Source: a virus
IMG/VR virus record: IMGVR_UViG_3300043446_003158
Coordinates: 1 to 64,000 of that record
Length of the DNA: 64,000 bases
Direction: 5' to 3' (one strand)
A program made the position numbers and the translations under genes. A model generated the notes under the pieces. The model made no database searches. It was not told the origin of the DNA and saw only the letters and a program-made list of their open reading frames with translations. Of this stretch, positions 1 to 64,000 are shown piece after piece. The stretch's first letter is position 1; each line of letters starts with the position of its first letter.

Positions 1-555
1 CATCACATATCGGTGTTTGCGGGAGCGTTCTTTCCATTCTCCTGCAGCACCTTTAATTTTGCCTCTAGAGTGTTTAGTTCCGTCTGCATAGTAGAAATCT
101 TTCTTTGGGTCTGTGAGTCCGCAATATTTAAAATTACAAGCACGATAGATTGTACCATTATGAAAATCACTATCAGCGTAAGAGATGATTGCTTTAACTT
201 CAGTATCCTTCCGTAACTGTCTAATCGATCTTGAAACAAACCAAGAAGTGATATTATGCTCGCCAGATTGGGTGTCTGGGTGAATGCAGAGCCGCGAAAG
301 TTCAAATAATCCTTGCTGTTCATTTCTTTCTAAACCAAAGGCACCCTTTGCGATTTCGGGGACTGGCAGTCCAGTAAAAATACAAACTCCCAGAAGACCA
401 CCAACATTCAAAGGACTGAAATCATTCTTCTTAAAAAGACCGTAATTATAACCAGATTTAAATCCTTTTGAAAAATCTTTGAGATAGTGGTATTCTAGGA
501 GTAGTTCTTCTGCCTGTTTTTTGGAAATCCTTTCAATATAATAATCAGATTTCAT
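1..555 (-). CDS. Mom-like GNAT-fold putative DNA base modification protein (3' end cut by window edge)
   Basis: The frame opens with ATG at 555 and stays open for 185 codons to the window edge, so the C-terminus is missing. The C-terminal part shown has a SYAD segment, then GTIYRACNFKYCG, then a HSRGKIK segment. This resembles the GNAT-like fold of phage Mu Mom, which carbamoylmethylates adenine to protect phage DNA; the assignment is from memory of that motif pattern. It lies directly downstream of gp32, and its ATG follows the U-tract of the gp32 terminator, so expression probably needs read-through. A 106-residue frame at 3-323 overlaps it in another register and is a shadow. Another GNAT-type acetyltransferase is the main alternative. 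Confidence 0.6.
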   Translation of the reverse strand, partial: MKSDYYIERISKKQAEELLLEYHYLKDFSKGFKSGYNYGLFKKNDFSPLNVGGLLGVCIFTGLPVPEIAKGAFGLERNEQQGLFELSRLCIHPDTQSGEHNITSWFVSRSIRQLRKDTEVKAIISYADSDFHNGTIYRACNFKYCGLTDPKKDFYYADGTKHSRGKIKGAAGEWKERSRKHRYVM

Positions 556-556
556 T

Positions 557-579
557 AAAAAAGGGGGATTTCTCCCCCC
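557..579 (-). terminator. Rho-independent terminator after gp32
   Basis: On the minus strand a G-rich arm, a short AGAAAT-type loop and a C-rich arm are followed by six T. It begins 15 bp past the gp32 stop codon. The T-run ends one base before the ATG of the Mom-like gene, so terminator and start codon are almost fused. Confidence 0.85.
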
Positions 580-593
580 ATTATAGCACCTAA

Positions 594-1523
594 TCAGTCT
601 TCTGCCAAGCGGGCGAAGTAGGAAAGGGCATCATCGTCTTCATCCTCTTCCGCAGGTGCAGCAGCACGGCGGGTAGGTTGAAGGTTGTTGATTTCTGAAC
701 GAAGATCTTCAGTCAGTTCGCGGGTAGAACCACGAGTGTTATCTTCTTCTTCAAACTCTTCAGGATCTTGATAACGAGGAGTACCTTTAGTACCAAGAAC
801 ATATTCAAGACGCTTCTTCAGTTCATCATAAGATTTGAACTGGTCGGCAGCAGTCAGTTCGGCAAGAGAATACTGCTTTTTCCACACTTCTTCCATTGCA
901 TCATCATCATCTAGAAGAGCACCCTGTTTACCAAACTCGCTGGAGTCATAGTTGCGATATCCAGCAACATTCTTTGCCTTCAGTTTAAAGTTAGCACCTT
1001 GCCAGAAGTCAAACGGATCAATTGCTTCCTCATCTTCAAATTCAGGTTGCATTGCTTCGGTAATTTTATCAAAGATTTTCTTACCGTATTTGAAGAGGAA
1101 AACTTTACCTTCGTTTTCAGGATTAGCAGGATCCTTGACAACGTAGATGTTAGAAATATAAGTCAGTTTACGCTTTTGCTTACGTGCCTGTTCTTTTCCA
1201 GCATCAGTGCCGTTGTTCCACAGCAAAGTATTGTGCTCGGAAACAGGATCTTTTTGCCCCAGAGTGGTGAGAGAATTTTCAATATACCAACCACCAGTGC
1301 CTTGGAATGCGTGACTGTAGAGTTTTACGAACGGAAGGTCTTCACCGTTAGGTGCAGGAAGGAAACGGATCACGGCATAACCATTGCCGCTTTTATCTAC
1401 ATCCAGTTTCCACACACGGTCATCACTAGAACCGCTACTAGTATTCATTTTTTCAACTTCTTTCACCAGTTTAGCGGTGAGAGAACCCAGTTTGGATTGT
1501 TTCTTAAGATCTGCGAAAGACAT
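594..1523 (-). CDS. 32: gp32 single-stranded DNA-binding protein
   Basis: This 309-residue protein matches T4 gp32 in layout. It has a basic N-terminal cooperativity segment (about 1-25), a core with the WYIEN segment, a basic KQKRKLTYISNIYV stretch, and an acidic C-terminal tail (EEDEDDDALSYFARLAED) of the kind that contacts other replication proteins. In the cell it coats ssDNA and recruits the gp59 loader and the helicase. T4 gp32 binds zinc through one His and three Cys, but this protein has no cysteine at all, so the zinc site is lost. The ATG has a GAGG ribosome site about 8 nt upstream. It has its own sigma70-type promoter and a strong terminator, which fits high expression. Confidence 0.95.
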   Translation of the reverse strand: MSFADLKKQSKLGSLTAKLVKEVEKMNTSSGSSDDRVWKLDVDKSGNGYAVIRFLPAPNGEDLPFVKLYSHAFQGTGGWYIENSLTTLGQKDPVSEHNTLLWNNGTDAGKEQARKQKRKLTYISNIYVVKDPANPENEGKVFLFKYGKKIFDKITEAMQPEFEDEEAIDPFDFWQGANFKLKAKNVAGYRNYDSSEFGKQGALLDDDDAMEEVWKKQYSLAELTAADQFKSYDELKKRLEYVLGTKGTPRYQDPEEFEEEDNTRGSTRELTEDLRSEINNLQPTRRAAAPAEEDEDDDALSYFARLAED

Positions 1524-1565
1524 TAGATTACCTCGGATTAATTGGATTTGGAGGATTACTTTGAT

Positions 1566-1594
1566 AGTATAACAGGGTTTCCTTCAGGCGTCAA
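1566..1594 (-). promoter_or_regulatory. sigma70-type promoter for gp32
   Basis: On the minus strand TTGACG is followed after 17 nt by TATACT, about 43 nt upstream of the gp32 ATG. The -35 box lies inside the last codons of the DUF1825 gene. This is a near-consensus host-type promoter, as expected for an early or middle cyanophage gene. No experimental start site is known to me. Confidence 0.75.
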
Positions 1595-1916
1595 GGTATT
1601 GCTTGAGGGATTCAATTGTTTTGTTCATACTACTGAACAATAAATTCATATCAGTTTCTGGTGGAAATCCCATCAGAGCAACTGATTTTCTCAAATTCTC
1701 TTTCATTTCAACTGCTTGTGGATCATCGGAAAGAGACAAACGTGTATACATTACACGTTGCTTTTCAAGAAGTTCCGTAAGCTTTTCAATATGTTCCAGT
1801 TTATCTTCACGAGTCATCATTCCGAAAGTAAGAATACTTCCGTAAATTTTTTCTTGTAATTTGTTGATTTCTCTCAATTCTTCCTGAATAATATCAGAAT
1901 CAAAAAAACTACTCAT
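1584..1916 (-). CDS. DUF1825 family protein
   Basis: The 110-residue protein starts MSSFFDSDIIQEELREI and continues as alpha-helices rich in Glu, Lys and Leu. It resembles the small cyanobacterial DUF1825 family (FFDSEIVQ-type start, then LTELLEKQRVMYTRLSLSDDP), known from cyanobacteria and their phages; the function is unknown. I chose the ATG at 1916 over two TTG codons just upstream because GAGGAG sits 8 nt before it. The start overlaps the end of gp59 by 8 nt, so the two are translationally coupled. In cyanomyoviruses this gene commonly lies between gp59 and gp32, the place where T4 has gp33 and dsbA. Confidence 0.8.
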   Translation of the reverse strand: MSSFFDSDIIQEELREINKLQEKIYGSILTFGMMTREDKLEHIEKLTELLEKQRVMYTRLSLSDDPQAVEMKENLRKSVALMGFPPETDMNLLFSSMNKTIESLKQYLDA

Positions 1917-2499
1917 CAACAATTCTCCTCAAAATTTTCTTAAACTGGAATACATCAATATTTAGGAATGGATTATATTTTTTAACTTTCAAACTTACGG
2001 TTTCCCACACTGGATCAAGCAGTTTCTTATCAAAATCTTTTGAAAAAGAAAAGATTTTGTCGTAGATTACGAATGTTTCTAGTGATAATTTCCCGCTTAG
2101 AAATTTTTTGAGAACTAGTGGATGTCCTTTGGAACAACTCAATACATCCTCTAATTTTGTTTCCGAGAACAATTCTTCCGATTGTTCTTTGAACAAGTAA
2201 GTCAAACTCTGCTGTCTCCGCATCCAATCTGCGTAAGTTCTTTCTCCAGAATTGATAATTTCGCCAATCCATAAGTTTGAAGGGTTATCTGCGGAAACAA
2301 AATTTGAAAGTAAAAAATCTATTACTTCTTTATCTGAATATTTACGACTGGTTTTCTCAAACCAATATTTATCTTTTCTTTTGTTAAATGATGTAATTGT
2401 TGCTCTTGACTTACCACCATACTTAAAAAAGTCATATTTACTGTTAGTAAAATGACTTTTCATAGAAAGATAAGTTTGATATGTCTCAAAAGGACTCAT
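1909..2499 (-). CDS. 59: gp59 helicase loader
   Basis: The 196-residue protein begins MSPFETYQTYLSMKSHFTN and has the basic, aromatic-rich, all-helical composition of T4 gp59 (217 residues). The NLWIGEIINSG and TYADWMRRQQS segments are characteristic. gp59 loads the gp41 helicase onto gp32-coated forks. The gene order 33-59-DUF1825-32 supports the call. Its ATG overlaps the gp33 stop (ATGA). Confidence 0.88.
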   Translation of the reverse strand: MSPFETYQTYLSMKSHFTNSKYDFFKYGGKSRATITSFNKRKDKYWFEKTSRKYSDKEVIDFLLSNFVSADNPSNLWIGEIINSGERTYADWMRRQQSLTYLFKEQSEELFSETKLEDVLSCSKGHPLVLKKFLSGKLSLETFVIYDKIFSFSKDFDKKLLDPVWETVSLKVKKYNPFLNIDVFQFKKILRRIVDE

Positions 2500-2756
2500 A
2501 GAGGAAGTTTAGCACGGGAAGTTTTTTTCATAAAATTAAGACGAGTTGCGTCCCATTTTAACTTTTCTTTCAAAGGTTTTGAAATTATTTTAGTAATTGA
2601 TTCTATTTCAATCTCATTAACTTCACAATAATGTACAATAGCATCAATATAATTGATTTTTTCTATCGTCACTATTTTTTCAATTTCTAACGCAAATTTA
2701 GATGGTGTTAGAAATTTATTTTCTATTACCTTTTCTATTTCTTTATTTTGTTCCAT
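2496..2756 (-). CDS. 33: gp33 late transcription co-activator
   Basis: I place the start at ATG 2756 (86 residues), which gives a 14-bp overlap with the exonuclease upstream. A longer frame to 2855 would need a 113-bp overlap. The segment ALEIEKIVTIEKINYIDAIVHYCEVNEIEIESI resembles the sigma-like core of T4 gp33, which binds the RNA polymerase flap and tethers it to the sliding clamp for late transcription. The C-terminus ends RAKLPL and lacks the obvious LDFLL-type clamp motif of T4. Neighbour gp59 supports the identity. The partner late sigma factor gp55 is not visible in the window. Confidence 0.75.
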   Translation of the reverse strand: MEQNKEIEKVIENKFLTPSKFALEIEKIVTIEKINYIDAIVHYCEVNEIEIESITKIISKPLKEKLKWDATRLNFMKKTSRAKLPL

Positions 2757-3429
2757 ACAGTTCCAGTTTATCTCTAACAAACTCTCTAATGTATTCGGTG
2801 AGTAGTTTGATGTACTTTGATTTGTCTCTTTCTTCATAAACAATGCATTCTCCATTTTCGCAAGCCATGATAATTACAAGTTTTTTTACGGGAATACCTG
2901 TGAGTTCATAGAACATACAAGCATAAGCAGCACACTGAACAAAATAGTGCTCAATCCACTCCCGTGGTTTTGGTTTTTTAGATGTTTTAAAGTCGATTAT
3001 TGCTAATTCGCCATCAAACTCTGCAATACAATCTACAGTTCCCGCTACTCCAAGAATTTTGCTGTATAAGGAACTTTCAAGAGCATGAATATTATTTATA
3101 CGATTTAAATCTGGTTTGGCAATTTTAAATAAAAATTGTGACAAAGGTTGAACATCTGGAAGATCTTCATTCTTTAGAAGATGTTCAACTAAGGTATGCA
3201 TATCAGTACCGCGACTGGTTGCCTGCCTAGTAATTTTATCTGCTTCTTCTTCTCCAATTTTTTTACGCCAGTTTGCAAAGAACTGGCGATTTTTATGACT
3301 GGTGACAGAAGTAATAGAAACTAAACGAAGCAATTCTTCTAAATCTGGAACCTTATAATATCTAACACCATCTATGGTCTCCCGTTCAAGTTTAGGGAGA
3401 TCAACATCAATATGTTTAAAAGTAATCAT
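2743..3429 (-). CDS. PD-(D/E)XK (RecB/Cas4-like) exonuclease
   Basis: The 228-residue protein carries the PD-(D/E)XK nuclease signature around residues 128-170. It has GTVDCIAEF with the catalytic Asp, then ELAIIDFKTSKK with the DxK, then a QCAAY (Q-x3-Y) helix. A basic RKKIGEEEADKITRQATSRGTDMH segment precedes it, as in RecB-like nucleases. Such exonucleases occur in many cyanomyoviruses beside the replication genes and may act in recombination or in degrading host DNA. It starts at ATG 3429, overlapping the previous stop (ATGA). Confidence 0.85.
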   Translation of the reverse strand: MITFKHIDVDLPKLERETIDGVRYYKVPDLEELLRLVSITSVTSHKNRQFFANWRKKIGEEEADKITRQATSRGTDMHTLVEHLLKNEDLPDVQPLSQFLFKIAKPDLNRINNIHALESSLYSKILGVAGTVDCIAEFDGELAIIDFKTSKKPKPREWIEHYFVQCAAYACMFYELTGIPVKKLVIIMACENGECIVYEERDKSKYIKLLTEYIREFVRDKLELYGTK

Positions 3430-4235
3430 TTTTCAATAGCAAAAAAAACTTGGGTCAATCTATCTTCAAAATCGTTAACAAATGCTTCTGTAGCAGTGTG
3501 AAAATAAGTAGAATCGTAAATTACTAATCTGTTATAAACGTTTTCAAAATTTTTAACTGGTTCAAATTCAGAATCAAAAATATTTTTATAATAAAGATAT
3601 TTCTTAAGATGTTTTTCTTTTTTAAGAAATGTATTATACATTTCTTGATATTCCCAAAATATATTATTTGATGATAAAAAAACATCCTCATTATATTTTT
3701 TAAATTTTAGATTAAAAAATAAAGAATAATTAACTGGATTAAAAAATTTTATATCCTGTTCTGATGATTGTTTTAATTTAAAAATAGTTGTTCCAGAATT
3801 TGGGTTATGAACTTCTTTATTTAAATAAAGAACTCCAGCATAACATTTCCTATTTAAATTTTTAGACTTATACTGATAATTGTCAGTATGAATAAATCCA
3901 GTATTTAATTTAGAATATTTGCTTTTAGAAAATAATGGTGTTTTATGAAATGATAACTCTCTAAAAATATAATTATCTGGATTAAATAAACTACACTTTT
4001 TTTTTAATACATTTAAAAAATTTATATAATATTTTTTATACATCACATATTCTTTTATATGTGGGCAACTTTTAAAAGTACGTTTATAATTAAATCCTTG
4101 AGTTCTTAAACCAGGATATCCTTCAGTTTTTGATCTAAGATAAAAACAATTTTCAGACAAAGCAAAATTTCTAACATCATCGGGATCATCATAAAAATTA
4201 TCTATGCAAACTGTATCATTGAACCTATACTTCAT
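3426..4235 (-). CDS. DUF6445-like putative 2OG-Fe(II) oxygenase
   Basis: The 269-residue protein has GFIHTDNYQYKS (an HxD pair), a following YAGVLYLN strand, an SGTTIF turn, and a late NRLVIYDSTYFHTATEAF segment giving the distal His. This fits the double-stranded beta-helix of 2-oxoglutarate/Fe(II) oxygenases and the DUF6445 family seen in marine phages. The substrate is unknown. It is very AT-rich compared with gp32 and starts with ATG shortly after phoH. Confidence 0.65.
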   Translation of the reverse strand: MKYRFNDTVCIDNFYDDPDDVRNFALSENCFYLRSKTEGYPGLRTQGFNYKRTFKSCPHIKEYVMYKKYYINFLNVLKKKCSLFNPDNYIFRELSFHKTPLFSKSKYSKLNTGFIHTDNYQYKSKNLNRKCYAGVLYLNKEVHNPNSGTTIFKLKQSSEQDIKFFNPVNYSLFFNLKFKKYNEDVFLSSNNIFWEYQEMYNTFLKKEKHLKKYLYYKNIFDSEFEPVKNFENVYNRLVIYDSTYFHTATEAFVNDFEDRLTQVFFAIEK

Positions 4236-4241
4236 TATTAA

Positions 4242-5000
4242 TTAAAATCCAGAATCAATTTTTGCAATAATATATTCTTTAACTAATCCAGAACGAACAA
4301 TATCGTCAACACCAAATTCTATGAGTTCAATAGATGGCATAGATCTCAAAATTTTCATAAAATCAATAATTCCATTACGATCATTTGTTTTTTGAAGATC
4401 CGATTGTGTCGCATCTCCACAAAACATAATCTTGGAATTTTCACCAATACGTGTAATTATACTATCCAATTCATGAAAGGTCAAATTCTGAAACTCATCA
4501 ACAATAACAATAGCATTATCCAAAGTTGTTCCGCGAAGAAAAGAAGTACTCCAGAATTTAATTGTTTCTTGTGATTTTAAATTACCATAAAGCATTTCAA
4601 AATCAGCATCTGTTGGCATTTGGAACATATATTTGACCATATTCTTATAAGGAATTTGGTAAATATCTGCCTTATCATCATGAGTTCCTGGAAGAAATCC
4701 AATTTCACGAGTTGCAACAAGAGAACGAACTAGATAAATTTTTTCATAAGGACTACTTTCATCTAGAACATCACATAAAGCATTATAGAGAGTAATGAAA
4801 GTTTTGCCAGTTCCTGCACACCCATAAGCAACTACATGTTTATTTTGGGCATAAGCATCAAAAAACTTCTTTTGATTATCGGTAACTGGTTCAATATCTA
4901 AAAGATATTCTGAACTTAAAGGCTTTCTCCGTTTCATCTGCTTTGCCGTGAGTCCAACCCCAATAGGTTGCTCTGCAGATCCTCTTTTTCTTCTTGCCAT
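4242..5000 (-). CDS. phoH: PhoH-like P-loop ATPase
   Basis: The 252-residue protein has a Walker A GCAGTGKT at residues 60-67 and a Walker B-type VIVDEFQN, followed by MFCGDATQSD (sensor region). This is the PhoH-like helicase/ATPase fold found in nearly all cyanomyoviruses. The name comes from the E. coli phosphate regulon, but its role in phage is unproven; a role in RNA or nucleotide metabolism is often suggested. It sits 1 bp from the small FmdB-like gene, in the same operon. Confidence 0.93.
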   Translation of the reverse strand: MARRKRGSAEQPIGVGLTAKQMKRRKPLSSEYLLDIEPVTDNQKKFFDAYAQNKHVVAYGCAGTGKTFITLYNALCDVLDESSPYEKIYLVRSLVATREIGFLPGTHDDKADIYQIPYKNMVKYMFQMPTDADFEMLYGNLKSQETIKFWSTSFLRGTTLDNAIVIVDEFQNLTFHELDSIITRIGENSKIMFCGDATQSDLQKTNDRNGIIDFMKILRSMPSIELIEFGVDDIVRSGLVKEYIIAKIDSGF

Positions 5001-5001
5001 A

Positions 5002-5250
5002 CTAGATTTTCTTTACGTTTGATCCAGGCATTTTTGCAGCACGTCCTAAAACGTCGTTCCATCCTGGGTTTTTACTGATAAGTTTATTCTGCCAATCACC
5101 AACCTCCCCTGGTTGAGGGCAAGTTGATGGATCAGACCAATCACGAATCCAATCTGGATTATCTTTTCTCCACTGGTCCCAAACGTGGATACTCATTTCC
5201 ACTTCTTTTTGTTCACCAGTTTTTGTATTCACTACAGGATATGTTGGCAT
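5002..5250 (-). CDS. FmdB-like small protein without zinc cysteines
   Basis: The 82-residue protein starts MPTYPVVNTKTGE and continues with EMSIHVWDQWRKDNPDW. This echoes the MPTYEF...TGE..MKISE opening of FmdB-like zinc-ribbon proteins common in cyanophages, but only one Cys is present, so no ribbon can form. Function unknown. It lies between thyX and phoH. Confidence 0.7.
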   Translation of the reverse strand: MPTYPVVNTKTGEQKEVEMSIHVWDQWRKDNPDWIRDWSDPSTCPQPGEVGDWQNKLISKNPGWNDVLGRAAKMPGSNVKKI

Positions 5251-5273
5251 AAAGTTACGAATTCAAGATAATT

Positions 5274-5280
5274 TATTTAG
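5274..5280 (-). promoter_or_regulatory. Candidate late promoter (CTAAATA)
   Basis: CTAAATA on the minus strand overlaps the thyX stop codon, about 24 nt before the FmdB-like ATG. It resembles the T4-type late promoter core TATAAATA. Such AT-rich octamers occur by chance in this genome, so support is weak. Confidence 0.3.
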
Positions 5281-5909
5281 ACCCATTCAAGTGCTTCCGC
5301 AACTGTTGGAAATTGTTCGGAAAACACCTTCTTACATTCCAGAGCAATGTCCATATGCTCTTTCTGTGTTCCATTTTTTTCACGAAGGTTGATATAATGA
5401 ATCCAACTGCGGCAGGATCCAGTCATATAAATGCGTGTGGGCGTTGCTAGGGGCAATACAAACCTTGCACATTCCTTTGCTACCCCCTTATCAAGAAGTT
5501 CCTTGTAGAGTTCCATAGATGCCTGAAAATGATCATTAATCTTCAACCAAAGATCCTGTTTCACATCTTTGGAAAAATCATCAATAGAATTCTGACGATT
5601 TTTGGTATCCTGACGGCGGAGATCGGGCACAGGAATCTCACCCAATAGAGAAGAATCTGCATAACGTTGAGAAAACTCTTGGAACGTAAACGAACGGTGC
5701 CTCAAAATCTGTGCTGCAATCCCACGAGTCGTCTCAATCTCCAGAGTCATAGAACTTTGTTCAAACACAGACCAATGATTATGCTTAATACAATAAGCAA
5801 GCAACTTGGCATAGTTTTCGTTGTCTTGATTCGCAGGATTGCTAACTCGTGCAATAAACGCCATTGTTTTTTCTGCATCGGGGGTTACACTGATAAGTTT
5901 TACAGTCAT
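5277..5909 (-). CDS. thyX: Flavin-dependent thymidylate synthase ThyX
   Basis: The 210-residue protein carries the ThyX signature RHRxxxxxxxSxRY at residues 70-83 (RHRSFTFQEFSQRY). It converts dUMP to dTMP using FAD, NADPH and methylene-tetrahydrofolate, supplying dTTP for phage DNA. Length is normal for the family. The ATG overlaps the stop of the small gene upstream (ATGA). NADPH for the reaction could come from the zwf/gnd genes elsewhere in the window. Confidence 0.95.
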   Translation of the reverse strand: MTVKLISVTPDAEKTMAFIARVSNPANQDNENYAKLLAYCIKHNHWSVFEQSSMTLEIETTRGIAAQILRHRSFTFQEFSQRYADSSLLGEIPVPDLRRQDTKNRQNSIDDFSKDVKQDLWLKINDHFQASMELYKELLDKGVAKECARFVLPLATPTRIYMTGSCRSWIHYINLREKNGTQKEHMDIALECKKVFSEQFPTVAEALEWV

Positions 5910-6076
5910 TTCTTTCCAAATCCTTTTGATGTTTGTGCTTCCAATTTTGCAAGTTCTTCTTTTAATACTCGCAATTCCTCTTTCATTTCTTTACGTCTTT
6001 CTTCAGAAAACAAATATCCTTCTTGTTTTAAAAGTCTTTCTAAAAGTTTTACTAGTTCTTTTGCTCTATTACTCAT
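5906..6076 (-). CDS. Small charged helical protein (56 aa)
   Basis: ATG at 6076 opens a 56-codon frame with product MSNRAKELVKLLERLLKQEG..., ending in KGFGKK. It is almost wholly a Lys/Glu/Leu amphipathic helix, perhaps a coiled coil. It overlaps thyX at ATGA and the next small gene by 8 nt, a tight coupling that argues it is real. I do not recognise a family. Confidence 0.65.
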   Translation of the reverse strand: MSNRAKELVKLLERLLKQEGYLFSEERRKEMKEELRVLKEELAKLEAQTSKGFGKK

Positions 6077-6239
6077 CTAAATCAGAATCCTCAAATATTT
6101 CATCATAATCCAAAATTGGTTTTTTTCCAATCGGTTTCGTGGGAGTATAGGCAGAAACATCAGAATAAACTTCTGCCTTTAAAGAATCGACCAATAATTC
6201 AAGATTACGAACAATAAGTTTTAATTTTTCTTTATCCAT
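6069..6239 (-). CDS. Small acidic protein (56 aa)
   Basis: ATG at 6239 opens a 56-codon frame starting MDKEKLKLIVRNLELLVDSL and ending in an acidic EIFEDSDLDE tail. The first half looks like a helix. It overlaps its downstream neighbour by 8 nt and lies 6 bp after the methyltransferase stop, as expected inside an operon. Function unknown. Confidence 0.65.
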   Translation of the reverse strand: MDKEKLKLIVRNLELLVDSLKAEVYSDVSAYTPTKPIGKKPILDYDEIFEDSDLDE

Positions 6240-6245
6240 AAAATA

Positions 6246-6806
6246 TCAAATAGTTTCTGGAATTTTATATGACCAAACAGTTTGGTCATAGTCAACAATT
6301 GGATTTGGAATTAATTCATTTACTGCTTCCGTAACACCATAGAAATTAGCATAATCATGTCCAGCAATAATTCCACCTGGTTTTACTTTAGGCATCCATG
6401 CTTGAATGTCTTTAATGACATCCCAATATTCATGTGAAGCATCAATATAAACAAAATCTATAGATCTATCTTTAAATTTAGAAGCTGCAGAAAGAGAAGA
6501 AACTTTTAAAGGAAAATAATATTTTTCCAACGGTTTCATGTTTTCCAAAAAAGTATCATATAAAGTTGTCAAACAATCCATTCCCTGATGATCTGGTCCA
6601 CCTTGCCAAGTATCAACACAATAAAAATCAATATCTTTTCCAGAATTAATGATTTCAACAATCATAAAAGAAGAAGATTTTCCTTTCCAAGAACCAACTT
6701 CAACAAATTTACTACCACTAGGAAAAGTTTCAACTATACTTTTGTAAAAAGTGGAATAATTAAACCAATTTTCACCAAATTGTGGTTCAGTATAAATATG
6801 TTCCAT
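6246..6806 (-). CDS. Class I SAM methyltransferase (Methyltransf_24-like)
   Basis: The 186-residue protein has a glycine-rich SAM motif FVEVGSWKGKSS, then CVDTW after the second strand, then DFVYIDASHEYWDVIKDI and GGIIAGHDY. These are the marks of Methyltransf_24-type enzymes, which often act on sugars or small metabolites. It belongs to the same broad family as the methyltransferase domains in the 15-28 kb island but is a single domain. The substrate is unknown. Confidence 0.82.
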   Translation of the reverse strand: MEHIYTEPQFGENWFNYSTFYKSIVETFPSGSKFVEVGSWKGKSSSFMIVEIINSGKDIDFYCVDTWQGGPDHQGMDCLTTLYDTFLENMKPLEKYYFPLKVSSLSAASKFKDRSIDFVYIDASHEYWDVIKDIQAWMPKVKPGGIIAGHDYANFYGVTEAVNELIPNPIVDYDQTVWSYKIPETI

Positions 6807-6837
6807 AAAAAGTTATATACATAACACCATTTTACAT

Positions 6838-6864
6838 AAAAAAAGGGGGGAAGTCAATCCCCCG
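6838..6864 (-). terminator. Rho-independent terminator
   Basis: On the minus strand GGGGGA, a TTGACT loop and TCCCCC are followed by C and seven T. It ends the small DUF4278-like operon and lies 32 bp before the methyltransferase ATG. Confidence 0.85.
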
Positions 6865-6870
6865 ATGTTA

Positions 6871-6972
6871 TCATGTAACTTGTGGTTGCTTTGCCATATT
6901 AATCTGGGCAAGATGAAGGAGTTTTTCTCTCCTTGCTTTTTGCTTCAGATAACGAACGAAGTAAGTATTCAT
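6871..6972 (-). CDS. Very small basic protein (33 aa)
   Basis: ATG at 6972 has an ideal GGAGGTG ribosome site 4 nt upstream. The product MNTYFVRYLKQKARREKLL... is basic and helical. Its start overlaps the stop of the DUF4278-like gene (ATGA), and a terminator follows 6 bp after the stop. The strong ribosome site and context make it credible despite its size. Function unknown. Confidence 0.6.
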   Translation of the reverse strand: MNTYFVRYLKQKARREKLLHLAQINMAKQPQVT

Positions 6973-7133
6973 TTTACACCTCCCTTGGATTTCTCCATGT
7001 GAAGTTTGTTACCACTTTCATCAACATAAAACATTGTACCACGATATATTTCTACATGTGGTTCAATCTTAAATGTTTGATTTGGGCGATCTGTGGTGTC
7101 ATATTCAACACCACGATATACGACTTTAGACAT
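6969..7133 (-). CDS. DUF4278-like small protein
   Basis: The 54-residue protein reads MSKVVYRGVEYDT near the start and later VEIYRGTMFY. The YRG-x-x-Y repeat is the hallmark of cyanobacterial DUF4278 proteins, whose function is unknown. It has a GGAGAAACCTA-ATG ribosome site and heads the short operon ended by the 6838 terminator. Confidence 0.7.
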   Translation of the reverse strand: MSKVVYRGVEYDTTDRPNQTFKIEPHVEIYRGTMFYVDESGNKLHMEKSKGGVK

Positions 7134-7254
7134 TAGGTTTCTCCTTAATGGTTTAGGTTAAAGAGCGTTCCTTCAGTCGGCGTTTGCGTTCGCTATTTGA
7201 GAATAGCGAATGAACGATCCGTTCCGCGTCGGCTTACTTCCGTCCTATTCAGTT
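7134..7254 (-). other. GC-rich structured intergenic element
   Basis: This 121-bp gap is clearly more GC-rich than its surroundings. It contains a perfect 9-bp hairpin, TTCGCTATT-TGAG-AATAGCGAA, at 7189-7210. On the minus strand GCCGAC occurs twice, each followed within a few bases by GGAACG. No T-tract follows on either strand, so it is not a simple terminator. It may be a leader RNA for the DUF4278-like gene or a mobile GC-rich element. I have a vague memory of similar GCCGACGCGGAA sequences in picocyanobacterial intergenic regions, but cannot confirm it. Confidence 0.45.
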
Positions 7255-7461
7255 TTAGCACTTAAGTTTTACAACATCCTTTCGGAGTTCTAATAGCAAT
7301 CGGTCTTCTCTTCTTTGGTCTACTACATCGTCGTTTTTAACGATGTCCATTAGTTCCCACGCTGCGTCGCAACTTATTGTCACATAATTTGATTTGGCAA
7401 GTTGAGGCGTAGAAATAGAAAGAAGCGGAACCCATGCCAAAAGCAAAAGTGCTTTAGTCAT
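7255..7461 (-). CDS. Small exported protein with signal peptide (68 aa)
   Basis: The product starts MTKALLLLAWVPLLSISTPQLAKS, a classic short signal peptide with a likely cleavage after the hydrophobic core. A roughly 45-residue mature part with two Cys follows, rich in Asp, Glu and Arg. It has its own good promoter and is isolated from neighbours by a terminator and the GC-rich element. Small periplasmic phage proteins of this kind are common in cyanophages; function unknown. Confidence 0.65.
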   Translation of the reverse strand: MTKALLLLAWVPLLSISTPQLAKSNYVTISCDAAWELMDIVKNDDVVDQRREDRLLLELRKDVVKLKC

Positions 7462-7481
7462 AGGATGAACGGTAGAGGATT

Positions 7482-7511
7482 ATTATACCTCTAGTTACAT
7501 TATATATGCAA
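7482..7511 (-). promoter_or_regulatory. sigma70-type promoter for the exported small protein
   Basis: Minus strand TTGCAT, 18 nt, then TATAAT, with the -10 box about 21 nt before the ATG at 7461. A perfect 18-bp palindrome lies 6 bp upstream of the -35 box. Confidence 0.7.
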
Positions 7512-7517
7512 CTAATT

Positions 7518-7535
7518 TTGTAACATTTGTTACAA
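7518..7535. promoter_or_regulatory. Perfect 18-bp palindrome, operator-like
   Basis: TTGTAACA-TT-TGTTACAA, two 8-bp arms around a 2-bp centre, just upstream of the 7506 -35 box. The first 14 bases recur unchanged at 62694-62707 just downstream of the psbA -10 box. A dimeric regulator site is one explanation; an mRNA-end hairpin is another. Confidence 0.45.
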
Positions 7536-7555
7536 TTTTATAAAATCTTAAGGGC

Positions 7556-7585
7556 AAAAAAATACCTGGAATTTTTTTTCCAGGT
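7556..7585 (-). terminator. Rho-independent terminator
   Basis: Minus strand ACCTGGAA, six A, TTCCAGGT (8-bp stem), one A, then seven T. It lies 10 bp past the stop of the 119-aa gene and is the first clear terminator downstream of the long run of genes that begins near 55 kb. Confidence 0.88.
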
Positions 7586-7594
7586 CTAGGTAAA

Positions 7595-7954
7595 TTACTT
7601 TCGCTTTTTCTTTTCTGGAGATTTGTATCCCCAAAGTTTTGGATTGGTTCTTCCATATCCAAAGTCAATTTTTTGAATTACATCTGGTCCAAATTTATCA
7701 TAATAAAGATCAAAAATTCTAGAGCGTGTTCCCCTACAAAGATCCATGTGAACATCATCCCCAACCTTATACCAAATTAGATATGCATCATTAGGCCAAG
7801 AAGAATCTTTGACTTGTTCATGTGTTCCATTTTCAACCAAAATTTGGCATCCATACCTAGGAGGAAGAGATTCCTTTTCTTCTTTAGTCCATTCAGTCAT
7901 TTCTTCCTCCTTTCCTTGAGATCTTTCAATTACATCACGAAGTTTACTACTCAT
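7595..7954 (-). CDS. Conserved hypothetical protein (119 aa)
   Basis: I choose ATG 7954 because it overlaps the preceding stop as ATGA; a further ATG at 7969 is possible. The product begins MSSKLRDVIERSQGKEEEM and ends in a basic SPEKKKRK tail. The middle has Trp- and Tyr-rich strands (DAYLIWYKVGDDVHMDLCRGTRSRIFDLYYDKFG). I do not recognise a family. It is the last gene before a strong terminator. Confidence 0.7.
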   Translation of the reverse strand: MSSKLRDVIERSQGKEEEMTEWTKEEKESLPPRYGCQILVENGTHEQVKDSSWPNDAYLIWYKVGDDVHMDLCRGTRSRIFDLYYDKFGPDVIQKIDFGYGRTNPKLWGYKSPEKKKRK

Positions 7955-8562
7955 ACGCGATTGCCCCATTTAATATCAGGATATGCTTCGGATACTACTT
8001 CTTTTGAAATTTTATATTTTGTCTCTAATTTTTTGTCTTTAACTAGAATAAGAATCTCTGCCTCAAGAGGATGAAGACCTTGAAGCATGTTGATAAACAT
8101 GGTTTCTCTACGAAGAGAACTTAATCCATCATTTCCACCACGAATGAAGTTATAAAAACGAGTATATTCTTTACGAATTGTGGTTTGTCCTTGGTCATTC
8201 ATTCCCAGTGAATTAGATCCAAGTTCTTCCATTTTACCCACTGCATCACGAACTTTATCGCTTACAGTTCCACTAAATGAATTTTGTTCCCCAGTGCTTG
8301 CATAAGGAACATCTCCTTCTGGAAGTGAAGAAATCAAACTTTCATCAAAATTCCAAATAAAAAGTGCCTTTAGTGAAAGGTCTTCATATCTTTTGAGTAA
8401 TTCTACTTTTTTAGCATTAGTTTTTTGACTAGAAACTAGTTCCAAAACTTCAAATGCAAAAGGATTTGTGGGAAGATCCTCTGATAATTTTTTAGTAGGA
8501 GTAGATGCTGTTTTTGGTTTAGTCGTTCTACTCGTCTTCTTCTGTGCTGTCGTCGTTGTCAT
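7951..8562 (-). CDS. DUF6433 family protein
   Basis: The 203-residue product has a Thr/Lys-rich low-complexity start, then NFDESLISSLPEGDVPY and near the end LHPLEAEILILVKDKKLETKYKI...AYPDIKWGNRV. This combination resembles DUF6433 proteins of cyanomyoviruses, whose role is not settled. ATG 8562 is preferred to a TTG at 8586. I considered the late sigma factor gp55 for this place, but no sigma region 2 motif is visible. Confidence 0.7.
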   Translation of the reverse strand: MTTTTAQKKTSRTTKPKTASTPTKKLSEDLPTNPFAFEVLELVSSQKTNAKKVELLKRYEDLSLKALFIWNFDESLISSLPEGDVPYASTGEQNSFSGTVSDKVRDAVGKMEELGSNSLGMNDQGQTTIRKEYTRFYNFIRGGNDGLSSLRRETMFINMLQGLHPLEAEILILVKDKKLETKYKISKEVVSEAYPDIKWGNRV

Positions 8563-8755
8563 AATAGTTTTCAAAATTAAATGCAATTACCTCATCGGGT
8601 ATAAGATTACCCTGCGAATCAAACATTTCAGGGTGAGGTCTTGGAATTTCCCTGTAGTTCATCATGTATTCTCTAGCGACCCATCCAGATAGCAGTCCAA
8701 CAATAAAAAACAAAATAGTCATGAATGAACCAAAAACTAAACTTGTTGCTAACAT
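8528..8755 (-). CDS. Single-pass membrane protein (75 aa)
   Basis: An N-terminal hydrophobic helix (about residues 3-28, with FFIVGLLSGWVA) is followed by a soluble tail containing HPEMFDSQGNLIPDEVIAF and an acidic end. It is probably a type I-like inner-membrane protein. I recall similar short proteins in several cyanomyoviruses, but not their function. It overlaps both neighbours slightly. Confidence 0.75.
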   Translation of the reverse strand: MLATSLVFGSFMTILFFIVGLLSGWVAREYMMNYREIPRPHPEMFDSQGNLIPDEVIAFNFENYYDNDDSTEEDE

Positions 8756-8958
8756 TTTTTTCTTCCTCGGGAACTACTGGATTTCTTTATAGACAAAGAA
8801 AATTCAAAATAGATGGTTACTTCCCGTTTGAGAAAGCAAACCAACTTTTCAAAAATAATGTGAAAATCTTTGGGTTGCCTCCTCTTACCTCCGCTTAAGA
8901 TAAGTTCTAGTCCACGATTAACATGAATCTTGGAATTATTTATGTTCGTATCAGACAA
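8749..8958 (-). CDS. Small basic protein, TTG start (69 aa)
   Basis: The frame fills the gap between glutaredoxin and the membrane protein, overlapping each by 7-8 nt. It has no internal Met and would start at TTG 8958 with only a weak AAAG ribosome site. The product contains NRGLELILSGGKRR, an alternating beta-strand segment VTIYFEFSLSI and a basic SSSSRGRKKC end. Tight packing supports it; the start codon is the doubt. Confidence 0.55.
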   Translation of the reverse strand: MSDTNINNSKIHVNRGLELILSGGKRRQPKDFHIIFEKLVCFLKREVTIYFEFSLSIKKSSSSRGRKKC

Positions 8959-9187
8959 TTTGCTTTTCTTTCAAAAATTTAACAGTATCTGTACATCCAC
9001 CAAGTTTTTCAGAGTTGCATAAAACTTGTGGAAAAGTAGATCCCTCACCAAATTCAGCATAAAACTGATCTTTAGTGAAGTCCTTATCTAAAGTATACTC
9101 CACAAACTTGTTTCCTGTCAACTCCAGTACTTGTTTAACTTTATAGCAATGTGGACAATCAGACTTTGTATAAACAGTAAAATTCAT
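8951..9187 (-). CDS. nrdC: Glutaredoxin
   Basis: The 78-residue protein has the redox motif CPHC at residues 11-14 after TVYTKSD, then TFPQV (cis-Pro) and GGCTD. It is a short glutaredoxin like T4 NrdC and probably reduces ribonucleotide reductase or other thiols during phage DNA synthesis. The symbol follows T4 usage; the exact partner is not in the window. Confidence 0.9.
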   Translation of the reverse strand: MNFTVYTKSDCPHCYKVKQVLELTGNKFVEYTLDKDFTKDQFYAEFGEGSTFPQVLCNSEKLGGCTDTVKFLKEKQIV

Positions 9188-9217
9188 ATTTTTATTAAAT
9201 GCAGCTTTTAGTATATA

Positions 9218-9832
9218 TTAAAAATCAATATCTAGAGAAATAGTAATTCTATCCATATCAGTTTCATTACTTTCAACATAATGAAAAGTAGATGCTGGAA
9301 ATATAATTAATTTTCCATCAAATGGTTCAACTTTATGAAAAGTTTTTAAGTTAAGATCTTTTTTAATTTTTTCATTATAGATTTCATGATGCCCTAAATT
9401 AGTATATAAATTGTTAAACACTAAATCACCAGAAAACCTATACGGACTACTTACAAAAAGAACAGCAGATAATATACCTTTTGAATGATGATTACAAATA
9501 TTACAATTTCCTTTCCTATTAATATTTGCCCAAGAATTTATTATATTTTCATGAGTTAATTCAATAGATCTATCTAAAACTTTTGATAGACAATATCTTA
9601 TTTCTTGATATAAAATATCAAAATATTTTTCAAATTTTTTAGTATGAAGTAAGGAATGTTCTTCTAATGATTGCCATCCTCCACAGTTGTTATAAGATTG
9701 TTTTTTAGGAAATTTACTTTCATATTCGTATATGTCATCGACTAAAGAATCTTTTATTTGATAAAAATTTTCAATTTGTTTTTCAATTACTGGAACTGGA
9801 AACAGAGTATAAATGTTTAAATTATTTTTCAT
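9218..9832 (-). CDS. 2OG-Fe(II) oxygenase family protein (2OG-FeII_Oxy_5-like)
   Basis: The 204-residue protein starts IYTLFPVPVIEKQI, has a mid-chain SWANINRKGNCNICNHHSKGILSAVLFV and ends DGKLIIFPASTFHYVESNETDMDRITISLDIDF. This is the pattern of the phage 2OG-FeII_Oxy_5 family, with a proximal His and a distal His before ES-N. In the classical HxD motif the Asp would follow one residue after His; here it reads HHSK, so metal binding may be altered. Substrates are unknown, but protein or sugar hydroxylation is plausible beside fibre and glycan genes. Confidence 0.75.
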   Translation of the reverse strand: MKNNLNIYTLFPVPVIEKQIENFYQIKDSLVDDIYEYESKFPKKQSYNNCGGWQSLEEHSLLHTKKFEKYFDILYQEIRYCLSKVLDRSIELTHENIINSWANINRKGNCNICNHHSKGILSAVLFVSSPYRFSGDLVFNNLYTNLGHHEIYNEKIKKDLNLKTFHKVEPFDGKLIIFPASTFHYVESNETDMDRITISLDIDF

Positions 9833-9837
9833 AAAAC

Positions 9838-10638
9838 TTACGCTCCATCTTCATGCCAACATTCATTATATCCATTTTTTTGATCATCATATGGGTAAGA
9901 ATTTAGTTCTTTCTTTGGCCAAACTAAATCAATACCAGTTCTTGGAAAAGATTTAAATATTTTTTTACTTAAACTTTGACTAAGTTCATATGCCTCTTGC
10001 CATTTGGGAGCATAATCATAAAGATATTCGTTAGGATAAAGTAAAAATAATTTAATCCTGTCATCATAGTTAGAACAATAGTGTGCTCCAATATAAGTTT
10101 CTGTTCTCGTATAATGACCATAATACTTCCACAAATCATACTTGCTTATTCTCACTTTGTCAATAAGTCCATTTAATTCTAATGGAATATCAAACATTTT
10201 TAATAAGTGTTCTGTTTTTCCCCAGAAAACATGATCTCTGGGATGAAATAAAAGATGTGGATACATTCCAGGAACAAAAATTCTATCTTCATTCCTATTT
10301 TCAATAAAGAACTGATACATATTCAACATACTTTGATAAGTATATTTCTGATCGGTTCTCATTTTAATTGCATATTCAGTTGTAACTTTCTGCAATCCAG
10401 AAAAAGAAGTTACGATCTGAAGATTTCTATTATCTGTTCCAGGAGTAATTGGAAATTTATTTGAAACAACAAAAAATCTTGAAGTGGGATGATAATTGAC
10501 AATATCATCATCCCAACAAGAAAGAATAATGTTGTTTACGAAAGGTAGTTCAAAGTATGAATCTATAACCTCATTAGTAAATTCATCATATCTTCCTTGC
10601 AGAACAATATCAATTTTTTCAAAGTTATTATTCTGCAT
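9838..10638 (-). CDS. WavE-like glycosyltransferase
   Basis: The 266-residue protein has the WavE pattern: DIVLQGRYDEFTNEVIDSY, IILSCWDDD, then NRNLQIVTSFSGLQKVTTEYAIKMRTDQKY, then FHPRDHVFWGKTEHL. WavE-family proteins take part in lipopolysaccharide core synthesis. It lies next to a giant glycosyltransferase, sharing one base of overlap at the start. It probably adds a sugar to a host or virion glycan; the target is unknown. Confidence 0.75.
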   Translation of the reverse strand: MQNNNFEKIDIVLQGRYDEFTNEVIDSYFELPFVNNIILSCWDDDIVNYHPTSRFFVVSNKFPITPGTDNRNLQIVTSFSGLQKVTTEYAIKMRTDQKYTYQSMLNMYQFFIENRNEDRIFVPGMYPHLLFHPRDHVFWGKTEHLLKMFDIPLELNGLIDKVRISKYDLWKYYGHYTRTETYIGAHYCSNYDDRIKLFLLYPNEYLYDYAPKWQEAYELSQSLSKKIFKSFPRTGIDLVWPKKELNSYPYDDQKNGYNECWHEDGA

Positions 10639-13600
10639 CAGATCTTTTTTTCAAGATGAATGTCATAGTGCTTTAAATTTTCAACAATAATATCATAATA
10701 ATCTTCACCAACATTATCATCTTCAGATAAAGATACAAAAATATTTTTGGATTCTTCTACTTTACCCCAATACCATCCAGACAAAGCCTTTTCAAATAAA
10801 AGACCATACTTACCTGGATACTCAACATCAGAAGTTGTTGATGGGTCAAACAATTCACAAATACTTAGTCCTAATGAAGCATACTTGTAGCAGTCATTCC
10901 ATTGATGTCTTCTTTCATGAAATCTAGCAAGTAAGAAATATGCCTCAGGTCTATTTGGAAGAGTGCAGAGAGCTTGTTGAAGTAAAGATATTGCAGTTCC
11001 ATCTCTAGTTCCTTGCTTATCATAACAATGGTGGCATTTGATTAAAGATTCATAGATCATATTCTCATCTTCGTATCTTTCAGATGCTCTCAAAAAATAA
11101 GATAATGCAGGAGCCGTGTGTCCCTCTTTTTCATACCAAAGACCCAAATCATAATTTCTTTGGGGATTTTCTGGATCTAACGAATATTCAGTTAGTAACA
11201 CTTCAAGATCAGTTTTATTCCTAGAAATAGAAATTTCATCATTAGATTCAACTAAATCTAAAATTTTTGATTGATAATTTTTTTTCCACCACCCAATAAC
11301 ATGTTCATATGTTTCTACATGATAATCTTTATTTTCTTTTTCAAGTTCAGAATGACCATAAAAAGTAGATTTAAGATTTTGGTCTTCAACAAAAAGATTT
11401 ACAGAATAAACTTTCCCCAAGTTATAAAATAAAAGATTTTCAGGCATTGGATAAAAATCTGTTCCTGGAATTTCTAATTTATAACAATCTCCTTCGATAT
11501 AAGTTTCAATTATTTTTCTTGCATAATCTCTAGTTAAAATATATGCAGTAACAGACCAATCCATCATTGATCTATTTCTTATTTTTACTTCTTGTTGATT
11601 TTCATTTATACAACAAAGTTGAACACACTCAGCATCTTCTGGTAAATTTTCTATAAAATCATTCCAAGTAAAGTTCCAATATTCAACTGTTTCAAGGCTC
11701 AAATCATCTTCGCAGAAAAATGCATAATCATCTTCAGTTTCTTCATACCATTTTTTAATTGCCTTTAAATGAGATATGCAACACCCAGTTGTTCCAGAGT
11801 CAAGAATATGAAGTTGTTTACCATAAACTACATCGTCACATTCATGAAATCTTTTAGAAATAATCCCATGAAGGTTTGTAACTCCAAGATCTAAAAATTG
11901 TTTGTGTAATTTTTCCCTTCTATCTACACTTTCCTCTAGACTAATGTAATAAACACTAGGAAAATCTACAAATTTAATTTTATTTGGAATAATTTTATCA
12001 GAAGTTAATTTAAAGCCCATTTCTTTCCACCAATTAAGAATTGTATTGTGAGAATTATAATGATGATCATTCAAATCATTAGTAACATTTTCTATTTCAT
12101 AAGAAGATTTAAATGAAACATCTTCAACAAAAAGAGGATAAACATATACTCTATTAGTTAAACCTAAAATAATAGTTTCTACTACTGGAATAACTGCCCA
12201 ATCTGGACGAGTATCTACATCATAACACTTACAGTCTAAATGAAAATAATCATCGTAATAGTATGTATCTATCAATTTTTGTGCATATTCTCTAGTAATT
12301 AAATATGCACAACAAGACCAATCACATGGCCATCTTTTTCTAAACTCAAAAGGATTTAAGTAGTCGGTATAATATTCTCTTAGTAAACAAAGTTGAATAC
12401 AATCCCACTTAGGAGGAAGAATATCCATAAATTCTTCCCAGGTAAAATTCCAGTATTCAACTGTTTGAAGACTTAAATCATCTTCACAGAAGAATGCATA
12501 TTCATCATTTGTACTGTTTAACCATTGTTTAATTGCTTTAAGGTGTGAAGTAACTGGTCCTCTACTACCTTGGCTTAATTTCCATTGACCAACTGCATTT
12601 AAATAATCACTAAGAATTACGTGCTCATCATCATTATATCTTTTGAATATGTGTGAGGTTATATTAGTTACTCCATACTTTTTAAATTTTTCATATAATT
12701 TTTTTCTTCTAAAAGTAGAATTTTCTATGCTAACGTAATGAACTGGTGGAAAATTTTTTAATTTGTTAAAATCATTATCAGTCTCTTCTTTTATACTGGC
12801 AATATAAAACCTATCTTTTTGTTCATCAATTACCCATTCTGTATTTGATTTATTATAATAATCAACTATGTTTTCCAATTTTTGAGAGTTAATTCTATTA
12901 TGTTCCATTGTAAGAACATAATCAGTTTGCCACTCCAATTCATCTCCAAAATATACATTGCTTAAATTAATACGAATAGTCTCTCTAAGATCTTTATCAG
13001 TTTCGGAAGATTTAAAATTTTCAACTCGTTTTGTATCTGGATGAGGTATATGGAACACATGATAATCAAAATCCATTTTCTTGTGCTCCAACCCCACCAT
13101 TTCTAATCTTTTATAGATTTCATCATCTTCAAAAGAATAATATTCACAAAAATCTTCATTATATCCACCAACTTTTAAAAAATTTTCTTTTGATACAAAT
13201 AAAAGACCAGTTAAAAATCTATAATAAGAACTATAAGAATTATAGTAATCAGTTAATTGATCTAAAGACATCTTATTGCGGTCTACAATATAATTACCAG
13301 TTCTTTCATCATAAAATTCATTATTTACAATAGAACTTTTTCCGCTTACAAATGATTGACTATCTATTTTGTACTTATCAAAAAAAGAATAATAACAATT
13401 AAATACATAATCACAATCAACTTTTAGAATATAATCTCCTTTTGCCACAGAAACCGCAAGATTAAGCGGTTGTGGTTGATTAAAATATTTTTGATTCTGA
13501 ACTCTAATAATTTTAATTCTTTCATCTAAAGAAATTAAATGCTCTAAACTTTCATCGGAACTCCAATCAACGATTATTATTTCAGTAATTTCTTTATGAT

Positions 13601-13673
13601 TTAACCAAGAATTTAAAGAAACATTTAAAGCTGAATTGCGATTTTTGCAAGCACAAATTAAAGAAATAGACAT
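10638..13673 (-). CDS. Giant multi-domain glycosyltransferase: GT2, two GT25-like domains, TPR
   Basis: The 1011-residue protein reads as four modules. Residues about 1-250 are a GT2 domain (IIIVDWSSD, KVDCDYVF as DxD). Residues about 310-550 and 573-800 are two tandem GT25-like domains, each with a FRRKKL- or DRREKL-type start, a SHLKAIKxW segment and AFFCEDDLSLxTVEYWNFTW. Residues about 824-1000 are TPR-like helices (ENPQRNYDLGLWYEKEGHTAPALSYFLRA). GT25 covers LPS galactosyltransferases and collagen galactosyltransferases. Three active sites in one chain suggest stepwise building of an oligosaccharide, with TPRs binding protein. The two GT25 domains are duplicates that have diverged. Confidence 0.8.
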   Translation of the reverse strand: MSISLICACKNRNSALNVSLNSWLNHKEITEIIIVDWSSDESLEHLISLDERIKIIRVQNQKYFNQPQPLNLAVSVAKGDYILKVDCDYVFNCYYSFFDKYKIDSQSFVSGKSSIVNNEFYDERTGNYIVDRNKMSLDQLTDYYNSYSSYYRFLTGLLFVSKENFLKVGGYNEDFCEYYSFEDDEIYKRLEMVGLEHKKMDFDYHVFHIPHPDTKRVENFKSSETDKDLRETIRINLSNVYFGDELEWQTDYVLTMEHNRINSQKLENIVDYYNKSNTEWVIDEQKDRFYIASIKEETDNDFNKLKNFPPVHYVSIENSTFRRKKLYEKFKKYGVTNITSHIFKRYNDDEHVILSDYLNAVGQWKLSQGSRGPVTSHLKAIKQWLNSTNDEYAFFCEDDLSLQTVEYWNFTWEEFMDILPPKWDCIQLCLLREYYTDYLNPFEFRKRWPCDWSCCAYLITREYAQKLIDTYYYDDYFHLDCKCYDVDTRPDWAVIPVVETIILGLTNRVYVYPLFVEDVSFKSSYEIENVTNDLNDHHYNSHNTILNWWKEMGFKLTSDKIIPNKIKFVDFPSVYYISLEESVDRREKLHKQFLDLGVTNLHGIISKRFHECDDVVYGKQLHILDSGTTGCCISHLKAIKKWYEETEDDYAFFCEDDLSLETVEYWNFTWNDFIENLPEDAECVQLCCINENQQEVKIRNRSMMDWSVTAYILTRDYARKIIETYIEGDCYKLEIPGTDFYPMPENLLFYNLGKVYSVNLFVEDQNLKSTFYGHSELEKENKDYHVETYEHVIGWWKKNYQSKILDLVESNDEISISRNKTDLEVLLTEYSLDPENPQRNYDLGLWYEKEGHTAPALSYFLRASERYEDENMIYESLIKCHHCYDKQGTRDGTAISLLQQALCTLPNRPEAYFLLARFHERRHQWNDCYKYASLGLSICELFDPSTTSDVEYPGKYGLLFEKALSGWYWGKVEESKNIFVSLSEDDNVGEDYYDIIVENLKHYDIHLEKKI

Positions 13674-13678
13674 ATAAA

Positions 13679-14149
13679 TCAGTTACTTGATATAAACTTT
13701 TTATAAAAAATTGCTTTGTCGGTGCATACACCGAATCCTTTTTTTAAATTTTCTAGATGATCATAATAATTTATTGATTCTGGAAGAACAATGATTCCTT
13801 TTGAGTATGGAAATTGCCCTATCAAAATCCAACCAAATCCTTTACTGGTGATAGTATACCTATCAGTTTCATGCCAAAAATAGTTAAATTCTACCATAGA
13901 TGTAGATAATTTTTCCAGTGCTTCTCTATTTTTACAGTGAATCCATAAAACATCTTTGTGTTTTACCAACCAATTAATAGGAACATGATATTGTGGTTTA
14001 TCATGTCCAAGATAACACTCATTATTTTCAACTCTTAAATCAATCTCAACATCAAATCCTTCAGCAATTGCTTCTTCAATATAATCAACACTATTTTCCT
14101 TGATTGGATTTGGACCAGTCAAATTTCCACGATGAGAAATAATTTTCAT
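13679..14149 (-). CDS. Short GDPD-like phosphodiesterase
   Basis: ATG 14149 lies 1 bp past the RuBisCO-like stop. The 156-residue product starts MKIISHRGN and has GFDVEIDLRV (E-x-D) and YLGHDKPQY. These are the HR, ExD and GHD landmarks of glycerophosphodiester phosphodiesterases, but the protein is about two thirds of the usual length. A longer frame running back to 14380 overlaps the RuBisCO-like gene and is not the real start. In this cassette it could cleave a phosphodiester-linked glycan or lipid head group; that is inference. Confidence 0.7.
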   Translation of the reverse strand: MKIISHRGNLTGPNPIKENSVDYIEEAIAEGFDVEIDLRVENNECYLGHDKPQYHVPINWLVKHKDVLWIHCKNREALEKLSTSMVEFNYFWHETDRYTITSKGFGWILIGQFPYSKGIIVLPESINYYDHLENLKKGFGVCTDKAIFYKKFISSN

Positions 14150-14150
14150 A

Positions 14151-15389
14151 TCAAAAATCCAACACCCACTCAGGAAGAGAACCTCCACCAGTTTCATATC
14201 CCCACTTATCAATAGCAGCACGAAACTCTGGTCCAGGAGTTTTATCAATTGCCTGACGCATTGCCAGAGCACCTGCCAGAGTACCCCCAGGATGCCCGTG
14301 AACAGCGCCGCCACAGTTAGCAAGGAAGTCTGTTCCAAACTTCTCTGCAGTGGTGTTAACGATCCCTGGATGCATACCACAACTCAATGCTGGAAGAACA
14401 TTTCTATTGTAAAGTGTCGTTAAAGTCTTACGAAGTTCTGTCTCATCATCACTGAGATATCCACCCCACATTCCAGCATGAATGGTATCCACTCCACAAA
14501 GACCAGCAAGATCACAGAGAACATCCCAATCAATACCAAATGCATGTCTCTTATCAGTAAGGATTTTATCTCCACTCTTTTGGTAATGAATAAACATTGG
14601 AAGGTCCATTCTTCTAATTGAATTATAAACACCAAGACCAGACCAGAAATTAATGTGGATACCATTACCACCATTATTTGCAACAAAATTTGCACGTTCA
14701 AGAATGGTGTGATGATCTCCATTAATACAGAAGCAGTAAATTACTCCTCTTCCACATTCATTTACAATGTTTGAAATAAGTTCTACACGATCTTCAAGAC
14801 GGCAGAATGCAGGATTGGAAAGAATTTCATCTTCCTTAATAAAATCAACACCACCATCAAGAAGTTCTTTAACCATATCGGCAAGAGTTTGTGGTGTAAT
14901 GCCTGTTTTAGGTTTTACGATTGCACCAGAAAGTGGTTTATCAAACCTGTTAACGAACCTACGAATACCTTCAATTCCATATTTTGGTCCAAGAAATTGT
15001 GCTTCTACATCAGCAGGAAACTCCAGTTTCTGAAGGCGACAAACTTTAAATACATCAATATCAAGTTGTCCACCCATTACCTGACAGAGAAGATGTGAGA
15101 TACCATCACCTTCCCAATCAGTATTGACTTTGGGGAATCCAATCTTCACTTGCCCAGAGTGAACCCCAGTAAGGTTTTCTTCCGTATCATAGATGACACA
15201 AGATGCTAACTCAAAAAGTTCATCACTCTCCCAGCGATTACGAACCTTTGGATTTCCCACACTCTGCCCAATGGCAAGATTCCAAGCAGCATCTCTCAAA
15301 TCACCAACTTGATGATTTGCTTCAATATAATACGTTGCTACTACACAACGATCTCTTTCTTGTTCTGTTAGTTCTCTAAAAAATTTCAT
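14151..15389 (-). CDS. RuBisCO-like protein (large-subunit fold, form IV type)
   Basis: The 412-residue protein aligns by eye with RuBisCO large subunits over its whole length. Kept are KPK at 159-161 (spinach K175 region), the carbamate/metal triad K185-x-D187-E188 (K201, D203, E204), H268, H304 (H327), S336 (S379) and G360-G361 (G403-G404). Lost are the loop-6 Lys334, here Tyr311, and Arg295, here Tyr269; the E60/T65/W66 region reads AIGQSVGNP. It should therefore not fix CO2 and belongs with RuBisCO-like proteins, which enolise or decarboxylate sugar-phosphate-like substrates. It overlaps the upstream methyltransferase (ATGA) and sits in a sugar-nucleotide cassette. The substrate is unknown. 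Confidence 0.88.
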   Translation of the reverse strand: MKFFRELTEQERDRCVVATYYIEANHQVGDLRDAAWNLAIGQSVGNPKVRNRWESDELFELASCVIYDTEENLTGVHSGQVKIGFPKVNTDWEGDGISHLLCQVMGGQLDIDVFKVCRLQKLEFPADVEAQFLGPKYGIEGIRRFVNRFDKPLSGAIVKPKTGITPQTLADMVKELLDGGVDFIKEDEILSNPAFCRLEDRVELISNIVNECGRGVIYCFCINGDHHTILERANFVANNGGNGIHINFWSGLGVYNSIRRMDLPMFIHYQKSGDKILTDKRHAFGIDWDVLCDLAGLCGVDTIHAGMWGGYLSDDETELRKTLTTLYNRNVLPALSCGMHPGIVNTTAEKFGTDFLANCGGAVHGHPGGTLAGALAMRQAIDKTPGPEFRAAIDKWGYETGGGSLPEWVLDF

Positions 15390-16060
15390 GCTTCAACCTC
15401 ATTTCTTACTAAGACTAATATCTCATCACCATCAAATCCATATTGTTGATTAGAATTACAAGTTTTTACTTGAGTTATATTACTATAATACTTATCATGC
15501 CCATAAAGTTTAATTTCATCAGCATAACTGTAAATTCTATAAACAATATCTTCAATTATAAGACATCCTCCAGGATTTAAATACTTATAAGCATTTCTAA
15601 TTACTTTAATTTGATCCCAAAACTTATGGCTAGAATCATCTATAATAACATCAAATTTAGTATTAGATTTTTCAAAAGAATTATTAATTGACTCTTCGGA
15701 TTTGACATTCATATAATCATAAAACACATTATGTAAATTTTCAGTTTTGGCATTTTGTATAAAATCCTCTTGATATCTATCTTCAGAAGATTCTCCTACT
15801 TTACAATCCCACCCATAAAGAGTTGCATTTGAAAAGTATTCTCTCCACATTCTCATAGATGCGTTTTTATATATTCCAATCTCACCAAAAACAATATTCT
15901 TATGTCTAATATTAGAAAATAAAAAATTATAAAACGGAGTGTATGCGTGATGCCCCATAGAACGCGCCAGAGGAGATTTATCAGTTCCATACTTTTCACC
16001 AATAAAACACAAATCTGTAGGAGATGAAAAACTATTATACAATATTTGATTAAACTTCAC
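15386..16060 (-). CDS. Class I SAM methyltransferase, GTG start
   Basis: The 224-residue product has FGEIGIYKNASMRMW as SAM motif I, DVIIDDSSHKFWDQIKVI as the acidic motif and GGCLIIEDI after it. The EKYGTDKS opening resembles sugar and antibiotic methyltransferases of the CmcI or TylF type. No nearby ATG fits; GTG 16060 has GAGG about 7 nt upstream. Its stop overlaps the RuBisCO-like ATG, so both are made together and probably act on the same molecule. Confidence 0.78.
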   Translation of the reverse strand: MKFNQILYNSFSSPTDLCFIGEKYGTDKSPLARSMGHHAYTPFYNFLFSNIRHKNIVFGEIGIYKNASMRMWREYFSNATLYGWDCKVGESSEDRYQEDFIQNAKTENLHNVFYDYMNVKSEESINNSFEKSNTKFDVIIDDSSHKFWDQIKVIRNAYKYLNPGGCLIIEDIVYRIYSYADEIKLYGHDKYYSNITQVKTCNSNQQYGFDGDEILVLVRNEVEA

Positions 16061-16062
16061 TT

Positions 16063-16383
16063 TTAAACCTCAAACTTATCTGATGGAATAGAAGGAACTT
16101 TAACGACAACTAATGTACAATCTTCAAGAAAAACTGGATCTGCAACTTCTCCTTTTTCAAAAATAAATACATCTCCACTATTTAATTCTTTTCCTTGAAT
16201 GGTCATTTTTCCAGAAACAAGAACATTATATTCTACACTTTCTTTATGGTAGTGCGGTGCCCAATACTCTCCCTTTTTATGCGTAAGTAACCCAACTTCA
16301 AATTGGTCTGTTTTCAATACTGAAGGTTTAAAGTTTCCTATAAACCAACCTCTCACATAATCAGTAATTTTTGATGTGTTCAT
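16063..16383 (-). CDS. Cupin-domain protein
   Basis: The 106-residue protein has one cupin barrel. Motif 1 is WAPHYHKESVEYNVLVSG (two His and a Glu as metal ligands) and motif 2 is GDVFIFEKGEVADPVF. Small cupins beside nucleotidyltransferases often act as sugar epimerases, isomerases or sensors. It overlaps the nucleotidyltransferase gene by 23 bp, so they are translationally coupled. Confidence 0.8.
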   Translation of the reverse strand: MNTSKITDYVRGWFIGNFKPSVLKTDQFEVGLLTHKKGEYWAPHYHKESVEYNVLVSGKMTIQGKELNSGDVFIFEKGEVADPVFLEDCTLVVVKVPSIPSDKFEV

Positions 16384-17092
16384 ACTTTTCTAAAAAAGAA
16401 TTCAAATCTTCTGGAACTCCAACTGGATTATGTTGATAATTTGGAATATGATGTATTCCAACTTTAAGTCCTTTCTTAATCATATGATTATAAGATGGGC
16501 CAACATAAAACTCACCATTAGGTGCTCTATCATTACATTGTATCATATCTTCTGCACTTTGTACAAAATATTTCCCCTTTCTCCAATAATGAATTCCATT
16601 TAAGGATATATCACTTATAACTTCTTTTTCTTTTATTTCCTGAACAAATCCTTTACGATCAATTCTAGCGTAACTATTTTTTGGTGTAGATGTGGTATAA
16701 GTCACAATCAACCCATCATACTTATAATATCTTGCAGATGTTAAAAATAAATCAGAATCCCACCACATAATCTGATCACAGTTAGCAATTATTAATTCAT
16801 CCTCATTATTAATAAAATCTTTAAACAAAAGACAACTGGAAGCAGGTCCTTCTGTAGTTTCTTCTACGCTAATAATTTTTGAAGTTGGAAGTATGGAATG
16901 TAATAATGTACATACTTGATCATAATAACTATCTTTTCTTATGATAAAATGATAGGTTCCCGTTAATCCAAGAGAATGAACTGCTCTTTGAATCATTGCA
17001 ATTCCATCAATTTCAATTAATGGTTTTGGAATTTTATAGGTATCTCTAGGAAATCTAGTCCCTTCACCTGCCATTGGAATTATTATATTCAT
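16361..17092 (-). CDS. Sugar-phosphate nucleotidyltransferase-like protein
   Basis: The 243-residue protein opens MNIIIPMAGEGTRF and has IPKPLIEIDG, the GxGTRF and PKPL motifs of the NTP_transferase family that make NDP-sugars from NTP and sugar-1-phosphate. IIANCDQIMWWDSD supplies the metal-binding Asp pair. It heads the cassette nucleotidyltransferase, cupin, methyltransferase, RuBisCO-like, GDPD-like. It probably activates the sugar used by nearby glycosyltransferases. Confidence 0.85.
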   Translation of the reverse strand: MNIIIPMAGEGTRFPRDTYKIPKPLIEIDGIAMIQRAVHSLGLTGTYHFIIRKDSYYDQVCTLLHSILPTSKIISVEETTEGPASSCLLFKDFINNEDELIIANCDQIMWWDSDLFLTSARYYKYDGLIVTYTTSTPKNSYARIDRKGFVQEIKEKEVISDISLNGIHYWRKGKYFVQSAEDMIQCNDRAPNGEFYVGPSYNHMIKKGLKVGIHHIPNYQHNPVGVPEDLNSFLEKYEHIKNY

Positions 17093-17098
17093 TACTTT

Positions 17099-17968
17099 TT
17101 ATTCAAACATTACCTTAACTATTTTTTTAGTTGTTAAATTATTTTTAGTATAATCAAAAAGATATTCATTTAATTCATCATAACAAGGATGAATTTCGTA
17201 TCTTCTGGCATATTTATTGGTTTCTTTAATAATATCTTTTGGAAAATTTACCATTGTTAAAGGAGGACAATCTTCAATATCTGGAAAATAAGGAATGCAT
17301 TTGTTTGCCAATATTTCATAATGCCTCATACAATTCCATTGAGATTTTTTCCAAGTCATACCATAATAAGAACTTGCATAATCATTATAGTAATCATTTT
17401 CATTATCGTAAATATAAGTTTCAAATTTTCCTGGAATAATGTAAGCAAATATTTTTTCTTTAGTTGGAGTATAATTAATTAATTGTGATTCTGGAATTCC
17501 AAAAGTAATTGGATTTGCAGCTCCAGGATCTATCAAATGAGTTTTCCAAATAGTTCCATAGGAATTTAGACCATGAGCATGTGCAAAATTCCAAGTATTA
17601 TCTGAACCATCAATTAAATGAATTTTATCTTTTGAATAATATTGTTTTACATATTCAAAATAATCTAAACATTGTCTTTTATTAAATCCTTCATGAGTAT
17701 AGATGCATCCATAAATTATAGCATCATAAAATCTTGATTTAATTTTTTCAATTATTGTTTCTGGAGAATCTAGTTTTGGAGTATGTTCTAACTTACCAAA
17801 TATTGTAAAACCTTTTCCATAAATGTGAGATCTTTCTGTAAAAGATTTTAACATATAAGAAGGATAATGAGTTTCATATACTTCTATACCATTATCAATC
17901 AAACCATGATAAATTGTATCTGATTGATAATCTGGATACTCAAAATTATAGACAAATAAAACCTTCAT
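17099..17968 (-). CDS. Putative GT-B-like glycosyltransferase
   Basis: ATG 17968 overlaps the previous stop as ATGA, giving 289 residues; an upstream start at 17998 is less likely. The start MKVLFVYNFEYPDYQSD looks like the first Rossmann strand of a GT-B enzyme. Near the end RHYEILANKCIPYFPDIEDCPPLTMVNFP resembles the donor-binding region of exostosin-type transferases. I would not name the sugar. Confidence in the broad family is moderate. Confidence 0.55.
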   Translation of the reverse strand: MKVLFVYNFEYPDYQSDTIYHGLIDNGIEVYETHYPSYMLKSFTERSHIYGKGFTIFGKLEHTPKLDSPETIIEKIKSRFYDAIIYGCIYTHEGFNKRQCLDYFEYVKQYYSKDKIHLIDGSDNTWNFAHAHGLNSYGTIWKTHLIDPGAANPITFGIPESQLINYTPTKEKIFAYIIPGKFETYIYDNENDYYNDYASSYYGMTWKKSQWNCMRHYEILANKCIPYFPDIEDCPPLTMVNFPKDIIKETNKYARRYEIHPCYDELNEYLFDYTKNNLTTKKIVKVMFE

Positions 17969-18612
17969 ATACGCTTTCTTGCAAAAGCAATTCCCCAATC
18001 TTTAGGGCAACAATTTTGCGTGATTTCCCATTTAGTTTTATCTAAAGCATTAACAAATTCTTTAGGTCCAGGATGACATGATACATCATGAAATCCAACA
18101 ACACCACTATCAGATAATAAATTTGTATATTCCCAATCTCTTAAAACTTGATTAATACTATGCCACCCATCAATAAAAATAAAATCAAATTTTACATCAT
18201 CAGTTCCTAATACCATTTTAAAAATATCAAGATTTTCATCATAAAATGAACTATCATTTTGAATAGTGTGAATATTATTTTCAGCGTTTCTTAAGAATGA
18301 TCTATCAGCAATATCTAGACCAACATAAACAGTATCCTTTTTTTTATTTTTTGTTAAAACATGAACAAAAGAATCTTCTGCATTCCTACCTACACCTATT
18401 TCCAAAATTGCTTTTGCAGTATCACGAACTTTTAAGAAATTTTCAAGTAAATAATACCTATTACAAATAGTAACTTCTTCAGGATAAATCATGTTACCTT
18501 CAAAATCACATTTATGCCCATATCTATATGGATGAGAATCTGCTACACCATCAACATCATCATATGCAGTGAATGTTCTAATATCTTTTGTTAAATCGTT
18601 TTCCCATTTCAT
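17965..18612 (-). CDS. SAM methyltransferase, paralogue of the C-terminal domain of the 1070-aa protein
   Basis: The 215-residue protein has ILEIGVGRNAEDSF, VYVGLDIADRSFL and DFIFIDGWHSINQVLRDWEYTNLL. It matches residues about 862-1070 of the product at 20704-23916 nearly block for block, including the opening KWENDLTKDIR and the ending CPKDWGIAFA. It is a free-standing copy of that domain, so one arose from the other by duplication. Confidence 0.82.
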   Translation of the reverse strand: MKWENDLTKDIRTFTAYDDVDGVADSHPYRYGHKCDFEGNMIYPEEVTICNRYYLLENFLKVRDTAKAILEIGVGRNAEDSFVHVLTKNKKKDTVYVGLDIADRSFLRNAENNIHTIQNDSSFYDENLDIFKMVLGTDDVKFDFIFIDGWHSINQVLRDWEYTNLLSDSGVVGFHDVSCHPGPKEFVNALDKTKWEITQNCCPKDWGIAFARKRI

Positions 18613-18649
18613 AAGTAATTAATCCGAATAAAAAAAATTATTTATTGTT

Positions 18650-19399
18650 TTAATATAGGTTGGGATACCAAATCCTACGAAAATCAATATTATTATTAAT
18701 CCTAACTCTAAAATCACACCTGTTTATATTGATTTTTTTCAAATTAAAATATTTTAAAAGCATTGTTTCTGGATGATATGGAACACCTTCAATTTCAATT
18801 ATATTATTATAAAAATTGGAATATTCATCCATTACATTTGATGGTCCAAATGCAAATTGATCATTAATTCCACCACACCAATCTTCACCCTTTGGTATGT
18901 TTAGACTTTTTGGATATTCTTCAAGATTGAGTGTTTTGTTTTCAAAATCACTATCAAACCTCATTCTAATCACAGTATCAAAAGTCATATTATTTTCTTT
19001 TTCATATATAACTTTTAGATTATTTGACATGTTAATTGAATGATGCATACTAATTGGTCCCACATCATACCGAGGTTTGATGCACCCTTCGGGGTTTTCA
19101 AATGGAAGTAGATTTAATGAGTTATAAATTTCTTGAAACTTATGTTTTTTAGTTTCATAATCTTCAATTAAAAGTTTTTCATAATTATATTTTTCTAAAA
19201 AACTAAATTGAGTTTCAACAATATTATTATACTCTTTAAATTCTAATCCAGAAACAGTTTTTAAAAATTCTTCTCTATTAGAAATTTTCCAAGTATGAAT
19301 AAAAATTTTTACATGGTCATTTGGAAAAATATTTTTTATACTTTTCAATCCAATATGAGGATATCTAATAGCCCCAGATAAACAAACTGCTATTTTCAT
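18650..19399 (-). CDS. GT-A-like glycosyltransferase
   Basis: The 249-residue protein starts MKIAVCLSGAIRYPHIGLKSIK and has FDTVIRMRFDSDFEN, with DSD as the likely metal-binding DxD. Later come CGGINDQFAFGPSNVMDEY and YHPETMLLKYFN. This opening and the DxD resemble a widespread family of bacterial and phage glycosyltransferases. It starts at ATGA with the beta-propeller gene. The acceptor is unknown. Confidence 0.7.
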   Translation of the reverse strand: MKIAVCLSGAIRYPHIGLKSIKNIFPNDHVKIFIHTWKISNREEFLKTVSGLEFKEYNNIVETQFSFLEKYNYEKLLIEDYETKKHKFQEIYNSLNLLPFENPEGCIKPRYDVGPISMHHSINMSNNLKVIYEKENNMTFDTVIRMRFDSDFENKTLNLEEYPKSLNIPKGEDWCGGINDQFAFGPSNVMDEYSNFYNNIIEIEGVPYHPETMLLKYFNLKKININRCDFRVRINNNIDFRRIWYPNLY

Positions 19400-20388
19400 G
19401 CTTTAAAAATATAATCTTGTGTAAATGATTTAGAAACTCTCAGCAAGTATGCCGCATTATCCTGGAATCCAAATGTGATTAAGTAATCATCACCATACTC
19501 ACACATACCAACCGCAAATTCTATTTCTGCATTTAAGAAAGAAAATCTTTCAGAAACTTTAACAATATTCCAATCATTGTCCCAAACTACAAATCTATGA
19601 CGATAAGTTCCATCTTTTCTACCTGCTGGACTTTGGAAAAGAAAAGTTTCATGATTCAAGCAAAATCTATACTCGCCAAGTTTAAGAACTTGTGATCCAC
19701 CACGAAGATCTATACAACCTAAATCTTGCCAATCTTTAACTGCAACTCTTTCAGTAGTGTTAGATTTAATATCATATTTAACAACTTCAGTTCCATTTGT
19801 CCACTTAACAAAATGAAATGGAAGATCTAAAATAGGCATCCAATTTTTTTCGCAATACGAAGTTTCATCACCTTTATCAACTCCAGGAACAGGAATACGA
19901 TATTGATTTACTTCCTTCACACCACTATCAGTTATCTCAATTTCAGATAACTCCATTCTACCCTGTCCATTATATGTGGTGTCTCTTCTTACTCCACAAG
20001 TATAGAGTTTACCGTCCCATCTCATAATACGACAATCTTCCAATCCAACAAATTCCCATAGTTCTTGATCTGGAAATTTTGAAGTATCAATGTGATGATA
20101 CCATTTCATATTCATAGTATCATCCATTTCGCACATTATATTTTTTGTGCGAAGGCGAAGATCATTTTCTGGATGAATATAAACTAGAGGACCCCAGTGA
20201 TGTTCAAACTTTTTCTTTTCAGAATGATATAAAGTATAATTAATATTTCTCAAATTAACTAAAATTCTACCATTATCATTATAAATGGATGGATTTGTAA
20301 CAGCTGGTCCTTTTAAATCTGAAGAAGGAATAATAAGAGGATGAATACTTCCACCATTTTCCAACGCAAGTTTTACAAAATTTGACAT
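19396..20388 (-). CDS. GH130/GH43-like beta-propeller glycosidase or phosphorylase
   Basis: ATG 20388 is preferred over a TTG at 20418. The 330 residues show repeated propeller-like units: ILVNLRNINYTLYHS, FVGLEDCRIMRWDGKLYTCGVRR, NWMPILDLPFHFVKW and LRGGSQVLKLGEYRFCLNHET. This pattern fits the five-bladed fold of GH130 phosphorylases and related glycosidases. Its place among glycosyltransferases suggests glycan trimming or turnover. The catalytic Asp is not certain, so it may be inactive. Confidence 0.65.
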   Translation of the reverse strand: MSNFVKLALENGGSIHPLIIPSSDLKGPAVTNPSIYNDNGRILVNLRNINYTLYHSEKKKFEHHWGPLVYIHPENDLRLRTKNIMCEMDDTMNMKWYHHIDTSKFPDQELWEFVGLEDCRIMRWDGKLYTCGVRRDTTYNGQGRMELSEIEITDSGVKEVNQYRIPVPGVDKGDETSYCEKNWMPILDLPFHFVKWTNGTEVVKYDIKSNTTERVAVKDWQDLGCIDLRGGSQVLKLGEYRFCLNHETFLFQSPAGRKDGTYRHRFVVWDNDWNIVKVSERFSFLNAEIEFAVGMCEYGDDYLITFGFQDNAAYLLRVSKSFTQDYIFKA

Positions 20389-20440
20389 AATTATTTCGTT
20401 CTTAATTTTATTATACAATAGATTTTAATTATTTTCAAAT

Positions 20441-20686
20441 TTATTCAATAGTCGTCATAGTTTCTGAAATTAATGGTTGATTTTCTACGATAGATTCTGG
20501 TCTTCTATAAATTTTTACAGTTGCTTCAACTGGATAATCCCAACCATATTCATCTTTAAGATCAACAATTTCTTGAATAGACAAACTTACTTCTGCATAT
20601 TGTTCATGTGCTAATTGATATAGATGAGCAAGAGGCATACTTGAAGTAACTTCATGATCAAACATACTAGGATCTCTTGGGTCCAT
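20441..20686 (-). CDS. Conserved hypothetical protein (81 aa)
   Basis: The product starts MDPRDPSMFDHEV, has LAHLYQLAHEQYAEVSLSIQEIVDLKDEYGWDYP, and ends with charged strands. It looks like a small folded alpha/beta protein. It sits in an otherwise pure glycan cluster with 17-53-bp gaps, which is looser than its neighbours. I do not recognise a family. Confidence 0.65.
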   Translation of the reverse strand: MDPRDPSMFDHEVTSSMPLAHLYQLAHEQYAEVSLSIQEIVDLKDEYGWDYPVEATVKIYRRPESIVENQPLISETMTTIE

Positions 20687-20703
20687 AATCTACCTTATTG
20701 TAA

Positions 20704-23700
20704 TTATTTTTTATATATAGCAAATCCTATTCCCCAATCTTCTGGGCAAAGATTTTCTTGAACATCCCATTTATTCTTATCTAGTGCATTAACAAATCTG
20801 TTAGGGCCGAAATGGCATGTCGTATCATGAAATCCAACTACACCTCCAGGATTTAGAAGTTTTGTATATTCCCAATCTTTAAGAACTTGATTGATGCTGT
20901 GATACCCATCAATAAAAATAAAGTCAAATTTATCAACACCTAAAGATTTAAATAATTGAACATTATACTCATAATTAGAACTATCTGTTTTAAACGTATA
21001 TACTTTATTTTGAGAATCATTTAAGAAACTTCTGTCTTCAATATCAATCCCAATATAAATTGAATCTGGATTTTTATTTTTTGAGAAGATGTGTGCAAAA
21101 GACCTATCATCATTTCTGCCAATTCCTATTTCTAGAATTGCTTTACAATTTTCTTTAACAGTCAAAAACTTTTCTTCAAGATTCTTGAGGTTGCAGTCAC
21201 TAATTTCAGGAGGAGCAGAAAAAGTATTGTCTGGATTCAAATCATATCGTAAAGGATGTGCTCCTACTCCAGGAAAATCTTGGTCATCCCTTGGGTCATG
21301 ATACCGAATATCTTGAATTAAATCATCTTCCCATTTAAATTTTTTTTTTAAATTATTTGGAATTTCACCATCTTTAATCCAAAGTTCTTTTGAAAATTCA
21401 ATCCATTCTTTTACTCTTGTGTCCCAACTATAATAATCATTACAAACTTCTACTTGACGAGTGTTGTCAAATTTACCTTCATGATATTCTACAATCGTCT
21501 TCTTAAGTTCAGAAGCAAACTTAACAATGTGCTTGTTACGATCTGGAATGTATCCATAATGACGGGCAAATCCAAGACCAGTTTCTGGAAGAGCGGCAAG
21601 ATTGCTAGAAAGAACAGAACACCCAGCAGCAAGTGCTTCAATCATACAAATACAAGAAGTCTCCTGGAAGTATGATGGATAAGCAAAGATATGAGTCTTC
21701 ATTAATTGTTCACGAATCTTGGAGTTATTTGTTCTTGTATGGCGAACAACTCTACTGTCAGCATTAGCAAGTGCTAAACAATACCGAAGAAACTTTTCTT
21801 CATCCTCACAAACATGTGCATATTCGTATGTTTGGAATCCATCTAGATACTGCTTTTTCCTTTCATCGGGATCAAGTTCGTGGAAAATATGCAATTCAAA
21901 ATCCTCATCTGGGATAAGACGAATTGCTTCCAAAAGAAGATCTAATCCACGAATAGGATTAGGATGAAAAATTAATTGTAACTTTCCTTCAGGTTTTTTA
22001 TGTGGTTCAAATGGTTGAATAGCATTCTTAAGAACGTAGCACTTTTCCATAGGAAGATTAAACTTCTCACCAAACCGTTCATATTGCCAGTTAGAAACAA
22101 AAACATATGCTTTAAAATGTTTTTGAAACTGCTTATCCATTAACTGTTCAAGATTTTGCTCATTATGATGAGGATGCAACCAAACAATATTAGAATTATC
22201 TGGAGCAATTATATTATCACCAGGAATAACACACCAATGCCAATCTGCCAAATCTGGAGCTTTAGGGAGAACAAGATCTTGCCAGGCACGACCCATAATT
22301 TCCGTTCCTCCAGTTCCATCTGGATTTAATGATGCTTCCAAAAGTGGAGGCATATTATTGTGCAAATATTCTGGTTTTGTGTTTACCAAATCTTTTTCGG
22401 ATTTGTATAAATCTGAGATTGAGTCAATAGTCATATCTGGAAAATTGATTTTAATATCGTTTATTAATGTTTTGTTTTTACTAATTACACCTAACCCATG
22501 AGAATTTATAAAATTAATCTTATAATAACCAGTTATTTCATCAAAAAATTTCCCAACAAGTTCTTTAAAACTAACTGTATCATGAAATAATATTATACCA
22601 TCTTCTTTAACAAATTTATTCCAATTTTCAAAATCATTTTTGGCAGCATCGTAAGAATGATGCCCATCAATATGTAAAATATCAATACTCTTATTCCATT
22701 GTTTTGATATTTCAGAAAAGTCTCCAAATATAAAATTAAAATTATCAAGATTTAATTTTTTTGAAATATCCAAAACAAACTTATCAATTTCTTCATTCTC
22801 TCTTCCAGAATAAGAATCTATTCCATAAACTTTTCCATTTGAATATAAACTCATCAAAAATGATGAGTATCCGTAATCAACACCTAATTCAACAATAGTT
22901 TCTGGATTTTTATATTCAATTAACCATTTAATAAACTTTCTATGCCCTACTGGTTTTTGATTCCACGCAGATGGAATATTAGATATAATATCTTCAATAT
23001 CATTGTCTGGAAGATTCTTTACATAGTTTTTAAAATCTGTATTAGTTTCCCAAGAAAAATTTTCAATAACTTCTTTATTTTTAAACTCTTCAATTGCATT
23101 CATATTATACATTTCTTTTGGAAAAATTTTTATAATTATGTCTTGAAGATCTTTTGGAAAATTATTAAAACTAAAAAATTTAAGAGGATCGGATCTATGA
23201 AATAAATCTTTTCTAGTTTTTATACATTCTAGTATATTTTTTTCATTTTTATATTTTTCTTTATTAAATTCTTGATGAGAAAAAGATTCTATTTTGTGTT
23301 GAATTGTTTTAACATCACCAAAATATGAGAAGTGCCATCCACTATTATTGTAGCAATTAAACTCACCTCTTTGCCATCTCAATTGTGTAAATTTTATTTT
23401 AGAAGCATTTTGAACTTTAACAAAAATTGTCCCTGGCCAAACGTTAGTGTTTACTGTAGTAAAATTAAAATATAAACCAAAAAAGTTTGCGGTAGAACAA
23501 AAATTTTGTGGAAGATTTTCTACCCTTAACTGAGATATTAATCTTTTATCAGGTATTTCATCAACATCACTTAACATTAAAAGGTCATCAGGAGAAAACT
23601 GTTGTAGATTTTCTCCCATGTAATCTCTCTGACCGAATTCTATTTTCCAAAAATCAGATTCAAAATCACATTTATCAGTCTCTCCAAACTTACAATCACT

Positions 23701-23916
23701 GATATCTGGTTCATAATAAAGACGGATAATTTTTTTCTTTATTTCATCATCCAATTCATTAATATACTCATCAAGATAATAAGGTTTTTCTTTTCCAGAA
23801 AAAGTATATTTAGATTCACAGACTAAAAAGCAATCAACAACATCTTTAAGGTATTCAGTTCTTAATTTTAACATATTCTTTTCATTAAAGAATATAAAAC
23901 TATCAATTACTTTCAT
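20704..23916 (-). CDS. Four-domain fusion: GT17-like, methyltransferase, GT4-like, methyltransferase
   Basis: The 1070-residue chain has four enzyme-like units. About 1-280: FLVCESKYTFSGKEKPYYLDEY and LLMLSDVDEIPD, as in GT17 beta-1,4-GlcNAc transferases. About 325-510: methyltransferase with VELGVDYGYSSF and DILHIDGHHSYDAAKNDF. About 515-860: a GT1/GT4 domain with GGTEIMGR, VFVSNWQYERF and YPSYFQETSCICMIEALAAGC. About 862-1070: a second methyltransferase matching the 17965 gene. It alternates glycosyl and methyl transfer, so it could build a methyl-capped oligosaccharide. The ATG overlaps the GT2 stop. Confidence 0.82.
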   Translation of the reverse strand: MKVIDSFIFFNEKNMLKLRTEYLKDVVDCFLVCESKYTFSGKEKPYYLDEYINELDDEIKKKIIRLYYEPDISDCKFGETDKCDFESDFWKIEFGQRDYMGENLQQFSPDDLLMLSDVDEIPDKRLISQLRVENLPQNFCSTANFFGLYFNFTTVNTNVWPGTIFVKVQNASKIKFTQLRWQRGEFNCYNNSGWHFSYFGDVKTIQHKIESFSHQEFNKEKYKNEKNILECIKTRKDLFHRSDPLKFFSFNNFPKDLQDIIIKIFPKEMYNMNAIEEFKNKEVIENFSWETNTDFKNYVKNLPDNDIEDIISNIPSAWNQKPVGHRKFIKWLIEYKNPETIVELGVDYGYSSFLMSLYSNGKVYGIDSYSGRENEEIDKFVLDISKKLNLDNFNFIFGDFSEISKQWNKSIDILHIDGHHSYDAAKNDFENWNKFVKEDGIILFHDTVSFKELVGKFFDEITGYYKINFINSHGLGVISKNKTLINDIKINFPDMTIDSISDLYKSEKDLVNTKPEYLHNNMPPLLEASLNPDGTGGTEIMGRAWQDLVLPKAPDLADWHWCVIPGDNIIAPDNSNIVWLHPHHNEQNLEQLMDKQFQKHFKAYVFVSNWQYERFGEKFNLPMEKCYVLKNAIQPFEPHKKPEGKLQLIFHPNPIRGLDLLLEAIRLIPDEDFELHIFHELDPDERKKQYLDGFQTYEYAHVCEDEEKFLRYCLALANADSRVVRHTRTNNSKIREQLMKTHIFAYPSYFQETSCICMIEALAAGCSVLSSNLAALPETGLGFARHYGYIPDRNKHIVKFASELKKTIVEYHEGKFDNTRQVEVCNDYYSWDTRVKEWIEFSKELWIKDGEIPNNLKKKFKWEDDLIQDIRYHDPRDDQDFPGVGAHPLRYDLNPDNTFSAPPEISDCNLKNLEEKFLTVKENCKAILEIGIGRNDDRSFAHIFSKNKNPDSIYIGIDIEDRSFLNDSQNKVYTFKTDSSNYEYNVQLFKSLGVDKFDFIFIDGYHSINQVLKDWEYTKLLNPGGVVGFHDTTCHFGPNRFVNALDKNKWDVQENLCPEDWGIGFAIYKK

Positions 23917-24647
23917 TGTTTAAGACTTTGTAATGGTTTTGTTATATCTATGGTCTTGTGATATTCATTTCTAGTTCCTAATTGATCTTTGTGAATTGCT
24001 TTATATTGAGTAATCAAATTATTGAATGAACAATTACCAAACAAAGAATAAAGTTGTTTAAAAATTTCCGCGTCAAGGCAAAACGTTTGGAAAGATGGAA
24101 ATCTTATATCAACATCTTTTCTATGAAAAACATTAGTTCTCCAAGAAACTTGACTAGCATCTAGTTGTAAATGTGGATTTAAATCATCAATTCTATTTAA
24201 ATGATAATTATTATTGAATTTTATATCATTTAAAGAACGCACTTCAAATGGATCAAAAATAACAGAGTGTCCATATGAATAATTTTTTTGAGGACTTCTT
24301 TCATACCATTTACATAAACCTTCAAGATATCCAGGATATAGAGCATCATCGTCGCATAAAATTATGCAAATATCAGAATCACTTTCTAAAACTGCCCTAT
24401 TCCAATAATGACCATGAGTGCTAAATCTTTTTTGTTTTCCTTCAAAAGTATCATGAGTATGATAAAATTTTACTTTTTCAGTTTCACTACCTAGTATATC
24501 TTCAACAATTGGTTTTCCTGGATAATCACTAGAGTCATCAACGAAAATCCATTCCCAGTCTTTATGAGATTGATACTTTATAGACTCCGCAGTATATCTA
24601 ATCATATTAGGACGATTAAAATAAGAAGACAATATGGTTATTTTCAT
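23913..24647 (-). CDS. GT2 family glycosyltransferase
   Basis: The 244-residue protein has MKITILSSYFNRP, then WEWIFVDDSSD, then ICIILCDDDALYPGYL (residues near 98 give the DxD). This is a canonical GT2 fold using NDP-sugars. It is linked by ATGA overlaps to the genes on both sides. Confidence 0.85.
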   Translation of the reverse strand: MKITILSSYFNRPNMIRYTAESIKYQSHKDWEWIFVDDSSDYPGKPIVEDILGSETEKVKFYHTHDTFEGKQKRFSTHGHYWNRAVLESDSDICIILCDDDALYPGYLEGLCKWYERSPQKNYSYGHSVIFDPFEVRSLNDIKFNNNYHLNRIDDLNPHLQLDASQVSWRTNVFHRKDVDIRFPSFQTFCLDAEIFKQLYSLFGNCSFNNLITQYKAIHKDQLGTRNEYHKTIDITKPLQSLKQ

Positions 24648-26851
24648 TTAAGTGCTTCTCTAATAAAATTTTCCATAGGGGTCTTCTTAAAGATATCAAG
24701 ACCTTTTTCTGCCTGCAAATCAAGTTCTTGAGGATTTTTTAGAAGTTCATATGCCTTTTCAACAAAGTTTTCATACGTTGTCGTAAAAACAGTACCCTCC
24801 ATGTAATCTGGAAAATCAGTTTCTGAACTTCTTTCACAAAGAACAGGAACTTTATTTTGAATCAAATGACTTACACGAACCATTTCAAAAATTTTATTCT
24901 CATGATTATGTAAATTAATCACCAATTTTGCTCTCTTAATATATGCATCACGATCATCACCATAAACACTATGGAAATGAACAAAGTTAATGTTTTTATT
25001 TTCGGCAAACTGATTTAAAATTTTAATTCTCCTATCAGAAGTATACATGTAAGCAAGAATATCAATGTCTCTTTCCTCTGGTTTATTTCTTTCAAAGTAA
25101 GAAATCTCAGGAACATATCCAATCTGAACATGTTTAATATTATCTACACCAGCTTTACGAAGAATATTACTGTTTCTCATTGAATAATCCCACACCTCAA
25201 GACCGCGATACTTACGACACCAACGAAGACATTCTGGACTATCTCTCATTTGTTCCAAAGAATAAATGATTGTATTTTTTGGGACATCATGTCTTACCAT
25301 ATCTACTGGACAGTGATGCATTCCAAATACGATATTTCGGGCATCCTGTCTAAATTCATTTACACTGTTCGTAACCTCATACCCCATTCGTTGTAGAGTG
25401 AAGAATACCGCAGCTTCAATCTCATGGAATACATTAGAGTGAATATTAAAATGATTATCAGGAACGATGCGACACATGTTAAATTTATTTGTTGCAGGTG
25501 TAGCATATGAAATTGAAGAATTTAAAAATTGAGAATTTTGATTATGGTAATCATTATCCTTTAATAAAACTTCTTTTAATACAGCATTATCAACTACGGG
25601 ATTAGCAGATAAGGGTGCTTTTTCCTGCCTAACATGTATGTAATGAAGTTTTCCATTACCAGATCCAATCCATTTTTTATAAGCTTCTTTATTATCCTGT
25701 TTTGAATAATACTTATTAATATTTAAAGGATCAGAAAGAGTTTTGATATAATCAGTTTTTGCCCACCAAAAATTTCCAGCAAATGGATAATAATCTTTAT
25801 AAAAATTAGATCCAATTACATCATACCCATCATTTAGTTTTTGAATACATTCTTCCCAGTTTTCAATACAATGCTTTTGCATGTATTGTCTCCATTTTTT
25901 ATCTTCATCAATAAGTCCATGTTGTATGTAAGAACTATTTGTTATTCCTTTATTATGGAAGTATAAAACATATCCTTCATTTTTAAGGGAATAATCATAC
26001 AATTCTTTTAGAGTTTGCCCCTCGTAAATATTTTCTTGGGCATTAATGTCACGATACGAAATAATATCTACAAATGGATACTTTCTAATGATATATTCAG
26101 AAACTAATTGATCGTAATTTTTTATTATACGTTCTTCACCTACTTTTAATTCTCCACTCAATGCCAATGGCATAGTAATGCATACGTTAACTTTTGCTTT
26201 TTTACTAAGACCAGTTTTTTTGAGAAGTCCTAATTGTTCATTAATCCACCAAACCCACATTCCAGAAGTATTGGGAATAAAAAGATGATAAAAAATACTT
26301 AACATGTCTTTCTTTTGATTATTTTTAATGCCGTAAAAATACAAATCTTTTGAATGTGAATTTACTTCAAATCCATATTCAGAAAAATATTGCTCTAAAT
26401 TTAAATCTTCAAAATGAGATTGATTTAAATTTTTATAATAATTCCATCCTTTTTGGATTGTAAATGGAGAATCTTCTGGTTTATGATTAGAAGTTCCATG
26501 TTCTTCTCTTCCATCAGTTGCACAAGTAAAAAAAACTAAACCATCTTTTTTACACATGCGTATCATGTTTAAAAAAGTTTCTTTCCAATAAGGATTATGC
26601 TCAAAACATTCTGCGGAAAATACTGTATCAAAAGTTTCATCTGGGGCATCATAGTTTTGCCCCTCACAGACAACATCGACACAGTATCCAGGTTCTAAAT
26701 CTACTCCAGTATAATCACACTTATCAAAAAATCCTTTGATAGTTCCATTGATATTTAAACTTCCAATTTCAAGAACTTTTTTTTCCTTGAAAAATTCTGG
26801 AAATCTTTGCCTTAAATTTTCTGTGTAATCAAATTGTTCTTGATGTGCCAT
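24644..26851 (-). CDS. Three-domain fusion: methyltransferase, RgpF-like, GT-B-like
   Basis: Residues about 1-180 form a Methyltransf_11-like domain (VLEIGSLNINGTIKGFF, VFSAECFEHNPYW, GLVFFTCAT). About 183-410 is a rhamnan-synthesis-F-like domain (WVWWINEQLGLLKKTGLS, FEGQTLKELYDYS, GYVLYFHNKG, FAGNFWWAKTDYI). About 457-735 is a GT-B-like domain with MGYEV, HVQIGYVPE and a late NLHNHENKIFEMVR. The middle domain is shared with the two following genes upstream in transcription. The chain probably links a methylation step to polysaccharide synthesis. Confidence 0.75.
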   Translation of the reverse strand: MAHQEQFDYTENLRQRFPEFFKEKKVLEIGSLNINGTIKGFFDKCDYTGVDLEPGYCVDVVCEGQNYDAPDETFDTVFSAECFEHNPYWKETFLNMIRMCKKDGLVFFTCATDGREEHGTSNHKPEDSPFTIQKGWNYYKNLNQSHFEDLNLEQYFSEYGFEVNSHSKDLYFYGIKNNQKKDMLSIFYHLFIPNTSGMWVWWINEQLGLLKKTGLSKKAKVNVCITMPLALSGELKVGEERIIKNYDQLVSEYIIRKYPFVDIISYRDINAQENIYEGQTLKELYDYSLKNEGYVLYFHNKGITNSSYIQHGLIDEDKKWRQYMQKHCIENWEECIQKLNDGYDVIGSNFYKDYYPFAGNFWWAKTDYIKTLSDPLNINKYYSKQDNKEAYKKWIGSGNGKLHYIHVRQEKAPLSANPVVDNAVLKEVLLKDNDYHNQNSQFLNSSISYATPATNKFNMCRIVPDNHFNIHSNVFHEIEAAVFFTLQRMGYEVTNSVNEFRQDARNIVFGMHHCPVDMVRHDVPKNTIIYSLEQMRDSPECLRWCRKYRGLEVWDYSMRNSNILRKAGVDNIKHVQIGYVPEISYFERNKPEERDIDILAYMYTSDRRIKILNQFAENKNINFVHFHSVYGDDRDAYIKRAKLVINLHNHENKIFEMVRVSHLIQNKVPVLCERSSETDFPDYMEGTVFTTTYENFVEKAYELLKNPQELDLQAEKGLDIFKKTPMENFIREALK

Positions 26852-26852
26852 A

Positions 26853-28274
26853 TCAATTAATATATTGATTCTTATTAATGTATTTTATTTCTATAATATC
26901 CTCAAATGTTTTATTAATTTCTTCAATTAATTTTTCATTTTTTGATACAACACCAAGTCCATTTGAAACTATAAAATTAGTTTTTGGAAGATCAATTTCG
27001 TTGAAAAATTTCCTTACTCCAAAACTTGGATTTTCAACACAAGTATCATGCATTAATATTATTCCATCTTCCTTAACAAATTTATTCCACTTTTCAAAAT
27101 CATTTTTAATTGCTTCGTATGTGTGGAGACCATCAATATGTAAAATATCAATTTTTTTATCCCACGTTTTTTCTATTTCATCAAAGTATCCTTTAATAAA
27201 AGTAATATTCTCAAGGTTTAATTGGGTTTGTTTTTCAACAACATAATCATAAGTATTTCTAAACCCCGCATGTTTATCACCTTCAAAACTATCTACACCG
27301 TACACATGACCGATTTTAGGTAATGCAAATGAAAAAGTTGAATATCCATGATCAACTCCCAAATCAACAATTACTTCAGGTTGTTTTTTTCTAACAATCC
27401 ATTCGGCAAACTTTTTATGATCCTTCCAAGTAAATCCACTAGAACATGCTATTTCAAGCATAAAATTATCTTGTGTTAAAATATTTTTTTCTTCATTTGG
27501 ATCATATTCGCTACGATCATAAAGTTGGAAATAATGATGAGTATCACTTAAATGAAAACAATATTCTTTTGTTTTTTCTGTACCAATCCACGATTCAAAT
27601 GCATACCGATAAGTCTTTAGTTTTGACATGAGATATTCATAATTTGCATACTTATCAATTTCTAATGGATTTGGAAGTGTACGAATATACTTATTGTTTG
27701 CCCACCAAAAATTACCAGCAAAATGATAACATAAAAATCTTTGTTCTTCAGTAAAAGCTTTATTAGTTAAATTCTTTTCTACTAACCAATTAACACCACA
27801 ACAATCGTATCCTTCATCTAATTTTGCAACACAATCTTCCCACTTTTCAATATTAAAATAGTGCATGTATTCTCTCCAATCATGCAAACCACCAGGAACA
27901 TGAGTTCCATATGAAGTCATTCCTTTGTTATGGAAATACAATACATATCCATCAGTTTTTTGGCAGTGGTCATACAATCTAGCAAGTGTTTGCCCCTCAA
28001 ACAAATTAGGTTGATCTGTTACATTTCTCACATCAAGAATATTAACAAAAGAATAATTTTCTTTGATGTAATTAATGACCAATTGATCATATGTGTAATT
28101 ATTTTTTTGGTTAACTAAACCCAAAGGAATAGTAATGCACATATTAACCGTTGATGCATCTGCAAGTCCAGTAGATCTCAACAGTTCCATTTGTTCATCA
28201 ATCCACCAAACCCAATCTACCGATGTATCTGGCACATAAAAATGATAAAAAACACTAATATTTTTAATTTGCAT
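26853..28274 (-). CDS. Two-domain fusion: RgpF-like plus methyltransferase
   Basis: ATG 28274 gives 473 residues and an 11-bp overlap with the preceding gene; the TTG at 28298 is less likely. About 1-265 is the RgpF-like domain (VWWIDEQMELLRSTGLAD, FEGQTLARLYDHC, GYVLYFHNKGM, FAGNFWWANNKYI). About 275-460 is a methyltransferase (VDLGVDHGYSTF, DILHIDGLHTYEAIKNDF, FVKEDGIILMHDT). The latter closely matches the first methyltransferase of the 1070-residue protein. Confidence 0.78.
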   Translation of the reverse strand: MQIKNISVFYHFYVPDTSVDWVWWIDEQMELLRSTGLADASTVNMCITIPLGLVNQKNNYTYDQLVINYIKENYSFVNILDVRNVTDQPNLFEGQTLARLYDHCQKTDGYVLYFHNKGMTSYGTHVPGGLHDWREYMHYFNIEKWEDCVAKLDEGYDCCGVNWLVEKNLTNKAFTEEQRFLCYHFAGNFWWANNKYIRTLPNPLEIDKYANYEYLMSKLKTYRYAFESWIGTEKTKEYCFHLSDTHHYFQLYDRSEYDPNEEKNILTQDNFMLEIACSSGFTWKDHKKFAEWIVRKKQPEVIVDLGVDHGYSTFSFALPKIGHVYGVDSFEGDKHAGFRNTYDYVVEKQTQLNLENITFIKGYFDEIEKTWDKKIDILHIDGLHTYEAIKNDFEKWNKFVKEDGIILMHDTCVENPSFGVRKFFNEIDLPKTNFIVSNGLGVVSKNEKLIEEINKTFEDIIEIKYINKNQYIN

Positions 28275-28974
28275 AACGTTCTCTTGGATAAAGTGCAAAA
28301 TAATGATCTACAGCACTGTAATGTATTGATCTTACTTTTGGTTTATTGGAGCACAACCAAACTTCATAACAAAATCTATGACCTTCAAACCTTTCCGTAA
28401 ACTTTTCATCATAATATAAAGTACGATCTAAAACATTTGGTAATGTTTTAATATAATCTGTTGTTGCCCACCAGAAATTTCCAGCAAAATGGGGGTATGG
28501 TTCTCTTGACCAGTTTGTTCCAACAGCATCTACTTGATCGTCTTCAATTTTTTGAATACAATCTTTCCATCTTTCCACACACCAATAGTTCATATAGTGT
28601 CTCCAGTCAGTTGTTGGAGCAGTTTGATATGAATTTACAGCATGAAGCATTCCTTTTGAATGGAAATAAAGAACATATCCATCATTTGTTTTTGAATATG
28701 TTTGAATTTCTTTAAGTGTTTGACCTTCAAAAATATTTTCTTGTTCTCCTTGACCCTCCAAAACTCTAGATGAAAGAATATTTACAAATGGATATTTTTG
28801 CCGAACATAAATTCTAATTTCATTAATAGCATGATCTGGAGCAGCATAGCACATATACACATTTGCAACATCGGAAAGACCAGAAGATTTGAGTAGTCCG
28901 AATTGCTCATCAAGAAATTTATTCCAAAGGCTATTAACTGCTCCTAAATGATAAAAAACAGCAATTTTTTTCAT
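28264..28974 (-). CDS. Single-domain RgpF-like glycan synthesis protein
   Basis: The 236-residue protein has the same marks as the two fusions downstream: LDEQFGLLKSSGLSD, IFEGQTLKEIQTYS, GYVLYFHSKGM, FAGNFWWATTDYIKTLP and VDHYFALYPRERY. RgpF is needed for rhamnan synthesis in streptococci. This is the simplest member of the three-copy local family and perhaps the ancestor of the fused domains. It overlaps the previous stop at ATGA. Confidence 0.75.
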   Translation of the reverse strand: MKKIAVFYHLGAVNSLWNKFLDEQFGLLKSSGLSDVANVYMCYAAPDHAINEIRIYVRQKYPFVNILSSRVLEGQGEQENIFEGQTLKEIQTYSKTNDGYVLYFHSKGMLHAVNSYQTAPTTDWRHYMNYWCVERWKDCIQKIEDDQVDAVGTNWSREPYPHFAGNFWWATTDYIKTLPNVLDRTLYYDEKFTERFEGHRFCYEVWLCSNKPKVRSIHYSAVDHYFALYPRERYAN

Positions 28975-29705
28975 ACAACAATGTTTGATTTTACATGTCC
29001 AACAACAACTGTAGGATCTAGATGAACAATATCTCCGTTTTCAGTAACTCTTTCACACCAATAAAGATCTTCACCAAGAGGAATCTCATATTCAATTCCA
29101 TCAACTTCTTGTTTAACTTTACCTAATCCATACCAAGGGCGTTTAAGTTTTTCAAAAACTCCTTGACGAATACACATAAATCCAAGACCAACACCATATA
29201 CTGGAATTGGATCTCCTATTTTTTGATAGACTTCTAATTCAGAGCGAGTCATAAATCTAAAACTATCTTTTGTTTGGTGAACTACTGCATCCCTTCCTTC
29301 TGCTTCAAAATAAACACCAGAAATTACATCATAACCTGATGTATAAAGTTTAATAAAGTGTTCAGGATTCCAAACAATATCACTATCAATACAAAAAATT
29401 TTATCGTATGTATAAATTCCTTTTCCTGGTGATGTATTAAAAATTTCTAAATTTCTACTCCCAGTAATTGTTGCCTCTCTAGCATTAGTAACTAAAGATG
29501 CATATTCATTTTGGTAGTGCCAGGTAATTCCGTTCGCATTTAATATTTGAATTGTTGCCAATAAAGATTTAACATATTCGGCATTTAAAATTCTACCTGG
29601 TGTTGCAATCACCACATTTACATGTGGTTTTTGATTCTCTTGCTGCTGCTCTTTAATTTCTTCTTGAACAGTTTCTACGTCTATTACTTGATCTTGATTT
29701 TCCAT
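28971..29705 (-). CDS. GT-A-like glycosyltransferase
   Basis: A Glu/Gln-rich start (residues 10-27) precedes the domain. VNVVIATPGRI, then NAREATITGSRN, then YDKIFCIDSDIVWN with DSD at 107-109, then YGVGLGFMCIRQGVFEKLKRPWY. It resembles Anp1-like or GT-A phage transferases. It is a tandem paralogue of the next gene; the two overlap by 1 bp (TAATG). Confidence 0.72.
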   Translation of the reverse strand: MENQDQVIDVETVQEEIKEQQQENQKPHVNVVIATPGRILNAEYVKSLLATIQILNANGITWHYQNEYASLVTNAREATITGSRNLEIFNTSPGKGIYTYDKIFCIDSDIVWNPEHFIKLYTSGYDVISGVYFEAEGRDAVVHQTKDSFRFMTRSELEVYQKIGDPIPVYGVGLGFMCIRQGVFEKLKRPWYGLGKVKQEVDGIEYEIPLGEDLYWCERVTENGDIVHLDPTVVVGHVKSNIVV

Positions 29706-30421
29706 TATAGAATTACCATTTTTTGATGACCGACTTTTACTTTTGGATTACACCAAATTTCAAATCCATGTTCACGAATATCTTCACACATAGCAACATC
29801 TTCAGAACACATATCTTCAAGAATTATACCATCTTCTCTAATTAATTGCACCTTTTTAGGAGCAAACCAAGGATAAGGAATTTTTTCAAAAACTCCTTTC
29901 TTCATAAGAACCCAACCAAATCCACAATATTCAATCTTAAATGGTCCTGGGCGTTTTGCCATGTCTTCAACCGTTTCAAAATAATAAGAACCTTGCTCAA
30001 GAAGTCTTTTTTTATCCATATTAACAACAACAGTTGTTTGATTTGAAACTGGTGTTCCATTTGATTGAACATACCATCCAGTTGCAATATCCTTATCCAT
30101 TTGAAGAAGTTCTAAAAGATCTTCTGTTTTAAAAATAATATCACTATCAATCCACATAATATAATCATACGCAATTTGCCCACGCCAAGGCGTGAGCATT
30201 GTTCCCGCAAAGTTATCTGCCTGCAAACAATCAGTTCTGGCAAAATTTACCATGGAACTGTATTTTTGCGAAATATAAAAATTAATTCCTTGCTGATTTA
30301 AATCAAACAATAACCTAACAAATTGTGTAAGAAAAGTTCCAGAATAAGAAAATCCAGGTAAACAAAATGCAATTGTTTTTCCTCTAAAATCATTTTTCGG
30401 TTGATTTGAATAATTTAACAT
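29705..30421 (-). CDS. GT-A-like glycosyltransferase, tandem paralogue
   Basis: The 238-residue protein has AFCLPGFSYSGTF, FARTDCLQADNF, YDYIMWIDSDIIF (DSD at 92-94), FGWVLMKKGVFEKIPYPWF and a closing VKVGHQKM. It is a clear relative of the adjacent product. It is the first glycan gene after the giant fibre gene, 32 bp behind its stop, with no terminator in between. Confidence 0.72.
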   Translation of the reverse strand: MLNYSNQPKNDFRGKTIAFCLPGFSYSGTFLTQFVRLLFDLNQQGINFYISQKYSSMVNFARTDCLQADNFAGTMLTPWRGQIAYDYIMWIDSDIIFKTEDLLELLQMDKDIATGWYVQSNGTPVSNQTTVVVNMDKKRLLEQGSYYFETVEDMAKRPGPFKIEYCGFGWVLMKKGVFEKIPYPWFAPKKVQLIREDGIILEDMCSEDVAMCEDIREHGFEIWCNPKVKVGHQKMVIL

Positions 30422-30437
30422 AAATCAAAATAGTATA

Positions 30438-30445
30438 TGTTTATA
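30438..30445 (-). promoter_or_regulatory. Weak candidate late promoter (TATAAACA)
   Basis: TATAAACA on the minus strand lies 16 nt before the ATG at 30421, in the only gap between the fibre genes and the glycan island. It differs from TATAAATA at one base. Support is weak. Confidence 0.25.
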
Positions 30446-30453
30446 TATGTAAT

Positions 30454-33400
30454 TTACCACCAGGTAATTCTAACATATCCATCTCCACCATTTCCACCAG
30501 TTCCAGACAAATTATTTTCTACAGAATAACCTCCTCCGCCTCCGCCGCCGCCGCGAGTTCCATCTCCACCATTTCCAGCTGCAGAAACTGGTTCACCACC
30601 ATTAAAAGATGACATAGTTGCTTGAGGTCCACCAACAAGATATAATGAATTACCATATACTATTGCGGAAATTGCAGTTGATCCAAAACCACCATAAGTA
30701 GAAGTTCTTAAACGCCATGTAATTGCATCTGTAGAATAAACAATTGTTGAACCTCCTATGGCAGCATAATATAATCCATCATGGGCAAATCCATTGATTG
30801 CGGTAGATCCAAATCCAGAAGTTCTTAATTGCCAAGAAATACTATCAGTTGAATAAATCAATATAGGTTGATTTGAATTATCGGTTCCACCAATTAAATA
30901 CCGAGTTCCAGAAGAATTTATTGAATAAACAGAATTAAAAGTTTGAAGATTATTTTTAACTGTTCTAGATTGCCAAGAAATAGTATCAGTTGAAACTACC
31001 ATTCTACCATTTCCTTCTGTTAATCCAATATAACTGGCAGAAGACATTGTCGCATTTATTCCACCAATTACAAAAATATCATTTAAATATGTCATAGTAT
31101 TAATTGTACTAGAACCAAATCCAGAAGTTCTAAATCTCCAAATAATTGCATCTGTTGAAATGGAAACTGTTCCATTAGCACCACCTATAACATATAAATT
31201 ATTATTATAAGAAATAGAATTTATATCAGAAGTTCCAAATCCAGTTGTTCTTAATGTCCATGCAATCGCATCTGTAGAAGTTGTCAATGTTCCTTTTATA
31301 CCAATTGCAACATAAGTTGTTGTTGGAGAAGATGAATACACAAGAGATTGTATATTAGATGTTCCGAATCCAGAAGTTTGAAGGGTCCATCTAATAGTAT
31401 CAGTAGAAGTCATTAATGTTCCACTATCTCCAGATGCAACATAAGTATCTGTGGGAAGTGAACCATAAGTAAACGCATTAATTGCAGTTGTTCCAAATCC
31501 AGAAGTTCTTAGAACCCATATAATATTATTTGTAGATGCAATAATTTGTCTCTGAGAAGCACCGTCTAGCGCAGATGCTAAAACATATGATCCCACTTGT
31601 TTAATTGTAGATAGTGAGAATATTTCAATAGGAGAAGTTCTTAAAGACCAAGAAATAGTATCAGTTGAAGCTGCTAGTAATGCCCCAGAAGATCCGTAAG
31701 TTAATGTTTTTATTACGGCACTGTTTAACAAACCATTTAATCCACCACCAATCAATGCAAGGGTTCCACCATAAGTCATTGCAGAAATTGAAGAACTTCC
31801 AAATCCAGTAGTTGTTCTTATGACCCAAGAAATTGCATCAGTAGAAATTCTATTTGTGCCACTTTGTCCACCAATTACATAGATATTAGTATCATTAATA
31901 TACATCAATGAATTTATTGATGATGTTCCAAATCCAGTTGTTCTTATTGTCCAAGCAATTCCATCAGTAGAAGTTGCTAATCTACCAGAAGTTCCAGAAG
32001 CAACATAAGTTGTAGTAGGAGATGATCCATATGCTAAATTATTAATTGAATTAGTTAAAAATCCAGAAGTTTGAAGAGTCCAAGAAATAGTATCTGTAGA
32101 AGTCATTAAAGTTCCACTAGCACCAGCAGCAACATAAGTATCTGTGGGAAGTGAACCATAAGTAAACGCATTAATTGCAGTTGTTCCAAATCCAGAAGTT
32201 CTTAGAACCCATATAATATTATCAGTAGAAACCGTAATAATTGTTTGAGAAAGCGAATTAGTACCAGTTGCAATAGAATAAGATCCCTCTTTTTCCATTA
32301 CGGAAATTGCTTGAACACTTGCCGAAGTGGTTCGTGTAACCCATGCTATAGAATCAGTAGATGCTCTTAGCAATCCTCCTGTTCCTAAATTTCTAATGCT
32401 TAAATGATTAGATGTCATTATCGTGGCATTAGTACTAATAACTCCAGCCATTAACCACACATCAGCACCAGAACCATAAGTAAGACAAAGATTTGCAGTA
32501 GCTGATCCAGTTGTTCTCATTATCCACACAATTCCATCTGTTGAAGTTAAACTTCTTCCAGTATTGGCAGCAATTACATACGCACCATCATAATATCTAA
32601 CAGAATTAATAGTAGTTGTACCCAATCCAGAAGGTGTTGTTCTAAATGCCCAAGCAATAGCATCAGTAGAAGTCATTATAGTTGCATTATTTCCAGCAGC
32701 AACATAAGTAGATGTTGGTTGATTACCATATGCCAATCCATTAATATTTGTTGCACCAAATCCAGAAGTTTGAAGAGTCCAAGAAATAGTATCTGTAGAA
32801 GTCATTAAAGTTCCACTAGCACCAGCAGCAACATAAGTATCTGTGGGAAGTGAACCATAAGTAAAGGCATTAATTGCAGTTAATCCAAATCCAGAAGTTC
32901 TTAGAACCCATATAATATTATTTGTAGAGACAATTAAACCTCCAGATTGTCCAAGATAATTTGTCGTATGTGCTAAAACATAAGAACCAGAATATTCAAG
33001 ATCCGTAGTATTTTGATTACTTAATGGAGTAGTTCTTATTTGCCAAGAAATACTATCTGTTGAAGCACTAATTAAAGATCCAGCACCTAAACCATATAAA
33101 ATAGGTCCAGTTGAAGATGCCAATGTTCCATTTACTCCACCAATTATATAAGTAGAATTAAATCCAGAACCACCAGAAGCAATACAATTAATTGAACTAG
33201 TTCCAAATCCAGATGTTCTCAATATCCATACAAATGAATCTGTTGAGGTTAAAATTCTTCCGCTAGAACCACCAACAACAAAAGCATCTAAGTCAAAATT
33301 AATATAAGAGGCAACGTTTGCGGTAGAAGTTCCAAACCCAGCACCAGAAGTTCTAATTGTCCAGGCAATAGCATCAGTTGAAGCCCCTATTGCTCCACCA

Positions 33401-36400
33401 GCAGAACCAACAACATAATATGGTTGAGATGATGGTCCTACAGTTCCATATGCTAAACTTGCTAAATTACTAGTTCCAAATCCAGAAGTTTGAAGAGTCC
33501 AAGAAATAGTATCTGTAGAAGTCATTAAAGTTCCACTAGCACCAGCAGCAACATAAGTATCTGTGGGAAGTGAACCATAAGTAAACGCATTAATTGCAGT
33601 TGTTCCAAATCCAGAAGTTCTTAGAACCCATATAATATTATCAGTAGAAACCGTAATAATTGTTTGAGAAAGCGAATTAGTACCAGTTGCAATAGAATAA
33701 GATCCCTCTTTTTCCATTACGGAAATTGCTTGAACACTTGCCGAAGTGGTTCGTGTAACCCATGCTATAGAATCAGTAGATGCTCTTAGCAATCCTCCTG
33801 TTCCTAAATTTCTAATGCTTAAATGATTAGATGTCATTATAAGATTGCCACTATTTCCACTTGCAATCCAAACATCAGCACCAGAACCATAAGCAATATC
33901 AGTAATTGCAGAAGTTCCAAAACCAGAGTTTGTTCTTAGTATCCATACAATCGTATCAGTTGAAGTTAAAGTTCTTCCGTTGCTAGCAGCAATTACATAT
34001 GTTCCAGAATAAGAATTAACAGCATTAATAGTAGTTGTTCCCAATCCCGTTGTTCTTAGTGTCCAAGCAATACCATCAGTAGAAGATGTTAAAGTTCCAC
34101 TAGGACCACCAGCAACATAAGTTGCAGAAGGAGATGAACTATATGTAAGTGATGAAATAGATGTAGTTCCAAATCCAGAAGTTTGAAGAGTCCAAGAAAT
34201 AGTATCTGTAGAAGTCATTAAAGTTCCACTAGCACCAGCAGCAACATAAGTATCTGTGGGAAGTGAACCATAAGTAAAGGCATTAATTGCACTAATTCCA
34301 AATCCAGAACTTCTGAATTGCCATATTATATTGTTAGTAGAAGCAATTAAACCTCCAGACCCACCAGTAATATCAGAAGATCCTGCTAAAACATAAGAAC
34401 CAACAGATTCTATTGCAGATATTCCTATTATTCCTGTCGGAGAAGTTCTTAAAACCCAAATAATACTATCTGTAGATGCTCCTATCACACCACCATATCC
34501 ATAAGATAAATTAATTGAGGAATTCATTATTCCTGATCCACCAACCATGAGATAATTATTATTTCCATATGTAACTGAATTAATTTGCGATGTTCCAAAT
34601 CCAGTTGTTGTCCTTATAATCCAGGTAATTCCATCGGTAGAAGTTTGATTTCTTCCTTGAGCACCTGCTATAAGATAAAAAGGACTTCTGTATAAAATAC
34701 TTGTGATGGTAGATGTTCCAAATCCAGAAGTTCTTATTGACCAAGAAATTGAATCTGTAGAAGATCTTAAAGTTCCATTTACACCAATCGCAACATATTT
34801 TTCTACTTTATCAGATCCATAAGAAATACCATTAATTGTAGATGTTCCAAATCCTGCTGTTCGCAAAGTCCAAGAAATAGTATCAGTTGAAGTTGCTAGA
34901 GAACCAATCGCACCTGCTGCAACATAATTAGTTCCATCATATAAAATAGAATTAACTCCAGTTCCTAAACCAGTATTTAATAAAGACCACGATATATTAT
35001 TGGTAGACATTATTAAATCTGCTCCAGTTCCACCATAATAATTACTTAAATTACCAAAAACATATGATCCAGCAGCATTTAAATAAGTTACAGACAAACT
35101 ATCATAAGTAGTTGTTCTTGTAGTCCATGAAGAAAGATCTGCAGAAGCTCGTAAAATACCTCCAGTACCCAAAGAAATACTTGAACTTGTTGCATATTGA
35201 ACAGATCCACCCGTTGAACCTATTAAAAATTCACTACCTGTAGAATTAGAAATAATTGCATTGTAAGAAGCTGTTGTGGTGGCATTTGTTCTCAAAACCC
35301 ACATAATTCCATTAGTTGAAGATGCCACATAATTAGTAGTTCCATTACTGACACACAAATAATCTCCATTACTATAATAAAGTTTAGATACATTAGTAGA
35401 TAAACCACCAGCAGCATTTCCAGCTTCCCAGGTAATTGAATCGGTTGAAGTTGCTATTTCCCCAGTATTAAGACCAATTACATAAGTTGATGATGGTAAA
35501 CTACCAAAAGTTAATGACGTAATTGTTGCGGTTTGATATCCCGTTGTTCTCAAAGTCCAAGAAATAGTATCACTTGAAACTATGAAAGATCCTCTAGTTC
35601 CTGCAGCAATATAAGGATTTGTTTGACCACTAGCATACCAAAGAGATCTAATTTGATCGCCATCAAGTCCAGTTGTTCTCAATATCCAAATAATATTATC
35701 AGTAGAAACGCAAATATTTGTACCATTTCCACTATAATCTGGAGATTGAAATACTACATAAGAACCACCAAATTCTATTGCTCCAGCATTTTGTGTATTA
35801 TAAGGAGCAGTTCTAGTAACCCATGCTATAGAATCAGTAGATGCTCTTAAAAAAGCTCCAGTTCCATTTGATTTTACTAATGATGCCGTAGCATATTCCA
35901 TTGCCCCATTATCACCACCAACAACATAACTATCAAGTAAACTATGATATGTTATAGCATTAATATTAGTAAACACCGAAGTTCTTAATTGCCAAGTAAT
36001 TGTATCAGTTGAAACAAGTAGTGCTGTTGTTAAATTTGCAAGATAAACATTATTAGAATAATTAATATCCCTAACATCAGATCCAGCAAATCCTAATGTT
36101 CTTATAAACCATGTTATTGCATCAGTAGAAGAAGCAATAGTGGAATTTGCTCCCGCAATAAGGTATCTTTGTGATTGATCACTTGCATATTGAGCAATAT
36201 AAATTGCACTAGTTCCAAATCCAGAAGTTCTCAAAGTCCAAAAAATAGAATCTGAAGATATCGCAATTCCACCGAGATCAGATGTTACCAAATAATTGCT
36301 ACCATCATAAAGAGATCCGTATACTAATTGATTTCCTAAAAGACCAGTAGTTCTTAAAGTCCATATAACGTTATCAGTAGATAATGCAAGAGCAGTATTA

Positions 36401-39400
36401 GATCCACGATAATCACGCAATCCACAAAAAACATAAGAACCATTTTGTTTTAAAGACCAGTTATTAATACCAACCGTAGAAAGTGGAGTTGTTCTAGTAG
36501 TCCAAGCAATACTATCAGTAGAAGCGCGAAGTAAAGCACCAGATCCTAAAAGATCTAAACTTGATCTGGTAGCAGATTGAATAGTTCCACCTTGACCACC
36601 AATAATCCAAACATCAGTCAATTCACTTGTAGTAAGTATGAGAGAACTTCCAAATCCAGTTGTTCTTAAAACCCAATTTATAGTGTCAGTTGATGTTATT
36701 GTATTTCCAAATGGAGAAGATGCACTGGAAAGAACATATAAACCATTATCATAGTATCCACTAGAATATGTACCCGATGCTATTGCTGTCGCCTGTGTCC
36801 TTATAAACCAATTAATTGAATCGGTAGAAACTCTTATACCATTCGTAATATCGTATGTTAAGAATCTTTCACCATAAAGTAACATAGTTGAAGTTGCATT
36901 ACCAGATGCTGAAGTTCTTGCTATCCAAGATAAAGAGTCATCTGAACTAAAAACTTGACCATTTGCAGATAAAGTTAAAGAATATGTATTATTTCCATAC
37001 GCAACAGAAAGAATACTAGACGACCCAAATGATCCTATACCTTGCGTTCTTAATTCCCAAGTAATGTTGTCTGTTGAAGATATTAATGCAGATTGACTAA
37101 TTTGATTAGTTACTCTACTAAACACATAAGATGGTGTTGAAGAAAATTGATCTATGGATTCAATATTATATGGAGAAGTTCTAGTAACCCATGCTATAGT
37201 ATCAGTTGATGCTCTTAAAACTCCGCCAGTTCCAAGAGAAGATAATAGTAATGGTGTTGATATTGCTATTGCAGCATTTGATCCAGTAAATAGTCCACCT
37301 ATTAAAAATATACCATTTCCTGGCGATGCTATGTTTTGCCCCGCAATACCTGTAGTTCTCAATATCCATGTAATTGCATCAGTTGAAGATGCTGATGCCG
37401 CATTAAGAAGTGCAACACCATTTGAATATACAACAGGAGTATAAGATCCAATTATATTAGCAGTTGTTCGTATAACCCAACGAATTGAATCTGTAGATGT
37501 TAAAGTAACTTGATTTCCTGAAACAATATATTTTTGTTCAAATTCTGGAGCATATGTGGCAGAATATAAAAGATATCCAGTAGATGGCGATGTTCTGTAT
37601 ACCCAACTAATAGTATCAGTTGAAGCCATTATTATTCCACTATTACCAACAGCTAAGTAAGTGGTTGATCCGTCATAAGTAAATCCTCTTACAGCAGTAT
37701 TTCCAAAACCAGAAGTTCTTAATGTCCATATAACATTATCACTAGAAGCACAAATTATTCCATTATTAAATCCAAAATAATCCTGGCATCCAACTAAACT
37801 ATAAGACCCCACAGATTGTGTAGCTAAAAAAGTTGGGTTTGCAGACCCAAAAGGAGTTGTTCTAGCAACCCAAGAAATTCCATCTGTTGAAGCTTGTAAT
37901 GTAAATCCTGTTCCTAATTGAGATAATATATCTTGTCGTGAAGCAATAACAGTTGCTCCATTTCCACCTTGCATCCAAATATTATTTCCATATGCAGTTG
38001 TATTAATTGTAGATGATCCAAAACCAGAAGTTCTAATTACCCAAACAATGCTATCAGTCGAAGTTAATGAAACAGAAGATCCAGAAATAACAAAAACACC
38101 ACTATTATATTCAAGTGAAGTAACAGTATTAGTTGATAATCCCGATACAGTTCTAAGAACCCAAGCAATTGCGTCTGTAGATGATCTTACTAATCCATTC
38201 ACTCCCCCAATTACATATTTGTTTGAAGATTGATCTCCAGCATAAACAACTTGAGTAATTCCAGTCGCTCCAAATCCAGAAGTTCTAAACGTCCATGCAA
38301 TTCCATCAGTAGATGATCTTAAAGTTGCAGCAGGTCCAACTGCAAGGAAATTAACCGCAGGAAGAGCACCATATGCAAGATTATTAATTGCACTGGTTCC
38401 AAATCCAGAAGTTCTAAAGGTCCAGTTAATTGTATCTGTAGAGAATGATAAATCTCCAGTAATTGATGCTGCATAGTAATTACTATTCAAGAACGCAACA
38501 GCAGTAATTGCACTTGTTCCAAATCCAATAGTTCTAATAAACCAACTAATATTATCAGTAGAAGACGCTAAAATTCCACCAGCTCCCAAATAATTAGTAA
38601 ATCCACCAAGTGTATACCCAGAACCACTTGCAATTGGTCGATAAGCAGAAGCAGAAACACCTTGTATATTTGAACATGTTGTTCTTAAAACCCAATAAAT
38701 GGAATCGGATGAAGTTGCAATTAATGCTCCTGCACCCACACCATTTAATCTACTTGTAGTTGAAGATTGAACAAAACCATTTTGAGATCCAGATACGTGC
38801 AATTCATTGGCATAAGCAAGAGTTAAAAATCCATTAGCAGTAGTGCTTGTTCTAAATATCCAACTAATTGTATCTGTTGAAGTTTTAACTGTTCCATTTG
38901 GTCCACCAATTACATAACTATTAGAAATAGAATCAAAAGAAATAGTGCTAACACTTGTAGTTCCAAATCCAGTTGTTCTTAATGTCCAGGCAATCGCATC
39001 TGTTGAAACACTTAAAGCGCCAGAAGTTCCACCAGTAACATATCCATAAGTTGAATTGCTATAAATTAAGCTTAAAAATCCTGATGGTGCTGTACCAGCA
39101 GTTCTAAATGTCCATGCAATTCCATCTGTAGAAGACCTAGTTGTTCCGTTATTACCAACGGCAACAAATTTTTCTGATGTTGCATTACTAAATGTAACAG
39201 CTCCAATTGAAGTTGATCCAAATCCAGAAGTTCTAAATGTCCATGCAATAGTATCTGTTGAAGTTTTAATTGATGCCCCACCACATATAATATAAGTATG
39301 GGTACTATTAACAAATCCATATGCTAAAGAATAAACTTGACTAGTTCCAAATCCAGCAGTTCTTAAAGACCAACGAATACCATCACTAGAAGATGAAATT

Positions 39401-42400
39401 TGCCCAGTAGATCCACCATAAACATATGGAAATGGTGAACCAGAAGCATATAATAAAGCAGTTATAGAAGTTGATGCTGTTGATGATGTCCTTAAAACCC
39501 AATTAATAGTATTTGTAGAAACTGAAATCGTTCCAGATGCACCACCTAAAATAAAATTACTGCCGTCGTAAGTTGAGCAGTTAACATTTTCTGTAGCTCC
39601 AAATACTGCAGTTCTTAAGTTCCATGATGTATTATTGGATAATCCAACAGCAACAAATTCATTTGTAGAAGAATAATAAGAACTGCCGAATATACCAGTA
39701 GATCCAAATCCACTTGTAGTTCTAAAAGTCCACATTGTAGAACCATAAGATGTAATCAAATATTCGGATGATAAAGAAGACCAAGCAGATCCTTGAGGAG
39801 TAAAAGATCCAAATGCAACTGCGGTTGTTCTAATAATCCATATGATTGAATCTGACGAAGAAGCAACTTGATATGGGGAAATATTTCCAGTAGCAGCAAC
39901 ATATTTGTCACTTGCAGACGGTGCAGTTGAACCATAACTTAATGTATAAACTTGAGCATTTGCTACATTAAATGGAGTTGTTCTTAAACTCCAAACTCTA
40001 CTTACTGTTGATCCTCCGATTAAAAATTCTCCACCATTTAATGAAGACCATACTAAAGTACTAATTGCACTAGTTCCAAATCCAGAAGTTCTTTGAATCC
40101 AAACTACACCATCAGTTGATCCTGCAACAGAACCTTGAGATCCAAAAGCAGCTAAGTTACTTATCGTAGATGATGTTCTAAAATTGTAAACTATAGAAGA
40201 AATCGCACTAGTTCCAAATCCAGAAGTTCTAAATGTCCAAGTTGTTGTTGGTGTAAATCCTCCAATTAAATATTCACCTTGATTAGATTCTCCACCAAAA
40301 GAAGACCAAGTAGCAGAATCAATTCTTGTTGTTCCAAAACCACAAGTTCTTAAAACCCAACGAATACCATCAGTTGATCCACCAACAAATCCATTAGTTC
40401 CAGCAGATATAAAATTACTAATAGTTGAAGATGTTTTATTATTATTTGCTAAGTCCCATATGTGAGTTGTTCCAAATCCTGCGGTTCTTAAAGTCCAAAG
40501 AGTTGAAATTGTAGTAGCAGCAGCAGCTAAAAATTCTCCATTATTAAAAGAAGAATATGTTATAGTTGCAATAGAACTTGTCCCAAAACCAGAAGTTCTT
40601 AAAGACCATGCAATTGTATCTGTAGAAGATCTTAATGATCCCCCACTATAAGCATTAACAAAAAGATTAGGTGGAGAAAGAGTAGCTTTATTAGTATATG
40701 CAATTTGATTAACTTGTTGTGTTGTAACCGCAGTTCTTAAGATCCAAGTTGTTACGTTTCCAGAAAATCCACCAATTAAATATTCACCATTAAAATATGT
40801 TAGAGATGATATGGTGGTAGAACCAAATCCAGTTGCAGCAGGAGAAACCCATGCTATTGAGTCTGTAGATCCATATATAGAAGCACCAGTAACATAAGCA
40901 AAATTAGGAATTGTTGAAGAAGATTGATTATTAAATGTTACTAAATTAATCGCTGTTGCAACTCCAGATGTTCTTGCAGTCCAAGTTGTTGATGCTGTTG
41001 CATTACCACACAACAAATATTCATTGCTGAGTGTAGAATAAGTTAATCCTCCACTAGATCCAGATCCACCAACAGTGGTTCTTGCAAACCAAACAATTGC
41101 GTCAGTTGAAGATCCTAACCCATTTATTGTTGGACTAAGATAGACAAAATTACCATCAGTACTTGAATTTAAATTATTAGAAGTTACATAATTAATTACT
41201 GTGCTGCCTAAAGTTTGAACAGAAGTTCTTAAAGTCCAAACAGTAAGTGGTTGTAAAGTGCCACCTATTAAAAATTCATTAGAATTATAAGTAGCACCAG
41301 AAATAGAAGTAGAACCAAACCCAGAAGTTCTTAATTGCCAAATAACAGTATCAGTAGATGAAGCTAAAGTAGCACCAGCACCTCCAGCAATATAAGTTGT
41401 AATTCCACTTGATGGACTACCATTAGATGCTACTGCAATAATACTATTTGTAGAGAATATGGTTGTAGTTCTTACATACCATGTTACATCTGTAGCATAA
41501 CCACCTATTAAATATTCACCAACTTCTCCATTAAATGTTGAATATGTTAAACTAGTTACTGATGTTGATCCAAAACCAGAAGTTCTTAAAATCCAATTTA
41601 CCCCATCAGTAGATCCACCAACAGTTCCAGAAAGTCCAGAAAATACAAAATTACTATTAGTACTTGAATTTAAATTGTTAGACGCAACATTTAAAATATT
41701 GTTTGCATAATTAGCAGCAGTTCTTAAAGTCCAAACGGTAAGTGGTTGTAAAGTTCCACCTATTAAATATTCACCATAATTGTAAGTAAGACCAGTAATA
41801 GCAGTTGATCCAAACCCAGAAGTTCTTAATTCCCAAATAGTTCCATCAGTTGATGAAGTTAGAGTGGCACCTGCTCCACCCGCAACATAAGTTGTAATTC
41901 CACTTAATGGACTGCCATTGGATGTTAAAAAAGAAATAGAAGTAGAACCAAATCCAGAAGTTCTTAAAGACCATATAAAATAAGTTGCAGTACCACCTAT
42001 TAAAAATTCTTTATTATTGTATGGCGAATACGCTAATCCAGAAACATTTGTTGATCCAAATCCAGAAGTTCTAAAAGACCAAGCAATAGTATCAGTAGAA
42101 GACCTTAGTGGACCGCCTCCAGTACCAGGACCTGCAGCAACATAATAACTTGTATTACTTTCAAATAAATTTCCAGATGATAATAAAGTAATACTAGAAG
42201 ATCCAAATCCAGAAGTTCTTAAAATCCAATCAAAAGTATTACCATACCCAATCATGTAGTAAGGATTTAAATATCCAATGGCAGAAACTCCATATGTTTC
42301 AAGTCCAGAAGTTCTTAATTCCCACTGAATACCATCAGAAGAATTAGAAACGACTCCAGAAGAACTTACAGCAAGATATTTGTATGTTGATCCAAAAATA

Positions 42401-43596
42401 AGACCAGTGATTGCAGAAGAACCAAAACCACTTGCTGTTCTAAAAGTCCAAGCGATACCATCACTAGATGATTTTAATGTTCCACCAGTTCCAGCAATCA
42501 AATAACCTTCAGTTAATCCAGATCCATAAACCATGGATTGAATAAGACTGCTTCCAAATCCAGATGTTCTGAAAGTCCAAGATACAGAATCTGTAGATGA
42601 TCTTAATGTCCCACCGCTAGTTCCAGGACCAGATGCAAGATATAATGAATTTCCATATAAAAGATTATTAATTGCGCTACTTCCAAAACCAGAAGTTCTA
42701 AAAGACCATCCATTAAATCCTGAAGATATTGCCCCACCACCAGAACCACCAGATCCGTGTTTTCCACCATAATATAATGGATCAATTCCAGAACTACCAT
42801 TTCCTCCAGATGAACTTCCCCCAGATATTAAATAAGTATTATTAAATGCATAAGCAGTTACACTTCCACCAGAAACACCAGATTGTGTGCCATAAGATCC
42901 TCCACCACCACCAGAAGGGACTACCGTTTGACTTACATTTTCACCACTTCCAATCGCAGATCCAGATCCACCATCACCTCCAGTATAACCAACAGTATAA
43001 TTATAAGTTACAGAAGCTCCCCCAGGACCTTTGGTTGATCCAGAAGCTGCAGATCCACCAGCAGCATTAACAGAATAAGTAGTAGTTCCACTAGTTGAGT
43101 TTCCAGTCCAAGAAACTGTAGATGCATATCCAGCGGTTGGAGTTGTTCCCCCAGTTCCTCCTTTACCAACATCAACTGTAAATGTAGTTTCAGAAGATGC
43201 TATTTCAGAACGTCTAATTTCAAATTTAGCATATATACCACCACCACCACCTCCACCAGATGCACCACCAGTTGCAGTTTGCCCACCACCACCAGCACCA
43301 ACTAATTCAATTGTAAAAAACGATGCTGCAGGGGGAATGTAAAAAGTACTACTACCAATAGAAGTAAATTCTTGGTATCCTTTATATGTATTAGAACTTG
43401 AAGAAGAAAATCTAGAATCAACTGATTCCCAACTAGCAGTAACTATACCAACACTTGCAGAATCAATAACTAAGAAAGAATCCTGCACTGGATATGGTCT
43501 TGCAATTAAATCAACATAACGTCGGTTAACTGCATCATCTGAATTTAATATTGAAGAACTTACACCCGTAACTTTATTGCTATCTAATGAAGCCAT
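30454..43596 (-). CDS. Giant fibre/adhesin: Gly-rich domain split by about 4,000 residues of Asp-box repeats
   Basis: The 4380-residue product starts DSNKVTGVSSSILNSDDAVNRRYVD, which its two neighbours also show in weaker form. A Gly-rich domain (about residues 75-300) follows. From about 300 to 4335 runs a repeat with core STDxIxWxxRTSGFG, then a YxxGGxxG strand, a unit of about 47 residues. SxDxxxW is the Asp-box seen in sialidase-type beta-propellers. A last 45 residues, GEPVSAAGNGGDG to GYVRITWW, resume the Gly-rich domain. From the period I estimate about 80 units. Roughly every 236 residues a longer pattern recurs. It is most likely a distal receptor-binding fibre. Confidence 0.85.
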   Translation of the reverse strand: MASLDSNKVTGVSSSILNSDDAVNRRYVDLIARPYPVQDSFLVIDSASVGIVTASWESVDSRFSSSSSNTYKGYQEFTSIGSSTFYIPPAASFFTIELVGAGGGGQTATGGASGGGGGGGIYAKFEIRRSEIASSETTFTVDVGKGGTGGTTPTAGYASTVSWTGNSTSGTTTYSVNAAGGSAASGSTKGPGGASVTYNYTVGYTGGDGGSGSAIGSGENVSQTVVPSGGGGGSYGTQSGVSGGSVTAYAFNNTYLISGGSSSGGNGSSGIDPLYYGGKHGSGGSGGGAISSGFNGWSFRTSGFGSSAINNLLYGNSLYLASGPGTSGGTLRSSTDSVSWTFRTSGFGSSLIQSMVYGSGLTEGYLIAGTGGTLKSSSDGIAWTFRTASGFGSSAITGLIFGSTYKYLAVSSSGVVSNSSDGIQWELRTSGLETYGVSAIGYLNPYYMIGYGNTFDWILRTSGFGSSSITLLSSGNLFESNTSYYVAAGPGTGGGPLRSSTDTIAWSFRTSGFGSTNVSGLAYSPYNNKEFLIGGTATYFIWSLRTSGFGSTSISFLTSNGSPLSGITTYVAGGAGATLTSSTDGTIWELRTSGFGSTAITGLTYNYGEYLIGGTLQPLTVWTLRTAANYANNILNVASNNLNSSTNSNFVFSGLSGTVGGSTDGVNWILRTSGFGSTSVTSLTYSTFNGEVGEYLIGGYATDVTWYVRTTTIFSTNSIIAVASNGSPSSGITTYIAGGAGATLASSTDTVIWQLRTSGFGSTSISGATYNSNEFLIGGTLQPLTVWTLRTSVQTLGSTVINYVTSNNLNSSTDGNFVYLSPTINGLGSSTDAIVWFARTTVGGSGSSGGLTYSTLSNEYLLCGNATASTTWTARTSGVATAINLVTFNNQSSSTIPNFAYVTGASIYGSTDSIAWVSPAATGFGSTTISSLTYFNGEYLIGGFSGNVTTWILRTAVTTQQVNQIAYTNKATLSPPNLFVNAYSGGSLRSSTDTIAWSLRTSGFGTSSIATITYSSFNNGEFLAAAATTISTLWTLRTAGFGTTHIWDLANNNKTSSTISNFISAGTNGFVGGSTDGIRWVLRTCGFGTTRIDSATWSSFGGESNQGEYLIGGFTPTTTWTFRTSGFGTSAISSIVYNFRTSSTISNLAAFGSQGSVAGSTDGVVWIQRTSGFGTSAISTLVWSSLNGGEFLIGGSTVSRVWSLRTTPFNVANAQVYTLSYGSTAPSASDKYVAATGNISPYQVASSSDSIIWIIRTTAVAFGSFTPQGSAWSSLSSEYLITSYGSTMWTFRTTSGFGSTGIFGSSYYSSTNEFVAVGLSNNTSWNLRTAVFGATENVNCSTYDGSNFILGGASGTISVSTNTINWVLRTSSTASTSITALLYASGSPFPYVYGGSTGQISSSSDGIRWSLRTAGFGTSQVYSLAYGFVNSTHTYIICGGASIKTSTDTIAWTFRTSGFGSTSIGAVTFSNATSEKFVAVGNNGTTRSSTDGIAWTFRTAGTAPSGFLSLIYSNSTYGYVTGGTSGALSVSTDAIAWTLRTTGFGTTSVSTISFDSISNSYVIGGPNGTVKTSTDTISWIFRTSTTANGFLTLAYANELHVSGSQNGFVQSSTTSRLNGVGAGALIATSSDSIYWVLRTTCSNIQGVSASAYRPIASGSGYTLGGFTNYLGAGGILASSTDNISWFIRTIGFGTSAITAVAFLNSNYYAASITGDLSFSTDTINWTFRTSGFGTSAINNLAYGALPAVNFLAVGPAATLRSSTDGIAWTFRTSGFGATGITQVVYAGDQSSNKYVIGGVNGLVRSSTDAIAWVLRTVSGLSTNTVTSLEYNSGVFVISGSSVSLTSTDSIVWVIRTSGFGSSTINTTAYGNNIWMQGGNGATVIASRQDILSQLGTGFTLQASTDGISWVARTTPFGSANPTFLATQSVGSYSLVGCQDYFGFNNGIICASSDNVIWTLRTSGFGNTAVRGFTYDGSTTYLAVGNSGIIMASTDTISWVYRTSPSTGYLLYSATYAPEFEQKYIVSGNQVTLTSTDSIRWVIRTTANIIGSYTPVVYSNGVALLNAASASSTDAITWILRTTGIAGQNIASPGNGIFLIGGLFTGSNAAIAISTPLLLSSLGTGGVLRASTDTIAWVTRTSPYNIESIDQFSSTPSYVFSRVTNQISQSALISSTDNITWELRTQGIGSFGSSSILSVAYGNNTYSLTLSANGQVFSSDDSLSWIARTSASGNATSTMLLYGERFLTYDITNGIRVSTDSINWFIRTQATAIASGTYSSGYYDNGLYVLSSASSPFGNTITSTDTINWVLRTTGFGSSLILTTSELTDVWIIGGQGGTIQSATRSSLDLLGSGALLRASTDSIAWTTRTTPLSTVGINNWSLKQNGSYVFCGLRDYRGSNTALALSTDNVIWTLRTTGLLGNQLVYGSLYDGSNYLVTSDLGGIAISSDSIFWTLRTSGFGTSAIYIAQYASDQSQRYLIAGANSTIASSTDAITWFIRTLGFAGSDVRDINYSNNVYLANLTTALLVSTDTITWQLRTSVFTNINAITYHSLLDSYVVGGDNGAMEYATASLVKSNGTGAFLRASTDSIAWVTRTAPYNTQNAGAIEFGGSYVVFQSPDYSGNGTNICVSTDNIIWILRTTGLDGDQIRSLWYASGQTNPYIAAGTRGSFIVSSDTISWTLRTTGYQTATITSLTFGSLPSSTYVIGLNTGEIATSTDSITWEAGNAAGGLSTNVSKLYYSNGDYLCVSNGTTNYVASSTNGIMWVLRTNATTTASYNAIISNSTGSEFLIGSTGGSVQYATSSSISLGTGGILRASADLSSWTTRTTTYDSLSVTYLNAAGSYVFGNLSNYYGGTGADLIMSTNNISWSLLNTGLGTGVNSILYDGTNYVAAGAIGSLATSTDTISWTLRTAGFGTSTINGISYGSDKVEKYVAIGVNGTLRSSTDSISWSIRTSGFGTSTITSILYRSPFYLIAGAQGRNQTSTDGITWIIRTTTGFGTSQINSVTYGNNNYLMVGGSGIMNSSINLSYGYGGVIGASTDSIIWVLRTSPTGIIGISAIESVGSYVLAGSSDITGGSGGLIASTNNIIWQFRSSGFGISAINAFTYGSLPTDTYVAAGASGTLMTSTDTISWTLQTSGFGTTSISSLTYSSSPSATYVAGGPSGTLTSSTDGIAWTLRTTGLGTTTINAVNSYSGTYVIAASNGRTLTSTDTIVWILRTNSGFGTSAITDIAYGSGADVWIASGNSGNLIMTSNHLSIRNLGTGGLLRASTDSIAWVTRTTSASVQAISVMEKEGSYSIATGTNSLSQTIITVSTDNIIWVLRTSGFGTTAINAFTYGSLPTDTYVAAGASGTLMTSTDTISWTLQTSGFGTSNLASLAYGTVGPSSQPYYVVGSAGGAIGASTDAIAWTIRTSGAGFGTSTANVASYINFDLDAFVVGGSSGRILTSTDSFVWILRTSGFGTSSINCIASGGSGFNSTYIIGGVNGTLASSTGPILYGLGAGSLISASTDSISWQIRTTPLSNQNTTDLEYSGSYVLAHTTNYLGQSGGLIVSTNNIIWVLRTSGFGLTAINAFTYGSLPTDTYVAAGASGTLMTSTDTISWTLQTSGFGATNINGLAYGNQPTSTYVAAGNNATIMTSTDAIAWAFRTTPSGLGTTTINSVRYYDGAYVIAANTGRSLTSTDGIVWIMRTTGSATANLCLTYGSGADVWLMAGVISTNATIMTSNHLSIRNLGTGGLLRASTDSIAWVTRTTSASVQAISVMEKEGSYSIATGTNSLSQTIITVSTDNIIWVLRTSGFGTTAINAFTYGSLPTDTYVAAGASGTLMTSTDTISWTLQTSGFLTNSINNLAYGSSPTTTYVASGTSGRLATSTDGIAWTIRTTGFGTSSINSLMYINDTNIYVIGGQSGTNRISTDAISWVIRTTTGFGSSSISAMTYGGTLALIGGGLNGLLNSAVIKTLTYGSSGALLAASTDTISWSLRTSPIEIFSLSTIKQVGSYVLASALDGASQRQIIASTNNIIWVLRTSGFGTTAINAFTYGSLPTDTYVASGDSGTLMTSTDTIRWTLQTSGFGTSNIQSLVYSSSPTTTYVAIGIKGTLTTSTDAIAWTLRTTGFGTSDINSISYNNNLYVIGGANGTVSISTDAIIWRFRTSGFGSSTINTMTYLNDIFVIGGINATMSSASYIGLTEGNGRMVVSTDTISWQSRTVKNNLQTFNSVYSINSSGTRYLIGGTDNSNQPILIYSTDSISWQLRTSGFGSTAINGFAHDGLYYAAIGGSTIVYSTDAITWRLRTSTYGGFGSTAISAIVYGNSLYLVGGPQATMSSFNGGEPVSAAGNGGDGTRGGGGGGGGYSVENNLSGTGGNGGDGYVRITWW
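32059..32421 (-). repeat. 363-bp segment duplicated at 33478-33840
   Basis: By eye the 363 bases match 33478-33840 at a constant offset of 1419 bp (473 codons, about two 236-residue super-repeats). The two ends of the match are clear changes of sequence. Neighbouring units are far less alike, so this copy is recent or is kept alike by recombination. Confidence 0.8.
33478..33840 (-). repeat. Second copy of the 363-bp duplicated segment
   Basis: Partner of 32059-32421. It encodes the stretch from an NLGTGGLLRAST unit through to a TSTDTISWTLQTSGF unit. A less similar super-repeat lies between the two copies. Confidence 0.8.
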
Positions 43597-43618
43597 TTAA
43601 TTACTTTTACCGTAAAAA

Positions 43619-43626
43619 TATTTATC
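43619..43626 (-). promoter_or_regulatory. Candidate late promoter (GATAAATA)
   Basis: GATAAATA lies 23 nt before the giant fibre ATG and overlaps the stop region of the Gly-rich gene upstream. One base differs from T4 late TATAAATA. A structural gene is where a late promoter is expected. Confidence 0.4.
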
Positions 43627-44587
43627 AGAACCAAGTGACCCTAACAAAACCATTTCCACCATTTCCACCTGTTCCAAACCCAGATACAACACTTCCACCT
43701 CCTCCACCACCACTTCCGCGACTACCTTGTCCTCCTGCTCCAGCACCACTAGTATTAACAGCACCTCCTCCCCCACCACCATATCCATAATTAATTCCAT
43801 CTATTGCGGTGGAAGAAGTTCCATTAGCATTTCCAGAACCACCAGATGCCGCTAGTGTATTTCCATACAAACTTATAGATCCTCCTGATCCACCAGTATA
43901 AGAAGTAGAAGTAGTGGATCTTGCACCTGAACCTCCACCAGTTGCTTGATATGAATTACTTTGTGCAGTAGCAGAACTACCAGTTCCATCTGTAGCTCTT
44001 CCAGAAGCTCCAGCAAGTCCCACAGTAGTGTAGTGCCTACCAGTTTGAAATCCTTGAGATAATGCAGCAACTCCAGAAGAACCAGCGCCCAATGAAGTTA
44101 GAGTTACAACTCCAACTGTATTGTTTGAAGTAAATGAAACTGTAGAAGCAACTCCTGCAGATCCAGATTGTCCATCAGAAATTCCACCTGTTCCACCAGA
44201 ACCAACTATAATTGTTAAATCGGAATTAATTAAATTAGTTGGTATATACCAACTAGTATAAGATCCAGATCCACCACCATGTCCAGAAGTTCCATTACTA
44301 GCACCAGATCCACCTCCGCCACCTCCTCCCATTATTTCAATAAACAAAATATTAGATCCAGAATAAACTGTAAAAGTTTGCTGTCCTACAGAAGTAAATT
44401 CTTGACTGTTTGATATATAATTCCATGATTGTGATATTCCATCAGTAGAATATAAATATTTTCCACTATTTCCAGTTACAGATGGTATTGGAACAACTTG
44501 ATCAACATATTGTTTATTGACAACTTCAGTTAATTCAAAAACATTTGTTGTTATTCCAGATATTTTGTTAGAATGTGCGGTTGTCAT
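43625..44587 (-). CDS. Gly-rich fibre/adhesin protein (320 aa)
   Basis: The start SNKISGITTNVFELTEVVNKQYVDQ and the end GGNGGNGFVRVTWF frame a domain of poly-Gly turns and beta segments (SGSNILFIEIMGGGGGGG, then repeated GGSGG blocks). It equals the Gly-rich part of the 4380-residue neighbour without the Asp-box insertion. Proteins of this kind are common next to cyanophage tail-fibre genes and may be adhesins. It has a GAGAGG ribosome site before ATG 44587. Confidence 0.8.
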   Translation of the reverse strand: MTTAHSNKISGITTNVFELTEVVNKQYVDQVVPIPSVTGNSGKYLYSTDGISQSWNYISNSQEFTSVGQQTFTVYSGSNILFIEIMGGGGGGGSGASNGTSGHGGGSGSYTSWYIPTNLINSDLTIIVGSGGTGGISDGQSGSAGVASTVSFTSNNTVGVVTLTSLGAGSSGVAALSQGFQTGRHYTTVGLAGASGRATDGTGSSATAQSNSYQATGGGSGARSTTSTSYTGGSGGSISLYGNTLAASGGSGNANGTSSTAIDGINYGYGGGGGGAVNTSGAGAGGQGSRGSGGGGGGSVVSGFGTGGNGGNGFVRVTWF

Positions 44588-44590
44588 GTC

Positions 44591-45652
44591 TTATCCTCTC
44601 CACATTATCATTACATATCCAGCACCGCCATTTCCACCATTTCCAGATGCTTGACTTCCAAAAACAGAATTTCCTTGTCCTCCTCCTCCGCCGCCGCCGC
44701 CACCACCACGAGTACCAACTCCTCCAGGAGTTCCACTAGCTTGAGAACCTGGTCCTCCTGAACCACCATATCCATATGATAATCCAGTGATTGCAGTAGA
44801 AGCTCTAGACGTAGTTGTTGTTTGATAAGTATTATTGTATACATATATTGCTCCACCAACTCCCTGTACATAATCAGATCCAGCATTTGATCCTCCCCCA
44901 CCTCCACCAGTACACTGATATCTTGAACTCATATTAGTTCCATTACCAGCAGTTTGTATATTTGGTGCGGAAATTCTTGCGCCTCTACCACCAGCAGTTC
45001 CAGCAGTGGCCCAAACATAGTTAGGATCAGTGGTAATTACTCCACCAGGACCACCAGCGCCACCTACAGATGGAGCAGTATTGCCTCCAATTCCAGCACC
45101 TCCACCAGATCCACCAGGAGCTGTTAGTGTATAAGTATATCCCCCAGTTCCAGTCCAAGAAACTGTCGTAGATCCTCCTGCAGTTCCTACAGTTCCACTT
45201 GAACCTGCTGCTGGTGATCCAGGTCCACCAGGTCCACCCGCACCAACAGTAATATCTATTGTAGATCCTGTTATATTAGATCTGGGAATTATCCACATTG
45301 CAGAAGATCCTCCTCCGCCGCCACCTCCACCAGAATCATATCCATAAAATCCACTTGGTCCACTACCTCCACCACCTCCGCCACCTCCACCGCCAGTTAA
45401 AATAAAAGTAAATTCTTTAGCTTGAGTAGGTATTGTGAAGGTTGAACTTCCAGAAGTTGTATATTGAATATATGAAGTAATTCCAACCCAAGAGTTTGTA
45501 GATCCATCTGTATAAAGAAATTCATAAATTTCAGTGCTAGTTGGAGTTGTTATAGTATTCATACCGTCTACATGTTCTTTGTAGACTGCATCATAAGAAT
45601 CAACTGTAGTTGTTATACCACTAATATGAGTATTACCTATACTTACTGGCAT
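44591..45652 (-). CDS. Gly-rich fibre/adhesin protein (353 aa)
   Basis: A third member of the family, with start NTHISGITTTVDSYDAVYKEHVD, a TIPTQAKEFTFILTGGGGGGGG strand, and end GGNGGAGYVMIMWRG. It lies directly behind the collagen-like gene with a 4-bp gap and 3 bp before the next paralogue. Three tandem copies suggest diversification of receptor-binding tips. Confidence 0.8.
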   Translation of the reverse strand: MPVSIGNTHISGITTTVDSYDAVYKEHVDGMNTITTPTSTEIYEFLYTDGSTNSWVGITSYIQYTTSGSSTFTIPTQAKEFTFILTGGGGGGGGGGSGPSGFYGYDSGGGGGGGGSSAMWIIPRSNITGSTIDITVGAGGPGGPGSPAAGSSGTVGTAGGSTTVSWTGTGGYTYTLTAPGGSGGGAGIGGNTAPSVGGAGGPGGVITTDPNYVWATAGTAGGRGARISAPNIQTAGNGTNMSSRYQCTGGGGGGSNAGSDYVQGVGGAIYVYNNTYQTTTTSRASTAITGLSYGYGGSGGPGSQASGTPGGVGTRGGGGGGGGGGQGNSVFGSQASGNGGNGGAGYVMIMWRG

Positions 45653-45656
45653 TTTT

Positions 45657-48600
45657 TTATTTACTATCTATTTTTAAGTTAAGTTCTTTAATTGCTTCAA
45701 TCAATAAAGCAACCAAATTAGAATATGCAACTGATTTAACTTCATAATTTTCTGTTTTTTTCTTAGGGTACACTACATCAGGAACAATCTTTTCAATTTC
45801 TTGAGCTATAAGTCCTATTTGATGATCTCCACTATCTGTGCGATCAAATTCGACTCCACGTAACATTAGAACTTTATCTAAAGCATTTTCTATAGTTTTA
45901 ACATTTATTTTTAATATTTCATCGGAATTTGCCGTTAATGTTCCACCAGCAACAAGATTTCCTGTCGATGGATTAAATGTAAGTTTTGTTGATGATACAT
46001 AAGCAGTTTGTGCAGCTCCAGCAGTAACAGAAAGAATACCGACATACCAATTTGAATTTGTAGTTGTATCATCATATATTGTTACAGATCCGCTAGCATT
46101 TATGTTTGATAATTTAGATCCATCACCATAATAAGAAGTTGCACTAACAATTCCCAAAGAACCATAGAATGTAATTGCAGAACCAACTTGCATTACTTGA
46201 GTTGTTTTATCAAATGTTAAATTTGCAGATGCTCCAGCAGAATTATTATCATTAAATATAATTTGCTTATCAGATCCAGCAACAGGTCCTATTGTTCCCT
46301 GCAAACCTTGAAGTCCTTGTGTTCCCTGAACACCTTGAAGTCCTTGGGTTCCCTGAATTCCTTGAAGTCCTTGAGTTCCTTGAACACCCTGATCACCCTG
46401 GAGTCCTTGGGTTCCCTGAACTCCCTGCAATCCTTGTATTCCCTGATCACCCTGGAGTCCTTGTGTTCCTTGAACTCCCTGATCACCCTGGAGTCCTTGG
46501 GTTCCCTGAACACCTTGAAGTCCTTGAACTCCCTGTAAACCTTGTGTTCCCTGAACTCCCTGCAATCCTTGTGTTCCTTGAACTCCTTGGACACCTTGAA
46601 GTCCTTGAGTGCCTTGAACACCTTGGAGTCCTTGTGTTCCTTGAACTCCCTGATCACCCTGGAGTCCTTGTGTTCCTTGAACTCCCTGTAAACCTTGAGT
46701 ACCTTGAACACCTTGAAGTCCTTGGGTTCCTTGTGTTCCTTGAACTCCCTGTAAACCTTGAGTACCTTGAACACCTTGAAGTCCTTGGGTTCCTTGTGTT
46801 CCTTGAACTCCCTGTAAACCTTGAGTACCTTGAACACCTTGAAGTCCTTGGGTTCCTTGAACACCTTGATCACCTTGAAGTCCTTGGATTCCTTGAACTC
46901 CCTGCAATCCTTGAGTTCCTTGAGTTCCTTGAGTTCCTTGTGTTCCTTGTAAACCTTGGGTTCCTTGAACTCCTTGGACACCTTGAAGTCCTTGAGTGCC
47001 TTGAACACCTTGGAGTCCTTGTGTTCCTTGAACTCCCTGATCACCCTGGAGTCCTTGAGTGCCTTGAGTCCCCTGCAAACCTTGAGTTCCCTGAACTCCT
47101 TGAAGTCCTTGAGTACCTTGAGTACCTTGATCACCTTGAAGTCCTTGAAGTCCTTGAAGTCCTTGAGTACCTTGAACTCCCTGCAATCCTTGAGTTCCTT
47201 GAGTTCCTTGAACACCTTGGAGTCCTTGAGTACCTTGAACTCCCTGCAATCCTTGAGTTCCTTGAGTTCCTTGGAGTCCTTGAGTACCTTGAACTCCTTG
47301 TAAACCTTGAAGTCCTTGTGTTCCCTGAACACCTTGAAGTCCTTGTGTTCCTTGAACTCCCTGTAAACCTTGAGTACCTTGAAATCCATCAACACCTATA
47401 ACACCATCTTGCCCACGAAGACCTTGTAATCCTTGTAACCCAGCAGCATAAGGAGTAGTCCAAGAAACTCCAGCGCCAGTAGAAATAAGAACTGATCCAG
47501 CAGCGCCTACATTATTATAAATGTCCTTTAATGTAGAATTCAGTTCAATAGGACCTTCAAAAAGGAAGTTTCCAGTACCATCAATTTGTGCTCTTACTGC
47601 AGCAGAACTAGCATCAACAAAACGAAGACTTGGTGTTGATGTATTGCCATAAACATCAATATACCAAGAAGTAGCATTATCAGTTGCTCTACCAAAACTT
47701 AACTGACCACCTTCACTACCCGTATCAACTCTACCTGCTTTGATTTCTCCACCATTAAAGTTAAGAGATGTATCACTAACTTGCATTCCACCAGCAGCAA
47801 GCCTTACACCATTAGGAATTGTTAAAGTTCCAATACCAAGAGCATAGTTAAATGCCCAAGCATCAGTGTTCAATCCAGTGAAAGTACCAGACTTGAACCA
47901 CATTAATTGCTTATAAGTATCTGGAGTTATTTCTCCACCAGAATTAAAATTAACTAATGGACTACCTTCAGTGGATGCAATCGCAATACCACCAGTGTTT
48001 GCAGTGGTATCTGTAGAAACATCATTACCAAATGCATCTGTTATTACACCAACTACAATATCCTTATCTTTGATTCTAAGTTCATTAGATACAATATATG
48101 ATGATGTACCTCCGATAGTAATATTACCACCAACATAAAGATTAGATCCATCAAAAGTTAAATTACCAGAACCAGTAGGATTGTTGGAGCCATCTTTATA
48201 AACAATTTGATTGGCAGATCCTGCTACAGGTCCAGTTTGTCCTTGAACTCCCTGTAAACCTTGTGTTCCTTGAACTCCCTGCAATCCTTGTGTTCCCTGA
48301 ACACCTTGAACTCCTTGTAAACCTTGAGTACCTTGAACACCTTGAAGTCCTTGAGTACCTTGAGTACCTTGTAAACCTTGGGTTCCTTGAACTCCTTGTA
48401 GTCCTTGGATGCCCTGAACACCCTGAACACCTTGAAGTCCTTGTGCTCCTTGTGTTCCTTGTAAACCTTGGGTTCCTTGAACTCCTTGAAGTCCTTGAGT
48501 ACCTTGAACTCCTTGAAGTCCTTGGGTGCCTTGAACACCCTGAACACCTTGAAGTCCTTGTGCTCCTTGTGTTCCTTGTAAACCTTGGGTTCCTTGTACT

Positions 48601-51600
48601 CCTTGATCTCCTTGAAGTCCTTGAGTGCCTTGAGTCCCCTGCAAACCTTGAGTTCCCTGAACTCCTTGAAGTCCTTGAGTACCTTGAGTACCTTGATCAC
48701 CTTGAAGTCCTTGAGTACCTTGAACTCCTTGTAAACCTTGAGTACCTTGAACACCTTGAAGTCCTTGGGTTCCTTGAACACCTTGATCACCTTGAAGTCC
48801 TTGAGTACCTTGAACTCCCTGCAATCCTTGAGTTCCTTGAGTTCCTTGTGTTCCTTGTAAACCTTGGGTTCCTTGAGTCCCTTGCCCACCTGAACCTTGA
48901 GTCCCCTGCAAACCTTGAGTTCCTTGTACTCCTTGATCTCCTTGAAGTCCTTGAGTGCCTTGAGTCCCCTGCAAACCTTGAGTTCCCTGAACTCCTTGAA
49001 GTCCTTGAGTACCTTGAGTACCTTGATCACCTTGAAGTCCTTGAGTACCTTGAACTCCCTGCAATCCTTGAGTACCTTGTGTTCCTTGTAAACCTTGGGT
49101 TCCTTGAGTCCCTTGCCCACCTGAACCTTGAATTCCTTGTAAACCTTGAGTTCCTTGTACTCCTTGATCTCCTTGAAGACCTTGAAGACCTTGAACACCC
49201 TGATTACTTAAACCTTGAAGACCTTGAACACCCTGATCACCTTGAAGCCCTTGAGTTCCCTGAACTCCTTGATTACCGGATCCTTGAACTCCCTGTAAAC
49301 CTTGATCACCTTGGAGTCCTTGTGTTCCTTGAGGTCCTTGCGATCCAACACCTTGAAGTCCTTGCAGTCCTTGGGTTCCTTGAACTCCCTGTAATCCTTG
49401 AGTACCCTGAACTCCTTGATTACTTAAACCTTGAATTCCCTGATCACCTTGCAATCCTTGGATTCCCTGATCACCCTGAAGTCCTTGTGTTCCTTGAACA
49501 CCCTGAACACCTTGATTACTTAATCCTTGAACACCTTGGATTCCTTGATCACCTTGAAGTCCTTGAGTACCTTGAACTCCTTGATTACTTAATCCCTGAA
49601 CACCTTGAATTCCTTGATCACCTTGAAGTCCTTGAGTTCCCTGAACACCTTGATTACTTAAACCTTGAATACCTTGTAGTCCTTGTGTACCTTGAAGACC
49701 TTGAATTCCCTGTCTTCCCTGCAACCCTTGAGTTCCTTGGAATCCCTGAACACCTTGTAAACCTTGAGTACCTTGATTTCCTTGAGGTCCTTGATCTCCA
49801 ACATCTCCAGTTCTAGCAAACGTGATAATAACATCATCATTATCACTAAAATAAGTACTACTACCAACAATAAAATTACAGTTTACATCCCAATATCCAG
49901 TTTGCAGTTCAGCTCCTGGTCCTCCACCTTGACCAGTTATTGAATTTATTGTAAATAAAGCAAATACAGAAGAATCAAATTTTTTAGAGATTCTAAAATG
50001 TCCCTTTATTACAGAACTAGAATCATTAATAGTTGTTAAAAATGATTGTATATCAGTTGAATTATCATCAAGATTATCAATATACATTGAATCTGATAAT
50101 TTATAATCACTATTATTAAACTTTAATCTACCAGTTCCAGGGTCAGAATTATCATAATCAGACTCAAAAGTATAATCAAAACTAGCTCCACCAAAATTAC
50201 CATCTCTACCTCTTGGTCCTTGAGTTCCTTGAAGTCCTTGTGTTGCTTGAGTTCCTTGAGTTCCTTGAGTTCCAGAACCTTGAATTCCCTGGAATCCTTG
50301 CAATCCTTGTGTCCCCTGTGTTCCTTGAATTCCTTGATTACTTAATCCTTGAACACCTTGGATTCCTTGATCACCTTGAAGTCCTTGAGTACCTTGAACT
50401 CCTTGATTACTTAATCCCTGAACACCTTGAATTCCTTGATCACCCTGAAGTCCTTGAATACCTTGAGTTCCTTGAGTACCTTGGTCACCTTGCAATCCTT
50501 GAATTCCTTGAATTCCTTGATCACCTTGCAATCCTTGAATTCCCTGAATTCCTTGATCACCTTGCAATCCTTGGATTCCTTGATTACCTTGCAATCCTTG
50601 GATTCCTTGGTCACCCTGAAGTCCTTGAGTTCCTTGTCTTCCTTGAATACCTTGATTACCCTGAGATCCTGTATTTCCTACACTTCCACGAAATCCTTGA
50701 GTACCCTGAAGTCCTTGAGAACCTTGATTACTTAATCCTTGAATACCTTGAATTCCTTGATCACCCTGGAGTCCTTGTGTTCCTTGATCACCCTGAAGTC
50801 CTTGGGTTCCTTGAGTTCCTTGAACTCCCTGTAAACCTTGAGTTCCTTGGTCACCTTGAAGTCCTTGAGTACCTTGAACTCCTTGAGTACCCTGAAGTCC
50901 TTGAGAACCTTGATTGCCAGAACCTTGAACACCTTGAGTTCCTTGATCACCTTGAAGTCCTTGAGTTCCTTGTGTTCCTTGAACACCTTGATTACCAGAT
51001 CCCTGAACACCTTGAGTGCCTTGAACTCCTTGTAAACCTTGAGTTCCTTGAACTCCCTGTAATCCTTGAGTACCTTGAACACCTTGAAGTCCTTGGGTTC
51101 CTTGAACACCTTGAAGTCCTTGCGTTCCCTGAACTCCTTGATTACCAGATCCTTGAACACCTTGAGTTCCTTGGCCACCTTGAAGTCCTTGTGTTCCTTG
51201 AACTCCCTGCAATCCTTGAGTTCCTTGATCACCTTGAAGTCCTTGAGTTCCCTGTAATCCTTGAGTACCTTGAACTCCTTGAAATCCTTGTATTCCTTGA
51301 ACACCTTGATCACCCTGAAGTCCTTGAGTACCCTGAACTCCTTGATTACTTAAACCCTGCAATCCTTGAGTGCCTTGAGGTCCTCTAACAGTTCCAACAT
51401 CATTCCAAATAGATCCATCAAAAACCCATAAATTTCCAGTATCCGAAGCAATAACACCATCACCAGTTCCTGGAGGATACCATGAATAGATAGTGTCATT
51501 ATTTGTTAATGTTGTAGATCCAACAGAAGTAGTTTTTGATGGTACTGATCCAACAATAGTAACTGAAGTTCCAGCATCACCTTTATCACCTTTTTGCCCC

Positions 51601-54600
51601 AAAACACCTTGAGTTCCCTGTAAACCTTGAGTTCCTTGAATTCCCTGATTACTTAAACCTTGGACACCTTGGATTCCTTGGTCACCTTGTAATCCTTGGA
51701 TACCTTGAGTTCCCTGTAACCCTTGAGTTCCTTGAACTCCCTGATCACCCTGAAGTCCTTGAGTACCTTGAACTCCTTGATTACTTAAACCTTGAACACC
51801 TTGAGTTCCTTGAACTCCCTGTAAACCTTGAGTTCCTTGGTCACCTTGAAGTCCTTGAATTCCTTGAGTACCTTGATTACCAGATCCTTGAACACCTTGA
51901 GTTCCTTGAACTCCCTGTAAACCTTGAGTTCCTTGAGTACCTTGATTACCAGATCCTTGAACACCTTGAGTTCCTTGGTCACCTTGAAGTCCTTGTGTCC
52001 CTTGAGTTCCCTGTCCACCAGAACCTTGAATTCCCTGTAAACCTTGAGTTCCTTGAACCCCCTGATCACCTTGCAATCCTTGAATTCCCTGAGTTCCCTG
52101 TCCACCAAAACCTTGAATTCCCTGTAAACCTTGAGTTCCTTGAACTCCTTGCAAACCTTGAGTACCTTGGGTTCCTTGGTCACCCTGAAGTCCTTGAGTA
52201 CCTTGAACTCCTTGATCACCTTGAAGTCCTTGAATTCCCTGATCACCCTGAAGTCCTTGTGTTCCTTGAGTTCCTTGAACACCTTGAAGTCCTTGAGTAC
52301 CTTGAACTCCTTGATCACCTTGAAGTCCTTGAGTACCTTGAACTCCTTGATCACCTTGAAGTCCTTGTGTTCCTTGATCACCTTGAAGTCCTTGAGTACC
52401 TTGAACTCCTTGATCACCTTGAAGTCCTTGAACTCCCTGTAAACCTTGTGTTCCCTGAACTCCCTGTAAACCTTGAGTACCTTGAACTCCTTGATCACCT
52501 TGAAGTCCTTGTGTTCCCTGAGTGCCTTGAGCACCAGAAGTTCCAGTGGCAGAAAATGTTATTGATTTTGGAGCAGAAGCTTTAGTTGTAATTGCAATTC
52601 CAGGACCAGCAATAAACTCAACAGTATCTTCACCAACAGCTTCTAATGTATCTTGACCAGCAACGTTCCAAGTTTTAAAGCTACTACCCAACTCAACAAA
52701 TACTTCACCACCACCAAGACTTGTAACCGCAAATCCAGTAGTTTTGTCAAATCTTATAGCACTTACATTAGATACAACATCACTATTGTTACTACCAGAA
52801 TATCCATTTCTAGTGCTAACAGTTAAAGCTGGTGCAGATGTTCCTTGAATACCCTGAAATCCTTGCAATCCAACACCTTGAACTCCCTGCAATCCTTGAG
52901 TTCCCTGTACTCCTTGATCCCCCTGAAGTCCTTGAGTACCTTGAACTCCCTGCAATCCTTGAGTTCCTTGAATTCCCTGATCACCCTGAAGTCCTTGTGT
53001 TCCTTGAGTTCCTTGAGTTCCTTGAACACCTTGAAGTCCTTGAGTACCTTGAACTCCTTGATCACCTTGAAGTCCTTGTGTTCCTTGATCACCTTGAAGT
53101 CCTTGTGTTCCTTGAACTCCCTGCAATCCTTGAGTTCCTTGAACTCCTTGGTCACCTTGAAGTCCTTGAGTACCTTGAACTCCTTGAAGTCCTTGTGTTC
53201 CTTGTAAACCTTGAAGTCCTTGTGTTCCTTGAACACCTTGATTACTTAAACCTTGAATTCCCTGAACTCCTTGATCACCCTGGAGTCCTTGAGTTCCTTG
53301 AACTCCCTGCAATCCTTGAGTTCCTTGTGTTCCTTGTAAACCTTGGGTTCCTTGAGTTCCTTGAACTCCTTGATTTCCTTGGAGTCCTTGAGTACCTTGA
53401 ACACCTTGATTACCCTGAAGTCCTTGAGTACCTTGTAATCCTTGGGTTCCTTGTAATCCTTGTGTTCCTTGAACTCCTTGATCACCCTGAAGTCCTTGAG
53501 TACCTTGAGTTCCTTGAATTCCTTGTAATCCCTGAGTTCCTTGAACTCCTTGATTTCCTTGGAGTCCTTGAGTACCTTGAACTCCTTGATCCCCCTGAAG
53601 TCCTTGAATACCTTGAACTCCTTGATTACTTAAACCTTGTAATCCTTGAGTACCTTGCGGACCTCTAATATTTCCAACATCATTCCAAACTGGTGTTGTT
53701 GAATCATATACCCACAAATTTCCAGTATCTGAAGCAATAACACCATCACCAGTTGAAGCAGGATACCAAGAATAAACAGTATCATTATTAGTTAAAGTAG
53801 ATGATCCAATAGAAGTAGTTTTTGAAGGTACTGATCCAATAATTTTAACGGATGTTCCTGTGTCACCTTTATCACCTTTTTGCCCTAAAATTCCTTGTAT
53901 TCCTTGAAGTCCTTGAACTCCTTGATTACTTAAACCTTGAACACCTTGAATTCCTTGATTACCCTGAAGTCCTTGTGTTCCTTGAGTTCCTTGAACACCT
54001 TGAAGTCCTTGAGTACCTTGAACACCTTGAATTCCTTGATCACCCTGAAGTCCTTGAGTACCTTGAGTTCCTTGATTACCCTGTGTTCCTTGAACTCCTT
54101 GATCACCCTGAAGTCCTTGAGTTCCTTGTGTTCCTTGAGTACTTTGAGTTCCTTGTAAACCTTGAATCCCTTGAATACCTTGTTCACCTTGAAGACCTTG
54201 GATTCCTTGATTACCCTGAAGTCCTTGAGTTCCTTGATTACCCTGAAGTCCTTGAGTTCCTTGATTACCCTGAAGTCCTTGAGTTCCCTGAACTCCTTGA
54301 TTACCGGATCCTTGAACTCCCTGTAAACCTTGAGTACCTTGAGTACCTTGAGTTCCCTGTATTCCTTGATCACCTTGAAGTCCTTGTGTTCCTTGAACAC
54401 CTTGATTACTTAAACCTTGAATTCCCTGAACTCCTTGATCACCCTGGAGTCCTTGAGTTCCTTGAACTCCCTGCAATCCTTGAGTTCCTTGTGTTCCTTG
54501 TAAACCTTGGGTTCCTTGAGTTCCTTGCCCACCACTAAATCCTTGAACACCTTGAACACCTTGCTCACCTTGGAGTCCTTGTGTTCCTTGATTTCCTTGA

Positions 54601-54950
54601 GTTCCTTGAGTTCCTTGAGTTCCTTGCCCACCACTAAATCCTTGAACACCTTGCTCACCTTGGAGTCCTTGTGTTCCTTGAACGCCTTGACCTGCAAATT
54701 CACCAGATAATCCTTGAATACCTTGTTCACCTTGAAGACCTTGGATTCCTTGGTCACCTTTACCAACAAATCCTCCAGATAAACCTTGAGTTCCCTGTTC
54801 ACCAATAGATCCATCAGATCCTTTTTGTCCCTGCAATCCTTGAGTGCCTTGAGCACCAGAACTACTGGCAACTATTTTTACAGCATTTTCTTGGCCGACC
54901 CTAACGGTTGGTTGATTTCCAGAATTTACACGAACCCGTATGTCTGCCAT
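45657..54950 (-). CDS. Giant collagen-like tail fibre with C-terminal peptidase S74 chaperone
   Basis: The 3097-residue product is mostly Gly-X-Gln triplets ([13 protein letters not shown]), with hardly any proline. Five non-collagen islands break it, near residues 357-430, 703-805, 1117-1188, 1578-1718 and 2238-2510. Islands 1 and 3 are near copies ([17 protein letters not shown]...). The last about 100 residues, from [28 protein letters not shown] through [18 protein letters not shown], form the endosialidase chaperone (peptidase S74), which folds trimers and then cuts itself off. It is surely a trimeric long fibre. The 9-bp DNA repeats make false long frames on both strands. Confidence 0.9.
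46681..46856 (-). repeat. 63-bp tandem repeat, about 2.8 copies
   Basis: A 63-bp unit (21 codons, seven Gly-X-Gln triplets) begins at 46681, 46744 and 46807, the last copy partial, with no differences seen by eye. Such exact repeats inside the collagen-like gene allow slippage and length change. Confidence 0.7.
54209..54290 (-). repeat. 27-bp tandem repeat, three copies
   Basis: A 27-bp unit containing GATTACCCTGAAGTCC on the plus strand is repeated three times in a row, encoding nine residues each. It lies near the N-terminal side of the collagen-like protein. Confidence 0.7.
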
Positions 54951-54996
54951 TAGATGATTTCTCTCGCTGATAAATCAAAAAATTCTCTGTTATGTA

Positions 54997-55007
54997 TATT
55001 TATTTAA
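54997..55007 (-). promoter_or_regulatory. Candidate late promoter for the collagen-like fibre
   Basis: TTAAATAAATA on the minus strand, 47 nt before the fibre ATG and overlapping the HNH stop codon. The same 11 bases precede the HNH gene. It resembles the T4 late element TATAAATA. Confidence 0.4.
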
Positions 55008-55375
55008 GTACAATTATTCCTCCTCAATCTATATGGATACAATTCTTTTACTTGTTTTTTAGTAATCCAATCACTTATTTTATTATATTTGTTCTCCGAA
55101 AAAAACTCTTTTTTAAAAAACCATTCATCCCATTTTTTATGTCCTTTATCATGATTACAAGTTTTACAACAACAAACAATATTAGTTGAAACGTCAAGTC
55201 CACCAAACGATTGAGGAATTACATGATCTAATGTAATATCAGTTTTAGATCCACAATAAGCACACTCATAATTCCATTTTTCTTTTATTGCTTCTTTCCA
55301 AATTTTTTTTGCTTTATTTGATGAAGTAGTTTCAAGATTGTACAAATAACATTCGGAAGAATGAAACAATTCCAT
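55004..55375 (-). CDS. HNH endonuclease
   Basis: The 123-residue protein has CAYCGSKTDITLDHVIPQSFGG (CxxC, then DHV), followed by NIVCCCKTCNHDKG with a second Cys pair and the Asn-His-Asp end of an HNH site with a structural zinc. Free-standing HNH enzymes are often homing endonucleases. It sits between the collagen-like fibre gene and a 45-codon frame and has no intron partner visible. Confidence 0.85.
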   Translation of the reverse strand: MELFHSSECYLYNLETTSSNKAKKIWKEAIKEKWNYECAYCGSKTDITLDHVIPQSFGGLDVSTNIVCCCKTCNHDKGHKKWDEWFFKKEFFSENKYNKISDWITKKQVKELYPYRLRRNNCT

Positions 55376-55396
55376 AAAGAAAATATAACTTATACT

Positions 55397-55407
55397 TATT
55401 TATTTAA
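55397..55407 (-). promoter_or_regulatory. Candidate late promoter for the HNH gene
   Basis: TTAAATAAATA on the minus strand, 22 nt before the HNH ATG, identical to the 11-mer at 54997-55007. It overlaps the stop codon of the 45-codon frame. Confidence 0.35.
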
Positions 55408-55537
55408 TCTTTAATAGTATTTTTGCAGTTTCTTTTAGAGTTATAAAAATATAATGAAACTCTTCATAATAAGTAATGTCAGAATCTCTTTCTAAAAAAA
55501 ATTTAAAATTTTGAATATATTTTTTATAATAATGCAT
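55400..55537 (-). CDS. Possible small protein (45 aa)
   Basis: ATG 55537 opens a frame with product MHYYKKYIQNFKFFLERDSD..., rich in Tyr, Phe, Lys and Ile. It overlaps the end of the exostosin-like gene by 14 nt. AT-rich DNA makes such frames by chance less often than GC-rich DNA, since stops are AT-rich, so it is possible but unproven. Unknown family. Confidence 0.4.
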   Translation of the reverse strand: MHYYKKYIQNFKFFLERDSDITYYEEFHYIFITLKETAKILLKIK

Positions 55538-56489
55538 CTTTAACTTTATTTGCAATTTGATTCATTAAATTGTTCCACCAATTTAAATTTTTTTCTTGCA
55601 TTTCTTGCAATTTTTCAGGATATTTTAATAGGTTATTACATTTAACTACAGCATCTTCCCAAGAACTTGCATATAACCAAGGAGGATGTTCTAAAAAGTT
55701 AAATACGATTGATATTTCATTTGGAAATCTTTCAACAACAACAGGTATTGCTCCACAAATAGTACATTCATAATTCCTAAAACAATTTAATGATGTATTA
55801 CCTCTCCCACACGGAACAAATATAGAATTATTATAGAGATCAACCAACTGTTTTTTACTTACTCCACTTTCTTTAAAAATATAATTGTCAACATTAGATG
55901 AAAATATATCAATCATCTTCCCCCTATCAGTTGTTGGAAGCCATTTTTCATACGTAAAATCATAATAATAAAATTGATAGTCTTTTATAGCACCAACAAA
56001 AGACCAATTTAACTTTCTATTACACATAGGTATTATATCATTTTTGTTAATATGAGTATCATTTAAATATCCAAGAGGCATGTGAATTAAATTTTCAAAT
56101 TTTGGGATACCTGTTCCAAATTGAACATTTCTAAATTCACTATGATTATGCTGCCTTAACATTAAATTGCAGTGCAAAGAAAGACTATTATGTATCTCCA
56201 AATTTTCGTGAGAATATTCGTCAGACAATTGAATTATAACCTTAGGTTTTATTTTTAAAACACATTCCAAGGTTTCTTCATATGTTGGCATATATCCCCA
56301 TTCATATTTTTTAGGATCTCTACAACTATAAACAAAAACATCAAATTGTTTTTCCGAATTTCTAACTTGTTCTAAATCTAAAAAATATATACTTTTTTCA
56401 ATTTCTTTTGGTAAAATACTATTCATAATGAAATCATATTCCCACACTTCTTCCCTACAATTTCTGGAAAAAAATAATACGTTAATCAT
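55524..56489 (-). CDS. Exostosin-like glycosyltransferase
   Basis: The 321-residue protein has KLNWSFVGAIKDYQF mid-chain, then SIFVPCGRGNTSLNCFRNYECTICGAIPVVVERFP, the signature of exostosin-family (GT47-like) enzymes, with HPPWLYASSWEDAVVKC after it. It lies 8 bp overlapped with the halogenase-like gene, apart from the main glycan island, on the far side of the fibre genes. The target could be the fibre or a host glycan. Confidence 0.75.
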   Translation of the reverse strand: MINVLFFSRNCREEVWEYDFIMNSILPKEIEKSIYFLDLEQVRNSEKQFDVFVYSCRDPKKYEWGYMPTYEETLECVLKIKPKVIIQLSDEYSHENLEIHNSLSLHCNLMLRQHNHSEFRNVQFGTGIPKFENLIHMPLGYLNDTHINKNDIIPMCNRKLNWSFVGAIKDYQFYYYDFTYEKWLPTTDRGKMIDIFSSNVDNYIFKESGVSKKQLVDLYNNSIFVPCGRGNTSLNCFRNYECTICGAIPVVVERFPNEISIVFNFLEHPPWLYASSWEDAVVKCNNLLKYPEKLQEMQEKNLNWWNNLMNQIANKVKDALL

Positions 56490-57612
56490 ATTCTACACCA
56501 TCAATCCAGTTTTTAATGCTAGCAGATCCCCATTGACTAAAACCTTTACTTTTTGTTATACAATCAAAAAACGTATTATTTTTCGCATAATCTAACGCAA
56601 ATTTAAATTGACAATCAGGTTCAAATTTTAATGATTTTGCATATTTCCAAAATGTCGTATCATATTTTGACCCATATTGGTAATGCCATAGTATAAAATT
56701 TTGAATTTTATACATTTCATTTCTAATTTCTGTGTTGCATTGTTCTTTACTTTTATTATTAAAAATATAATCTAAACAAATTCTAACAACAGACAAATAA
56801 TAAGTCATGGAAGATGCTTCTAATGGTTCCAAAAAACACAATCTATTCCCATTCAAAATTGTTTTTTCACCACAAAAACAATTTTTAGCAATATAATTTT
56901 CAAATTTAAAATCAAAATCTAAATCAACATTAAACATATTAAAAAAATTATTTGATGCTTCTTCAAAATTAGTTATATTATCATTAAACAGATATCCATA
57001 AGATACACTGTCTTGATTTGGAATAACAAAAGTCCACCCATCAGGAGTTGCTACAGTTCTAGTATAATTTAATTTTAAATCTGGTTTTAACTTTTTACCA
57101 ACAATCACGTGATTGAGTGGATTAATTAATTTATCATATAATTCTGGATTTCTATTATTTTTACCCCTACAATCAAAAATATAATCTGCATCAATTTCTT
57201 TTTCCGGATCAACTATATTTTTTTCAACTACATTAAACAATCCACATTCTAAAATTACTTTAGATAATAAATGAGGAACAAAATGAATTCCAGTAGTATC
57301 TAAAGGAAATGGATGAAATATTTTTTCTTTTTTATTTCCCCAATTCTCATAAAGAATTCCACTTTTATATGTTGCCTTTATCAAATTATCATTTTCATGC
57401 CAATTAATTCCAAGAACTGTAAAAATATAATCTGGAAAATCTAAGGTAGTTCCTTGTCCAACTTTTTCTATAGGTATAGAAGGATCATAATATATTGTTA
57501 TACTATCAATTAAATCGGAAGCATGTCGATAAAGACAAAGTGCTGTTGCGGAAGCAGCATTACCAGCACCAACAATTGCAATTTTCTTTTTTCTATCTAT
57601 ATTTTTTAGCAC
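56482..57612 (-). CDS. Tryptophan-halogenase-like flavoprotein
   Basis: I choose GTG 57612, with AAGGAG 5 nt upstream, giving 376 residues; other GTG codons lie at 57618 and 57633. The protein has the FAD motif GAGNAA (15-20), then KVGQGTTLDFPD, then ATYKSG with Lys83 at the place of the catalytic Lys of PrnA. GWTFVIP (192-198) is the WxWxIP halogenase motif with the second Trp changed to Phe. LEPLEASS (about 261-268) matches LEPLES. Halogenase genes called prnA are known in cyanophages. The substrate may be Trp or another molecule, and a flavin reductase is not seen. Confidence 0.82.
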   Translation of the reverse strand: MLKNIDRKKKIAIVGAGNAASATALCLYRHASDLIDSITIYYDPSIPIEKVGQGTTLDFPDYIFTVLGINWHENDNLIKATYKSGILYENWGNKKEKIFHPFPLDTTGIHFVPHLLSKVILECGLFNVVEKNIVDPEKEIDADYIFDCRGKNNRNPELYDKLINPLNHVIVGKKLKPDLKLNYTRTVATPDGWTFVIPNQDSVSYGYLFNDNITNFEEASNNFFNMFNVDLDFDFKFENYIAKNCFCGEKTILNGNRLCFLEPLEASSMTYYLSVVRICLDYIFNNKSKEQCNTEIRNEMYKIQNFILWHYQYGSKYDTTFWKYAKSLKFEPDCQFKFALDYAKNNTFFDCITKSKGFSQWGSASIKNWIDGVEYD

Positions 57613-57778
57613 AAGCACTCCTTGCCCAAGCACGACTTAAACTATTTACATAAGAACAAGATCTTTGTTTTTTTCCACAATAAGGACATACTGCATCTGG
57701 AGGATCTGCATTATATCCTTCTGGCGTATACATTCTATTTTTTTGATTTTGTTCTCGTTTACGTTTACGATGGTTCAT
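57593..57778 (-). CDS. Small Cys-containing basic protein (61 aa)
   Basis: MNHRKRKREQNQKNRMYTPEG starts a strongly basic chain that has CPYCGKKQRSC and ends ACAKKYR. The CxxC and later Cys suggest a small zinc-binding fold. It overlaps the previous stop at ATGA and the halogenase-like start. Function unknown. Confidence 0.6.
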   Translation of the reverse strand: MNHRKRKREQNQKNRMYTPEGYNADPPDAVCPYCGKKQRSCSYVNSLSRAWARSACAKKYR

Positions 57779-58083
57779 ACAACAACTGGTTTCCCTTGAC
57801 CCTCTGGAAGTTTTAATTTCCTAGGTTCAAGTAAGTTATCAATATACTCATCAAATTTTTCCGAAGGCACCGTGTGAACAGCAACAATTTCGGTTGTTGG
57901 AAGTGCCTTTGGAATTTCAATGTCCACAACAGGACCCATTAAGAACTTATTACGAGTATAAATTCTATTCTCTGGATCCATAGAAACCATTGCAAGAGCA
58001 TCTTGTTCGTCACCACAATCTAAAAGTTTTTTTCCAGTTTTTTTATTTAATACTGAAAAATATTCTTCATTGTATCTTTTCAT
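57775..58083 (-). CDS. Conserved hypothetical protein (102 aa)
   Basis: ATG 58083 starts MKRYNEEYFSVLNKKTGKKLLDCGDEQDALAMV. A longer frame back to 58164 uses TTG and would run through the 41-codon gene, so I reject it. The protein has a mixed alpha/beta look and an EIVAVHTVPSEKFDEYIDNLL helix near the end. It lies with the pentose phosphate genes; function unknown. Confidence 0.65.
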   Translation of the reverse strand: MKRYNEEYFSVLNKKTGKKLLDCGDEQDALAMVSMDPENRIYTRNKFLMGPVVDIEIPKALPTTEIVAVHTVPSEKFDEYIDNLLEPRKLKLPEGQGKPVVV

Positions 58084-58192
58084 TTTTAGAAGTCTTTTGA
58101 TTATTATAGGACACATGAGGTTTCCTGTAAAGACCAGGCCAAGTGTCTCTAATAATTTCCGCAAGTTTATATGGAGTTTCTGAAGTAATCAT
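58067..58192 (-). CDS. Small protein (41 aa) overlapping gnd
   Basis: ATG 58192 overlaps the gnd stop as ATGA. The product MITSETPYKLAEIIRDTWPG... has a helical start and a basic end, and its stop lies 17 bp inside the next gene. The three-frame, overlap-linked chain gnd, 41 aa, 102 aa is the usual sign of real small phage genes. Unknown family. Confidence 0.6.
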   Translation of the reverse strand: MITSETPYKLAEIIRDTWPGLYRKPHVSYNNQKTSKNEKIQ

Positions 58193-59214
58193 CGGACGTG
58201 ATGTCCTCCAAACATAAATCTCATACCATTTAAAATCTTGGCAGCGAAAGTGCCCAGATTGCGTGAATTAAATCTTTCATAAAGAGCAGTGGTGATGACA
58301 GGAGCGGGAACCCCCAAATCCACAGCAGCATTAACCGTCCACCTACCTTCACCACTGTCGGATACTCCTCCAGAGAAGTTAGAAAGATGTGGGCTGCGGC
58401 GCAACACATCAGCAGTAAGGTCAAGTAACCAGCTACCAACAACGCTACCACGACGCCATAACTCAGCAACCTCAGCAACGTCAATATCATAGCAGTAACT
58501 TTCTGGATCTGCCATAGGGGCAACCTCTGCGTCTCCTTCTCTGACATACTTGGCACCTGCATTAGCGTTCTTGATGATATTGAATCCTTCAGCATATGCT
58601 TGCATAATACCATACTCAATGCCATTATGCACCATCTTTACAAAGTGACCAGCACCAGGACCACCACAATGTAACCAACCGTGTTCTGCTGATGTTATGT
58701 CCGAGTCAAAGTTAGTTCTGGGGGCAGATGCGATGCCTGGTGCGAGGGCATCAAAAATTCTTGCACAAGTGGCGACCGCAGTATTTCCGCCACCAACCAT
58801 AAGACAGTATCCACGATCCAAACCGTAAACGCCACCGCTAGTGCCACAATCAATATATTGGATACCAAGTTTTGCCAAGCGTTCTGCTCTTTTCCGACTG
58901 TCTTTAAAATTGCTATTGCCATGATCAATAATAATATCTCCTTCACCACAATATCGTAGTAACTCATTGATCGTCTCCTCTACTGTTTCGGCAGGAACCA
59001 CCATTTGGAAAATTCCTGGTTGCGTTCCACAACTTTTAACTACTTGAACAAGGCTTTGTATAGAAGTTGTAACACCATTAACATATCCGTTTTCGTATGC
59101 TTCTTGTGCTTTTTCATAATTTCTTCTATAACCCCAAACTTCTATGCCTGCTTTCATCATACGACGGGACATTCCTTCTCCCATTCGTCCGAGTCCAATT
59201 AGTCCTACTTTCAT
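58189..59214 (-). CDS. gnd: 6-phosphogluconate dehydrogenase, decarboxylating
   Basis: The 341-residue protein has the NADP site GLIGLGRMGEGMSRRM, then IIIDHGNSNFKDS, CGTSGGVYGLDRGY and GGPGAGHFVKMVHNGIEYG with the catalytic Lys and His-Asn. It converts 6-phosphogluconate to ribulose-5-phosphate with NADPH. It is the short Gnd type, shorter than the 470-residue form. It follows zwf by 9 bp, so both oxidative pentose phosphate steps are carried together. Confidence 0.93.
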   Translation of the reverse strand: MKVGLIGLGRMGEGMSRRMMKAGIEVWGYRRNYEKAQEAYENGYVNGVTTSIQSLVQVVKSCGTQPGIFQMVVPAETVEETINELLRYCGEGDIIIDHGNSNFKDSRKRAERLAKLGIQYIDCGTSGGVYGLDRGYCLMVGGGNTAVATCARIFDALAPGIASAPRTNFDSDITSAEHGWLHCGGPGAGHFVKMVHNGIEYGIMQAYAEGFNIIKNANAGAKYVREGDAEVAPMADPESYCYDIDVAEVAELWRRGSVVGSWLLDLTADVLRRSPHLSNFSGGVSDSGEGRWTVNAAVDLGVPAPVITTALYERFNSRNLGTFAAKILNGMRFMFGGHHVR

Positions 59215-59223
59215 CTCTTTCTC

Positions 59224-60555
59224 CTACTTGAGTTTAAGTGGATAATCCCACTTTGTAATAAGTTCTGTTTTAGTTATTGGTCCCCAATTTCCACCATCAT
59301 AAAGATATGGTAATGTCATAATGCGGCATTGATCTCCAGTGCAAAGAAGATCATCAACAATTCTCCAAGACTCCAACACTTCATCTGCATGAACAAAGTG
59401 TGACTGATCTTCATTAATCGCATCATAAAAAAGTTTTACATAACCATCAATTGCTTTTTCCACTGGATAATGATACTGAAGAAGTGCTGGTTCTACATTA
59501 TCATTTAGTCCAGGAGACTTAATATCAATCCGCATATCCAGATGTGGGTCTGGTTGCAGTCTCATTACTATTCTATCATTACATTCATGCCCTTCAAACA
59601 ATTGTTGTGGAGGTGCTTTAAATTTAATCACAACTTCAACACAACCAACTGGCATTTTTTTACCAGTCATAAAGTAAAAAGGAACTCCTTTCCATCTCCA
59701 GTTATCAACATACAACTCACCAGCAACAAATGTTGGTGTCTGTGATTCGGGTTTTACACCTTCTTCATTCTTGTATCCATCATATTGTCCAAGAACCACA
59801 TTATCACCAAGTCTTGTCGCAGCAAGAACTTTAACTTTCTCTCTACGAATCTCTTTAGCATCATTTCTACAAGGTGGTTCCATTGCAATCAGAGCAAGCA
59901 CCTGGAGCATATGATTCTGAAGCATGTCTCTCACGGCACCAGCGGTATCATAATACTGGGCACGACCTTCACAACCGATTGTTTCAGTAGCAAAGATCTG
60001 AACCTCTTCTATGAAGTTCCTGTTCCAGAGTGGCTCCAGAAGTATATTGCTAAAGCGGGTGGCAAGGATATTATTAACAGTATCTTTACCGAGATAATGG
60101 TCAATGCGATATACTTGTTTTTCGCGTAAATACCCAGCCACCACAGATTGTAAATAATTAGCAGATTGAAGATCGGTGCCAAAAGGCTTCTCAATAATAA
60201 CTCGTGATTTTTCTGCGTCATCTACCTTACCTGCTTCTTTGAGGTTTGTAACTGCATCAGCATATCTTTCTGGTGGAACAGAAAGAAAATAAGTCGTATC
60301 ATCAGAAGAATCCAGTGACTTAAGAGACTCTGCATCACTCAAATCACAAGGAACATATTCAAGTCTCTTAATAAACTCTTGGGAATAATTGCCAAGAACT
60401 TCTACCCAACTATCTTTAGAATGTTGTGTCCTAGATGCACCAATAATCTTCAGGTCCTTTGGTAAGAGACCTTTCTTATGAAGAGTATAAAGTGCTGGAA
60501 TTAGTTTCTTCTTACAGAGATCTCCAGTTGCACCAAATATAACTAGACCTTTCAT
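59224..60555 (-). CDS. zwf: Glucose-6-phosphate dehydrogenase
   Basis: The 443-residue protein has GATGDLCKKKL (NADP site), EKPFGTD and RIDHYLGKD, the active-site block with catalytic His. The family norm is about 490-510, so it is on the short side but complete in motifs. It makes NADPH and 6-phosphogluconolactone from glucose-6-phosphate. It overlaps talC by one base (TAATG). Confidence 0.93.
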   Translation of the reverse strand: MKGLVIFGATGDLCKKKLIPALYTLHKKGLLPKDLKIIGASRTQHSKDSWVEVLGNYSQEFIKRLEYVPCDLSDAESLKSLDSSDDTTYFLSVPPERYADAVTNLKEAGKVDDAEKSRVIIEKPFGTDLQSANYLQSVVAGYLREKQVYRIDHYLGKDTVNNILATRFSNILLEPLWNRNFIEEVQIFATETIGCEGRAQYYDTAGAVRDMLQNHMLQVLALIAMEPPCRNDAKEIRREKVKVLAATRLGDNVVLGQYDGYKNEEGVKPESQTPTFVAGELYVDNWRWKGVPFYFMTGKKMPVGCVEVVIKFKAPPQQLFEGHECNDRIVMRLQPDPHLDMRIDIKSPGLNDNVEPALLQYHYPVEKAIDGYVKLFYDAINEDQSHFVHADEVLESWRIVDDLLCTGDQCRIMTLPYLYDGGNWGPITKTELITKWDYPLKLK

Positions 60556-61217
60556 TATTCACCTTTACTCTTAATAACTTCATCCCAATCTTTTTGGAAT
60601 AAATCCAATCCCTTCTCAGTCATAATGTTCTTATACATTCCCCAAAAAACAACTGGTGGTATTGTAGCAACATCTGCTCCATTTAGTGCCGATTGTTCTA
60701 CTTGCCTAACATCACGAAGAGATGCGGCAAGAATTTGTGTAAATGTTCCAGAATAATCAAATGCCCTACGAATGTTTCTGATAAGTTCAATACCATCAAT
60801 TGAATTATCCATCCATCTACCAACAAAAGGAGAGATGAATGTTGCACCAGCCTTAGATGCGAGAATTGCTTGTGCAACTGAGAAAACCAAAGTTACATTG
60901 ACTTGAATTCCTTTATCAGAAAGAAACTTACAAGCCTTAAGTCCTTCTACCGTGCAGGGAACTTTAATTGTAACTGTTGGGGAAATTGAGTAATACTTTT
61001 GTGCCTGTGAAAGCATTTCTTCATGAGAATCTGCAACAACTTCTGCAGAAATGCTTGTTAAATTTGGAAATGATTGTGATATGTTTTCAATAACTTCTTT
61101 TAATTGCTTTCCACTTTTGAGAATGAGGGTGGGATTTGTAGTGACTCCATCCAATAGTCCAGTATCATATGCTGGACCAATCATATCAACATCTGCCGTG
61201 TCTAAAAAGATCTTCAT
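60555..61217 (-). CDS. talC: Transaldolase TalC
   Basis: The 220-residue protein has MKIFLDTADVDMI, GVTTNPTLI, TIKVPCTVEG with the Schiff-base Lys, and SPFVGRWMD. It is the short TalC type that is typical of cyanophages. It interconverts sedoheptulose-7-phosphate/glyceraldehyde-3-phosphate and erythrose-4-phosphate/fructose-6-phosphate. A terminator hairpin ends right before its ATG. Confidence 0.95.
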   Translation of the reverse strand: MKIFLDTADVDMIGPAYDTGLLDGVTTNPTLILKSGKQLKEVIENISQSFPNLTSISAEVVADSHEEMLSQAQKYYSISPTVTIKVPCTVEGLKACKFLSDKGIQVNVTLVFSVAQAILASKAGATFISPFVGRWMDNSIDGIELIRNIRRAFDYSGTFTQILAASLRDVRQVEQSALNGADVATIPPVVFWGMYKNIMTEKGLDLFQKDWDEVIKSKGE

Positions 61218-61256
61218 AAAAGAAAAAGAACTCCTAAGTAATTATACGGAGTTCTT
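61218..61256 (-). terminator. Terminator ending at the talC start
   Basis: Minus strand AAGAACTCC, a 13-nt loop, GGAGTTCTT (9-bp stem), then TTTCTTTT running into the talC ATG. GGAG in the 3' arm is also the only ribosome-site-like sequence for talC, 13 nt before the ATG. The loop holds TATAAT, a possible -10 box. Confidence 0.65.
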
Positions 61257-61296
61257 GTTTGAGTGTCTTTAAATTGTTATGAATTGAACATATTTA

Positions 61297-61416
61297 CTAA
61301 AAATACATTAAACTGAGAGTAAATATGAGAAATATAATAACTGTAAACATCATAATTCCTACACCTGCCCAGACTACCCAGGGTTCCATAGGTTCATGTT
61401 GGGGTTTATGAGACAT
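61297..61416 (-). CDS. 39-aa single-pass membrane peptide
   Basis: ATG 61416 opens MSHKPQHEPMEPWVVWAGVG, then a hydrophobic run IMMFTVIIFLIFTLSLMYF. One membrane helix with a polar N-tail, the size of small photosystem or cytochrome subunits, but with no clear family match. It sits between the psbA terminator and the talC terminator. There is no ribosome site except within the psbA terminator stem. Confidence 0.6.
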   Translation of the reverse strand: MSHKPQHEPMEPWVVWAGVGIMMFTVIIFLIFTLSLMYF

Positions 61417-61443
61417 AAAAAAAGAGGGTTGTTATACCCTCTT
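61417..61443 (-). terminator. psbA terminator
   Basis: Minus strand AAGAGGGT, a 6-nt loop, ACCCTCTT (8-bp stem), with T-tract up to the ATG at 61416. It starts 27 bp after the psbA stop and should give a monocistronic psbA message with some read-through. Confidence 0.88.
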
Positions 61444-61469
61444 AATTATATCAGTTATTCAGTTTTATA

Positions 61470-62549
61470 TCAACCGATTGCAGGTGCAGTCAGAGCAACA
61501 GGGGTTACATCTGCAGCAGCAAGGTCAAGAGGGAAGTTGTGAGCGTTGCGCTCGTGCATCACTTCAAAACCAAGATTGGCACGGTTGAGAACGTCAGCCC
61601 AAGTAGGAATTACGCGATTGGAACTATCAAGCAGAGATTGGTTGAAGTTGAATCCGTTGAGGTTGAACGCCATTGTTGAAACGCCCAGGGCAGCAAACCA
61701 GATACCGACAACAGGCCAAGCAGCAAGGAAAAAGTGTAGCGAACGAGAATTGTTGAACGAAGCATATTGGAAGATCAGGCGACCAAAATAACCGTGTGCA
61801 GCAACGATGTTATAAGTCTCTTCTTCTTGACCGAACTTGTAACCGTAGTTTTGAGATTCGGTTTCGGTGGTTTCACGAACCAGCGAGGAAGTAACCAGAG
61901 AACCATGCATCGCACTGAACAGAGAACCACCGAACACACCAGCAACTCCAAGCATGTGGAAGGGGTGCATCAGGATGTTGTGCTCTGCCTGGAACACAAG
62001 CATATAGTTGAAGGTGCCAGAGATACCCAGAGGCATCGCATCAGAGAAAGAACCTTGACCGAAAGGATAGACCAGGAACACTGCAGAAGCAGCAGCAACA
62101 GGTGCAGAGTATGCAACACAGATCCAAGGACGCATACCAAGACGGTAGGAAAGTTCCCACTCACGACCCATATAGGCGTAAATACCAATCAGGAAGTGGA
62201 ACACAATCAGTTGGAAAGGACCACCATTATAGAGCCATTCATCAAGAGATGCGGCTTCCCAAATGGGATAAAAGTGCAATCCAATAGCGTTGCTTGAAGG
62301 AACTACAGCACCTGAGATGATGTTGTTTCCCCACATTAGTGAACCAGAAACAGGTTCACGAATGCCGTCGATGTCCACAGGGGGAGCACCGATGAAGGCG
62401 ATGATGAAACACGTTGCTGCAGCGAGCAGAGTAGGAATCATCAGGACTCCGAACCAACCCACATACAGGCGGTTGTTCGTTGAAGTAACCCACTGGCAAA
62501 AAGATTCCCAAGTGGAAGTAGATCGTTGTTGAGCAATTGAAGCAGTCAT
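61470..62549 (-). CDS. psbA: Photosystem II D1 protein
   Basis: The 359-residue protein is a full D1. It has Tyr161, Asp170, His190 and His198 at the standard numbers and the C-terminal DLAAAD processing site, ending PAIG. Residue 130 is Glu, as in the high-light D1:2 form of cyanobacteria, while Gln is found in D1:1. Five membrane helices are clear. It replaces damaged host D1 during infection, keeping photosynthesis and energy supply. It has a strong sigma70-type promoter, a 160-nt structured leader and a terminator. Confidence 0.98.
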
Positions 62550-62602
62550 AATCGTTTAAAAGAATAGTAGGACCATCAGGGAAATGGTGGTGATACTATG
62601 CT

Positions 62603-62621
62603 CCCCGCACCCTCAGCGGGG
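62603..62621 (-). promoter_or_regulatory. Hairpin in the psbA leader
   Basis: CCCCGC and GCGGGG arms around a 7-nt loop, about 54 nt upstream of the psbA ATG. No T-tract follows on the minus strand, so it is more likely an mRNA structure than a terminator. Confidence 0.5.
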
Positions 62622-62673
62622 ATATGAGAGACTGTGTTTAACCTCCCCATAGGTCTCGGTTGAAAGAGGAACT

Positions 62674-62701
62674 TGTTACAAAAGATTAAGATCTTGTAAC
62701 A
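62674..62701 (-). promoter_or_regulatory. Hairpin at the 5' end of the psbA message
   Basis: TGTTACAA and TTGTAACA arms with 12 nt between; on the minus strand the inner GAT/ATC bases extend the stem after a 2-nt bulge. It lies about 10 nt after the likely start site, so the message would begin with a stem-loop, which could stabilise it or regulate it. Confidence 0.5.
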
Positions 62702-62711
62702 TTTGTTTACC
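62694..62711. promoter_or_regulatory. Imperfect copy of the 7518 palindrome
   Basis: The first 14 of 18 bases (TTGTAACATTTGTT) equal the perfect palindrome at 7518-7535. The copy overlaps the psbA start-site region and the leader hairpin. Confidence 0.4.
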
Positions 62712-62716
62712 TATTT

Positions 62717-62745
62717 ATCATACTACGGTTTCCCGTCCCTGTCAA
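62717..62745 (-). promoter_or_regulatory. sigma70-type promoter for psbA
   Basis: Minus strand TTGACA, 17 nt, TATGAT. The -35 is consensus and the spacing ideal. The -10 runs into AAATA, so the sequence TGATAAATA could also act as a T4-type late promoter. Confidence 0.88.
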
Positions 62746-62766
62746 GCCCCCAAACGAAAACTTGTT

Positions 62767-62774
62767 CCTAAATA
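62767..62774 (+). promoter_or_regulatory. Candidate late promoter for the plus-strand genes
   Basis: CCTAAATA lies 28 nt before the ATG at 62803 and is followed by AAAATAG. It is the mirror of the minus-strand psbA promoter in this 253-bp divergent gap. Confidence 0.35.
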
Positions 62775-62802
62775 AAAATAGTGTTTATCACAACATAAGA
62801 AA

Positions 62803-63294
62803 ATGAAAAGACTTCTATTAGTTTTTTCGTTATTCTTCACTATTCCAGTTAATGCTGCTGAAATCACATCAAGAATTACTGATTCCGTTCAATTGAAAGT
62901 TGATGGTGCCGCGATTCAATCAACACGAATTGGTAGTTCATACTCCGCTTCAGGTTCAAATATAGATGTAACCACCCTTGGTGGATTATCAACTGGTTCC
63001 ACAACAGCACCCGCTTCTATTACTGATGGAACCTATGGTATTAATACTAACGGTCAAGCATTTACATTTTCAGAAACTGCTATTGTTGGTGATGTTCCAG
63101 TAACCAATCAAACTGTTACTAACGGTGTTGTTGGTTCTCCAAATCTTTATGGAGATACGATTACACAACCTGGAGGTGACAAAGGTTCTCTTGCTGGTAC
63201 TCTTTCAACTACAGGTGTTCCTACTGTTACTGCAGGTGGTGCTGGAACCACAGCAACAGCACAACGTAGTATTGAGTTGAGCGTATTCAAATGA
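62803..63294 (+). CDS. Secreted protein with signal peptide (163 aa)
   Basis: MKRLLLVFSLFFTIPVNAAEI is a clear signal peptide with an ANA-type cut near residue 19. The mature part is rich in Thr, Gly and Ser, with NTNGQAFTFSETAIVGD. The next gene has a similar QGAPFQFSETYLG segment, so the two are related. No Cys anchors are seen. Similar exported proteins occur in cyanophages; the role is unknown, perhaps virion or lysis-related. Confidence 0.78.
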   Translation: MKRLLLVFSLFFTIPVNAAEITSRITDSVQLKVDGAAIQSTRIGSSYSASGSNIDVTTLGGLSTGSTTAPASITDGTYGINTNGQAFTFSETAIVGDVPVTNQTVTNGVVGSPNLYGDTITQPGGDKGSLAGTLSTTGVPTVTAGGAGTTATAQRSIELSVFK

Positions 63295-63650
63295 GACATA
63301 TCCTAGCAGGGTTGTTCCTGCTAGGGTTTTCTTGTCCTGCCCTAGCTGAAAGTGTTGTGCCTAATTTTACTAGAGGTACAATCAACGCAACAACCGAATC
63401 GACTACAAAGATTATAGAAACAATCCGCCAAGTTGAATATACAACTGGTGAATCTTATACTGTAACTGGAACAAACATCAACATTCCTAGCATTCCACAA
63501 AGAGGTGCTAATTATTCCATTATGACACAAGGTGCTCCATTCCAGTTCAGCGAAACCTATCTCGGCCCTGGAGTGGCAAAAGAAACATGGATAGATCGCA
63601 CCACAGAAACCCAATCAACCACTACATCAATATCTGTCTTTACACAGTAA
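63291..63650 (+). CDS. Secreted protein with signal peptide (119 aa)
   Basis: MRHILAGLFLLGFSCPALAES is a signal peptide with an ALA-type cut. The rest has GTNINIPSIPQRGANYSIMTQGAPFQFSE, sharing the NI-P-x-x-G and QFSE pattern with the gene before. It overlaps that gene at ATGA. A tandem duplication is likely. Confidence 0.78.
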   Translation: MRHILAGLFLLGFSCPALAESVVPNFTRGTINATTESTTKIIETIRQVEYTTGESYTVTGTNINIPSIPQRGANYSIMTQGAPFQFSETYLGPGVAKETWIDRTTETQSTTTSISVFTQ

Positions 63651-64000
63651 CTAGTGCCTTACTTTGTGGATCCACAGCAGCTCAAACTGCTCCGTCAAAC
63701 ACTAACATCGCTGGTCCTAGTGCCAGTGCTACTGGTAACGTTACAAACCAGGCTGTCCAAGTATTACAAGGTCCTTATGCCGTCAACACATACGGTGGTG
63801 GTGTATCCTGTCAAGGACCGACGATGAGTTTTGCTCCGTTTGTTTTAACAACAGGAAATGGAAGTGATGATCCAGAAACATTTAAATCCTATAGTGGCAA
63901 CGCTGGTGTCAGTATGGGATTTAATTTTCCGTTAGATGGAAGTTTAAGTGAACTGTGTAAAGAAAGAGCAAGAACAGAAATTGCTAGACAACAAGCAGAA
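63587..64000 (+). CDS. Secreted structural-type protein, 3' end cut by window edge
   Basis: The frame from ATG 63587 overlaps the previous gene by 64 bp and stays open for 138 codons to the end. After a moderately hydrophobic stretch with STAAQTA (possible signal cut) comes GPSASATGNVTNQAVQVLQGPYAVNTYGGGVSCQGPTMSF, then FNFPLDGSLSELCKERARTEI. The NQAVQVLQGPY part seems familiar from cyanophage exported proteins. The ATG choice is uncertain because of the large overlap. Confidence 0.65.
   Translation, partial: MDRSHHRNPINHYINICLYTVTSALLCGSTAAQTAPSNTNIAGPSASATGNVTNQAVQVLQGPYAVNTYGGGVSCQGPTMSFAPFVLTTGNGSDDPETFKSYSGNAGVSMGFNFPLDGSLSELCKERARTEIARQQAE

What the first reader, a model, noticed from the sequence alone, without database searches (positions are those of the whole stretch)
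14151..15389. RuBisCO-like protein in a cyanophage glycan cassette
A full-length RuBisCO large-subunit fold keeps K185/D187/E188, H268, H304, S336 and the double Gly, but has Tyr311 for the loop-6 Lys and Tyr269 for Arg295. It should not be a CO2-fixing enzyme. RuBisCO-like proteins use enolisation or decarboxylation chemistry on sugar-phosphate-like substrates. Finding one in a phage, next to a nucleotidyltransferase and sugar-type methyltransferase, suggests it makes an unusual sugar. I do not know of it as a standard cyanophage auxiliary gene.
Basis: partly seen in the sequence, partly recalled or inferred. Interest (0 to 1): 0.88.

Follow-up and report, generated by a model that had tools for sequence, protein, structure and literature searches.

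The report
Phage RuBisCO-like enzyme for sugar activation
A virus of photosynthetic bacteria carries a relative of the plant CO2-fixing enzyme RuBisCO that has lost carbon-fixing parts of its active site, and its constant neighbour, a sugar-activating enzyme, suggests that it helps make an unusual sugar building block instead.

Summary
The gene is real: a 412-aa ORF on the minus strand at 14151-15389 with a complete RuBisCO fold (AlphaFold pLDDT 93.6; Z 43 to form III). It belongs to a clade (SH-aLRT 100) apart from forms I, II, III, II/III, OiaX and other RLPs sampled; 222 IMG/VR stretches encode relatives, but no match was found in 50,697 phage records. Metal and carbamate residues, Lys175 and Lys177 are kept in 49 of 49 rows; Glu60, Thr65, Asn123 and His294 are lost in 49, Lys334 in 48. 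The conserved neighbour is a nucleotidyltransferase (78 of 81 loci), usually with a cupin and a GDPD-like protein; the methyltransferase is not conserved (10 of 81). In relatives without RLP the same nucleotidyltransferase family is fused to ribose-5-phosphate isomerase B, DHBP synthase or a HAD hydrolase. Best reading: a sugar-phosphate enolase/isomerase, most likely on a ketose phosphate such as ribulose 5-phosphate, feeding its nucleotidyltransferase for glycan decoration. Substrate and chemistry are inferred, not shown. New variant of a known kind.

The parts
14151..15389 (-). RuBisCO-like protein, 412 aa
16361..17092 (-). Nucleotidyltransferase (NTP_transferase), the constant partner of the RLP
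   Evidence: Pfam PF00483 1.2e-07; found in 78 of 81 loci; same family fused to RpiB, DHBP synthase or HAD elsewhere
16063..16383 (-). Small cupin, 106 aa; usual member of the cassette
   Evidence: Pfam Cupin_2 and Cupin_7 below their cut-offs; H44 and E51 invariant, H46 nearly so in 16 rows; 68 of 81 loci; also in RLP-less RpiB cassettes
13679..14149 (-). GDPD-like protein, 156 aa, starts one base after the RLP stop
   Evidence: HRG, E/D and GHD residues invariant in 14 rows; no Pfam family at 1e-3; weak PDB profile hit to a GDPD, E 0.00068; start and junction; 64 of 81 loci
15386..16060 (-). Methyltransferase; local neighbour, not a core member
   Evidence: Pfam Methyltransf_31 and _24; a hit in only 10 of 81 loci; overlaps the RLP start by 4 bases
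10638..13673 (-). Multi-domain glycosyltransferase downstream (context)
   Evidence: Pfam Glycos_transf_2, Glyco_transf_7C, Glyco_transf_25; a hit in 26 of 81 loci

Best explanation
The RLP is a metal-dependent sugar-phosphate enolase/isomerase that supplies a dedicated nucleotidyltransferase. SHOWN: RuBisCO fold by prediction; retained carbamylatable Lys, metal Asp/Glu and the two active-site Lys residues; loss of carboxylation residues; tight genetic linkage to the nucleotidyltransferase. INFERRED: a ketose monophosphate binds with its phosphate on the side of RuBisCO's P2 site (Lys271, His/Gln304, Ser336 kept or conservatively changed) rather than the P1 site (Thr65, Trp66, Lys334 lost). 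A Mg-bound 2,3-enediolate forms and is reprotonated or rearranged instead of being carboxylated. The most likely substrate is ribulose 5-phosphate, because the partner nucleotidyltransferase is fused elsewhere to two enzymes that use it. The product is activated as a nucleotide sugar and placed on a glycan by the neighbouring glycosyltransferases; cupin and GDPD-like proteins process it further. The confidence below is for 'sugar-phosphate enolase/isomerase feeding the nucleotidyltransferase'; for ribulose 5-phosphate as the actual substrate I would say about 0.3.
For: (1) Linkage: nucleotidyltransferase hit in 78 of 81 loci; in 90 of 99 loci with a called RLP an NTPT-like gene lies within 3 genes and 1.5 kb; linkage holds at 36-45% RLP identity in SAR11, Nanoarchaeia, Verrucomicrobia, Elusimicrobia, Azospirillum and Legionella contigs (short contigs L088 and L104 show none). 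(2) Active site, 49 clade rows: K175, K177, K201, D203, E204 kept in 49; E60->G, T65->N, N123->G, H294->Q in 49; K334->Y in 48 (one row cut); R295->K in 46. (3) Fusions of the partner family: NTPT-RpiB (PF02502 3.9e-32), NTPT-DHBP synthase (PF00926 5.4e-65), HAD-NTPT; 115 NTPT-RpiB ORFs (83 distinct) and 23 HAD-NTPT (20 distinct) in 156 fetched loci, RLP in 0 of 156; RpiB and DHBP synthase in 0 of 103 RLP loci. (4) Legionella: RLP in 4 of 22 genomes, each beside LicD (divergently transcribed) and NTPT; in two RLP-less genomes read, LicD is followed directly by a HAD-NTPT fusion. (5) The window also carries G6PDH, 6PGDH (its product is ribulose 5-phosphate, established knowledge) and transaldolase genes.
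Against: HAD domains occur in 7 of 103 RLP loci, in five of them apparently fused to the nucleotidyltransferase next to RLP, so HAD is not simply a substitute for RLP. The NTPT resembles sugar-1-phosphate enzymes (RmlA, mannose-1-phosphate guanylyltransferase), which sits awkwardly with a 5-phosphate product. RpiB cassettes also carry a HAD phosphatase and a weakly PfkB-like protein, the logic of a sugar-1-phosphate route that the RLP cassette lacks. The DHBP synthase fusion is known here from one isolate (two records). The NTPT tree has long branches and some mis-chosen rows; partner changes number 4 against a least possible 3, so exchange of partners is only weakly counted and its direction is unknown. 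P1/P2 assignment is from sequence, not from a ligand-bound structure.
Confidence: 0.6

Rival explanations
1. Decarboxylase of a keto sugar-acid phosphate, working like OiaX (3-oxo-isoapionate 4-phosphate decarboxylase).
For: The OiaX model scores 158.6 bits; OiaX also has Gly at N123; decarboxylation is a known RLP chemistry.
Against: Far below the OiaX cut-off of 700; the OiaX row keeps K334, R295, T65 and H294, which this clade lost; OiaX and kin sit with four-carbon acid sugar kinases, aldo/keto reductases or transporters, none of which I noticed among the Pfam-scanned cassette genes (not searched for specifically); separate clade.
Confidence: 0.12
2. An RLP-cupin methylthio-sugar salvage step as in Rhodospirillum rubrum (recalled): RLP isomerises a methylthio-ribulose phosphate and a cupin removes methanethiol.
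For: RLP and cupin genes lie together in 68 of 81 loci.
Against: The cupin follows the NTPT rather than the RLP: it is the next gene in 100 of the 113 NTPT-RpiB cases with a gene called there, none with RLP, and no cupin hit was found in GDPD-NTPT-RLP loci such as L046 and L084. MtnW models score 167.1 and 121.1 bits against cut-offs 409 and 513.6. Methionine-salvage genes were not searched for.
Confidence: 0.06
3. A true but unusual carboxylase that fixes CO2 on a sugar phosphate (not RuBP) to make a branched sugar acid that is then activated.
For: Among the non-carboxylase groups examined only this clade keeps both K175 and K177, plus the carbamate Lys and metal ligands.
Against: K334, E60, N123 and H294, used for CO2 addition and its control in RuBisCO (established knowledge), are lost in 48 or 49 of 49 rows.
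Confidence: 0.1
4. The RLP acts after the nucleotidyltransferase, on an NDP-sugar, as an epimerase or isomerase.
For: Gene order NTPT-cupin-RLP is the commonest; loss of bulky P1 residues could make room.
Against: RuBisCO-fold enzymes known act on small phosphates (recalled); RpiB and DHBP synthase, found in the same cassette in place of RLP, act on free sugar phosphates (established knowledge).
Confidence: 0.12

Closest known systems
Form III RuBisCO (Pyrococcus/Thermococcus, 2cwx, 3a12, 8dht)
   Same: Fold (Z 40-43, 28-29% identity); K175, K177, K201, D203, E204, S379 and the double Gly kept
   Different: E60, T65, W66, N123, H294, R295, H298 and K334 changed; separate clade
OiaX and other RLPs beside a four-carbon acid sugar kinase or reductases
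   Same: RuBisCO superfamily, sugar-phosphate chemistry
   Different: They keep K334 and R295 and lost K177; catabolic-looking operons
MtnW (DK-MTP-1-P enolase; 2oem, 2zvi; 4nas so labelled)
   Same: Fold (Z 40-42); enolase-type chemistry is what I propose here; K334 lost in 4nas too
   Different: 4nas keeps T65 and W66 (1-phosphate side) and lost R295 and K177; this clade shows the opposite pattern; below MtnW cut-offs
NTPT-RpiB, HAD-NTPT and NTPT-DHBP synthase cassettes of isolated cyanophages (Bellamy, S-8S53, S-SKS1)
   Same: Same nucleotidyltransferase family; cupin in Bellamy; cupin and GDPD-like neighbours in the uncultured relatives
   Different: No RLP; another sugar-phosphate enzyme in its place (HAD, however, coexists with RLP in 7 of 103 RLP loci)
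Viral 'rbcL' reports: Great Salt Lake (PMC8506154) and landfill viruses (PMC12607003)
   Same: RuBisCO-family genes in viral contigs
   Different: Presented as carbon-fixation genes in the passages I saw; the landfill one clusters with 'RbcL-like' proteins; sequences not compared here

Membership tests
RuBisCO superfamily | RuBisCO_large domain and fold | tested here: met
   PF00016 148.7 bits, cut-off 30.1; Z 43.3
RuBisCO forms I/II/III (carboxylase) | Placement inside forms I-III | tested here: not met
   49-row clade apart from all 23 others, SH-aLRT 100 (quick search, no bootstrap)
RuBisCO forms I/II/III (carboxylase) | Loop-6 Lys334, Glu60, Asn123, His294 | tested here: not met
   Tyr, Gly, Gly, Gln in 48-49 of 49 rows
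RuBisCO forms I/II/III (carboxylase) | RuBP carboxylase activity | not testable with these tools
   needs enzyme assay
Form IV RuBisCO-like protein (broad sense) | RuBisCO homologue lacking carboxylase residues | tested here: met
   by residue pattern only, activity not tested
OiaX | NCBIfam equivalog cut-off and operon | tested here: not met
   158.6 of 700 bits; different neighbours
MtnW | NCBIfam equivalog cut-off | tested here: not met
   167.1 of 409 and 121.1 of 513.6 bits
Form IV-GOS clade | Placement with GOS sequences | not tested
   GOS sequences not held; the GOS paper (section 24 read) mentions 65 GOS sequences in unplaced groups
R. rubrum-type RLP-cupin shunt | Cupin specific to the RLP | tested here: not met
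   cupin next to NTPT-RpiB in 100 of 113 RLP-less cases

The most novel reading that the evidence does not exclude
A new reaction of the RuBisCO fold: a biosynthetic (not catabolic, not carbon-fixing) isomerase or rearranging enolase dedicated to nucleotide-sugar or phospho-sugar formation, spread through uncultured phages, SAR11, DPANN archaea and Patescibacteria, and taking the place held in sister cassettes by ribose-5-phosphate isomerase B or DHBP synthase.
Probability: 0.5. Interest if true: 0.88.

Novelty: new variant of a known kind. Interest (0 to 1): 0.74.

Why it matters
The characterised uses of the RuBisCO fold that I know of (recalled) are carbon fixation, nucleotide or methylthio-sugar salvage, and sugar catabolism. 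A large clade tied to a nucleotidyltransferase would add biosynthesis of activated sugars, would show that phages carry RuBisCO relatives for glycan chemistry rather than for CO2, and would warn against counting viral 'rbcL' hits as carbon-fixation genes. The clade's invariant residue pattern and small partner set make the substrate question directly testable.

Tried and rejected
CO2 fixation: rejected on residue losses and tree. Methyltransferase as a pathway member: rejected, hit in 10 of 81 loci. RLP as a strict substitute for the HAD domain: weakened, HAD found in 7 of 103 RLP loci. CDP as the nucleotide: considered because of LicD next door in Legionella, but NTPT profile hits are spread over UTP, dTTP, GTP and CTP enzymes, so the nucleotide is left open. 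The first NTPT tree was replaced because for RLP loci it took the best-scoring NTPT, not the nearest; five long or doubtful rows and L086 and L103 were dropped before the second tree. In the second tree four SAR11 rows are the divergent NTPT-like gene between GDPD and RLP, not the NTPT after RLP, and L070 is labelled RLP although also fused to HAD, so its partner counts are rough. Viral structure library: no RuBisCO-like match (best TM 0.39/0.41, to a Tupanvirus protein); this only says that library has none. Alphaproteobacteria sample: clade-profile hits at 1e-30 in 2 of 289 genomes, one of them the starting genome, the other an RLP whose best PDB match is 3nwr (I call this type IV-NonPhoto from memory). 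psbA as a cyanophage marker in RLP contigs: 6 of 50 records (50 of the 80 viral loci given; the records are fragments), so many RLP carriers may not be cyanophages. Literature: searches listed no paper describing this clade or an RLP-nucleotidyltransferase pair; passages of PMC9875498 and PMC13269706 concern cellular RuBisCO. Preprints and most subscription journals are not in that library.

Full report
WHAT IS THERE. The finding gives no strand. The ORF is on the minus strand, 14151-15389, 412 aa, ATG start; the plus-strand reading has stops. It matches Pfam RuBisCO_large at 2.8e-43, with the N-terminal domain just under its cut-off (20.6 of 20.7 bits). The best NCBIfam models (form III 203.6 bits, MtnW 167.1, OiaX 158.6) are far below their cut-offs of 497, 409 and 700. 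All 22 members of a clade alignment match the same six models, with best E-values close to those of the window protein. An AlphaFold2 model from 44 aligned sequences has mean pLDDT 93.6 and aligns nearly full length with form III RuBisCO (2cwx, Z 43.3, 2.1 A, 378 residues), MtnW (2zvi, 2oem, Z 42.4) and other RLPs.

THE VIRUS. The window belongs to a 177,187-base virus record. It carries psbA, glucose-6-phosphate dehydrogenase, 6-phosphogluconate dehydrogenase and transaldolase genes and matches Synechococcus phage DNA in that part at about 75-83% in the best rows, so it is cyanophage-like. No tRNA was found in the window.

HOW WIDESPREAD. tblastn finds no match in 50,697 phage records, yet 222 stretches in IMG/VR contigs encode relatives, of which the best 80 were fetched (55-100% identity). 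A scan of a collection with one genome for each of 84,980 prokaryote species, by two exact peptide patterns, gave 32 loci. Of these, 23 (L082-L104) belong to the clade by score: at least 298 bits against the clade profile, while the 9 others score 201 or less. Their record titles name SAR11, Nanoarchaeia/Pacearchaeota/Woesearchaeota, Patescibacteria, Verrucomicrobiia, Elusimicrobia, Azospirillum, Legionella and Bacteroidota; none is titled as cyanobacterial. Some 'cellular' hits are probably phage contigs in MAGs: L082 does not differ from viral L043 in the tree's columns.

TREE. 72 rows, IQ-TREE quick search, LG+C20 PMSF. The 27 viral and 22 cellular clade rows (L092, a near-copy of L091, left out) are one side of a branch with SH-aLRT 100, apart from 23 others: forms I, II, III, II/III, OiaX, RLPs with sugar-acid kinases, 3nwr-like RLPs, 4nas and several archaeal and Patescibacteria RuBisCOs.

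ACTIVE SITE. Positions were mapped through the form III sequence by motif; spinach numbers are recalled. In 49 clade rows: K175, K177, K201, D203, E204 kept in all; E60->Gly, T65->Asn, N123->Gly, H294->Gln in all; R295->Lys in 46; H298->Asp in 45; K334->Tyr and S379 kept in 48 with one truncated row; H327 His in 42, Gln in 6. The other RLP rows examined lost K177 (1 of 1 OiaX, 1 of 1 4nas, 5 of 5 RLP+kinase, 2 of 2 3nwr-like) and 8 of these 9 keep K334 and R295. So this clade has its own pattern. Reading: enolisation machinery kept, carboxylation machinery lost; the C1-phosphate side (T65, W66, K334) lost, the C5-phosphate side (R295->K, H327, S379) kept or conservatively changed. 4nas shows the opposite for T65, W66 and R295. 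This is inference from sequence.

NEIGHBOURS. By tblastn of window proteins on 81 loci (80 viral and the window's own): nucleotidyltransferase 78, cupin 68, GDPD-like 64, methyltransferase 10. By ORF clustering of 99 loci with a called RLP (4 of 103 had none called, being cut by contig ends): nucleotidyltransferase family within 6 genes in 91, cupin 69, GDPD-like 66. In 90 of 99 the nearest NTPT-like gene is 1-3 genes away and under 1.5 kb. Gene junctions in the window are tight: 4-base overlap of methyltransferase and RLP, 1 base between RLP stop and GDPD-like start. Nine loci add a fructosamine-kinase-like gene, an AroB-like sugar-phosphate cyclase and an SDR gene after RLP.

WHAT THE PARTNER DOES ELSEWHERE. 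Isolated cyanophages without RLP carry homologues of the nucleotidyltransferase fused to other domains: Bellamy gp206 + LacAB_rpiB, followed by a homologue of the same cupin; S-SKS1 + DHBP synthase; S-8S53 HAD + nucleotidyltransferase. Two IMG/VR scans centred on the Bellamy proteins, each keeping its best 80, fetched 156 loci (some contigs in both sets): RLP in 0 of 156, 115 NTPT-RpiB ORFs (83 distinct sequences), 23 HAD-NTPT (20 distinct). Around NTPT-RpiB, where a gene is called: HAD phosphatase at -2 in 107 of 110, gp205 family (weak PfkB match) at -1 in 108 of 114, cupin at +1 in 100 of 113, GDPD-like at +2 in 74 of 111. The reverse test: RpiB and DHBP synthase in 0 of 103 RLP loci. So the frame is nucleotidyltransferase-cupin-GDPD with an exchangeable sugar-phosphate enzyme. 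Against a simple swap: HAD is found in 7 of 103 RLP loci; in five of them the nucleotidyltransferase near RLP is long, L070 and L073 read as HAD-NTPT and L073 was confirmed by Pfam. The nucleotidyltransferase tree (92 rows, 16 with no called partner) needs 4 partner changes, the least possible being 3, and is rough for the reasons given under Tried and rejected.

LEGIONELLA. RLP is in 4 of 22 genomes of the genus as held, each beside a divergently transcribed LicD gene (PF04991 3e-43 in L100; the others by homology) and a nucleotidyltransferase. LicD is in 11 of 22. Of the 7 RLP-less LicD genomes I read four: in G024 and G035 LicD is followed directly on the same strand by a HAD-NTPT fusion (Pfam for G024's); in G026 and G032 no nucleotidyltransferase stands beside it. 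In G029 and G039 a frame of 469 and 485 aa with the nucleotidyltransferase lies within about 0.7 kb, not read; G038 is cut. LicD enzymes move a phosphate-bearing unit from a nucleotide donor (established knowledge), which fits a route RLP -> sugar phosphate -> nucleotide sugar -> transfer.

MECHANISM. Committed reading: ketose phosphate in, enediolate on the carbamate-bound metal, isomerised product out, then nucleotidyl transfer. Ribulose 5-phosphate is favoured because RpiB and DHBP synthase both use it (DHBP synthase also by an enediol, recalled) and because the phage's own 6-phosphogluconate dehydrogenase makes it. None of this chemistry was measured.

PRIOR ART. Viral rbcL/cbbL was reported in Great Salt Lake viruses as carbon fixation (PMC8506154, abstract and passages) and an 'RbcL-like' viral gene in landfills (PMC12607003, passages and parts 2-3 of its reference list). 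The GOS paper (PMC1821046, passages and section 24) noted 65 RuBisCO-family sequences outside known groups. I saw no description of this clade with its nucleotidyltransferase in the listings.

Noticed in passing
L043:8001-9191 and L082:1432-2622: A 'Crocinitomicaceae' MAG contig carries an RLP that does not differ from one in a viral contig in the tree: probably a phage contig binned into a MAG.
   Followed up: partly
L027, L029, L030, L031, L032, L033, L034, L036, L069 downstream of RLP: RLP cassettes followed by a fructosamine-kinase-like gene, an AroB-like sugar-phosphate cyclase and an SDR: looks like a cyclitol route in phages.
   Followed up: partly
L160:4001-5428 (Synechococcus phage S-SKS1): Nucleotidyltransferase fused to DHBP synthase, annotated only as the riboflavin enzyme.
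   Followed up: partly
L281:1663-2773: Split transketolase genes (Pfam Transketolase_N and Transket_pyr) directly upstream of HAD phosphatase, gp205-like and nucleotidyltransferase genes.
   Followed up: no
L137 (genome G020, the genome of L111): RuBisCO homologue with IQDPEN where carboxylases have KDDE: lacks the activating Lys.
   Followed up: no
records of L004, L006, L007 (G332, G334, G335): psbA appears in pieces about 0.9-1.3 kb apart, as if interrupted by an intron or insertion.
   Followed up: no
window 14151-15389 against 10638-17092: RLP GC is 40.5% while its cassette neighbours are 28-32%.
   Followed up: no
window 30454-43596 and 45657-54950: Two giant minus-strand ORFs of 4380 and 3097 aa next to glycine-rich-domain proteins, perhaps tail or adhesin proteins.
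   Followed up: no
window 56482-57633: Tryptophan-halogenase-like protein (PF04820, 7.8e-33) in the phage.
   Followed up: no
L056 record: An RLP cassette lies on a 518,643-base viral contig, a huge phage by size.
   Followed up: no
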